From Comamonas sp. lk (GTDB lineage: Bacteria > Pseudomonadota > Gammaproteobacteria > Burkholderiales > Burkholderiaceae_C), in NCBI GenBank assembly GCA_943324505.2, contig CALPLW020000005.1, positions 1 through 38,955 of the forward strand: a DNA stretch of 38,955 bases, given 5' to 3'. Position numbers and translations under genes: made by a program. Below are positions 1 through 38,955 of the stretch, in pieces. Under the pieces are notes generated by a model that did not search any database, was not told the origin of the DNA, and worked only from the letters and a program-made list of their open reading frames with translations. How positions within the stretch are numbered: the first letter of the stretch is position 1; each line of letters begins with the position of its first letter.

Positions 1-539
1 AGCAAGCAGTACTTGCGAAACGCCTGCACCTCGAACGGCAATTCCTGGCCATCGGGTTTGATGATCTGCTGGCGCTGCAGATCAATCGTCAGGCTGTAAC
101 CCGGAAAGGCCGCCAGTTCGTCAAACAGTGCTGCAACCTGTGCATCCGGCAACACAATGGGTAGCAGACCATTTTTGAAGATGTTGTTGAAGAAAATATC
201 GGCATAGCTGGGGGCAATGATGGCGCGAAAGCCAAATTGGTCCAGCGCCCAGGGAGCATGCTCGCGCGATGAGCCGCAACCAAAATTTTTACGGGCTAGC
301 AAAATGGAGGCGCCCTGGTACCGTGGCTGGTTGAGCACGAAGTCTGGGTTCGGCTTGCGGCTGGCGGGGTCCTGGCCGGGATAGCCGGCATCCAGGTAGC
401 GCCATTCATCAAACAGGTTTTGCCCAAAACCAGTCTTGCGAATCGATTTCAGAAACTGCTTGGGAATGATGGCGTCGGTATCCACATTTTCCCGGTCTAT
501 TGGGGCCACCAGGCCCCTTAGAGTTTCAAATTTTTGCAC
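1..539 (-). CDS. leuD: 3-isopropylmalate dehydratase small subunit (LeuD), 3' end cut by window edge
   Basis: The small subunit of isopropylmalate isomerase supplies the swivel domain that closes over the LeuC active site in leucine biosynthesis. The GTG start at 539-537 gives [20 protein letters not shown], followed by the family motifs [11 protein letters not shown] and [14 protein letters not shown], which mark the substrate-recognition loop. An AAGGA ribosome binding site sits 6 bases upstream. About 179 codons are visible and the reading frame runs off the left edge, so only the C-terminal part is missing. It lies downstream of leuC on the same strand, separated only by a broken entericidin gene, and is probably cotranscribed with leuC. 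The identification is firm from sequence motifs and context. Confidence 0.95.
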
Positions 540-548
540 GGTGCGTCC

Positions 549-672
549 TTAATTTTTCTTTGCTGCATCTTCAATTTTTTTGCCTGTCTTCCTACCCCAG
601 GCCCTGGACTGTATTGCAGCCGCACAGGCTCATTAGCACTGCGCGAAGCCACTCCAAACGCCAATGACTCAT
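549..672 (-). pseudogene. entericidin-like small lipoprotein gene, frameshifted
   Basis: Between leuC and leuD on the minus strand an ATG at 672-670, with GGAG 6 bases upstream, opens a short frame ending in LMSLCGCNTVQGLG. That resembles the lipobox and mature N-terminus (CNTVQG) of entericidin A/B lipoproteins. The frame stops after 26 codons. In another frame the sequence continues as GKKIEDAAKKN and then stop (549-551), which matches the usual entericidin tail. The two halves are therefore separated by a small deletion of roughly 8 bases or an equivalent indel. An intact member would be a tiny outer-membrane lipoprotein of about 40-50 residues. A sequencing error is the alternative to true decay. 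Confidence 0.6.
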
Positions 673-694
673 GCAGTGCTCCCAGGTGGGCTGG

Positions 695-2140
695 TCAGGC
701 GAATTGCCGGACGTCGACAAAATGACCATGAATGGCCGCTGCGGCCGCCATGGCCGGGCTGACCAGGTGCGTGCGCCCGCCCGCTCCCTGGCGACCCTCA
801 AAATTACGGTTGCTGGTGGAGGCGCAACGCTCGCCTGGCTCAAGCCGGTCGGCGTTCATGGCCAAGCACATCGAACAGCCAGGTTCGCGCCACTCGAAGC
901 CGGCCGCGCGGAAAATCTCGTGCAGGCCTTCGCGCTCGGCTTGTGCTTTGACCAAGCCCGAGCCCGGGACAACCATCGCCAATTTGACATTTTTAGCGAC
1001 TTTTCGCCCCAGCTTGCGCACCACGGCGGCTGCTTCCCGTATGTCCTCAATCCGGCTGTTGGTACAAGAGCCAATGAAGACCTTGTCAATAAACAGGTCG
1101 TTCAGGGCCTTGCCTGGCTCAAGTCCCATGTAAACCAGGGCACGTTCGATGGCGGTCCGTTTGTTGGGGTCCTTTTCCTTGTCCGGGTCCGGCACACGGT
1201 TGTCGATGCCCAGCACCATTTCGGGCGAGGTACCCCAGGTGACCTGAGGGATGATGCGGCTGGCATCGAGCTCGATCACTTGATCGAAAACGGCGTCAGC
1301 ATCCGAATGCAGCGTCTTCCAGTACGCCACGGCCTGGTCCCATTCCACGGCGGCGGCCGAGCCGCTGGCCAGATGGCCAGGTGCCAGGGGGCGCCCGCGG
1401 ACGTAGTCGATGGTTTTGTCGTCGACGGCCACCAGGCCGGCGCGGGCACCGGCCTCAATGGCCATGTTACACACAGTCATCCGGCCCTCCATGCTTAAGG
1501 CGCGAATCGCAGTACCCCCGAACTCGATGGTGTAGCCCGTGCCACCGGCAGTGCCAATTTGACCAATGACGGCCAAAACGATGTCTTTGCCGCTACAGCC
1601 GAGCGACAAAACGCCATCGACTCGGACGAGCATGTTTTTGGCTTTCTTGGCCAGCAGGGTTTGAGTGGCTAGGACATGCTCGACTTCGCTGGTGCCAATG
1701 CCATGTGCCAAAGCGCCAAAGGCGCCGTGGGTCGACGTGTGGGAGTCCCCGCAGACCACCGTCATCCCCGGCAGCGTAGCGCCGTTTTCAGGGCCGATCA
1801 CGTGCACGATACCCTGGCGTTTGGACAAGAATGGGAAGTAGGCGGCCGAGCCGAACTCCCGGATGTTGGTGTCGAGCATGACGACTTGTTCCTTGCTGGT
1901 CGCGTCTGTAATGCCCTCATAACCGCGGTCCCAGCCGGTGGTCGGTGTGTTGTGATCGGCCGTTGCAACAATGGAACTCACCCGCCAAACCGGTCGGCCT
2001 GTTTGTCGAAGGCCCTCAAAGGCCTGCGGACTGGTCACTTCATGCACCAAGTGTCGGTCGATGTAGAGAATGGCGGTGCCATCGTCTTCGGTATGGACGA
2101 CGTGGTCGTCCCAGAGCTTGTCGTAAAGCGTGCGTCCCAT
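695..2140 (-). CDS. leuC: 3-isopropylmalate dehydratase large subunit (LeuC)
   Basis: The catalytic 4Fe-4S subunit isomerises 2-isopropylmalate to 3-isopropylmalate in leucine biosynthesis, together with LeuD. The 481-residue product begins [15 protein letters not shown]. It has the aconitase-family motifs [29 protein letters not shown] and [10 protein letters not shown]; the cysteines of the last two ligate the cluster. A longer reading from an upstream TTG is possible, but the ATG at 2140 has AAGGA 5 bases upstream and matches the family N-terminus. The stop is 22 bases before the entericidin remnant's start, and leuD follows. The gltA terminator lies upstream, so leuC must have its own promoter in 2141-2233. 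Confidence 0.97.
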
Positions 2141-2233
2141 GGTTTTCCTTCGCAATGCTGTATTTTACGCAGCCCGTGGCATTCAACTCATCAAACGGAT
2201 ATCAGCAACGGTCCTCTCGCGAGAAACTCAATA

Positions 2234-2269
2234 CAAAAAACGCCCGCCGATGCGATCATCAGGCGGGCG
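2234..2269 (-). terminator. Rho-independent terminator after gltA
   Basis: On the minus strand an 8-bp perfect G+C-rich stem (arms 2262-2269 and 2241-2248, CGCCCGCC/GGCGGGCG) is followed directly by a run of six T residues (2235-2240). It lies about 44 bases past the gltA stop, so it ends the sdh-gltA transcript and separates it from leuC. Confidence 0.85.
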
Positions 2270-2312
2270 TGTAGCTTGCTGCGCCTCGGCGCCAGGTTCT
2301 CAGACTATGAAA

Positions 2313-3623
2313 TCAGCGCTGCGCAATAGGCAGCACATCTCTACGCACTGACCCTGTGAAGAGTTGACGCGGACGGCCAATTTTGTACTCCGGGTCACCA
2401 ATCATTTCATTGAGCTGGGCAATCCAGCCGACCGTACGGGCCAGCGCAAAAATCGCTGTGAACAGGCTCACTGGAATGCCGATGGCGCGCTGCACGATGC
2501 CGGAGTAGAAGTCCACGTTGGGGTAGAGCTTGCGTTGTACAAAATAGTCGTCTTCGAGCGCTATCTTTTCCAGCGCCATGGCCAGCTTGAACAGTGGGTC
2601 GTTCTCCAGGCCGAGCGAGGTCAGCACTTCCTTGCAGGTTTCCTGCATCAGCTTGGCGCGCGGGTCATAATTTTTATAGACGCGGTGGCCGAAGCCCATC
2701 AGCTTGACATTGGAGTTCTTGTCCTTGACCTGGTCCATGAACTGGCCCACTTTGGAGACACCCCCCATTCGCTGGATGTCTTCCAGCATGTTCAGGCAGG
2801 CTTCATTCGCGCCGCCATGCGCCGGGCCCCACAGGCAGGCCACGCCGGCTGCGATGGCGGCGAACGGGTTGGTGCCCGAACTGCCGCAGAGCCGCACGGT
2901 CGATGTCGAGGCATTTTGCTCATGATCGGCGTGCAGCACAAAGATGCGATCGAGCGCGCGCTCGATCACTGGATTGACCTCGTAGTCCTCGCAGGGGTTA
3001 GCAAACATCATGTGCAGGAAGTTGCCCGCGTAGCTGAGCTTGTTCTTGGGGTACATGTAGGGCTGGCCTGCGCTGTATTTGTAGGCCATGGCCACCAGCG
3101 TGGGCATCTTGGCAATCAGGCGGATGGCGGAGATTTCACGGTGCTCAGGGTTGTTGATGTCGGTGCTGTCGTGGTAGAAGGCCGACAGTGCGCCGACCAG
3201 GCCGGTCATGATGGCCATCGGGTGCGCATCGCGCCGGAAGCCGCGCAGGAAAAACTGCATCTGCTCGTTGACCATGGTGTGGTTGGTCACGCGTTTGGTG
3301 AAGTCGGTCTTGGCTGCTGCATCGGGCAGGTTGCCGTACAGCAGCAGGTGGCAGGTCTCCATGAAATCGCACTGGGTCGCCAACTGCTCGATCGGATACC
3401 CGCGGTAGAGCAGTTCACCTTTGTCGCCGTCAATGTAGGTGATGGCAGACTGACAAGACGCCGTAGACAAAAACCCAGGGTCATAGGTGAACATGCCGGT
3501 TTGTGCGTACAGCTTGCGGATATCGATCACATCCGGCCCGACATTGCCTTGGTAAACCGGCAAATCGACGCTAGGGCTGCCGTTACTGAACGACAGGGTG
3601 GCTTTGTTGTCAGCTAACTTCAT
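2313..3623 (-). CDS. gltA: citrate synthase (GltA, type II)
   Basis: Condenses acetyl-CoA and oxaloacetate to citrate at the entry to the TCA cycle. The 436-residue length and sequence fit the hexameric NADH-sensitive type of Gram-negative bacteria. Visible catalytic regions are [12 protein letters not shown] (first catalytic His), [13 protein letters not shown] (second His) and [11 protein letters not shown] (catalytic Asp); it ends with [10 protein letters not shown] and a short tail. The ribosome binding site AAAGG is 6 bases before the ATG. It starts only 10 bases after the sdhE stop and is the last gene of the sdhCDAB-sdhE-gltA operon, closed by a strong terminator. A 20-bp perfect palindrome at 2948-2967 falls in coding sequence and is probably incidental. 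Confidence 0.98.
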
Positions 3624-3633
3624 TTTCTACCTT

Positions 3634-3921
3634 TCAAGGGTTTTCTCTCAACATACTCAGTACTTCTCGAATCTCACCACGGTCAAGTTCGGAACCAAAC
3701 TGGGCAAGCGACTGTCTCCCCAGATGCAGGTCAAGCAGATCGTTATCGCTTAGCTCCATCAGGTCTGCCAAAGCCTTGCCTTGCCGCTGAGTCAGCGTGT
3801 TCTCGAAGCGATTGAAGAAACGTTCGATGAACAAATCGTTCTCAAGCAGGCCTCGACGGCACCGCCAGCGCAGTTTGCTCAAGCTACGTTCATCAATCAA
3901 TTCACCCAAACCTGTCGGCAT
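3634..3921 (-). CDS. sdhE: succinate dehydrogenase assembly factor SdhE (YgfY/DUF339)
   Basis: A small cytosolic protein that promotes covalent attachment of FAD to SdhA. The 95-residue product begins MPTGLGELIDERSLSKLRWRC and carries the family signature RRGLLEND (RGxxE), followed by the hydrophobic and acidic helical segment typical of the five-helix fold. Upstream in-frame starts overlap the end of sdhB and produce sequence foreign to the family, so the ATG at 3921 is chosen. It begins 11 bases after the sdhB stop, has no strong ribosome binding site and is probably translationally coupled. Its place between sdhB and gltA fits its role as a flavinylation factor for this complex. Confidence 0.92.
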   Translation of the reverse strand: MPTGLGELIDERSLSKLRWRCRRGLLENDLFIERFFNRFENTLTQRQGKALADLMELSDNDLLDLHLGRQSLAQFGSELDRGEIREVLSMLRENP

Positions 3922-3932
3922 ACAAGTGGCGC

Positions 3933-4637
3933 TTAGACCGTGCGTAAAACCATCATTTCTTTGATCTTGCCAATCGCCTTGGTGGGGTTCAGGCCCTTGG
4001 GGCAAACGTCCACGCAATTCATGATGGTATGGCAGCGGAACAAACGGTAGGGGTCTTCCAGGTTATCCAGGCGCTCGGCTGTGGCCTCGTCACGGCTGTC
4101 TGCAATAAAACGGTAGGCCTGCAGCAGTCCAGCTGGGCCAACAAATTTGTCCGGATTCCACCAAAAACTTGGGCAACTGGTGGAGCAGCTGGCGCACAGG
4201 ATGCATTCATACAAGCCGTTGAGCTCTTCGCGCTCCTCGGGGCTCTGCAGGCGCTCTTTTTCCGGCGGTACCGTGTCATTGATCAAGTAGGGCTTGATCG
4301 AGTTGTACTGATTGAAAAATTGCGTCATGTCGACGATCAGGTCACGGATGACCGGCAGCCCCGGTAGGGGCTTGAGCACGATGGTGCCCGACAGTGTGCG
4401 CATGTTCGTCAGACAGGCCAGACCATTCTTGCCATTGATGTTCATCGCATCTGATCCGCATACCCCTTCCCGGCAAGAGCGACGAAAAGATATGGCGGGG
4501 TCAATGGCCTTGAGCTTCATCAGTGCGTCCAACAGCATGCGCTCACTGCCATCGAGTTCCACCTCGATGGTTTGCATGTAGGGCTTAGCGTCTTGGTCCG
4601 GGTCGTAACGGTAAATTTGGAAAGTGCGTTTGGTCAT
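3933..4637 (-). CDS. sdhB: succinate dehydrogenase iron-sulfur subunit
   Basis: Electron-transfer subunit of complex II, linking the SdhA flavin to ubiquinone. The 234-residue protein has an N-terminal plant-type ferredoxin domain with CREGVCGSDAMNINGKNGLAC (2Fe-2S) and a C-terminal domain with CILCASCSTSCP and CHTIMNCVDVCPKG, which supply the 4Fe-4S and 3Fe-4S ligands. The SFWWNPDKFVGPAGLLQAYRF segment contains the conserved tryptophan region near the quinone site. All expected cysteines are present. It lies 58 bases after sdhA within the sdhCDAB operon. Confidence 0.98.
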   Translation of the reverse strand: MTKRTFQIYRYDPDQDAKPYMQTIEVELDGSERMLLDALMKLKAIDPAISFRRSCREGVCGSDAMNINGKNGLACLTNMRTLSGTIVLKPLPGLPVIRDLIVDMTQFFNQYNSIKPYLINDTVPPEKERLQSPEEREELNGLYECILCASCSTSCPSFWWNPDKFVGPAGLLQAYRFIADSRDEATAERLDNLEDPYRLFRCHTIMNCVDVCPKGLNPTKAIGKIKEMMVLRTV

Positions 4638-4695
4638 GGGTAACTCCGGTTCAAATGCAGTTGGGGGCTGGTTGGCCTCTATGTCCCGACAAGGG

Positions 4696-6486
4696 TCAGA
4701 AGGTACGGACTTTCAGTTCAACGGAATCTACGGTTAGAGGTTTCATTTGGACCGGCTTGTAACTCAAACGATTGCCCTCGCTGTACCAGAGGGTGTGTTT
4801 GTGCCACTCAACATCGTTGCGGCCATTTGGATGCTCCGGGCTGTCGCTGTAATCGTCCACCGTATGTGCCCCCCGGCTTTCATGGCGGGCTGCAGCCGAA
4901 ACTATCGTCGCCTGGGCGGCCTCGATCAGGTTTTCGACTTCAAGTGCCTCAATACGCGCTGTATTGAAGACCTTGGACTTGTCTTTCAGATTGATAGCAT
5001 TGACGCGTTCCCTCAGGTCAGCGATCTTACTCACCCCTTGATCCATGCTGGCCTGAGTACGGAAGACGCCTGCATGCAGCTGCATGCAGGCGCGCAGATC
5101 ATTGGCCACATCCTGGGCATATTCTCCTTGTGTGGCATTGTCCAGCCGCGAAAGCCGTGCCAGTGTGCGGTCGGCAGCGTCAGCTGGCAAGGGTTTGTGC
5201 GCCTTACTCTTGTTGTTGAACTCAACGATATGGTTGCCAGCAGCGCGGCCGAATACCAAAAGGTCCAGCAGCGAGTTGGTTCCCAGACGATTGGCGCCGT
5301 GTACGCTCACACATGAACATTCGCCCACGGCGTACAGGCCATTGACCACCTGGTTATGCACCCCATTGGCCTGAATGACCACTTGCCCATTGATATTGGT
5401 TGGAATGCCACCCATTTGGTAATGGATGGTCGGTACCACTGGAATCGGCTCTTTGGTGATGTCGACGTTGGCAAAGTTATGTCCGATTTCAAACACTGAC
5501 GGCAACCGTTTCATGATGGTTTCTGCGCCTAGGTGGTCGAGCTTCAGCAACACATAGTCTTTGTTCGGGCCACAGCCACGGCCTTCCTTGATTTCCTGGT
5601 CCATGGAGCGTGAGACAAAATCGCGCGGTGCCAGGTCTTTCAGGGTCGGCGCATAACGCTCCATGAATCGCTCACCATTGCTGTTGAGCAGAATCGCCCC
5701 CTCACCGCGGCAACCTTCCGTCAGCAACACGCCGGCGCCCGCGACACCGGTCGGGTGGAATTGCCAGAATTCCATGTCTTCCAAGGGTATGCCAGCGCGA
5801 GCTGCCAGGCCTAAGCCGTCGCCAGTATTGATGAATGCGTTGGTTGACGCCGCGAAGATCCGACCGGCGCCACCCGTTGCTAGCAGTGTTGTTTTGGCTT
5901 CCAGAATGTGTATATCACCAGTTTCCATTTCCAGCGCGGTCACGCCGACCACGTCGCCTTCGGCGTCCCGGATCAGGTCAAGCGCCATCCACTCCACAAA
6001 AAAGCTGGTCCTAGCCTTGATGTTTTGTTGGTAGAGGGTGTGAAGCATGGCGTGACCGGTGCGGTCTGCGGCCGCGCAGGCGCGCTCTACGGCTTTCTCG
6101 CCATAGTTAGCCGTATGGCCGCCAAATGGGCGCTGGTAGATGGTGCCGTCCGGATTACGGTCGAACGGCATGCCCATATGCTCTAGGTCATAGACTACTT
6201 TAGGCGCTTCGCGACACATGAATTCGATGGCGTCCTGATCGCCGAGCCAGTCCGAACCCTTGACCGTGTCGTAGAAATGGTAATGCCAATTGTCGTCATT
6301 CATGTTGCCAAGCGAGGCGCCAATGCCACCTTGGGCAGCCACTGTGTGGGAGCGTGTAGGGAAAACCTTGCTCAACACAGCCACATTCAGGCCGGCTCGA
6401 GCCAATTGCAGGGAAGCGCGCATGCCGGAGCCGCCTGCGCCAATGATGACAACGTCAAATTTTCTTTTGGACACGGAATAAGTCAT
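4696..6486 (-). CDS. sdhA: succinate dehydrogenase flavoprotein subunit
   Basis: Oxidises succinate to fumarate using covalently bound FAD. The 596-residue product (ATG at 6486; a TTG three codons upstream is less likely) starts MTYSVSKRKFDVVIIGAGGSGMRA, a Rossmann dinucleotide motif. Next comes SHTVAAQGGI, containing the histidine that binds FAD, then HPTGVAGAGVLLTEGCRGEGA (substrate/active-site region) and the C-terminal R-H-E-S-R-G-A-H segment. A 26-bp perfect palindrome (5067-5092) built from a tandem TGCATGCAG lies inside the codons for the conserved MQLHAGVF segment. SdhE, encoded two genes downstream, would flavinylate this subunit. Confidence 0.98.
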   Translation of the reverse strand: MTYSVSKRKFDVVIIGAGGSGMRASLQLARAGLNVAVLSKVFPTRSHTVAAQGGIGASLGNMNDDNWHYHFYDTVKGSDWLGDQDAIEFMCREAPKVVYDLEHMGMPFDRNPDGTIYQRPFGGHTANYGEKAVERACAAADRTGHAMLHTLYQQNIKARTSFFVEWMALDLIRDAEGDVVGVTALEMETGDIHILEAKTTLLATGGAGRIFAASTNAFINTGDGLGLAARAGIPLEDMEFWQFHPTGVAGAGVLLTEGCRGEGAILLNSNGERFMERYAPTLKDLAPRDFVSRSMDQEIKEGRGCGPNKDYVLLKLDHLGAETIMKRLPSVFEIGHNFANVDITKEPIPVVPTIHYQMGGIPTNINGQVVIQANGVHNQVVNGLYAVGECSCVSVHGANRLGTNSLLDLLVFGRAAGNHIVEFNNKSKAHKPLPADAADRTLARLSRLDNATQGEYAQDVANDLRACMQLHAGVFRTQASMDQGVSKIADLRERVNAINLKDKSKVFNTARIEALEVENLIEAAQATIVSAAARHESRGAHTVDDYSDSPEHPNGRNDVEWHKHTLWYSEGNRLSYKPVQMKPLTVDSVELKVRTF

Positions 6487-6535
6487 GAATTTCAACCTGT
6501 AAGGGGAGGGCAGGGTCGCCAGGGTCTCGGCCGCG

Positions 6536-6901
6536 TCAGAGACGCCAAAGTACCTGAATGGCCCAGCCAGCGCAGCTGACTAACCAGACTAGCGAGAAAA
6601 CCTGCAATGACAAGCGCAGCCCGACCGGCTTGACGTAGTCCATCCAGATGTCGCGCATGCCGACCCAGACGTGGTACAGCAAAGCCAGAATCATCGTGAA
6701 GGTCAAGACCTTCATCCATTGAGCCGCAAAAATCCCCGACCAGGTGTAGTAGCTGATAGGACCTTTCGAGACAAAGAGCTGCCCCAGCACCAAAAATGTG
6801 AACAAGGCCATCAGTACCGCTGTGACGCGTTGCGCCAACCAGTCGCGCAAGCCGTAATGTGCACCGACAACTACACGTTTGGAGCCATAGTTAACTGCCA
6901 T
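6536..6901 (-). CDS. sdhD: succinate dehydrogenase membrane anchor subunit SdhD
   Basis: Small inner-membrane subunit that, with SdhC, holds heme b and the ubiquinone site. The 121-residue protein has three hydrophobic segments (about 25-43, 59-81 and 96-117). The GLRDWLAQRVTAVLM segment leads into helix 1. The LLYHVWVGMRDIWMDYVKP segment contains the conserved histidine expected to ligand heme. It starts 11 bases after the sdhC stop. This subunit varies most between species; the assignment rests on these motifs and on its position between sdhC and sdhA. Confidence 0.94.
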   Translation of the reverse strand: MAVNYGSKRVVVGAHYGLRDWLAQRVTAVLMALFTFLVLGQLFVSKGPISYYTWSGIFAAQWMKVLTFTMILALLYHVWVGMRDIWMDYVKPVGLRLSLQVFSLVWLVSCAGWAIQVLWRL

Positions 6902-6912
6902 TCTTATGCTCC

Positions 6913-7356
6913 TTAATAAAGACCGAACAATTTAAGTGCCAATACCAGCGTCAGCACAGAACCCAAGGTCAAGGTCACCAGCGCAGAGGAGCGACCGAAC
7001 TCTTTGCTCACGGCGTGCCGCGCGTCCATCCATAGGTGCCGCAAGCCGGCGATCAGGTGGTGAAGGTACGCCCAAATCAGTGCCAGTGCCAGCAACTTCC
7101 AGATGACGCCCGGAACGCCGAGTAGGCCGACATTGAATGCGGATTTGAATTTCATGAAGGAAATTTCCGAAGATACCGAGGTGTCGAACATCCAGATCAC
7201 GAAGGGCAACAAGAGGAACATCACGGCCCCACTGATCCGATGAAGTATTGACACCCAGCCCGCAGGCGGTAAGCGGTAGCTTGGAAGGTCCTTAAAAGCG
7301 TTGATGTTGCGGAATTCGGGCCGCTTTACCGGCGCATGTGGGTCAATCTCGGTCAT
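6913..7356 (-). CDS. sdhC: succinate dehydrogenase cytochrome b556 subunit SdhC
   Basis: First gene of the operon. The 147-residue membrane protein has three hydrophobic segments and the signature SILHRISGAVMF, whose Ser and Arg are part of the quinone pocket in characterised enzymes. It also has AYLHHLIAGLRHLWMDARH, with the heme-ligand histidine. The N-terminal soluble stretch (MTEIDPHAPVKRPEFRNINAF) is longer than in E. coli but usual for betaproteobacteria as far as I recall. A candidate promoter lies 57-87 bases upstream. Confidence 0.95.
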   Translation of the reverse strand: MTEIDPHAPVKRPEFRNINAFKDLPSYRLPPAGWVSILHRISGAVMFLLLPFVIWMFDTSVSSEISFMKFKSAFNVGLLGVPGVIWKLLALALIWAYLHHLIAGLRHLWMDARHAVSKEFGRSSALVTLTLGSVLTLVLALKLFGLY

Positions 7357-7412
7357 GTCTGGACTTTCCTGGGGGTAAAAACGCCGTCTTTATGGTTATC
7401 ACTGTTAAGCAA

Positions 7413-7443
7413 ATTCTATTGCACCGCAACAAACTGACGTCAA
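7413..7443 (-). promoter_or_regulatory. candidate promoter of the sdh-gltA operon
   Basis: On the minus strand TTGACG (7443-7438) is followed after 19 bases by TAGAAT (7418-7413), each close to the sigma-70 consensus, although the spacer is 2 bases longer than ideal. It sits about 57 bases before the sdhC ATG, and no other strong promoter is seen in the 130-base gap. Confidence 0.4.
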
Positions 7444-7486
7444 GGTTTCAATTTGTCCTTCAGGTGCCAAGTCTGTTAGGTTCAAC

Positions 7487-8287
7487 TCAATTCAACTCGT
7501 TACGATAGTAATGAGTATCAGTGACGTAAAGGCCACGCCTGAGTTCCATGGGAAGGTCATGGTACGTGAATGCGATACGTTCGACACTTAGCAAAGGTGT
7601 CAACGGTTCCACCTTCAAGAGCTGGCTGTGCACGTGATCCGCGCTGATGGCGCGGATTTTTTCTTCGGCGCGCACCATCCGCACACCGAATTCAGTCTCA
7701 AACAAAGCGTACATCGGCCCCTCGTAGCCACGTAGGCGGTCAGCGGTCAGACCTTTAAATGGCGCGCCCGGGAGCCAGAGGTCCTCAAGAATCGTCGGCC
7801 TGCTAGCAAAAGACAGTACGCGCCGCACTTGAAGCACGGCATCGCCTGAACGCAAGGCCAGTGCGCGCGCGACATCCGACGGCGCGCGAAGGCGTTTGCA
7901 ATCAACAACGTGGCGCTGTGCTGGGCCTTCCAAGTTAAGGTCCCCACTGTCTGGCATTAATTTGAGGAATCGGTATTGGACTTGGCGCTCGGCATGGGTG
8001 GCCACAAAAGTTCCCTTGCCCTGTCGTCGCACCACCAGGTTGTCAGCGGCAAGTTCGTCAATGGCTTTACGAACTGTCCCCTGGCTGACTCTGAAGCGCC
8101 CGGCCAAATCCATTTCACTGGGGATAGCCTCGCCGGGTTTCCATTCGCCCATACGCAGGCTGTTGAGGATCAGCCCCTTGATTTGTTGGTACAGCGGGCT
8201 GAATGCAGGCGTCGCCGAATTCGCGACATTATTGGCGCTCCCATCAGCGACAGGACTTTCGTGAGAGGGCAAGGAGGTTGAGGCCAT
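7487..8287 (-). CDS. GntR family transcriptional regulator (HutC subfamily)
   Basis: The product (266 residues from the ATG at 8287) has an N-terminal winged helix with SPLYQQIKGLILNSLRMGEWKPGEAIPSE, FRVSQGTVRKAIDELAADNLV and RRQGKGTFVA, the standard GntR motifs. A UTRA-type ligand domain follows (LRLRSGDAVLQVRRVL-like and LPMELRRGLYVTDTHYY segments), typical of HutC-type regulators. An ATG at 8347 also opens this frame, but it lies inside the predicted promoter and operator, so 8287 is preferred. It is divergent from mdh and convergent in function with the TCA genes on both sides. Ligand unknown; a TCA intermediate is only a guess. Confidence 0.85.
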   Translation of the reverse strand: MASTSLPSHESPVADGSANNVANSATPAFSPLYQQIKGLILNSLRMGEWKPGEAIPSEMDLAGRFRVSQGTVRKAIDELAADNLVVRRQGKGTFVATHAERQVQYRFLKLMPDSGDLNLEGPAQRHVVDCKRLRAPSDVARALALRSGDAVLQVRRVLSFASRPTILEDLWLPGAPFKGLTADRLRGYEGPMYALFETEFGVRMVRAEEKIRAISADHVHSQLLKVEPLTPLLSVERIAFTYHDLPMELRRGLYVTDTHYYRNELN

Positions 8288-8326
8288 GGCGAAGGGGTGG
8301 CGGCTTGGTTGACCCAGGCACGCTGT

Positions 8327-8354
8327 ATCATATCTTATATAAGACATAAGACAA
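8327..8354 (-). promoter_or_regulatory. predicted promoter of the GntR gene with operator in its spacer
   Basis: On the minus strand TTGTCT (8354-8349) and TATGAT (8332-8327) are separated by 16 bases. The spacer contains the 12-bp perfect palindrome TCTTATATAAGA (8333-8344). A regulator bound there would block RNA polymerase, so negative autoregulation is likely. The two ATAAGAC direct repeats (8339-8345, 8346-8352) overlap the palindrome and the -35 box. Confidence 0.5.
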
Positions 8355-8355
8355 T

Positions 8356-8385
8356 TTGACGGCTAAGGGTTTTCCAGCGTACACT
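8356..8385 (+). promoter_or_regulatory. predicted promoter of mdh
   Basis: TTGACG (8356-8361), an 18-base spacer and TACACT (8380-8385) form a good sigma-70 match about 78 bases before the mdh start. The palindrome at 8333-8344 lies just upstream of the -35 box, so one operator could serve both divergent promoters. Confidence 0.55.
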
Positions 8386-8462
8386 GCTCGCCGAATCTGC
8401 GCTGCTCGGCATGATCAGTCGACGTTGCCCGCCTTGTTTTCTAAACTTTTGGAGTTTTTACT

Positions 8463-9449
8463 ATGAGCAAAAAGCCCGTCCGAGTCGCTGTGACCGGTGC
8501 CGCAGGTCAAATCGGCTATGCCGTCCTTTTTCGCATTGCTTCTGGCGAAATGCTAGGCAAGGACCAGCCTGTGATCCTGCAGTTGTTGGAAGTGCCGATG
8601 GAAAAACCGCAGCAGGCTTTGCAGGGTGTGATGATGGAGTTGCAGGATTGCGCTTTTCCCCTGCTTGCAGGGATGGAAGCGCATGGCGATCCGATGACCG
8701 CGTTCAAGGATGCCGATTACGCGCTGCTGATCGGTTCGCGCCCCCGCGGCCCAGGTATGGAGCGCGCTGAACTGCTGGCCGTGAATGCTGAAATTTTCAC
8801 TGCCCAGGGCAAGGCGTTGAACGCCGTAGCGAGCCGTAATGTCAAGGTGCTGGTGGTGGGTAATCCTGCCAATACCAATGCCTACATCGCCATGAAAAGT
8901 GCGCCAGACCTGCCGCGCAAGAACTTCACCGCCATGCTGCGGTTGGATCACAACCGTGCGCTGAGCCAGTTGGCTGCCAAAACCGGTAAGCCCGTGTCAG
9001 CGATCGAAAAATTAGCTGTTTGGGGTAACCATTCCCCGACCATGTACGCCGATTATCGCTTTGCCACCATTGACGGTGTCAGCGTCAAAGACATCATCAA
9101 CGACCATGACTGGAACGCCAACACGTTCTTGCCTACAGTGGGTAAGCGGGGTGCTGCCATCATTGCTGCGCGTGGTGTGTCGTCTGCTGCGTCGGCCGCC
9201 AACGCCGCCATTGATCATATGCGTGATTGGGCTCTGGGAACCCATGGAAAATGGGTCACCATGGGTATCGCTTCGGACGGTCAATATGGAATTCCAAAGG
9301 ACACCATGTTCGGTTTTGCAGTCACCTGTGAGGGGGGTGAGTACCTGCCCGTTGAAGGCCTGCCGGTTGATGCGTTCAGTCAGGAATGTATCAACAAGAC
9401 CCTCAAGGAACTGCAGGACGAGCAGGCAGGCGTCGCTCATCTGCTCTAA
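8463..9449 (+). CDS. mdh: malate dehydrogenase (NAD-dependent, MDH type 2)
   Basis: Oxidises malate to oxaloacetate in the TCA cycle. The 328-residue protein has the type 2 nucleotide-binding motif [16 protein letters not shown]. The mobile-loop arginines are in [11 protein letters not shown], where the pattern separates malate from lactate dehydrogenases. [17 protein letters not shown] (catalytic Asp region) and the catalytic histidine in VWGNHSP follow. GGAG lies 8 bases before the ATG. It is the first gene of mdh-citE-like-acnB and is divergent from the GntR regulator. Confidence 0.98.
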
Positions 9450-9498
9450 AGTTTCGTGACCCACCTCGTGATACTGGGCACGGGACGACCGATCAGCC

Positions 9499-10548
9499 AT
9501 GCAAATACCCCGTGACGTGCTCTTGGGCGCACAGAGTGCGGCCAGTTCAATTCCGGTATGCGATCACTACTGTGGCGTTGAGCTCCGGATGCGCAAAAGT
9601 CTGGCGCTGCAGGCGGCGATGTCCGAAGAATTTGGTGCCTGCCCCTTCGATGTGACGCTTGACTGCGAGGATGGTGCGCCAATTGGTGGGGAAAATGACC
9701 ATGCCCAGATGGTGGCGGACTTGGCTCGAGACCACTTGGCGAAGGCAGCGGCAGATCCCAGCCGTTGCCGGCCCAGAGTAGCCGTGCGGGTTCACCCAGT
9801 GGATCACCCGGCTTTCGAGCAAGACGTGGCGACGATTGTCGGTACAGCCGCTGAGGCGCTCTGCCACATCATGATCCCCAAGTTGGAGTCGCTCGCAGCG
9901 CTCGATCAGGCCGTGCAATTGATTGACCTTATGGCGACCAGATCCGCACGCCAGTCACCCCTGCCACTTCACGTTTTGATCGAGTCGCCTGCTGCGGTCC
10001 ACCTGGCCTTTTCGATCGCCGCGCATCATCGCGTCCAGTCGCTGAGTTTTGGTCTTATGGATTTCGTTTCTGCGCACGGCGGGGCCATTCCGGCAACCGC
10101 CATGGGGTTGGACCAGGGGCGGGGTGATGGTGAGCTGAATCAATTCAATCACCCATTAGTGATGCGTGCGAAGCTGGAAATCTCGGCAGCGTGCCATGCC
10201 AATAGCAAGGTGCCCTCGCATTGCGTGGTCACCGAATTCACTGACGCAGCCAAGTTGCGGGCGGCGGCAAGGAGAGCCAACCGCGAGCTCGGATTTACCC
10301 GCATGTGGAGCATTCATCCCGCCCAGATCAGACCAATTCTCGAAGCATTTGCCCCAGAACCAGTTGAAATTGATCGAGCGACTCGCATTTTGGTGGCAGC
10401 CCAACGGGCGGACTGGGCGCCGATATCGGACCGGGGCGTGTTGCAGGACCGCGCCAGTTATCGTTATTTCTGGCAGGTGTTGGAGCGTGCCCAACAAACT
10501 GGCACTGTGCTGCCTGACGAGGCTCGGGGCTTTTTTGCCCCCCGCTGA
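9499..10548 (+). CDS. HpcH/HpaI aldolase / CitE-like CoA ester lyase
   Basis: A TIM-barrel protein of the citrate lyase beta-subunit/malyl-CoA lyase superfamily, 349 residues. Visible family features are DCEDG near residue 55, the substrate arginine in RVAVRVHP, PKLES, IESP (usual place of a metal-binding Glu), FGLMDF (metal-binding Asp) and a C-terminal GFTRMWSIHPAQIRPI. Neither citrate lyase alpha nor gamma genes are nearby, so it is not a citrate lyase subunit. Malyl-CoA, citramalyl-CoA or a related CoA ester is the likely substrate, but the sequence does not decide this. It sits between mdh (49 bases) and acnB (90 bases), suggesting a TCA-linked or metabolite-repair role. Confidence 0.8.
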   Translation: MQIPRDVLLGAQSAASSIPVCDHYCGVELRMRKSLALQAAMSEEFGACPFDVTLDCEDGAPIGGENDHAQMVADLARDHLAKAAADPSRCRPRVAVRVHPVDHPAFEQDVATIVGTAAEALCHIMIPKLESLAALDQAVQLIDLMATRSARQSPLPLHVLIESPAAVHLAFSIAAHHRVQSLSFGLMDFVSAHGGAIPATAMGLDQGRGDGELNQFNHPLVMRAKLEISAACHANSKVPSHCVVTEFTDAAKLRAAARRANRELGFTRMWSIHPAQIRPILEAFAPEPVEIDRATRILVAAQRADWAPISDRGVLQDRASYRYFWQVLERAQQTGTVLPDEARGFFAPR

Positions 10549-10638
10549 GCAAGCGCGAAGGGCATGACACGGGAGCCGTGGACAAAGCGATTTTTCGCAA
10601 GAGCGGACTAATTTTTGTTGATTGAAAAGGAAAACATC

Positions 10639-13236
10639 ATGTTGCAGAACTATCGAGTCCATTTGGCCGAGCGCGCGGCTTTGGGCATTCCGCCCCTCCC
10701 GCTGTCAGCCAAGCAGACCGGCGAACTGATTGATTTGCTGAAAGCCCCGCCAGTTGGCGAAGAGTCGACGCTGCTTGAACTGATCACACACCGCGTGCCC
10801 GCTGGTGTCGATGATGCGGCCAAGGTCAAGGCCAGCTATTTGGCGGCGGTAGCGAATGGCACTGAGAAGTGCTCGCTGCTTTCAAGGCAAAAGGCCACCG
10901 AATTACTGGGCACTATGCTCGGCGGCTACAACATCAGTCCTCTGGTTGATCTGCTCGACGATGCAGCAGTGGCTGAAGTGGCCGCCAGTGGCCTCAAGAA
11001 AACCCTGCTGATGTTTGACCAGTTTCATGACGTCAAGGAAAAGGCTGATGCCGGCAACGCCCACGCCAAAGCCGTGCTGCAGAGCTGGGCCGACGCCGAG
11101 TGGTTCACGTCCCGGCCGGAAGTGCCCCGGTCGATCACCCTGACCGTGTTCAAGGTGGCCGGCGAGATCAACACCGACGACCTGTCGCCCGCGCCCGACG
11201 CCTTTAGCCGCCCCGACATCCCCTTGCACGCGCTGGCGATGCACAAGAACGCCCGGCCCGGCATCACGCCCGAGGAAGACGGCAAGCGCGGTCCGGTCAA
11301 GTTCATCAATGACCTCAAGGCACGCGGCCATCTGGTGGCCTACGTCGGCGACGTGGTCGGGACCGGCTCGTCGCGCAAATCAGCCACCAACTCGGTGCTC
11401 TGGTTCACTGGTCAGGACATCCCGTTTGTGCCCAACAAACGCTTTGGTGGCGTCTGTCTGGGCAGCAAGATTGCCCCGATTTTCTACAACACCATGGAAG
11501 ATTCGGGGGCGCTGCCGATTGAACTCGATGTCAGCCAGATGGCCATGGGCGATGTGGTGGAATTGCGGCCTTACGATGGCAAGGCCCTCAAAGACGGCAA
11601 GGTGATCGCCGAGTTTCAGCTCAAAAGTGAGGTGCTCTTTGATGAGGTTCGAGCCGGCGGTCGTATTCCCTTGATTATTGGTCGGGGCCTTACTGCCAAG
11701 GCGCGCGAGGCACTGGGCTTGCCGGTTAGCACCCTGTTCCGTTTGCCAAGCAATCCGGTCGACTCGGGCAAGGGCTTTACTCTCGCGCAGAAAATGGTCG
11801 GTCGCGCTTGCGGCATGCCACTGGTCGGCGGCCATCAACAAGGTGTGCGCCCTGGCACTTATTGTGAGCCGCGCATGACCAGTGTCGGCTCGCAGGATAC
11901 GACCGGCCCAATGACTCGCGACGAGCTCAAAGACTTGGCCTGCCTGGGCTTCAGTGCCGACCTTGTGATGCAGTCTTTCTGCCACACCGCTGCCTACCCC
12001 AAGCCGGTTGATGTGAAGATGCACCACGAGTTGCCCGAGTTCATCAACAACCGGGGAGGCATCAGCCTGCGCCCGGGCGACGGCATCATCCACAGCTGGC
12101 TCAACCGCATGCTGCTGCCCGATACCGTGGGCACCGGTGGCGACAGCCACACCCGCTTCCCGATCGGCATCAGCTTCCCGGCAGGCTCTGGTCTGGTGGC
12201 CTTTGGTGCCGCTACCGGCGTGATGCCGCTGGACATGCCCGAGAGCGTGCTGGTGCGCTTCAAGGGCAAGATGCAGCCTGGCGTGACCTTGCGCGATCTG
12301 GTCAACGCGATCCCGCTGTACGCCATCAAGGCCGGCCTGCTGACCGTCGCCAAACAGGGCAAGAAGAACATCTTTTCGGGGCGGATTCTGGAGATCGAAG
12401 GGCTTCCAGACCTGAAGGTGGAGCAGGCCTTCGAGCTGAGTGACGCCTCGGCCGAGCGCAGTGCCGGTGGATGCACGGTACACCTGAACAAGGAGCCGAT
12501 CGTCGAGTACATCACCAGCAACATCACGATGTTGAAGTGGATGATCGCCAGTGGCTATGCCGATGTGCGCACCATCAACCGCCGAATCAAGGCGATGGAA
12601 GCCTGGCTCGCCGACCCGCAGCTGCTCAAAGGTGACGCAGATGCCGAGTACGCCGCAGTGATCGAAATCGACCTGGCTGACATCCATGAGCCAATCCTGG
12701 CCTGCCCGAACGATCCGGACGATGTGAAGACTTTGTCAGAGGTGGCCGGCGCCAAGATCGATGAAGTATTCATCGGCTCCTGCATGACCAACATTGGCCA
12801 TTTCCGTGCGGCGAGCAAGTTGCTGGAGAACAAACGTGATATCCCGGTCAAGCTGTGGATGGCGCCGCCGACCAAGATGGATGCCAAGCAACTGAGCGAG
12901 GAGGGGCATTATGGTGTGCTGGGCTCTGCTGGTGCGCGCATGGAGATGCCAGGTTGCAGCCTGTGCATGGGTAACCAGGCACAGGTCAAGGAGGGCGCAA
13001 CGGTATTCTCGACTTCGACACGTAATTTCCCCAACCGGCTCGGCAAGAACAGCAATGTCTACTTGGGCAGCGCCGAACTGGCCGCGATTTGCTCCAAACT
13101 CGGACGCATTCCTACCAAAGCCGAATACATGGCCGACATGGGCGTGCTGACCGCCGCAAGCGGCCAGGTCTACCAATATCTGAACTTTGACCGTGTTCCA
13201 GATTATGTAGCGGCAGCTTCGACAGTGATCGCCTGA
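10639..13236 (+). CDS. acnB: bifunctional aconitate hydratase 2 / 2-methylisocitrate dehydratase (AcnB)
   Basis: Isomerises citrate to isocitrate through cis-aconitate; AcnB enzymes also often act on 2-methylcitrate-derived intermediates. The 865-residue length equals that of classical AcnB. The domain order is AcnB type: an N-terminal helical HEAT-like domain (1-160), then the swivel domain ([23 protein letters not shown]), then the 4Fe-4S domains with [32 protein letters not shown] and [10 protein letters not shown], which supply the cluster cysteines. The ATG at 10639 has AAGGA 7 bases upstream. An in-frame TTG upstream (10615) is not favoured. A terminator follows 40 bases after the stop. 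Confidence 0.97.
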
Positions 13237-13276
13237 TTCAGACCCTACGCAAGTCCAGCAGTAGTTCCTGCTGATT

Positions 13277-13306
13277 GGCCCCCAGCACTCGCTGTGGGGC
13301 CTTTTT
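13277..13306 (+). terminator. Rho-independent terminator after acnB
   Basis: GGCCCC followed by CAGC pairs with GCTG and GGGGCC across a 4-base loop (one bulged base), followed by five T residues. It ends the mdh-citE-like-acnB transcript. Confidence 0.85.
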
Positions 13307-13560
13307 GTTGCCCCCCATCCAATGAGCGTCTTAGGCACTATCCCGTTGCCTATCCATTCACTGCTGTTACTGCTAGGCGTCAACGAGTTCATGTTATTTG
13401 CTTGGCATGGGCATCTTCAAGATCCGAGTACTTTCACTGGGTGGGTGGCGGTGCTTGCCAGTTGGTCTGAACTGGTTTGCGACGCAGCGGCGTGGAGGTT
13501 AAACTGCAATCGGTCATAATTTTGTCAAATATTTGACATTAAACCCCACAGGAGTTGGCC
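13307..13560. other. intergenic stretch upstream of the phosphate-uptake operon
   Basis: Together with the terminator this is the longest gene-free stretch of the window (13237-13560, 324 bases). No convincing gene is seen between the acnB terminator and 13500; the only open frame there (13322-13519) shows no recognisable protein or ribosome binding site. The last 50 bases hold the putative PHO-box-like repeats and the ribosome binding site of the DUF47 gene. Confidence 0.6.
13511..13539 (+). promoter_or_regulatory. PHO-box-like triple direct repeat / 16-bp palindrome
   Basis: Three 7-base units, CGGTCAT, TTGTCAA and TTGACAT, are each separated by 4 bases, an 11-base period. This is the layout of a PhoB box (consensus unit CTGTCAT, matching at 6, 5 and 5 of 7 bases). 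The same stretch contains the perfect 16-base palindrome TGTCAAATATTTGACA (13523-13538), so a dimeric repressor site is an alternative. It ends only 22 bases before the DUF47 start, which is close for a class I PhoB promoter. The downstream phosphate permease gene makes phosphate control plausible. Confidence 0.35.
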
Positions 13561-14208
13561 ATGTTTTTTGGCAAATTGTTGCCGCGTGACGGTAATTTTT
13601 TCGACATGTTCAACCAGCATGCCGACCGAATCATGGAGGCTGCACGCGCTTTTTCCCAGATGGTGGCCAACTACAACGATGTGCCGCTGCGCGAAAAATA
13701 CAACCGCGATGTTGACAATGCTGAACGCGCAGCTGATCGGGTCACGCACGAGGTCAACAAGGCCCTTCACAAAACTTTCATTACGCCTATAGACCGTGAG
13801 CAGATTCATGGCCTTATCAACACAATGGATGACGTCGCCGACCTGATTCAAGACTCGGCAGAAACTATGGCGCTTTACGATGTGCGCCACATGACGGATG
13901 AGATTGTTCGGTTGACAGACATTAGCGTGAAGTGTTGTGAGCGGGTGAGGGACGCGGTCAAGTTGCTCGACAAGATTGCGGATCCCAGCGTGGCCGATGC
14001 AGCACTGAAGACTTGCGAAGAAATTGACCGACTCGAGAGCGACGCCGACCGCGTCATGCGTAGCGCCATGAGCAAACTGTTTCGCGAGGAACCTGATGTG
14101 CGCGAGGTCATCAAACTCAAGGCGATTTACGAACTGCTCGAGACCATCACCGACAAGTGCGAGGACGTGGCTAACCTGATCGAGGGCATCATCCTCGAAA
14201 ATTCCTGA
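13561..14208 (+). CDS. DUF47 / PhoU-like protein partnering a PiT permease
   Basis: The 215-residue, almost wholly alpha-helical protein belongs to the DUF47 (TIGR00153, Pit accessory) family, related to PhoU. It is soluble, with repeated acidic helical segments such as IHGLINTMDDVADLIQDSAETM and IYELLETITDKCEDVANLIEGI. These resemble the E/D-xxx-D metal-binding repeats of PhoU folds. It starts at ATG 13561, 6 bases after GGAG, rather than at the TTG two codons upstream. It directly precedes the PiT gene (16-base gap), the usual arrangement for this family, and probably controls or supports that permease. The molecular role is not known from sequence. Confidence 0.88.
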   Translation: MFFGKLLPRDGNFFDMFNQHADRIMEAARAFSQMVANYNDVPLREKYNRDVDNAERAADRVTHEVNKALHKTFITPIDREQIHGLINTMDDVADLIQDSAETMALYDVRHMTDEIVRLTDISVKCCERVRDAVKLLDKIADPSVADAALKTCEEIDRLESDADRVMRSAMSKLFREEPDVREVIKLKAIYELLETITDKCEDVANLIEGIILENS

Positions 14209-14224
14209 CCGGCACAACCACTTT

Positions 14225-15235
14225 ATGGAAAACGTCCAAACGACGCTCTGGGTGGTAGTGCTCTTGGTAATGCTTGCCATCGCTTTTGACTTCATGAATG
14301 GGTTTCATGACGCGGCCAATTCAATCGCTACGGTCGTGTCTACCGGTGTTCTTAAGCCGAGCCAGGCCGTGCTGTTCGCGGCCTTTTTCAACGTGTTGGC
14401 GATATTCGTGTTCCACCTGAGCGTTGCAGCTACCGTGGGCAAAGGCTTTGTGCAGCCGGGCATTGTTGACACCCATGTGGTGTTTGGCGCTTTGATCGGC
14501 GCCATAAGTTGGAATCTCATCACTTGGTACTACGGCATCCCGAGTAGCTCTTCGCATGCGCTGATCGGCGGTATTCTGGGTGCAGTCATGGCTAAGGCTG
14601 GCGCCAGTGCTCTCCTGTCATCGGGCATTTTCAAAACCGTCGCCTTCATTCTGGTCTCGCCACTGCTCGGTTATGTGCTGGGTTCGGCGATGATGGTCTT
14701 GGTCGCATGGGTGTTTCGAAAGACCCGGCCCGCCAAGGTGGACAAGTGGTTCCGCCGAATGCAGTTGGTTTCGGCTGGGGCCTATAGCCTCGGCCATGGC
14801 GGCAATGATGCGCAAAAAACAATCGGCATTATCTGGATGTTGCTTATCGCCACCGGCTATGCCGCTGCTGGCGACAAATCGCCGCCAACTTGGACCATCA
14901 TCACGTGTTACCTGGCAATTGGCGCTGGCACTATGTTCGGTGGTTGGCGCATCGTCAAAACCATGGGTCAACGCATCACCAAGCTCAAGCCGGTCGGTGG
15001 ATTTTGTGCTGAGACGGGGGGCGCAGTAACACTTTTTCTTGCCACAGCGTTAGGCATTCCGGTGTCGACCACCCACACCATCACGGGCGCCATTGTTGGT
15101 GTCGGCTCAGTTCAGCGTGCAAGTGCCGTCCGGTGGGGCGTGGCTGGCACTATTGTCTGGGCCTGGATTTTGACCATTCCGGCAAGTGCCATGGTTGCAG
15201 CACTTGCTTACTGGCTGAGCAATCATCTCTTCTGA
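14225..15235 (+). CDS. pit: inorganic phosphate transporter, PiT family
   Basis: Low-affinity symporter for phosphate or metal phosphate in the inner membrane. The 336-residue protein has about ten hydrophobic segments. It carries both copies of the PiT/PHO-4 signature: FDFMNGFHDAANSIATVVSTG near the N-terminus and GAYSLGHGGNDAQKTIGI in the middle, where the duplicated GxxDA(A/Q) motifs bind ion and phosphate. PVSTTHTITGAIVGVG near the end matches the second-repeat motif. It is shorter than E. coli PitA (499 residues) because the large cytoplasmic loop is reduced, as is usual for DUF47-linked members. Confidence 0.95.
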   Translation: MENVQTTLWVVVLLVMLAIAFDFMNGFHDAANSIATVVSTGVLKPSQAVLFAAFFNVLAIFVFHLSVAATVGKGFVQPGIVDTHVVFGALIGAISWNLITWYYGIPSSSSHALIGGILGAVMAKAGASALLSSGIFKTVAFILVSPLLGYVLGSAMMVLVAWVFRKTRPAKVDKWFRRMQLVSAGAYSLGHGGNDAQKTIGIIWMLLIATGYAAAGDKSPPTWTIITCYLAIGAGTMFGGWRIVKTMGQRITKLKPVGGFCAETGGAVTLFLATALGIPVSTTHTITGAIVGVGSVQRASAVRWGVAGTIVWAWILTIPASAMVAALAYWLSNHLF

Positions 15236-15236
15236 T

Positions 15237-15290
15237 TGCTATCAGAAATATAGCTATAAACTTAATGCCGCTATGGCTTGAACGCCGATT
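15237..15290. repeat. REP-like degenerate palindromic element after the PiT gene
   Basis: The spacer between the converging PiT and TM2-like genes begins GCTAT-cagaaat-ATAGC and continues with a second weak inverted segment rich in GC/TTG. Its general pattern resembles the A+T palindrome plus imperfect stem found inside the rsgA 3' end (20363-20413). The similarity is partial and was judged by eye only. Confidence 0.3.
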
Positions 15291-15737
15291 TCATTGTGAA
15301 ATTTTGCGGGCTTCTTCGATTTGAAATTCGAAGTAATGCTGGAAACTAAACACAATACTGCTCATCAGGACCGTGGCGCCAATGAGAAGCGACAACACGA
15401 CGGCACCAACGGTGACCCACTGGGTTTGCCCGGCTGCAGCATCTGCCGATGCTGTAGGGTTGAATCGGGCGTTCCATTTTTCCGTCGCAGTTAGCGCGTA
15501 CACGATGGCTGTTAGCGCGCAGCCCGAGATTGTGAACCCGAGCAGTGGTATCAACACCCAGCTCAGAGGGTCGTCAAAGCCATATCTCTGTGCTCGCTCC
15601 AAACCGTAGAGCCCCAGCGCCGTTGGAATGGGCAGCAGCCAAGCCAGCATATCGCTCGTTCCGTACAAATAAAACCGGTGTAGGCCAAACGGGCCGCCTA
15701 GGAAGGCCAGCCAAGCGGCGAGTGTTTTATTCTTCAT
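15291..15737 (-). CDS. TM2-like small membrane protein
   Basis: The 148-residue protein begins MKNKTLAAWLAFLGGPFGLHRFYLYG, which fits the TM2 domain pattern (hydrophobic segment, then GxxGxHRFYLG). It continues with hydrophobic stretches around residues 28-48, 58-84 and 107-130, the last ending in VVLSLLIGATVLMSSIVF. No catalytic motif is visible and the function of such proteins is unknown. It follows the acetyltransferase gene by 9 bases on the same strand and is probably cotranscribed with it; a functional link is not evident. Confidence 0.75.
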   Translation of the reverse strand: MKNKTLAAWLAFLGGPFGLHRFYLYGTSDMLAWLLPIPTALGLYGLERAQRYGFDDPLSWVLIPLLGFTISGCALTAIVYALTATEKWNARFNPTASADAAAGQTQWVTVGAVVLSLLIGATVLMSSIVFSFQHYFEFQIEEARKISQ

Positions 15738-15746
15738 CGGCTCCCA

Positions 15747-16271
15747 TTATGGACCGGGCGGGCAGCCGTCGCCCCATCCCAACGCTTTGTCCATCAAGAC
15801 GACGTCCAACCAGCGGTCAAATTTCCAGCCGCAGGATTTGAGTATGCCCACATGACGGAAGCCCACCGAGCGATGGACCCCGATCGAACCTGCGTTGGCC
15901 GAGTCGCCTATCACTGCGATCAGTTTGCGTACGCCAGCTTTTTCTGCTTGTGCCGCCAACTCGGCGAGCAGCGCGCGGCCCAATCCCTGGCCATGCGCAT
16001 CGGCAGCCAGATAGATGGAGTTTTCCGCTGAAAACCGATAGGCTGGCCGAGGCTTGAACCAATTGCAATAGGCAAACCCCAGCACCTTCTCACCTTCGGC
16101 GGCAACCAGGTAGGGTAGGCCTTTCCCACGGACATCGTCGCGCCTGCTCGCCATGTCCGCGTAGGAGGGTGGATCGATTTCAAAGGTGCCGGTCCCATGG
16201 CGTACATGGTGCGCGTAGATGGCGGTGATTGCTGTGATATCAGCGTCATGGCTGGATCGAATGATGGGCAT
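15747..16271 (-). CDS. GNAT N-acetyltransferase, phosphinothricin/methionine sulfoximine acetyltransferase-like
   Basis: The 174-residue protein fits the Pat/Bar branch of the GNAT fold. The N-terminus is IRSSHDADITAITAIYAHHVRHGTGTFEIDPPS. The acetyl-CoA pyrophosphate loop is DAHGQGLGRALL (Q/R-x-x-G-x-G/A). The C-terminal part is HRSVGFRHVGILKSCGWKFDRWLDVVLMDKAL, a segment typical of phosphinothricin acetyltransferases. The natural substrate is probably an amino acid analogue such as methionine sulfoximine or sulfone, but this cannot be read from sequence. It is divergent from rpsP, and its start codon lies close to the rpsP promoter. Confidence 0.88.
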   Translation of the reverse strand: MPIIRSSHDADITAITAIYAHHVRHGTGTFEIDPPSYADMASRRDDVRGKGLPYLVAAEGEKVLGFAYCNWFKPRPAYRFSAENSIYLAADAHGQGLGRALLAELAAQAEKAGVRKLIAVIGDSANAGSIGVHRSVGFRHVGILKSCGWKFDRWLDVVLMDKALGWGDGCPPGP

Positions 16272-16286
16272 AAGAGGAGCTCGCGT

Positions 16287-16306
16287 TATAATAGAAGGCT
16301 ATTCAG
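16287..16306 (+). promoter_or_regulatory. rpsP promoter core (-10 and discriminator)
   Basis: A perfect TATAAT (16287-16292) is followed by AGAAGGCTATTCAG. 18 of these 20 bases recur upstream of rplS (18058-18077). No good -35 hexamer is seen at the proper distance, so the preceding base (TTATAAT) and discriminator may matter. The leader to the rpsP start is about 105 bases. Confidence 0.5.
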
Positions 16307-16405
16307 TGTGTCGCTGGCCGGGTGGCCATGTCGCGTGTCTCAAACTCTGGATTAAGTGTTGAATTAAATCGCGGAATTAACTCTCCGCATCCCGAAGGAT
16401 AAATC

Positions 16406-16657
16406 ATGGTCGTCATTCGACTCGCCCGAGGCGGAGCAAAAGCTCGCCCGTTTTTCAATATTGTGGTCGCTGACAAGCGTACCCGCCGAGATGGCCGGTT
16501 CATCGAGCGGATCGGGTTTTACAACCCGATCGCCACAGCCAGTGAAGAAAGCATTCGCATTGCCCAGGACAGGCTGACCTATTGGAGGAGCGTTGGTGCT
16601 CAAGCGTCTCCGACGGTAGAACGCCTGATCAATCAAGCCGCCAGTAAGGCGGCCTGA
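16406..16657 (+). CDS. rpsP: 30S ribosomal protein bS16
   Basis: Small-subunit assembly protein of 83 residues. It begins [41 protein letters not shown], the conserved bS16 N-terminal half, and continues with [27 protein letters not shown] lies 6 bases before the ATG. First gene of rpsP-rimM-trmD, the standard order. Confidence 0.98.
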
Positions 16658-16667
16658 TGCTGTTGTG

Positions 16668-17231
16668 ATGTTGCCTGGCCTCGAAGCTGCCGAAATGCCG
16701 GTAGACGCGATCGAAGTCGGGCGCATCGCAGATGCCTGGGGAGTCAAGGGCTGGTTCAAAGCTCTCCCACACAGCGCCGATCCAGAGGCGCTTTTTTCTT
16801 CAAAGCGCTGGTATGTGCTGCCGGCCGAAAAAGGGCCAAAAACTTTTTCCGGTGCTGGCTGTCTTGTCATATCGGACATCAAGCATCATGCCGATACCGT
16901 TGTTGCCTCTGCGCAAGGCATCGATGACCGGAATGGTGCGGAGGCATTGCGTGGCGCCCGTATTTTTGTAGCTCGTTCCAACTTTCCCATGCCGGGCGAT
17001 GATGAGTACTATTGGGTTGACTTGATCGGGCTTGAGGTGGTCAATCGTGAAGGGATCGTCTTGGGCGTGGTTCGCGAATTATTGGCTACTGGGCTCCAGA
17101 CCGTTTTGGTCTTGTCGTTTCAGCACGAGGGTAAGGCCATGGAGCGGATGATTCCGTTTGTGTCCGTCTACATCGATCAAGTCGATCTGATTGCTCGGCG
17201 TATTGAGGTCGATTGGCAGCCAGACTACTGA
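16668..17231 (+). CDS. rimM: 16S rRNA processing / 30S maturation factor RimM
   Basis: Assists late 30S assembly by binding uS19. The 187-residue product (ATG 16668; the GTG one codon earlier is an equal alternative) has the N-terminal beta-barrel with VGRIADAWGVKGWFKALPHSADPEALF. The C-terminal PRC barrel carries DEYYWVDLIGLEVVNREGIVLG and ends in IPFVSVYIDQVDLIARRIEVDW. It lies 10 bases after rpsP and 9 before trmD. Confidence 0.96.
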   Translation: MLPGLEAAEMPVDAIEVGRIADAWGVKGWFKALPHSADPEALFSSKRWYVLPAEKGPKTFSGAGCLVISDIKHHADTVVASAQGIDDRNGAEALRGARIFVARSNFPMPGDDEYYWVDLIGLEVVNREGIVLGVVRELLATGLQTVLVLSFQHEGKAMERMIPFVSVYIDQVDLIARRIEVDWQPDY

Positions 17232-17240
17232 GGCTGGCAG

Positions 17241-18020
17241 GTGCGGTTTGACCTTGTCACCTTGTTCCCCGAGCTTTTTGCGCCGCTTTTGAGCAGCGGT
17301 ATTACCCGCCGCGCGTTTGAGACGGGCCAAGTTGATGTTCGCTTGAATAACCCCCGCGATTTTTCAGCAGGCAACTACAAACGTGTCGACGACCGTCCCT
17401 ATGGAGGCGGACCTGGCATGGTCATGATGGCTGAGCCCCTGGCGCGTTGTATCGAAAGTATCCGCCTCCAGCGACCTGGGCCGGTTCCTGTTGTTCTGTT
17501 TTCTCCACTGGGTCGATTGCTGGACCAAGCGACGGTTGCAAGTTGGGCCACTAGTGAAGGCGCTGTCCTGATTTGCGGCCGCTATGAGGGCCTAGACCAG
17601 CGTTTTATCGACCAGTACGTTACCCACCAAATAAGCTTGGGCGACTTTGTTATGTCCGGGGGGGAAATCGCGGCGATGGCCCTGCTTGATGCGGTGGCTC
17701 GTTTGCAGCCCGGTGTACTGAACACTGCGGCTAGTCACCAGCAGGACAGCTTTAGCCCTGAGTTGGATGGTCTGCTGGACTGCCCGCATTACACCCGTCC
17801 TCAGCACTGGGCTGGGCAGGCTGTGCCAGAGGTGTTAATGTCGGGAAATCATCTTGACATTGCGCAGTGGCGTCGTCGGCAGCGTCTTTGGATGACGCTG
17901 CGGCTGCGGCCAGATCTGATTGCCCGCGCGCGCGAAGGTGGCAGGCTCAGTTTGGAGGATGAAGCGTTTCTGCTGGAAAGTGGCATAGACAACGCTGTCG
18001 CAGCGACGCGGCGCGGGTGA
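17241..18020 (+). CDS. trmD: tRNA (guanine-N1)-methyltransferase TrmD
   Basis: Methylates G37 of tRNAs next to the anticodon, preventing +1 frameshifting; essential in most bacteria. The GTG start gives MRFDLVTLFPELFAPLLSSGITRRAF. The deep trefoil knot that binds S-adenosylmethionine is seen in ICGRYEGLDQRFID and SLGDFVMSGGEIAAMALLDA. PRQHWAGQAVPEVLMSGNH-like residues (with RPQHW here) and IAQWRRRQ form the tRNA side. Length 259 is normal. Third gene of the rpsP operon. Confidence 0.97.
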   Translation: MRFDLVTLFPELFAPLLSSGITRRAFETGQVDVRLNNPRDFSAGNYKRVDDRPYGGGPGMVMMAEPLARCIESIRLQRPGPVPVVLFSPLGRLLDQATVASWATSEGAVLICGRYEGLDQRFIDQYVTHQISLGDFVMSGGEIAAMALLDAVARLQPGVLNTAASHQQDSFSPELDGLLDCPHYTRPQHWAGQAVPEVLMSGNHLDIAQWRRRQRLWMTLRLRPDLIARAREGGRLSLEDEAFLLESGIDNAVAATRRG

Positions 18021-18057
18021 GTCCAATAGCCCCCCGTCACTCTTGGCGACAGGTGGT

Positions 18058-18077
18058 TATAATAGAAGGCTTTACAG
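18058..18077 (+). promoter_or_regulatory. rplS promoter core
   Basis: TATAAT (18058-18063) followed by AGAAGGCTTTACAG nearly repeats the rpsP promoter core at 16287. This gives rplS its own promoter just after trmD, with a leader of about 95 bases. Confidence 0.5.
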
Positions 18078-18164
18078 ATCCTCTGGGCGGCCGCCTAAAT
18101 GCTTTCGCATTCAGGCATTTGCATCATCCCGACGCTGGCGCGACCAAGATCAATTGAGGATATT

Positions 18165-18539
18165 ATGAATCTCATTCAGACCCTTGAGCAGGAAGAAATC
18201 GCTCGTCTGGGGAAAACCATCCCCGAATTTGCACCTGGTGACACGGTCATCGTCAACGTCAATGTGGTTGAAGGCAGCCGTAAGCGGATCCAGGCCTATG
18301 AAGGCGTCGTGATTGCCAAGCGTAATCGCGGCCTTAACAGTGGATTTATTGTCCGCAAAATTTCCAGTGGCGAAGGGGTTGAGCGAACCTTCCAGACTTA
18401 TAGCCCATTGATTGCCAGCATTGAAGTGAAGCGTCGCGGCGATGTTCGTCGTGCCAAGCTCTACTATTTGCGTGATCGTAGCGGTAAGTCGGCGCGTATC
18501 AAGGAAAAGTTGCCTGCCAAGAAGACTGTTAACACCTGA
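18165..18539 (+). CDS. rplS: 50S ribosomal protein bL19
   Basis: Large-subunit protein at the 30S-50S interface, 124 residues. It begins [22 protein letters not shown] and contains [46 protein letters not shown] and [31 protein letters not shown], the full bL19 pattern. The ATG at 18165 has GAGG 6 bases upstream; an in-frame ATG at 18099 would add unrelated residues. Confidence 0.98.
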
Positions 18540-18555
18540 TTGCCATGTGCAGGAG

Positions 18556-18593
18556 AAAGCCGCCCTGGCAAATGCCTGTGGCGGCTTTATTCA
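18556..18593 (+). terminator. Rho-independent terminator after rplS
   Basis: AAAGCCGCC (18556-18564) pairs perfectly with GGCGGCTTT (18580-18588) across a 15-base loop, followed by a short T/A-rich stretch. It closes the ribosomal operon. Confidence 0.75.
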
Positions 18594-18626
18594 TTGCGCG
18601 CCCTTGACATCAGGCGGTGTGCCCCG

Positions 18627-19310
18627 ATGAAGATCCTGTCTAATTCTCCCGGTTTTGATCCGCAGCTTGTTCCGGTCGAGGGCGTTGACAGCCACCTACC
18701 ACCAATCGCCCCCGCAGCACTGGCACCAAGCGCTCTGCGGCTGCGATTCGCTGCACCCACGCCTTGGCAACCTGAACTGATCGCCGAGGCTGCTTGGTCT
18801 GACCGCGAACCCCGCAATGCTTCGGTGTTGATCCCGATTGTGATGCGGCGGCGACCGACGGTGATGCTGACCGAGAGGACCCTGCACCTGGCCACCCACT
18901 CGGGCCAAATTGCTTTTCCTGGCGGCAAAGCTGAGGATTTTGATACTGATGCCACTGCCACTGCCTTACGCGAGGCAAAAGAGGAGGTTGGCCTGGAGCC
19001 GGCATTCATCCAGGTCTTGGGCCAGCTACCTCATTACCGGACAGGATCTGGTTTCATCATCACCCCCGTTGTCGCATTGGTGGAGCCCGGCTTCACCCTG
19101 AACCCTGACTTCAATGAGGTTGCCGATGTGTTCGAGGTTCCATTGGCTTTCCTGATGAATCCGGCACATCATCAGCGCCACGCCTACGAGTGGGACGGTC
19201 GGCGGCGCGAGTGGTTTGCCATCCCCTACCAGGATAAAGATGCACTCCGATTTATTTGGGGTGCCACCGCGGGCATTTTGCGCAACTTTTACCGGATGCT
19301 GTCTGCCTAA
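18627..19310 (+). CDS. NUDIX hydrolase, CoA pyrophosphatase (NudL-like)
   Basis: The 227-residue protein (ATG 18627) carries LTERTLHLATHSGQIAFPGGKAED, matching the UPF0035 CoA-hydrolase motif that precedes the NUDIX box in NudL/YeaB enzymes. A box with TALREAKEEVGLE (REUxEExGU) follows. Such enzymes cleave coenzyme A or its thioesters to phosphopantetheine and adenosine 3',5'-bisphosphate. The N-terminal 60 residues are low in motifs. It lies 25 bases upstream of the CobD/AmpE-like gene. Confidence 0.85.
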   Translation: MKILSNSPGFDPQLVPVEGVDSHLPPIAPAALAPSALRLRFAAPTPWQPELIAEAAWSDREPRNASVLIPIVMRRRPTVMLTERTLHLATHSGQIAFPGGKAEDFDTDATATALREAKEEVGLEPAFIQVLGQLPHYRTGSGFIITPVVALVEPGFTLNPDFNEVADVFEVPLAFLMNPAHHQRHAYEWDGRRREWFAIPYQDKDALRFIWGATAGILRNFYRMLSA

Positions 19311-19335
19311 ATCAGGCTGCCGTTATCATCGGTCT

Positions 19336-20316
19336 ATGAGCTTCATCTCTGTGCTGTTCGCTCTGCTGATTGAGCAGGCGCGGCCTCTCGGGCCAAGAAA
19401 TCGTGCTCACGCGATGTTACGCGCTTGGGTGCGTTGGAGCGCCAGTAATTTTGATGCTGGCAAGTCGTCTCTTGGTTGGCTAACTTGGGTTTTTGCAGTG
19501 GGCGCACCGTCGATTGCTGCGCTGGTCATTTATTGGCTCTTGTACATCACGCTTGGCTGGGCCATGGCTTTGCTTTGGAGTGTGGCAGTCTTGTATGTCA
19601 CGCTCGGTTTCCGCCAATTCAGTTTTCACTTCACCCAAATCAGGGATGCTTTGGCTGATGGAGACGAGGGGCTTGCCCGAGATCTACTGGCGAGATGGCA
19701 GCATATCGACGCAGGCGAACTCCCGCAAAGTGAGATCGTACGCCATGTGATTGAGCATTCTGTGATCGCGGCGCATCGCCATGTTTTCGGTGTGCTGGCA
19801 TGGTTTTCAGTGTTGGCAGCGTTTGGTTTTGGTCCCGCGGGCGCAGTCTTATACAGGGTTGCTGAATTTGTTTCGCGCTATTGGCTGAATGACAACAAAC
19901 ACCGTCATCAGCCGGTCAGCGAGGCGCTTCAGCAGACCGCTCGCAATGCGTGGCGTTGGATCGACTGGATTCCGGCGCGTATCACGGCAGTAAGTTTTGC
20001 AGTTGTCGGCAGTTTTGAGGAGGCCATGGATGGTTGGCGTCAGCATGAGCGACATCTCGATGATGACAATGATGCCCTGATCCTTGCCGCCACAGCAGGC
20101 GCCGTGAATATTCAGCTTGGGAAAACCAGCGCGAACTTGAGCAAGGATGACGACAAACCGCCTGCTGAATCCACCACCGCGACCCCGGCAGGGCACAGCA
20201 CTGGGCAAAACCCGGAGTTGGCCCACATGGCCGTGATAGTGGGTTTGGTTTGGCGGACGGTGGTGATGTGGATCTTATTGCTGGCCCTTTTGACGCTGGC
20301 CCGATTGCTTGGTTAG
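19336..20316 (+). CDS. CobD/CbiB- or AmpE-like inner membrane protein
   Basis: The 326-residue protein has hydrophobic segments near residues 50-90, 155-180 and 300-325. The HVFGVLAWFSVLAAFGFGPAGAVLYRVAEF stretch is reminiscent of CbiB (adenosylcobinamide-phosphate synthase) and of the related AmpE proteins. The start MSFISVLFALLIEQARPLGP is chosen because upstream in-frame codons overlap the NUDIX gene. No other cobalamin biosynthesis gene is adjacent, so a role in B12 synthesis is not supported by local context. The acidic, Lys/Thr-rich insert around 275-295 looks like a variable loop. Confidence 0.6.
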   Translation: MSFISVLFALLIEQARPLGPRNRAHAMLRAWVRWSASNFDAGKSSLGWLTWVFAVGAPSIAALVIYWLLYITLGWAMALLWSVAVLYVTLGFRQFSFHFTQIRDALADGDEGLARDLLARWQHIDAGELPQSEIVRHVIEHSVIAAHRHVFGVLAWFSVLAAFGFGPAGAVLYRVAEFVSRYWLNDNKHRHQPVSEALQQTARNAWRWIDWIPARITAVSFAVVGSFEEAMDGWRQHERHLDDDNDALILAATAGAVNIQLGKTSANLSKDDDKPPAESTTATPAGHSTGQNPELAHMAVIVGLVWRTVVMWILLLALLTLARLLG

Positions 20317-20326
20317 TTACATCGTT

Positions 20327-21247
20327 TCAGTATCGCGCCAGACCGCTCAGTTCGGCGTGCAGATCGCTATAAATTTTATAGCGATTTAGGCTTATACCAT
20401 GAGGGTTAGAGGCAGACTCTATGGCGGAAATGACACTGCATCCGGGTTCATGCAGGTGGCTGCAGTTGTAAAACTTGCAATCGCTGGAATGGGATTGCAG
20501 ATCGGGCATGTAGTGCGCCAGCTTCGCTGGCTCGATGTGGTTCAAGCCGAATTCTTGGAAGCCAGGTGAATCGATCAGTGCTGTTGTGTGTTGGTCATCG
20601 ACCCAGTACCAAGTGGTCCGCGTGGTGGTGTGCTTGCCAGAATTCAGCGCTTGCGATATTTCACCTGTTTGCGCCAGAGCACCGGGCTTAAGTAGGTTGA
20701 TCAAAGTGCTTTTCCCCGCGCCCGATGGCCCAAGAACCAGCGTGGTCTTACCCACGAAGACGTTCAAAAGAGCTGCATGCTCGGATTCGCCGGTAAGTCG
20801 AAGGGTCAACCTGAGGACTTGGTAGTTCATGCGCCGGTAGGGCTCCAGCCACCCCCAAGCTTGCGCGAATGGCTCAGTCAAGTCACTTTTGTTTAGCGCG
20901 ATGATCGGCGTGATCCCAGCGGCCTCGGCTGCAATCAAAGCACGTGAGAGTTGGCTGCTGGAAAATGCGGGCTCGGCTGCAATCAGGATGAGTATTTGGT
21001 CTAGGTTCGCTGCAAACGATTTGGTTCGCATTTCGTCCTGTCGGTAAAAGAGGTTCCGCCTAGCCTCAATCTTTTCAATCGTGCCTTCGTCGCTAGTGGC
21101 TTGCCAGAGTACTCTGTCCCCCACAACGCCCAGGCTTTTCTTGCCGCGTGAGTGGCAGATCAGTCGATCACCGTCTGGCTTTTCGACCAGAAAGTGCCGG
21201 CCATGGTTGGCCACAATCAAACCCTTCGTCAATAGCGCTGCCGCCAT
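20327..21247 (-). CDS. rsgA: ribosome small-subunit-dependent GTPase RsgA
   Basis: Circularly permuted GTPase for late 30S maturation. Starting at ATG 21247 (306 residues), it has an N-terminal OB fold, then GTPase motifs in permuted order: G4 (NKSD), G1 (GPSGAGKST), G3 (DSPGFQEFG). A C-terminal zinc finger follows (CKFYNC, H, then C in EPGC). Codons near the C-terminus (about 20363-20413) overlap a 23-base perfect palindrome and adjoining REP-like sequence, yet the RYKIYSDLHAELS end still fits the family. It is convergent with the CobD/AmpE-like gene, leaving only 10 bases between stops, and is the last of three co-oriented genes with the pterin dehydratase and the M48 protease. Confidence 0.94.
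   Translation of the reverse strand: MAAALLTKGLIVANHGRHFLVEKPDGDRLICHSRGKKSLGVVGDRVLWQATSDEGTIEKIEARRNLFYRQDEMRTKSFAANLDQILILIAAEPAFSSSQLSRALIAAEAAGITPIIALNKSDLTEPFAQAWGWLEPYRRMNYQVLRLTLRLTGESEHAALLNVFVGKTTLVLGPSGAGKSTLINLLKPGALAQTGEISQALNSGKHTTTRTTWYWVDDQHTTALIDSPGFQEFGLNHIEPAKLAHYMPDLQSHSSDCKFYNCSHLHEPGCSVISAIESASNPHGISLNRYKIYSDLHAELSGLARY
20363..20413. repeat. REP-like palindromic element overlapping the rsgA 3' end
   Basis: A 23-base perfect inverted repeat (20363-20385; 11-base arms around one base) is followed by a weaker stem ending in GTTAGAGGC. The arrangement is like dispersed palindromic repeats I recall from Comamonadaceae genomes; this recall was not checked. It is unusual in lying within codons. 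Confidence 0.4.
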
Positions 21248-21272
21248 CAGTGTAAGAGTGCCAAGTGCATGC

Positions 21273-21608
21273 TCATGACAGTAAGGCGTCCACTTGTGCG
21301 GCGCAGTCAAAGTCTGAGTTGGAGATGCCCAGCACATCATGGGTATTGAAGCGCACAACACATTGCCCGTATTGCACCGATAACTCAGGGTGATGGTCTT
21401 GGACGTGGGCAATTAGGGCAACCGCATTCACAAAGGCCATGGTCTCGTAGTAGTTGACAAATGAAAACGTCTTTTCAATCGCCAGAGTAGGCCCATCCCC
21501 AGCCAGGCACCATCCCTCCATCTTTCCTAAATGGGTCACAAGTTCAGTGGCCGTCATGCTGCGTCGACGCTCACTAGACCAGTCTTTTTTCTTCAGTGGA
21601 ATCTTCAT
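21273..21608 (-). CDS. phhB: pterin-4a-carbinolamine dehydratase
   Basis: Regenerates pterin cofactor by dehydrating 4a-hydroxytetrahydropterin. The 111-residue protein contains the family signature HVQDHHPELSVQYGQCVVRFNTHDVLGIS, with the two catalytic histidines in DHHPE, and a preceding FSFVNYYETMAFVNAVA helix. Its ATG overlaps the stop of the upstream M48 protease gene by 4 bases (ATGA), indicating translational coupling. No aromatic amino acid hydroxylase is nearby, so the partner reaction is unknown. Confidence 0.92.
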   Translation of the reverse strand: MKIPLKKKDWSSERRRSMTATELVTHLGKMEGWCLAGDGPTLAIEKTFSFVNYYETMAFVNAVALIAHVQDHHPELSVQYGQCVVRFNTHDVLGISNSDFDCAAQVDALLS

Positions 21609-22906
21609 GAAGTATTCGCGCTGGTGCGCCTAGAGAGATGGGCTAGGCGCTCCGAGGCCGGTGGATGCGAGTAATGAAACCGGGCATAAATTGGGTCAGG
21701 CGTCAGTGTTGAAGCATTGTCGTCATACAGCTTGAGTAGGGCAGTAGCAAGGTCTTCGCCACTGGTATGCGCAACTGCGTAGGCATCTGCCTGGAATTCG
21801 TCCCGGCGTGACATCCAAGATAGGAGCGGAGTTATAAAAAAACTGACTACCGGGACAGTCAACATGAACAAAAGCACGGCTAGCCCATCGTTAGGGTTGC
21901 CCAGATTGGGTTGCACCCCCAGTCCAGCATAGAACCACAATTGTGTAGCAAGCCAACCCAGCATTGCGAACCCGGCTAGGCTTAGTGCAAAAAGAACGAA
22001 CATGCGCTGACGTATGTGGCGATGATTGAAATGCCCAAGCTCGTGCGCCAGCACAGCAGCAACCTCCTTTATTGACAGCTTGGCTAGCAGAGTGTCGTAA
22101 AACACAACCCGCTTGGCAGAGCCAAACCCAGTGAAATAAGCATTGCCATGGGCGCTGCGCTTGCTGCCGTCCATGACAAAAAGGCCTTTGCTCGCAAAGC
22201 CACACTGTGTCATTAGACGCGTTACCGTCTCCTGGAGTGCCTGGTCTTCGAGGGGCGAGAAACGATTGAACAGTGGGGCAATAAAGGTCGGGAACAGCCA
22301 CATCAGCAGTAGGTTTAATGCGACCCAGGCACCCCAAGCCCATGCCCACCACTGAGCGCCCGCGGCGCCCATCAACCACAGAATCAGCCAGATGATTGGC
22401 AGTCCAATGGCCACACCGAGCAGACTCGATTTGATCAAATCCAAAAGCCACAATTTCGGCGTTGTCTTGTTGAAGCCAAAGCGAGCCTCCAAAACAAACG
22501 TCTGATACAGCCCCAGGGGCAGGTCAATCGCGCTGCTGATTAGGATAAACGCCCCAAGCAGCGCCAACTGTTGAACCATGCCACCATAGCCTAACCAATT
22601 CAGCAAGGCCTGATTCAGCGCAGACAGGCCGCCCAGTAGCGTCCAGCCCAGCAAGATTGCAGCGCCCAGGGCTATCTCCAGCAGCTCTAATCGCAATTTG
22701 GCAATGGTGTAGTCAGCCGCTTTTTGGTGCGACGTCAGGTTGACGATGTTTGAAAAGGCCATCGGAACCTGGTGGCGATGGCCCGCAACATGGCGGATCT
22801 GCCGTGAGTTGAGCCAGAACTTCAACAACAAATTAACCAGCAGCAGGGCTGAGAAAACATAGGTGAGGTTGAGAGCCAAATTGGAGTCGGTGTTTGGAAC
22901 TAGCAT
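21605..22906 (-). CDS. M48 family membrane metallopeptidase (Ste24/CAAX protease-like)
   Basis: A multi-pass membrane zinc protease of 433 residues (ATG at 22906). It has the N-terminal Ste24-type domain with about four hydrophobic segments, the zinc motif HELGH in [17 protein letters not shown], and a downstream [16 protein letters not shown] with the third zinc ligand (E in EFQAD). [27 protein letters not shown] is also typical. Upstream in-frame starts (22945, 22966, 22987) would overlap the divergent orn gene, so the start at 22906 is preferred, leaving only 37 bases between the divergent genes. Likely substrates are misfolded membrane proteins; prenylated substrates are not expected in bacteria. 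Confidence 0.88.
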
Positions 22907-22943
22907 TGAGCATGAGTTTAGGGCATCGGCGACAATTCCAGTC

Positions 22944-23531
22944 ATGGATTCAAATACCGATGTCATCAAGCAGCCGGCGCTGGCCAAGTCAGATCAAAAT
23001 CTCGTGTGGCTGGATTGTGAGATGACAGGGTTGCATCCGGAGCATGACAGAATCATCGAAATCGCTGTCGTTGTGACCGGGCCTAGGCTCGAGCCCCGCA
23101 TCGAGGGGCCTGTGCTTGTGATCCACCAAAGTGACGAACAGTTGGCCGGCATGGATGCTTGGAACCGGGGAACCCACGGCAAAAGCGGACTGATCGACAA
23201 GGTCAAAGGCTCTAGTTTGTCTGAACAGGAAGCACAGAAGATAATTTTAGACTTCTTGATGACTTATCTCCCCCCCAAAGCAAGTCCGATGTGTGGCAAC
23301 AGCATTGGCCAGGATCGGCGCTTTCTTGCGAAGTACATGCCCGGTCTGGAAGCGTTTTTCCATTATCGAAATCTGGATGTCAGCACGCTCAAGGAACTGG
23401 CTAAGCGGTGGCGTCCCGAGGTCTACAACTCATTCAAAAAGCAGCAGCGGCACACAGCGCTGGCTGATGTGCAGGAGTCCATCGACGAGATGGAGCACTA
23501 CCGAGAGCACTTTCTAAAGCTCGCCGCCTAA
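22944..23531 (+). CDS. orn: oligoribonuclease (Orn)
   Basis: DEDD-family 3'-5' exoribonuclease that degrades very short RNAs and pGpG, completing mRNA and c-di-GMP turnover. The 195-residue product has [26 protein letters not shown] (Exo I, D and E), [18 protein letters not shown] (Exo II Asp) and [22 protein letters not shown] (Exo III His and Asp). The ATG at 22944 fits; a further upstream frame adds residues unlike the family. Confidence 0.97.
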
Positions 23532-23639
23532 GTCGCGTGTCTATTCCGTGGCATAATCAGAGGCTGCGTTGCGAGCTGTGACGCGTATTTGTGCATCTCC
23601 CTTCATTCACACGGCCTAAGCTAGTTTTGTTTTAGCAAA

Positions 23640-23732
23640 GCGGCTCTAAAAGGTCCCCGCGTTAACCAGGTGTTTATTGGTCAACGCAGGTTTCGTTTGA
23701 TGGTTGATGTTTTTTAACCATTGACGGAGCCA
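23640..23732 (+). promoter_or_regulatory. structured 5' leader of the DEAD-box helicase gene
   Basis: The 237-base gap after orn contains two possible stem-loops: GCGTTAACC paired with GGTCAACGC (one mismatch) and ATGGTT paired with AACCAT across a T-rich loop. A candidate -10 (CATAAT at 23552-23557) upstream would give a long untranslated leader. Long structured leaders are known for some cold- or self-regulated RNA helicase genes. No T-run terminator is present. Confidence 0.3.
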
Positions 23733-23768
23733 TTGCCCCACAGGCACTGCTCGCGTGTGAGTAAATTC

Positions 23769-25601
23769 ATGACTGACGCTTTTCAAGCGGCTGGCGATTC
23801 CTCGTCGGTCGAAGACTTTTCCATTAATTCCGAAGAGGCAAGCCCGAACCCCTTAGAGTCAACCGAGGTTCTGGAAGCTGCTCCAAACGGCTTCTTAGCG
23901 TTTGGACTGGCTCCGGAGTTGATTCGTGCAGTGCAGGATCTGGGATTTACCCAGCCGACCACCGTACAGCAAAAGACTATTCCGCTTGCTATGGAGGGTG
24001 TCGATGGGGCTCAACCGGGTACCCGCTTTGTGGACCTTATGGTCTCCAGCCAGACAGGTAGCGGCAAAACAGCTGCGTTTTTACTGCCGGTTTTGCATAC
24101 CCTATTAACGCAGCAGGTCCGAGCTGAAGCCAAGGAGCGTGCAGATTTCGACTTGGCAGTGGCTGATGCGCTGGCTAAGGGCGAGGCGCCACCAAAGCGC
24201 GGCAAACGCAAGGACCCAACCAATCCCCGTAATTTTTCAACCGTTGCCCCGGGCGCTCTCATTGTCTGTCCGACACGTGAGTTGGCGCAGCAAGTGGCGC
24301 ACGATGCCATCGATTTGGTACAGCATTGCCGTGGCTTACGCATCGCCAACATCGTGGGTGGTATGCCCTACCAATTGCAGATAGCCAAACTCCAAAACGC
24401 CAACCTCGTGGTTGCAACGCCTGGTCGGCTGCTTGACCTGCAGCGTTCCATGCAAATCAAGCTGGACCAAGTTCAGTTTCTGGTGGTTGATGAAGCCGAC
24501 CGCATGCTTGATCTCGGGTTTTCGGATGATCTGGCTGAGATCAACCAACTGACTATTCAGCGTCAGCAGACCATGATGTTCAGTGCAACGTTTGCCCCCC
24601 GTATTCAGCAGCTTGCTGCCAGGGTCATGCGGGAGCCGCAGCGGATCACGATTGACTCTCCCCAAGACAAGCACGTGAATATCAAGCAGGTCTTGTTCTG
24701 GGCCGACAATGCGCAGCACAAGCGCAAGTTGCTGGATCATTGGCTGCGCGACACCACGATCAACCAAGCCATTGTTTTCGCCAGTACCCAGATTGAATGC
24801 GACGGTTTGGCCAACGATTTGCAGCAGGATGGTTTTTCTGCGGTTGCTTTACACGGCGCGCTAAGCCAAGGCCTGCGTAACCGCCGGCTCATGGCCTTGC
24901 GGCAGGGGCAAGTGCAAATTCTGGTTGCCACCGATGTCGCTGCACGTGGCATTGACGTGCCGACCATCAGCCATGTGTTTAATTTCGGTTTGCCGATGAA
25001 GGCCGAGGATTACACGCACCGCATTGGTCGTACCGGTCGTGCAGGGCGCGACGGACTGGCCGTGACGTTTGCCGAATTCCGTGACCGTCGCAAAATTTTT
25101 GATATTGAAGCCTACAGCCGGCAGCAGTTCAAGGCCGAAGTGATTCCTGGCCTCGAGCCGCAACAGCGGTTCCCGGATGCGCGTCCTAATTCGAATTTTG
25201 GCGGACGGGACAGCCGTGGCAGCAGTGACCATCACTCGCGTGATCGCAAGTTCGGCGCGGGTCGCCCTGCTGGCTTTGGTGGTAATCGGCATGGAAGCTC
25301 AGACCGCAGCGCCAACGCCCCGCGTGATTTTGGTGCACCAGGATTCCCTGGGCAAGCTGCGGCCGGTTTTGGTCAGCGTGATGCTCGCCCGGCAGCGCCC
25401 CGCGAAGGCTTTAGCTACGAACGCAAAGGTGGATTCAACGATCGCTTCGCGGGCGACCGGGCTCCGTCGGCCGTACCGCGTGACGACTTTGGCGCGCGCA
25501 AGCCGACCTTGAGCAAGCCGATGGGCGTCAAGCCCGGGAGCGGTGGGGGGAAGGTTTTTGTGCCCAGAGATGCAAAAAAGCGTTTGACGCGCAACGCCTG
25601 A
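23769..25601 (+). CDS. DEAD-box RNA helicase, RhlE-like
   Basis: ATP-dependent RNA helicase of 610 residues (ATG 23769). Motifs in order: Q motif (GFTQPTTVQQKTIP), I (SQTGSGKTAAF), Ia (PTRELAQQ), Ib (TPGRLLD), II (DEADRMLD), III (SATF), V (ATDVAARGID) and VI (HRIGRTGRAG). Two features stand out. A lysine-rich insert of about 45 residues lies between motifs I and Ia (AEAKERADFDLAVADALAKG...). A C-terminal tail of about 150 residues is rich in Gly, Arg, Asp and Phe (for example RDSRGSSDHHSRDRKFGAGR) and is probably disordered and RNA-binding. Rather strong RNA-dependent roles in ribosome or mRNA metabolism are inferred from the family. Confidence 0.93.
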   Translation: MTDAFQAAGDSSSVEDFSINSEEASPNPLESTEVLEAAPNGFLAFGLAPELIRAVQDLGFTQPTTVQQKTIPLAMEGVDGAQPGTRFVDLMVSSQTGSGKTAAFLLPVLHTLLTQQVRAEAKERADFDLAVADALAKGEAPPKRGKRKDPTNPRNFSTVAPGALIVCPTRELAQQVAHDAIDLVQHCRGLRIANIVGGMPYQLQIAKLQNANLVVATPGRLLDLQRSMQIKLDQVQFLVVDEADRMLDLGFSDDLAEINQLTIQRQQTMMFSATFAPRIQQLAARVMREPQRITIDSPQDKHVNIKQVLFWADNAQHKRKLLDHWLRDTTINQAIVFASTQIECDGLANDLQQDGFSAVALHGALSQGLRNRRLMALRQGQVQILVATDVAARGIDVPTISHVFNFGLPMKAEDYTHRIGRTGRAGRDGLAVTFAEFRDRRKIFDIEAYSRQQFKAEVIPGLEPQQRFPDARPNSNFGGRDSRGSSDHHSRDRKFGAGRPAGFGGNRHGSSDRSANAPRDFGAPGFPGQAAAGFGQRDARPAAPREGFSYERKGGFNDRFAGDRAPSAVPRDDFGARKPTLSKPMGVKPGSGGGKVFVPRDAKKRLTRNA

Positions 25602-25659
25602 CCTTGGCTACACCAACGCCATAGAGGGTTCCGACCATCTAGTTGAAAAAGGCCCGACG

Positions 25660-26667
25660 ATGACAATGTTTGCAAGAGATTTTAAAAATCCGTTGCTGAA
25701 ACGCCGTTTTGTCTTTCTGACCCTGCCTCATTATTCGCTGATTGCGCTGTCGACTGCCGTTGAAGCGCTGCGAATGGCCAACCGTGTCACGCAAGAAGAT
25801 GTCTACCACTGGACTATTGCCAGCCTGGATGGGTCGCCACAGACGGCCAGTAGCGGCCTATGGATGTCGCCGACCCAGCCCATTGAGGCAATTGGGGAGG
25901 TAGACATCGTTTTTGTGTGCGGTGGTGTGGACGTCGAGCAGGCCGTAACATCTGATCTCCTTGCTGTTTTGCGTCGCCTGGCGCAGCACCATGTGGCCTT
26001 GGGCTCTCTTTGCACGGGCGGTTATGCGCTTGCAAAAGCTGGCTTGCTCGACAAATACAAAGCAGTTATCCATTGGGAAAACATGTCCGCGCTAAAAGAG
26101 CAGTTTCCGCGGGTGATTTTTTCGGATCAACTCTTCGCTATCGACCGGGATCGTTACACCTGTTCGGGCGGCGTCGCACCGTTGGATCTGATGCTCAACA
26201 TTATCAAAGACCAACTGGGGCGTGATATCGCCCCGATGATTTCAGAACAGTTCATTCTCGACCGAATTCGCAATGATCAGGACCGTCAGCATGTGCCGCT
26301 GCAAGCGAGGGTGGGGCTTTTTCATGAAAACCTTATCGAGGCTGCCGCCTTGATGGAAAGCAACATCGAGGAGCCTCTGTCGCTTGATGAGATTGCCGCC
26401 TTGGTCGGAGTCTCGCGCCGCCAGATCGAGCGCCTTTTCAAACGCTACGTGGGCGAGGTTCCAACCAAATACTACCTAGATATGCGGCTCCGTCGGGCCA
26501 GAACCCTGCTTTTGCAGACAGCAATGTCCATCATGGACATTGCTGTAGCCTGTGGGTTCCAGTCGCCACCGCACTTTTCCAAATGTTATCGCAATCTGTT
26601 TGGTCACACCCCTAGCGCCGAACGTCAGCTTAGCCGACGAAACACACTAAGTGGACAAAATGCCTAG
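25660..26667 (+). CDS. gbdR: GlxA/GbdR-like AraC-family transcriptional regulator
   Basis: The 335-residue protein has an N-terminal DJ-1/PfpI (GATase1-like) domain (RFVFLTLPHYSLIALSTAVEALRMANR, then FVCGGVDVEQ and GSLCTGGYALAKAGLL). A C-terminal AraC double helix-turn-helix follows, with LSLDEIAALVGVSRRQIERLFKRYVGEVPTKYYLDMRL and SIMDIAVACGFQSPPHFSKCYRNLFG. The pattern, including DRDRYTCSGGVAPLDLM, closely resembles GbdR, the glycine-betaine-responsive activator of choline and betaine catabolism in Pseudomonas (from memory). The nearby betaine genes support this reading. It is convergent with purU. AAAGG lies 7 bases before the ATG. Confidence 0.8.
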   Translation: MTMFARDFKNPLLKRRFVFLTLPHYSLIALSTAVEALRMANRVTQEDVYHWTIASLDGSPQTASSGLWMSPTQPIEAIGEVDIVFVCGGVDVEQAVTSDLLAVLRRLAQHHVALGSLCTGGYALAKAGLLDKYKAVIHWENMSALKEQFPRVIFSDQLFAIDRDRYTCSGGVAPLDLMLNIIKDQLGRDIAPMISEQFILDRIRNDQDRQHVPLQARVGLFHENLIEAAALMESNIEEPLSLDEIAALVGVSRRQIERLFKRYVGEVPTKYYLDMRLRRARTLLLQTAMSIMDIAVACGFQSPPHFSKCYRNLFGHTPSAERQLSRRNTLSGQNA

Positions 26668-26697
26668 TGCCCTTGGCGGACGTAGGCGATCAATCAG

Positions 26698-27573
26698 CTA
26701 GCGAAAGACCACCGTCTTGCTGCCATTCAAAAAGACTCGGCGCTCGATGTGAAATTTGACAGCCGATGCCAAAGCTCGGCACTCCGAATCGCGCCCGGCC
26801 GCCGCCAGTTTCTCAGGCGTAAAGGTGTGGTCGACGCGTTCGACGATCTGCTCAATGATAGGCCCTTCGTCCAGATCTGCCGTCACATAGTGGGCAGTGG
26901 CGCCCGTCAACTTAACCCCGCGGGCATGGGCCTGATGGTAGGGCTTGGCGCCTTTGAATCCTGGCAGAAAGGAGTGGTGGATATTGATCGCTCGGCCACG
27001 TAGGCTTCGGCATAGGTCGTCAGAGAGCACCTGCATGTAGCGCGCCAGCACAACCAATTCGCTGTCGGTAGCTGACACGATATCCAACAATTGTTGTTCT
27101 CGGCCTGCCTTGGTTTCGGGCGTGACGGGTAAGCAGACAAACGGGATGTTGTGCCCCTCAACCATAGGGCGCAGATCAGGATGGTTCGATACGACTGTGG
27201 TGATGTCCATCTTGAGTTCGCCTGTGCGATGGCGGTAAAGCAAATCGTTCAGACAATGGTCAAACTTGGAGACCATGATCAGGACCCGAGGTTTTTTTTG
27301 GCCGTCATGAATTGCCCACTCCATGTCTTCTCGCTCAGCAACTTCCAGGAATTCAGTTTTCAGGGCCTCGAGCACGGGTGTCTGAACCGGGTCACCGTAA
27401 AAGCTCACCCGGACAAAAAAGCGGCCTGTCAACACGTCGTCAAACTGCTGCATGTCAGTGATGTAGCATTTTCGAGAGGCCAAGAAGCCCGAAACTGCCG
27501 CCACCGTACCCATGCGACTGTCGCAGGTGGCGTTCAAAATGTAGTGGGGTTTGCCTTCGAGAGGAACATTCAT
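26698..27573 (-). CDS. purU: formyltetrahydrofolate deformylase (PurU)
   Basis: Hydrolyses 10-formyl-THF to THF and formate. The 291-residue protein has an N-terminal ACT domain (about 8-85) and a C-terminal formyltransferase-type domain with INIHHSFLPGFKGAKPYHQAHARGVKLTGATAHYVTADLDEGPIIEQ. This segment contains the conserved catalytic Asn, His and Asp. It is divergent from the corrinoid methyltransferase genes, sharing a 297-base regulatory region with them. In this context it likely releases formate from methyl-derived one-carbon units and regenerates free THF, as in the methyl-oxidising chloromethane pathway. A role in purine or glycine balance remains possible. Confidence 0.93.
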   Translation of the reverse strand: MNVPLEGKPHYILNATCDSRMGTVAAVSGFLASRKCYITDMQQFDDVLTGRFFVRVSFYGDPVQTPVLEALKTEFLEVAEREDMEWAIHDGQKKPRVLIMVSKFDHCLNDLLYRHRTGELKMDITTVVSNHPDLRPMVEGHNIPFVCLPVTPETKAGREQQLLDIVSATDSELVVLARYMQVLSDDLCRSLRGRAINIHHSFLPGFKGAKPYHQAHARGVKLTGATAHYVTADLDEGPIIEQIVERVDHTFTPEKLAAAGRDSECRALASAVKFHIERRVFLNGSKTVVFR

Positions 27574-27719
27574 GTGGTGTCAGCGCTCTGCTGGTCGGAT
27601 AAGGTCGGTGATGTGGCGTCGAGGCCTGGCTGCTTTTCACAGTTTAGGTAAAGAAAGTCGGTCGGGTTGTCTCGGCACGACGGTAGCTTGAATCGTCGCG
27701 ACTAACCCAGCTTCTGTTG

Positions 27720-27782
27720 CATGTCGCACATGAGTCATTCTCATGTCGCTGGACGATAATGGAAAGTCGCTAATCTATTAGC
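27720..27782 (+). promoter_or_regulatory. candidate activator sites and promoter of the corrinoid operon
   Basis: In the 297-base purU/corrinoid gap, CATGTCGC occurs at 27720-27727 and again at 27742-27749. The 22-base spacing is two helical turns, as expected for an AraC-type activator. A candidate -10, GATAAT (27755-27760), follows with no good -35, consistent with an activated promoter. GCTAAT-CT-ATTAGC (27769-27782) is an extra inverted repeat. A second pair, GGTCGG at 27593 and 27603 (10 bases apart), lies nearer purU. Binding by the GbdR-like protein is a hypothesis. Confidence 0.35.
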
Positions 27783-27870
27783 TGGCCTCACTGTGGGACC
27801 GTACCATTTTCTTTATTCGGAAACGTCGGCATTGCCGGGCAGTTTTACCATGACACAAGAGGAGTAGATC

Positions 27871-28575
27871 GTGGCAGAAGACTTTGATGATGATCTTGAC
27901 CTGAATACTCTGAACGACGAGGATCTGACGGAACAGGTACACGACGACCTCTACAACGGCTTGCGTAATGAGGTCATAGACGCTACAAACATTCTTTTGA
28001 AGCGCGGTTGGTCTGCTGACCGGGTGCTGAATGACGCTTTGGTGGAGGGCATGCGCATTGTCGGCGTTGACTTCCGCGATGGCATTCTGTTCGTCCCAGA
28101 AGTGCTGTTGGCTGCCAATGCCATGAAGGGTGGTATGGAAATTCTGCGCCCCCTTCTGGCGGAGACCGGTGTGGAGCCAATTGGCAAGATGGTAATCGGT
28201 ACGGTTAAGGGTGATATCCATGACATCGGCAAGAACCTCGTCGGCATGATGATGGAGGGTGCCGGGTTTGAAGTGATTGACCTGGGCATCAATAACCCCG
28301 TCGAGAAATACTTGGCTGCCCTAGAAGAGCACAAGCCAGATATTCTCGGTTTGTCAGCCTTGCTGACGACCACCATGCCCTACATGAAAGTTGTGATCGA
28401 CACCTTAAAGGAAAAAGGCCTGCGTGACGACTTCATTGTGCTGGTTGGGGGCGCCCCGCTGAACGAAGAGTTTGGGCGGGCAGTGGGTGCAGATGCTTAC
28501 TGCCGCGATGCCGGCATTGCCGTTGAAACCGCCAAGACCTTGATTGCTGCCCGGCGCGCTGCTGCTCGCGCCTGA
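27871..28575 (+). CDS. stand-alone corrinoid (B12-binding) methyl-carrier protein
   Basis: Carries a methyl group on cobalt between two methyltransferases. The 234-residue protein has an N-terminal helical capping domain (about 20-100) and a Rossmann B12 domain with GTVKGDIHDIGKNLVG: D115, H117 and G120 form the DxHxxG motif whose His is the lower cobalt ligand. GLSALLTTTMPYM and VGGAP complete the nucleotide-tail pocket. GTG start with GAGGAG 6 bases upstream. It resembles MtaC/MttC/MtgC-type proteins and the B12 module of MetH. It begins an overlapping plus-strand run ending near the window edge. The methyl donor is inferred to be glycine betaine via Bmt. Confidence 0.93.
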   Translation: MAEDFDDDLDLNTLNDEDLTEQVHDDLYNGLRNEVIDATNILLKRGWSADRVLNDALVEGMRIVGVDFRDGILFVPEVLLAANAMKGGMEILRPLLAETGVEPIGKMVIGTVKGDIHDIGKNLVGMMMEGAGFEVIDLGINNPVEKYLAALEEHKPDILGLSALLTTTMPYMKVVIDTLKEKGLRDDFIVLVGGAPLNEEFGRAVGADAYCRDAGIAVETAKTLIAARRAAARA

Positions 28576-28587
28576 GGCGATCAGGCC

Positions 28588-29196
28588 GTGCATCGCTGCT
28601 TGATCATTGCCTGCGGCGCGCTGGCCAGGGAGATCGTGGCGCTGCGCAAACTCAACGACTGGCCGTATATGGATGTGCAGTGTCTGCCCGCCGAGTTGCA
28701 CAACCGTCCGGAAAAAATTCCAGCTGCGGTCAAGGCCAAGATTCTGGCTAACCGTAAAGACTATTCGAGTATCTTTGTCGCCTATGGCGACTGTGGCACG
28801 GGTGGCTTACTGGATGCGGTGTTGCAGGAGGAGCAGGTCGAGCGAATTCCCGGTGCTCACTGCTATGAGTTTTTTGCTGGCAGCGAGGCTTTTGACGCCT
28901 TGACAGAAAAGGAACTCGGTACCTTTTACCTGACAGACTTCCTGCTGGAGCACTTCGAGCGACTGGTAGTGCGCGGCCTTGGGCTGGATCGGCACCCGTC
29001 CTTGTTGGTAACGCTATTTGGCAACTACCGCAAGTTGGTGTACCTGGCTCAGGTGCCTGATGCCGAAAGACTGAAGGCAGCCCGCGCGGCGGCCGAGAGA
29101 TTGGGTTTGACGTTTGATTACCTCGTGACTGGTTATGGCGGGCTGGAACGCAGCCTGAAGGTCGTGAATCAAGGAGTAGTGGTGTGGCGAAGCTGA
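28588..29196 (+). CDS. DUF1638 protein of unknown function
   Basis: The 202-residue protein (GTG start, 12 bases after the corrinoid gene) matches my memory of the DUF1638 pattern: LIIACGALAREI near the start, FVAYGDCGTGGLLD, HCYEFFAGSEAFD, FYLTDFLLEHFERLV and HPSLLVTLFGNYRKLVYL. Cysteines at 4, 9, 32, 69 and 92 plus several His/Asp could bind a metal or cofactor, but no known catalytic motif is seen. No signal peptide or membrane segment. It overlaps the next gene by 13 bases. The family commonly accompanies corrinoid methyltransferase genes, so a role in methyl transfer, corrinoid loading or assembly is guessed; nothing here proves it. Confidence 0.75.
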   Translation: MHRCLIIACGALAREIVALRKLNDWPYMDVQCLPAELHNRPEKIPAAVKAKILANRKDYSSIFVAYGDCGTGGLLDAVLQEEQVERIPGAHCYEFFAGSEAFDALTEKELGTFYLTDFLLEHFERLVVRGLGLDRHPSLLVTLFGNYRKLVYLAQVPDAERLKAARAAAERLGLTFDYLVTGYGGLERSLKVVNQGVVVWRS

Positions 29197-29531
29197 TTGT
29201 GATTTCGTGGCGCGATGTACCCGCCCAGGTGCTCGTCAAGTTGGGACGGGAGACTGCCAAGGTGCAGCTGTCCCATCGTTTCCAGGAGGCCGTCGACCGC
29301 GCTGCCATGCGCGCCGGCAAAGCCAGTTCTGGCGACTATCTGGCGGACTGGAAGCGCAGTGAACCGCGGCGATGTGGGGATGACATTCAAGCCGAAGCAG
29401 AGGCCGAAGCCCAGCGCATTGAGGCACGCTACTCCGACGTCGACCTGTTGCGGCTAATCCGGGCGCATGGGCTGGAGGCCCCCGTTGCTGAGTCCGGTGT
29501 TGTTCCGGATGCTGCGCCAGGGGACGCCTGA
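29184..29531 (+). CDS. small 'virulence factor' family protein in the corrinoid operon
   Basis: The 115-residue protein (GTG at 29184, AAGGAG 7 bases upstream) begins AKLIVISWRDVPAQVLVKLGRETAKVQLSHRFQEAVDRAAMRAG and has an Asp/Glu/Ala-rich helical middle. This fits the family named Virulence_fact in domain databases as I recall; the name says nothing reliable about function. It overlaps DUF1638 by 13 bases and the MetV-like gene by one base (TGATG). No cofactor motif is visible. As a conserved companion of the corrinoid and folate genes it may stabilise or assemble the complex. Confidence 0.6.
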   Translation: MAKLIVISWRDVPAQVLVKLGRETAKVQLSHRFQEAVDRAAMRAGKASSGDYLADWKRSEPRRCGDDIQAEAEAEAQRIEARYSDVDLLRLIRAHGLEAPVAESGVVPDAAPGDA

Positions 29532-30001
29532 TGTACTCGGTGCGTCGATGGTCCGTGCGCCATGCTGGCGCCATGGAGCGGTTCTACCAAGCGTTTGAGC
29601 GCGCTGTCGTGGCGCTGGATCCGTTGTGGCGCAGGATCGGCTATGAGCGCTTAGAAAAACCGGTGGCAGCCTTTGAAAAAGTCGTCAAAGGATTCTTGTT
29701 TGATTGCCAAATGTGCGGCCAGTGTGCCTTGAGCTCCACCGGCATGTCATGCTCCATGAACTGCCCCAAGAGCCTGCGCAATGGTCCGTGCGGCGGGGTG
29801 CGAGCCAACGGCAATTGTGAAGTCAAGCCCGACATGCGCTGTGTCTGGGTTGAGGCTTTTGAAGGCAGTCAGCGCATGCGTGAAGGTCAAGCAACTATTC
29901 GCGTGGTACAGATTGCAGTGGACCGCCGACTGGAAGGCCGTTCGTCCTGGCTCAAGGTGGCGCGTGACAAGGCTGTACTTAAAACGGAGGCCGCACGATG
30001 A
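29531..30001 (+). CDS. MetV-like cysteine-rich methylene-THF reductase partner
   Basis: The 156-residue protein has eight clustered cysteines (59, 62, 65, 74, 78, 87, 96, 104) in CQMCGQCALSSTG, CSMNCPKSLRNGPCGG and NCEVKPDMRC. This is the pattern of the MTHFR C-terminal/MetV domain, which binds an iron-sulfur cluster (zinc is also possible). In acetogens MetV forms a complex with MetF. Its frame ends with an ATGA overlap into metF, supporting a 1:1 complex. The positively charged ends suggest RNA or flavoprotein contacts less than complex formation. The function is inferred from domain and neighbour. Confidence 0.85.
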   Translation: MYSVRRWSVRHAGAMERFYQAFERAVVALDPLWRRIGYERLEKPVAAFEKVVKGFLFDCQMCGQCALSSTGMSCSMNCPKSLRNGPCGGVRANGNCEVKPDMRCVWVEAFEGSQRMREGQATIRVVQIAVDRRLEGRSSWLKVARDKAVLKTEAAR

Positions 30002-31017
30002 GGTTTGAGGACGAGCCGGTTCCCGGCTACCCACTGCCCATTCTGCCCGGACATACCTCGCCGGGCAGGCTGGAGCGTGTGTTGCGAAGTGGTGGTTTTG
30101 CGATCACGTCAGAGCTGGACCCGCCCGATTCGGCCGATCCGGAAGACGTCTACCGGCGTGCCCGTGTATTCGACGGCTATGTCGACGCGATCAATGCCAC
30201 CGATGGTAGCGGCGCCAATTGCCATATGTCCAGCTTGGCGGTCTGCGCCTTGTTGACCCGCGTCGGTTACGCCCCGGTCATGCAAATTTCCTGCCGTGAC
30301 AAGAACCGCATCGCCATTCAGGGCGATATTCTGGGTGGTGCGGCCATGGGCGTGGCAAATATGCTGTGCCTCACCGGCGATGGCGTCCAGTCTGGTGACC
30401 ATCCACAAGCTAAACCAGTATTTGATCTGGACTGCATGTCGTTGCTGGAAATTGGTCGAACATTGCGGGACGAGCACCGTTTCCAAAGCGGACGTAAAGT
30501 CACATTCGCGCCGCGCGTGTTTTTCGGCGCGGCGGCCAACCCCTTCGGACTACCTTTTGAGTGGCGCGCTCAGCGCCTAGCGAAGAAGGTCGCAGCCGGC
30601 GCTCAGTTCATCCAGACGCAGTACTGTTACGACGTTCCCCGTCTGAAAAGCTTCATGCAGATGGTGGAGGACCTCGGACTGTCCGGCAAGGTCTTTATTC
30701 TGGTCGGTGTCGGGCCTTTGCGTACCGCCAAGGCGGCCGAATGGATGCGCACCAATGTGCCAGGCATACACATTCCGGACTCGGTCATCAAACGCATGGC
30801 GGGTGCAGAAAAGCCGGCGCTGGAGGGTCGGCAAATTTGCATCGACATCATTCAAGAAGTGCGTGAGATCAAAGGCGTCTCTGGCGTTCACATCATGGCT
30901 TATCGGCAGGAAGACACAGTGCCAGAAATCGTCGACCGGTCCGGCGTACTGGCGGGGCGTGTGCCCTGGTACCCAGGCCGAGACGTCCCTCTATCAAACT
31001 TAAAGGAAACAGCATGA
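29998..31017 (+). CDS. metF: methylenetetrahydrofolate reductase (MetF)
   Basis: TIM-barrel flavoprotein that interconverts methylene-THF and methyl-THF. The 339-residue protein has ITSELDPPDSADPEDV (Glu and PP of the catalytic FExxPP-like motif), CRDKNRIAIQGDILGGAAMGVANMLCLTGD (FAD and folate region) and AAGAQFIQTQYCYD. It is longer than E. coli MetF (296). It overlaps metV-like and the methyltransferase gene by 4 bases each. In an operon for methyl-group removal it is expected to run in the oxidative direction, methyl-THF to methylene-THF, though sequence does not show direction. Confidence 0.93.
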   Translation: MRFEDEPVPGYPLPILPGHTSPGRLERVLRSGGFAITSELDPPDSADPEDVYRRARVFDGYVDAINATDGSGANCHMSSLAVCALLTRVGYAPVMQISCRDKNRIAIQGDILGGAAMGVANMLCLTGDGVQSGDHPQAKPVFDLDCMSLLEIGRTLRDEHRFQSGRKVTFAPRVFFGAAANPFGLPFEWRAQRLAKKVAAGAQFIQTQYCYDVPRLKSFMQMVEDLGLSGKVFILVGVGPLRTAKAAEWMRTNVPGIHIPDSVIKRMAGAEKPALEGRQICIDIIQEVREIKGVSGVHIMAYRQEDTVPEIVDRSGVLAGRVPWYPGRDVPLSNLKETA

Positions 31018-31928
31018 CAGACACCGTGATCAGTTCTGCGACCCGGGAGGTCGTGATTGGCTTTGACCGTCCCTTCGTCATCATCGGCGAGCGCATCAAC
31101 CCGACAGGGCGCAAAATTTTGGCCGCAGAGATGATCGCTGGTGATTACAGCCGGGTCATCGCGGATGCCCTGGCGCAGGTCGAGGCAGGTGCCCATATGC
31201 TTGACGTTAATGCCGGTATTCCCCTGGCCGATGAGCCTGCTTTACTGGCTCGTGCGATCGAGCTGGTTCAGTCGGTCACTGATGTGCCCTTGTCGATCGA
31301 CTCGTCGATCGTGGCGGCACTGGAAGCTGGGTTGGCGGTTTACAAAGGCAAGGCGCTGGTCAACTCTGTCACTGGCGAAGAGGATAGGCTTGAAACCGTG
31401 CTGCCCTTGGTCAAGAAATACGGTGCGGCAGTGGTTGCCATCTCCAACGACGAAACCGGGATCTCCCAGGACCCCGATGTGCGCTTTGCTGTGGCCAAGA
31501 AAATCGTGGAACGAGCTTCAGACTATGGCATCCCTGCCTGTGACATTGTGGTAGACCCGCTGGTGATGCCGATAGGCGCCATCAATCAGGCGGGCGTACA
31601 AGTGATGCGCTTGGTTCATCGGCTGCGCACAGAACTCAAAGTCAACACCACCTGTGGTGCATCCAACGTCAGCTTCGGCCTGCCGGAACGCAATGGCATC
31701 AACGCCGGCTTTCTGACCATGGCGATTGCCTCTGGCATGACCTCGGCCATCACGAATCCGTTGCATGCGGAAGTCGTCAAGGCCTGCATGGCCGCTGACG
31801 TCATGATGGGGCATGACCCTGACTGCATGCGCTGGATTCGCAAGTTCCGCGAGGCGCCCACCATGGGTGCTGACGGTGAAATGGGACGTGGACGCCGGGA
31901 AGGTGGCAGCAGAAGGCGCCGCGAATGA
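31014..31928 (+). CDS. methyltetrahydrofolate:corrinoid methyltransferase (pterin-binding, DHPS fold)
   Basis: Moves a methyl group between the corrinoid protein and tetrahydrofolate. The 304-residue protein has the pterin-binding TIM barrel: GERINPTGRK (25-34), HMLDVNAGIP (61-70), PLSIDSS, NSVTGEEDRL and DIVVDPLVMPIG. It is like AcsE, MtgA and the folate module of MetH. A short basic tail (RGRREGGSRRRRE) is unusual and may be an electrostatic contact. Start overlaps metF by 4 bases. A methyl acceptor from the adjacent corrinoid protein is inferred. Confidence 0.9.
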   Translation: MTDTVISSATREVVIGFDRPFVIIGERINPTGRKILAAEMIAGDYSRVIADALAQVEAGAHMLDVNAGIPLADEPALLARAIELVQSVTDVPLSIDSSIVAALEAGLAVYKGKALVNSVTGEEDRLETVLPLVKKYGAAVVAISNDETGISQDPDVRFAVAKKIVERASDYGIPACDIVVDPLVMPIGAINQAGVQVMRLVHRLRTELKVNTTCGASNVSFGLPERNGINAGFLTMAIASGMTSAITNPLHAEVVKACMAADVMMGHDPDCMRWIRKFREAPTMGADGEMGRGRREGGSRRRRE

Positions 31929-31959
31929 ACGGTTCGGCAATCGGATGGAGGGACCGGTG

Positions 31960-33990
31960 ATGAGTGTCAAGGATGCGCTGGTGGTGTTCACGCCGTCGGG
32001 TCGACGGGGTCGTTTCCCTGTGGGTACCCCGGTCTTGCAAGCCGCGCGTTCACTTGGCGTGGACATTGACTCGGTCTGCGGTGGCCGTGGCATTTGCGGC
32101 CGTTGCCAGGTCTTGGTATCAGAAGGTGAATTTGCAAAACATGGCTTGGTGTCGCGTGGTGAAAACCTGTCCCCCTTCGGTGCCGTAGAGCAGGAGTATT
32201 GCGCGGCACAGCCGCTGGACGCTGGCCGGCGTCTGTCCTGCTCCGCCCAGTTACTCGGAGATGTGGTGATCGATGTGCCGTCGAGCAGCCAGGTTCACAA
32301 ACAAGTGGTGCGCAAACAGGCTGAGGCGCATGACGTCGAGCTAGACCCCCTGATCCGCCTGCATTATGTGGAGGTGCAGCAACCCGACATGCACGACCCT
32401 TCAGGTGATTTGCGCCGTCTCGAGGACTCCCTCGAATTCGAGTGGCGCCTGACCGACCTGGCCTGTGACGTCAATGTTTTGCAGCAGCTGCAGGTCGCGT
32501 TACGCCAAGGGCAGTGGAAGGTCACTGTCGCAGTTCATGCTGGTCGCCAGATTGTGGCGGTGTGGCCTGGGTTCAAAGAGCATGTTTATGGCCTTGCGGT
32601 GGATGTTGGGTCGACCACCATCGCTGCGCATTTGTGTCACTTGGCCTCGGGTGAGGTCGTGGCTTCAGCTGGCGTCATGAACCCTCAGATCCGTTTTGGC
32701 GAAGACCTGATGAGTCGGGTCTCTTACGTCATGATGAATCCTGGCGGGGACAAGGACATGACCACAGCAGTTCGGGCTGCGCTGAACGAACTTGCCCTTG
32801 ATGTGGCCTCGCAGGCAGGAATCACGCCGCAGGACATCTTGGAGGCCACCTTCGTTGGCAACCCCATCATGCACCACCTCCTTCTGGGCATCAATCCGGT
32901 GGAGTTGGGCGGTGCCCCTTTTGCGTTGGCCACTGATCGGGCCATCACGCTGTGGGCGGTGGAGATTGATTTCCTGATACATCGCAATGCCCGGATTTAC
33001 GTGCTGCCTTGCATCGCCGGGCATGTTGGTGCCGATACTGCCGGCGTGATATTGGCTGAGCGCCCCGACCTTTCCGATAAGGTCAGCCTGCTGGTTGACG
33101 TCGGTACCAACGCCGAGATCGTCCTCGGCAACAACCAGCGCATGCTGGCCTGCTCCAGCCCGACCGGTCCGGCCTTCGAAGGTGCCCAAATCAGCTGCGG
33201 TCAACGGGCCGCTCCGGGCGCGATTGAGAGGGTCCGTATCGACCCGGTGACCCTGGAGCCAAGGTTCAAGGTGATCGGCTGTGAGCTGTGGTCCGACGAG
33301 CCGGGTTTTGATGCAGCAGTGGCGGGCTCAGGGGTGACCGGCGTGTGCGGCTCCGGCATCATCGAGGTGTTGGCAGAAATGTATCTGGCCGGCATCATTC
33401 GCCATGACGGCACCATCAGCGGCGACCTTGCCGTGCGCAATCCACGCATCCAGGCAGACGGTCGTACCTTTTCCTACGAGCTGTACCGGGCGACGGCCAG
33501 TGCACCTGCTCTCAAGGTGATGCAAAACGATGTCCGGGCCATTCAGCTCGGTAAGGCCGCTCTCTATGCCGGGGTTCGTTTGCTGATGGAACGCATGGGC
33601 ATCGACAAGGTTGATCGGATCCGCCTGGCCGGTGCCTTTGGCAGCCATATCGATGTCAAATACGCGATGGTGCTGGGCATGATCCCCGATTGCGAGCTTG
33701 AGCAGGTCAGTTCGGCCGGCAATGCAGCGGGTACAGGCGCACGGATCGCCTTGTTGGACCAACGCTCGCGACGCGAGATCGAGCAACTGGTACGCCGGGT
33801 CGAAAAAATCGAGACCGCTGTCGAACCCAGGTTCCAGGAATTTTTCGTGGAAGCCATGGCGATTCCGCATCTGACGGCCCCCTTTGAGTGCCTTCGCCGA
33901 GTGGTGACTTTGCCGGAACGCACGGTTGTCGAATCTGACAGCAGCGCACGTGGTCGGCGCGCTGCCAGGCGTACGGCCAAAGCCGACTGA
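31960..33990 (+). CDS. RamA/RACo-like corrinoid protein reactivator (2Fe-2S, ASKHA)
   Basis: Reduces oxidised Co(II) corrinoid back to active Co(I) using ATP. The 676-residue protein (ATG 31960, GGAGG 8 bases upstream) has an N-terminal ferredoxin domain with [10 protein letters not shown] and a later LSC: C40, C46, C49 and C94 fit a 2Fe-2S ligand set. A linker and an ASKHA ATPase region follow ([52 protein letters not shown]). The family is DUF4445/RACo. Earlier in-frame starts would overlap the methyltransferase gene. The 31-base gap keeps it in the same transcript. Needed because Co(I) is easily oxidised, especially with oxygen. Confidence 0.9.
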
Positions 33991-34006
33991 ACACGCGCAG
34001 CAGAGC

Positions 34007-35467
34007 ATGAGCGAATCAGTGGTTCCAAGTTTTGTTGGCGGCATGCCCTTGCAGGGTGGTGGCGAACGCTTTGAGACCTTTAACCCGGCGACCGGTCAAG
34101 CACTGGCCTCGGTTTGGGATGCGACTGCGGCAGACGTTGAGACGGCAGTAGCCGGCGCCCAGCGCGGCTTTGAGCAGTGGTCTGCACTCACAGGCACGGA
34201 GCGCGGCCGCATCCTGCGCCGCGCAGCGGATTTGCTGCGCCTGCGCAATCGCGAACTGGCTGAACTGGAGGTTCGTGATTGCGGCAAGCCGATCCAGGAG
34301 GCCTTGGTGGTCGATGTTCAAAGCGGTGCCGATTGCCTTGAATTTTTCGCCGGTGCCGCAGCCACCCTGGCCGGCGCGCAGTACCCCTTGAAAAACGCAT
34401 TTGCCTACACCCGGCGTGAGCCGCTCGGGGTTTGTGTCGGTATTGGGGCATGGAACTACCCCCTGCAAATTGCCTGCTGGAAATCAGCCCCGGCGCTGGC
34501 AGCCGGCAACGCCATGATCTTCAAGCCGTCCGAACTCACGCCGATGACGGCTGTGAAACTGGCCGAGATCTACCTCGAGGCTGGGGTTCCACCTGGCGTT
34601 TTCAATGTCTTGCAGGGCCGTGGTCACACGGGGGCCCTGTTGGCCGCCCATCCGGGGGTGGCGAAGGTGTCGGTCACGGGCTCAGTGCCAACTGGCAAGC
34701 AGGTGATGCAGACCGCCTCGGGCACACTCAAGCGCGTCACCATGGAGCTTGGTGGCAAATCACCGCTGATCGTGTTTGACGATGCTGATCTGGAGCAGGC
34801 AGTGGCCGCCGCCATGATGGGTAATTTTTACACTCAAGGCGAGGTCTGCACCAATTGCAGCCGGGTCTTTGTCCAGCGGGGCTTGGCTGAGCGGTTTTTG
34901 GCCAGGCTCAAAGAGCGCACCGCCTTGCTCCGGGTAGGCGATCCAATGGACGAGCTGACCGAGGTGGGGGCCCTGATTTCCAACGCCCATGCGGAGAAGG
35001 TCATGGACTATATTACCAGCGGCCAGGCGGAAGGCGCCACGCTCAGCTTTGGGGGACAGCGTCTGGATATACCCGGATGCGCGGGTGGCAATTTTGTCGC
35101 TCCGACCATTTTTTCAGATTGTCATGACGAGATGCGCATTGTGCGTGAGGAAATTTTTGGCCCGGTTTTGTCTATGCTGGTGTTCGACGACGAAGATGAA
35201 GTCATCGCCCGCGCCAACAACACGCGGTTCGGCTTGGCGGCCGGGGTGTTCACCAGCGACATCGCCCGGGCGCACCGTGTCGTGGCTCGCCTGAAGGCTG
35301 GTATTTGCTGGATCAACAATTACAACATCACGCCGATAGAGATGCCATTTGGTGGTGCAGCCGAGTCTGGCATTGGCCATGAAAACAGCATGGTGGCAAT
35401 GGATCACTACACCCAATTGAAAACAGTCTATGTGGAGTTGGGTCAGGTAGCGTGTAGCTACCGTTGA
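34007..35467 (+). CDS. betB: betaine aldehyde dehydrogenase
   Basis: NAD(P)-dependent oxidation of betaine aldehyde to glycine betaine. The 486-residue protein has the aldehyde dehydrogenase catalytic Glu in [10 protein letters not shown] (about 247), the nucleophile Cys in [10 protein letters not shown] (281), the nucleotide motif [12 protein letters not shown], and the C-terminal [24 protein letters not shown], which strongly resembles BetB. Length is within the usual 485-495. A longer frame from 33926 overlaps the reactivator gene and is not used. It starts 16 bases after the reactivator stop, so it may share that transcript, and betA follows 17 bases later. Confidence 0.95.
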
Positions 35468-35484
35468 ACGGCTGATTCACGTTG

Positions 35485-37146
35485 ATGACAACCTTCGACT
35501 ACATCATTGTCGGCGCCGGCTCGGCGGGTTGCGTGCTGGCCAATCGGCTCAGCGAGGACGGTGCAGCCACCGTACTTCTGTTGGAGGCGGGTGCGCTGGA
35601 CCACAGCATTTTTATTCACATGCCCTCGGCCTTGTCTTACCCGATGGCGAACGAGAAGTACACCTGGTTGTACGAGTCCGAACCCGAGCCCTTCATGAAT
35701 GGCCGTCGGATCCACTGCCCGCGGGGTCGTGTGATCGGCGGTTCTTCATCCATCAATGGCATGGTCTACATCCGTGGGCACGCCCTTGACTACGATGCTT
35801 GGGCGAATAGTGCGGGCTTGGAAGACTGGTCCTACGCCCATTGCCTGCCCTATTTCCGCAAGGCCGAGACCCGGGCTCAGGGCGGTGACGCCTACCGCGG
35901 CGATGCGGGCCCGTTGCATGTGAGTACGGGTGCCTGCCACAATCCGCTTTATGGCGCTTTTATGGATGCCGGCAAGCAAGCGGGCTATCCCTATACCGGT
36001 GACATGAATGGCTACCAACAAGAAGGGCTGGGGCCGATGGACATGACGGTTCACAAGGGCCGGCGCTGGAGTACGGCAATGGCCTATTTGCGCCCCGCCT
36101 GGAAACGCAAAAATCTGACAGTGCAAATGCGCAGCCTGGTGACCCGGGTGGTGTTCGAGGGAGCGGCATCGCGGCGGGCGGTTGGCGTTGAAGTGATTTA
36201 CAAAGGCCAAGTGCAGCAACTGCGGGCCACCAAAGAGGTGATATTGGCCGGAGGTGCCATCAATTCGCCGCAGTTGCTCAAATTGTCAGGGATCGGCCAA
36301 CCCCAGGAATTGCAACCGCTGGGCATTGCACTGACGGCGCCTCTAGCCGGGGTGGGGGAGAACCTGCAGGATCATCTGGAGACCTATGTGCAGTTCGAGT
36401 GCACCCAGCCGATCACCTTGTTTTCTGCACTCAACCCGCTCAACAAACTCAAGATTGGTTTGGAGTGGTTGTTGTTCAGCTCTGGTCTTGGTGCCACCAA
36501 CCATTTTGAGTCGGGTGGTTTCATTCGCAGCGAAGCTGGTGTGCGGCACCCCGACCTCCAGTATCATTTTTTACCGATGGCGGTACGTTATGACGGCAAG
36601 TCGCCGGCCACTTGTCACGGTTTTCAGGCCCATGTCGGCCCGATGCGGCCGACCAGTCGGGGCCATGTTCGCTTGCGCGACGCCAAGGCAAGCACTGCGC
36701 CCAGCATTTTGTTCAATTACATGAGCACCGAGCAGGATCGCAAGGAAATGCGGGCTGCCGTGCGGCTAACGCGTGAAATTTTTCAGCAAACGGCCTTTGA
36801 CGCTTACCGTGGCGCCGAGTTGTCGCCCGGCATCCGGGTGCAAAGCGATGACGATATCGATGCGCACATCCGGGCCAATGCCGAGACCGCCTACCACCCT
36901 TCAGGAACCTGCAGAATGGGTACTGACGACATGGCGGTTACCGATGGCCAAGGGCGTGTCCATGGCGTTGAGCGCCTGCGCGTGGTCGACGCATCCCTGA
37001 TGCCGAGGGTCGTTAGCGGCAACCTCAACGCCCCCACCATCATGATGGCTGAGAAACTGTCCGACGCGATCCGTGGCCGCGCACCGATGCCGACGGCGGT
37101 CGTGCCCGTGTTCGAGCATCCCAATTATCTGGCTGCCCAACGCTGA
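35485..37146 (+). CDS. betA: choline dehydrogenase (GMC flavoprotein)
   Basis: Oxidises choline to betaine aldehyde, passing electrons to the membrane chain. The 553-residue protein has the GMC FAD motif DYIIVGAGSAGCVLANRLSED, the second motif GGAINSPQLLKLSGIG, GRVIGGSSSINGMVYIRG, and the C-terminal catalytic segments YHPSGTCRMG and SGNLNAPTIMMAEKLSD. TTG at 35482 precedes the ATG at 35485 in frame; the ATG is chosen. Together with betB it converts choline to glycine betaine. The absence of betI or a choline transporter in the window is notable, though they may lie outside it. Confidence 0.95.
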   Translation: MTTFDYIIVGAGSAGCVLANRLSEDGAATVLLLEAGALDHSIFIHMPSALSYPMANEKYTWLYESEPEPFMNGRRIHCPRGRVIGGSSSINGMVYIRGHALDYDAWANSAGLEDWSYAHCLPYFRKAETRAQGGDAYRGDAGPLHVSTGACHNPLYGAFMDAGKQAGYPYTGDMNGYQQEGLGPMDMTVHKGRRWSTAMAYLRPAWKRKNLTVQMRSLVTRVVFEGAASRRAVGVEVIYKGQVQQLRATKEVILAGGAINSPQLLKLSGIGQPQELQPLGIALTAPLAGVGENLQDHLETYVQFECTQPITLFSALNPLNKLKIGLEWLLFSSGLGATNHFESGGFIRSEAGVRHPDLQYHFLPMAVRYDGKSPATCHGFQAHVGPMRPTSRGHVRLRDAKASTAPSILFNYMSTEQDRKEMRAAVRLTREIFQQTAFDAYRGAELSPGIRVQSDDDIDAHIRANAETAYHPSGTCRMGTDDMAVTDGQGRVHGVERLRVVDASLMPRVVSGNLNAPTIMMAEKLSDAIRGRAPMPTAVVPVFEHPNYLAAQR

Positions 37147-37157
37147 AAGGCTCTGTC

Positions 37158-38189
37158 ATGACCGCCATTCACTCGGACCCCTCTCGCCAAGCGATCGAGC
37201 TACTCCTTGCTGGTTGGCCGCTGGCAGCGCGATCCCGTTTGGCGGCATTGATCGAGAGGCATGCGCACCAGGGCGCTTTTGCCATATTCGACGCAGACAA
37301 CACCAGCTACCAGCATGACCTGCTGGGTGCCTTGCTGCCCTTCATGGAAAACAAGGGCATCTTGACCCGGGACACCATGCAACCGTCTCTGGCCTTAATC
37401 CCTTTTCAAGACCTTCCAGGTCGTCGCGAGACCTTGCATGCTTACTACCAGCGCCTGTGCGAGCTGGACGATCAGATCTCTTACCCCTGGGCTTCCCAGA
37501 TTTTTTCTGGGTTTACCTTAGGTGAGCTGAAAATTGAGCTCGATGGGCTCTTGTCTGGCACACAGCCCATTCCGGTCCAGTCGTGGGTTAATGGCGAGCT
37601 TCAAGACGCATCAGTACAGCGGCCCCGCGTGCTACCCGGACAGCAAGCTTTGTACCAGGCTTTGATGCAGCATGGCATTGAGGTGTTCGTGGTCAGCGCT
37701 GCCAGCGAAGAACTGGTGCGCATGGTGCTGGCAGATCCGCGCTATGGTTATGGTGTCAAGCCCGAAAATGTCATCGGGGTGTCCCTGCTGCTGAAGGACC
37801 GGCAGACCGGTCAATTGACAACGGCCCGGAAACAAATCAGGGACGGCTGCTATCAGCCTCTTGACTTGCTGGGTCATGAGTTGACACCGACCCTGTGGGC
37901 TCCTTTGCCCTGGTATGAAGGCAAGCAGGCCGCCATTCACACTTATGTGCACCGTTGGAAGCGACCGATTTTGGTGGCCGGAGATACACCGGCCAGCGAC
38001 GGGCCGATGTTGTTCCGCAGCGCCCATGTGGAACAGGGCGCATTGCGGCTTTTCGTGTCACGAACAGAGCGCCATCTTGAAACCATGGCGACATTGCGTG
38101 ACGACCATGCCGCAGAGCAATTGGCGCACGGCCTGAGCGTGACCGCCCACGACAACTGGCTCGTGGTCCAGCCGCATGAGATCGGGTAA
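37158..38189 (+). CDS. HAD-family phosphatase, phosphorylcholine phosphatase-like
   Basis: The 343-residue protein has haloacid dehalogenase motifs: FDADNTSY (motif I, D45, D47, T49), VVSAASEE (motif II, S180), lysine in EGKQAAI (K256) and VAGDTPASDGPML (motif IV, G275 to D281). This layout recalls Pseudomonas PchP, whose motif IV I remember as GDTPDSD; here one Asp is Ala. No N-terminal signal peptide is visible, so it should be cytosolic, unlike periplasmic PchP. It lies 11 bases after betA and would feed choline from phosphorylcholine into the pathway. Activity is inferred; phosphoserine or other phosphatase functions remain possible. Confidence 0.7.
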   Translation: MTAIHSDPSRQAIELLLAGWPLAARSRLAALIERHAHQGAFAIFDADNTSYQHDLLGALLPFMENKGILTRDTMQPSLALIPFQDLPGRRETLHAYYQRLCELDDQISYPWASQIFSGFTLGELKIELDGLLSGTQPIPVQSWVNGELQDASVQRPRVLPGQQALYQALMQHGIEVFVVSAASEELVRMVLADPRYGYGVKPENVIGVSLLLKDRQTGQLTTARKQIRDGCYQPLDLLGHELTPTLWAPLPWYEGKQAAIHTYVHRWKRPILVAGDTPASDGPMLFRSAHVEQGALRLFVSRTERHLETMATLRDDHAAEQLAHGLSVTAHDNWLVVQPHEIG

Positions 38190-38233
38190 AGTCGCTACGC
38201 TGGGCCATTGGCCCTGTCTCCTACCGAATTCCC

Positions 38234-38955
38234 ATGACGATTGCGCACATGACCGAACCCTCCAATAACCGGTTTTCCAGCCTGTTGGCCTCCCGCCCCT
38301 GGCTGCTGGCAGATGGCGCCACAGGCAGTAACCTGTTTGACGTGGGCCTGATGTCCGGCGATGCCCCCGAGCTTTGGAACATCGATCACCCTGACCGCAT
38401 CAAGGCCTTGCACCAAGGCTTTGTTGAGGCCGGTGCCGACATTATTCTCACCAACAGCTTTGGCGGCACCACCTACCGCCTGAAGCTGCACAACGCTCAA
38501 GCCCGGGTGGCAGAGATCAATCTAGCGGCTGCCCGCCTGGCAAGACAAGTCGCTGATGCCAGTGGTCGCGTGGTGGCGGTGGCCGGCAGCATGGGCCCTA
38601 CTGGCGAAATCATGGAGCCCATCGGCCTGTTGAGCTTCGAGTTGGCCAAAGAGGCCTTCGCCGAACAAGCCAGAAGTCTGGCCGAAGGTGGGGCGGACGT
38701 CTTGTGGCTGGAAACCATGTCCTCCAAAGAGGAGGTCGAGGCGGCCGTGGCTGGGGCGGCCACCGTGGGCCTGCCCATTGTGTGCACCCTGAGTTTCGAC
38801 ACCAATGGTCGCACCATGATGGGTATTTCGCCCAGCGACTTTGCCGGGTTAGAGAAAACCTTCACGCCTCGCCTGGCCGCCTGCGGCACCAATTGCGGGA
38901 CGGGCGCGTCTGAGTTGGTGGCCTGCATCCATAACCTGGCCGAGGCCATGGGACC
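38234..38955 (+). CDS. bmt: betaine/homocysteine S-methyltransferase (Bmt), 3' end cut by window edge
   Basis: The frame (about 240 codons visible) starts MTIAHMTEPSNNRFSSLLAS, then LLADGATGSNLFDVGLMSGDAPELWN, ILTNSFGGTTYRLKLHNA, AVAGSMGPTGEIMEPIG and LAACGTNCGTGASELV. This is the homocysteine S-methyltransferase fold (PF02574), and NCGTG holds the first of the zinc-binding cysteines; the CC pair near the end would lie beyond the window. An alternative start is M6 at 38249. No clear ribosome binding site. It is 44 bases after the phosphatase and on the same strand. Acceptor could be homocysteine, or the corrinoid protein encoded upstream; the sequence does not decide. Confidence 0.88.
   Translation, partial: MTIAHMTEPSNNRFSSLLASRPWLLADGATGSNLFDVGLMSGDAPELWNIDHPDRIKALHQGFVEAGADIILTNSFGGTTYRLKLHNAQARVAEINLAAARLARQVADASGRVVAVAGSMGPTGEIMEPIGLLSFELAKEAFAEQARSLAEGGADVLWLETMSSKEEVEAAVAGAATVGLPIVCTLSFDTNGRTMMGISPSDFAGLEKTFTPRLAACGTNCGTGASELVACIHNLAEAMG

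What the first reader, a model, noticed from the sequence alone, without database searches (positions are those of the whole stretch)
25660..38955. Coherent choline/betaine demethylation and methyl-oxidation module with a corrinoid relay
One regulator (GbdR-like), choline and betaine aldehyde oxidation (BetA, BetB), a phosphorylcholine-phosphatase-like enzyme, Bmt, a corrinoid carrier, a folate:corrinoid methyltransferase, a reactivator, MetV/MetF and PurU lie together. Seen: gene order and overlaps. Known: similar corrinoid sets oxidise methyl groups in methylotrophs and acetogens. Inference: the module turns betaine methyl groups into folate one-carbon units and formate in an apparently aerobic betaproteobacterium, rather than simply making methionine.
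Basis: partly seen in the sequence, partly recalled or inferred. Interest (0 to 1): 0.85.

Follow-up and report, generated by a model that had tools for sequence, protein, structure and literature searches.

The report
Betaine demethylation and methionine operon
A bacterium of the beta group carries, in one probable operon, the vitamin-B12 methyl-transfer machinery recently described in marine bacteria and rhizobia that can strip methyl groups from betaine and also make methionine; it is a new lineage of a known system, with a likely control site found in front of it.

Summary
Observation confirmed: regulator, PurU, corrinoid protein, DUF1638, PF13769, MetV, MetF, folate:corrinoid methyltransferase, RamA/RACo, BetB, BetA, phosphorylcholine phosphatase and "Bmt" lie together at 25660-38955; Bmt is cut by the contig end. 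Interpretation partly supported. The set is the MtgCDE + RamA + DUF1638 system published for Ruegeria pomeroyi (PNAS 2025), which both demethylates glycine betaine and makes methionine. "Bmt" is the MtgE type, with Gly at the place of BHMT's betaine-binding Tyr77, although one paper reports betaine activity of a homologue in vitro. The likely entry enzyme, MtgB (PF06253), lies outside the window beside L-serine ammonia-lyase. No MetH was found in the 87%-complete genome, so "rather than simply making methionine" is probably a false choice. Added here: in Comamonadaceae-like relatives betA (25 of 26 loci) and mtgE (24 of 26) join the cluster; 32 of 32 mtgC upstreams hold a 21-bp-period direct repeat (27742-27775) like published GbdR/CdhR sites; 19 of 27 such genomes lack the MetH reactivation domain against 4 of 194 RACo-free members of the window's family, though two changes on a tree suffice. 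Function untested. New member of a known kind.

The parts
25660..26667 (+). GbdR-like AraC/GlxA regulator
   Evidence: PF12833+PF01965; NF052371 GbdR 410.8 bits, below its cut-off 480; 43% to a GlxA-type regulator near the S. meliloti locus
26698..27573 (-). PurU, formyltetrahydrofolate deformylase
   Evidence: TIGR00655 313.9/285.95
27742..27775 (+). direct repeat GTCGC-N16-GTCGC (period 21), probable GbdR-type operator upstream of mtgC
   Evidence: pattern in 32 of 32 Comamonadaceae-like upstreams, 0.08 expected in shuffles; only strict hit in the window; same core and period as the published CdhR/GbdR-type site
27871..28575 (+). MtgC, corrinoid-binding protein
   Evidence: PF02607+PF02310; nearest solved 1y80 E 5e-53; 76% to S. 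meliloti MtgC
28588..29196 (+). DUF1638 protein (inferred corrinoid reactivation helper)
   Evidence: PF07796 E 5.7e-29; model pLDDT 88.2, no PDB fold match at E<=0.001
29184..29531 (+). PF13769 'Virulence_fact' small protein, function unknown, conserved module member
   Evidence: E 1.2e-23; model pLDDT 88.9, no PDB fold match at E<=0.001
29531..30001 (+). MetV (PF12225)
   Evidence: E 7.3e-26
29998..31017 (+). MetF2, methylenetetrahydrofolate reductase
   Evidence: PF02219 E 3.4e-32; 68% to S. meliloti MetF of the mtg locus
31014..31928 (+). MtgD, methyl-THF:corrinoid methyltransferase
   Evidence: PF00809; NF005719 366.8/259; 2yck E 5.6e-43
31960..33990 (+). RamA/RACo corrinoid reductive activase (2Fe-2S + ASKHA)
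   Evidence: PF14574, PF17651, PF17650, PF00111; 3zyy E 6.4e-92. Start taken inside the longer ORF 31813
34007..35467 (+). BetB, betaine aldehyde dehydrogenase
   Evidence: NF009725 774.8/593; internal ATG chosen as start
35482..37146 (+). BetA, choline dehydrogenase
   Evidence: TIGR01810 804/732.1
37158..38189 (+). PchP, phosphorylcholine phosphatase
   Evidence: 4as2 E 1.3e-115 over residues 17-342
38234..38955 (+). MtgE, annotated as Bmt; homocysteine-binding module, cut by the contig end
   Evidence: PF02574; PRK07534 332.3 bits on a fragment, cut-off 338; Gly at the BHMT Tyr77 place

Best explanation
This is the MtgBCDE-type cobalamin methyltransferase in a Comamonadaceae-like bacterium, arranged as one probable choline/betaine operon. 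Phosphorylcholine is dephosphorylated (PchP) and choline oxidised to betaine (BetA, BetB). MtgB, encoded elsewhere, moves one methyl group of betaine onto the cobalamin of MtgC, leaving dimethylglycine. MtgD passes it to tetrahydrofolate. MetF2/MetV oxidise methyl-THF to methylene-THF, and formyl-THF made from it is cleaved by PurU to formate. MtgD run backwards plus MtgE, on the same MtgC, makes methionine from homocysteine. RamA (probably with DUF1638) re-reduces cobalamin. The GbdR-like regulator, bound at a 21-bp-period direct repeat upstream of mtgC, switches the operon on. Shown here: gene content, order, the repeat, PF06253 genes in the genome, no MetH found. Inferred from homologues: every reaction and direction, the operon and its regulation.
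For: Gene families and solved-structure matches. S. meliloti Ak57 pSymB carries a gene annotated trimethylamine methyltransferase family (69% to the window genome's C59 PF06253 protein over 249 aa), corrinoid protein, DUF1638, PF13769, MetV, MetF, MtgD, ASKHA protein and bmt in one region (48-76% identity to the window's MtgC, DUF1638, PF13769, MetV, MetF, MtgD, RamA and MtgE). Azoarcus KH32C has regulator-PurU-MtgC-DUF1638-PF13769-MetV-MetF-MtgD-ASKHA beside betaine ABC transporter genes. Genetics of homologues: PMC12478193, PMC5764234. MtgB: two PF06253 genes in the own genome; orthologues of the C59 one lie in the cluster in 15 of 31 non-Comamonadaceae loci, and its neighbour is L-serine ammonia-lyase, induced on betaine in R. 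pomeroyi. PF06253 in 50 of 50 module genomes tested (50 of 80 loci submitted). No MetH: PF02965 0; PF02574 only this gene and its C330 remainder. GbcB over cut-off in 0 of 28 (own plus 27 Comamonadaceae-like) but in 3 of 3 other genomes submitted. Operator.
Against: No function was tested. The genome is 86.7% complete, 5.1% contaminated, in 390 contigs, so absences are weak. MtgB is not linked to the operon here and its upstream region lacks the operator. The C59 MtgB is cut (299 aa), and its best solved match is only a 'putative trimethylamine methyltransferase' (4yyc); PF06253 substrates vary, so betaine is inferred. P. inhibens Bmt, an MtgE homologue, made methionine from betaine in vitro at 200 uM enzyme (PMC12366255). 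The own genome also has a MesD-like protein, so the module need not be the only methionine synthase. Of the 23 non-Comamonadaceae module genomes 19 keep PF02965, so the module does not in general replace MetH. PurU is next to the module in only 16 of 24 Comamonadaceae-like and 9 of 24 other loci, and PchP in 9 of 26 and 0 of 23. The 'formyl transferase' of the S. meliloti locus has no BLASTP match to PurU at 1e-5.
Confidence: 0.8

Rival explanations
1. Mainly a split methionine synthase: MtgC, MtgD, MtgE and RamA make methionine from methyl-THF; closeness to the choline genes reflects shared one-carbon metabolism and no betaine methyl passes through the corrinoid protein.
For: P. inhibens genetics (PMC5764234); no MetH found in the own genome; 19 of 27 Comamonadaceae-like module genomes lack PF02965, though 25 of 27 and all of these 19 have MetK.
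Against: The own genome and all 50 tested have PF06253 methyltransferases, in 15 of 31 non-Comamonadaceae loci within the cluster; the dual role is shown in R. pomeroyi; choline genes share the locus; 27 of 50 module genomes keep PF02965.
Confidence: 0.12
2. One reading: Bmt takes methyl directly from betaine to homocysteine, and the corrinoid set handles other methyl traffic.
For: NCBIfam names the family betaine--homocysteine S-methyltransferase (332.3 of 338 bits on a fragment); P. inhibens Bmt acts on betaine in vitro (PMC12366255); S. meliloti bmt work as retold in PMC12366255 and PMC12478193; BHMT Phe76, also placed in the betaine site, is kept.
Against: Gly at the place of BHMT Tyr77 in the window protein and S. 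meliloti Bmt and in 27 of 27 MtgE frames of related loci, by motif; closest solved chains are methionine synthases (5.4e-32, BHMT 2.5e-10); the in vitro test used enzyme at the donor's concentration; PMC12478193 notes that the S. meliloti bmt mutant uses betaine when fed methionine.
Confidence: 0.1
3. Betaine is demethylated by a GbcAB-type oxygenase in this organism and the Mtg set serves other quaternary amines.
For: Weak GbcB-like reductases exist in the own genome (best 103.5 bits); several PF06253 copies per genome suggest other substrates; Rhodoferax lacus (L017) has a GbcB-like protein of 424.8 bits, near the cut-off.
Against: Cut-off is 500 bits and 0 of 28 (own plus 27 Comamonadaceae-like) reach it; GbcA itself was not searched.
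Confidence: 0.06

Closest known systems
MtgBCDE of Ruegeria pomeroyi DSS-3 (PMC12478193; parts 1-4 of 6 of the text read, plus a word search of the main text)
   Same: MtgC, MtgD, MtgE, RamA, DUF1638, MetF2, PF06253 genes in the genome, no MetH found
   Different: By its locus tags the R. pomeroyi genes are scattered; here mtgCD, ramA, metVF, purU, betBA, pchP and mtgE share one locus and mtgB is apart. The main text does not hold the words Comamonadaceae, Burkholderiales, Betaproteobacteria, freshwater, lake or GbdR
S. meliloti Ak57 pSymB mtg/bmt region
   Same: MtgB, MtgC, DUF1638, PF13769, MetV, MetF, MtgD, ASKHA, bmt, and a GlxA-type regulator some 7 kb downstream; 48-76% identity for the eight proteins compared besides MtgB and the regulator
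   Different: mtgB is in the region; no betA, betB or pchP listed in the stretches read; bmt is about 7.7 kb from mtgC with mtgB and five other genes between; its formyl transferase has no BLASTP match to PurU
Split methionine synthase of Phaeobacter inhibens (PMC5764234; passages and one section read)
   Same: Three-part MetH plus RamA-like and DUF1638 proteins
   Different: Shown there for methionine synthesis only, in what I read
MtgABC of Desulfitobacterium hafniense and related anaerobe sets (as told in PMC12478193; other papers seen in a search listing only)
   Same: Betaine methyltransferase of PF06253, corrinoid protein, folate methyltransferase
   Different: Anaerobes; PMC12478193 reports their MtgC as phylogenetically distinct. 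Their sequences were not compared here

Membership tests
MtgBCDE betaine demethylase / methionine synthase | Free-standing corrinoid protein MtgC | tested here: met
   (76% to S. meliloti). NCBIfam's two MtgC models are not met at cut-off (205.6/370 and 171.4/310)
MtgBCDE betaine demethylase / methionine synthase | MtgD (PF00809) and MtgE (PF02574) as separate proteins | tested here: met
MtgBCDE betaine demethylase / methionine synthase | MtgB (PF06253) in the genome | tested here: met
   two genes, outside the window; one cut by a contig end; substrate not tested
MtgBCDE betaine demethylase / methionine synthase | RamA and DUF1638 reactivation proteins | tested here: met
MtgBCDE betaine demethylase / methionine synthase | Required for growth on betaine and for methionine synthesis | not testable with these tools
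   needs mutants
Betaine-homocysteine methyltransferase (BHMT) | Betaine-contacting Tyr77 | tested here: not met
   Gly77 in the window protein; BHMT 60-87 seen, role of Tyr77 from PMC3871600 passages, register. Phe76 is kept. Trp44 and Tyr160 are recalled and were not checked
Betaine-homocysteine methyltransferase (BHMT) | Zinc cysteines of the PF02574 fold | tested here: met
   TNCG in the window, GGCCG on C330; motif assignment recalled
Canonical MetH | One chain with reactivation domain PF02965 | tested here: not met
   0 in own genome, 7 of 14 controls ring
GbdR | NCBIfam equivalog cut-off | tested here: not met
   410.8 against 480
GbdR | Direct-repeat operator of GGTCGC-like half-sites at a 21-bp period | tested here: met
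   binding by this regulator not tested
Phosphorylcholine phosphatase | Near full-length homology to PchP 4as2 | tested here: met
GbcAB betaine monooxygenase | GbcB over cut-off | tested here: not met
   own best 103.5 against 500; GbcA not tested

The most novel reading that the evidence does not exclude
In these Comamonadaceae-like bacteria the betaine-demethylation operon has displaced MetH, so that the cell's only cobalamin methionine synthase sits in a GbdR-controlled choline operon: methionine synthesis would then depend on, or be tuned by, choline or betaine supply, tying phytoplankton osmolytes, vitamin B12 and methionine together. PF13769 would be an undescribed working part of the corrinoid machinery.
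Probability: 0.22. Interest if true: 0.65.

Novelty: new member of a known kind. Interest (0 to 1): 0.4.

Why it matters
It carries a pathway described mainly for marine bacteria into a large group of beta-type relatives (titles such as Baikal and Rhodoferax lacus suggest fresh water; habitat was not checked), shows it placed with choline oxidation behind a probable operator, and names a strain with the locus (Rhodoferax lacus IMCC26218, L017) in which the dual role could be tested. It also warns that genes named Bmt beside corrinoid proteins should not be read as betaine-homocysteine methyltransferases without a check, and points to PF13769 and DUF1638 as conserved parts whose confident models match no solved fold at E<=0.001.

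Tried and rejected
A cobalamin riboswitch or other Rfam RNA: none over gathering threshold in the window. Consensus sigma-70 promoters and terminators at 25400-28100: not above shuffles. MesX (PF08908), to decide whether the MesD-like protein is active: 0 of 1 and 0 of 31, but no control rang, so nothing is shown. The operator upstream of MtgB: best score on L002 is -8.1 against 25 to 53 for the mtgC sites; best on L093-L117 is 9.7, so shared control of mtgB is not supported. Fold relatives of PF13769 and DUF1638: none at E<=0.001. MetF had no solved relative by phmmer at 1e-6. The C30 PF06253 protein is only 26-32% identical to the cluster type and is probably for another substrate. The Fisher value for MetH absence (1.3e-17) is not a fair test, because the tree needs only two changes. 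A paper search for glycine betaine + corrinoid + Comamonadaceae found none; another (10 of 16 papers listed) showed nothing on point in its listing; one on PF13769 (5 of 95 listed) likewise. This does not prove absence in print.


Full report
What is there. The stretch 25660-38955 holds thirteen genes: a GbdR-like regulator, PurU (minus strand), MtgC, DUF1638, PF13769, MetV, MetF, MtgD, RamA, BetB, BetA, PchP and a PF02574 protein cut by the contig end. The last gene continues on contig C330, which begins with the window's final 134 bases and then runs into a CocE/NonD-family hydrolase on the other strand; so this gene is probably the last of the operon. That the genes form an operon is inferred from spacing and overlaps.

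What it is. The set matches the split cobalamin methyltransferase described in P. inhibens as methionine synthase (PMC5764234: passages and the RamA section read) and in R. pomeroyi as both methionine synthase and glycine betaine demethylase (PMC12478193: parts 1-4 of 6 read). There, mtgC and mtgD mutants need methionine and cannot grow on betaine even when fed it. The S. meliloti Ak57 pSymB region has most of the same parts, 48-76% identical for MtgC, DUF1638, PF13769, MetV, MetF, MtgD, RamA and MtgE; its regulator is 43% identical and its formyl transferase has no BLASTP match to PurU at 1e-5. An Azoarcus plasmid has the regulator-to-ASKHA run next to betaine transporter genes.

Relatives. 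One scan with RamA gave 242 relatives, of which the best 80 were kept, so the set leans to close kin. I of them Comamonadaceae-like, by title and RamA similarity; some titles say only beta proteobacterium or Burkholderiales, and one says Sulfuritalea. With 5.5 kb to the right of RamA, 26 of them show BetA in 25, MtgE in 24, BetB in 17 and PchP in 9; of 23 others none shows any of these. So betA and mtgE beside the corrinoid genes mark this group, PchP only part of it.

The missing entry enzyme. No PF06253 gene is in the window. The own genome has two. The C59 copy, cut at 299 aa, is 69% identical over 249 aa to the S. meliloti one; its orthologues lie in the cluster in 15 of 31 non-Comamonadaceae loci and in 0 of 49 Comamonadaceae-like loci, many of which are cut; it stands divergent from L-serine ammonia-lyase. 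Its best solved match is 4yyc, a putative trimethylamine methyltransferase (3e-118); a glycine betaine methyltransferase, 9yce, follows at 3.9e-59. All 50 module genomes tested have PF06253.

Is 'Bmt' a BHMT? By sequence it is the MtgE type: 54% identical over 225 aa to S. meliloti Bmt, for which PMC12478193 says that residues for betaine binding are lacking. BHMT residues 60-87 set against the window protein put Gly where BHMT has Tyr77 and keep Phe76; Tyr77 contacts betaine (PMC3871600, passages). By motif, 27 of 27 MtgE frames of related loci have Gly there. The register rests on the near-colinear phmmer match (49-227 to 49-223) and was not displayed as a full alignment. Against this, PMC12366255 (passages and section 8) reports methionine made from betaine or DMSP by purified P. 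inhibens Bmt, at 200 uM enzyme and 200 uM donor; the same section says that Bmt does not appear to make up for DmdA in vivo, while the paper's title speaks of DmdA-independent effects under stress.

MetH. The own genome shows no PF02965 and no second full PF02574 protein, at 86.7% completeness. In its family (unnamed by the tool; own genome included), 195 of 200 genomes have PF02965 and 6 of 200 have the RACo domain PF14574; I did not look whether the six all hold the whole module. Of the 194 without PF14574, 4 lack PF02965. Of 27 Comamonadaceae-like module genomes 19 lack it; of 23 other module genomes 4 lack it. Completeness of these 50 is not given; one marker, MetK, is found in 25 of 27 and 23 of 23, including all 19, so gaps alone hardly explain the absence. 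On a RamA tree of 26 of the 27 (L055 dropped, no full RamA in my set), the window and four outgroup rows, two changes suffice: few events. Two of the 27 (L056, L039) seem to be G075 and G168 of the family draw, by identical match positions; both are RACo-positive and not among the 194. The own genome also has a MesD-like protein (3rpd, E 2.2e-126) and YxjG-like ones (family name recalled); MesX was not found, but no control rang.

Operator. Counting words in 320 bases upstream of mtgC brought out GTCGC (GTCGCTAA in 25 of 32; 117 GTCGC sites in 31 upstreams against 26.9 in shuffles; 65 against 23.7 in 25 others). A repeat GTCG[CT]-N16-GTCG[CA] is in 32 of 32 Comamonadaceae-like upstreams, window included, 113-131 bases before the start; shuffles give 0.08. 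The pattern was tuned on these related sequences, so the shuffle figure flatters it; a better control is that the site holds 1.36 bits per column against 0.29 in the 57 columns before it and 0.81 after. It occurs once in the window (27745), and 37 of 58 hits in 541,866 bases of loci lie within 200 bases upstream of mtgC. In the other group 14 of 25 upstreams have it in either direction (no shuffle was run for these). Only afterwards did I read that the related regulator CdhR binds GGTCGC-N15-GGTCGC and that GbdR sites are very similar (PMC5806209, passages): the same core and the same 21-bp period.

GbcB, the reductase of the oxygenase route, is over its cut-off in 3 of 31 genomes, none of them Comamonadaceae-like; Rhodoferax lacus comes close with 424.8 of 500 bits.

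Judgement.

Noticed in passing
29184-29531: PF13769, named 'virulence factor', is in 24 of 24 Comamonadaceae-like and 22 of 24 other loci with enough left flank; invariant W9 R10 D11 P13 Q15 and Y52 W56 R58; confident model without fold match. The name looks wrong for a corrinoid-module protein.
   Followed up: partly
28588-29196: DUF1638 has invariant C9, C32, C69, H91 and C92 among others and a confident model with no PDB fold match at E<=0.001; a metal- or cofactor-binding role is a guess.
   Followed up: partly
G000:C62 (L005): MesD-like core methionine synthase without a detected MesX partner; no control rang for MesX.
   Followed up: partly
G000:C30:17464-18924 (L001): Second PF06253 protein, near an O-acetylhomoserine sulfhydrylase and what reads like an ABC transporter ATPase (the latter by eye); substrate unknown.
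   Followed up: no
L054: A MAG titled Klebsiella pneumoniae carries this module with RamA 76% identical to the window's; the title is probably wrong.
   Followed up: no
genomes of L072 and L083: 14 PF06253 copies each, hinting at many methylated substrates feeding one corrinoid protein.
   Followed up: no
window 19216-20316: CobD/CbiB-family protein: over the cut-off of PRK07630 (325.5/291) but far below the cobalamin-biosynthesis CbiB models.
   Followed up: no
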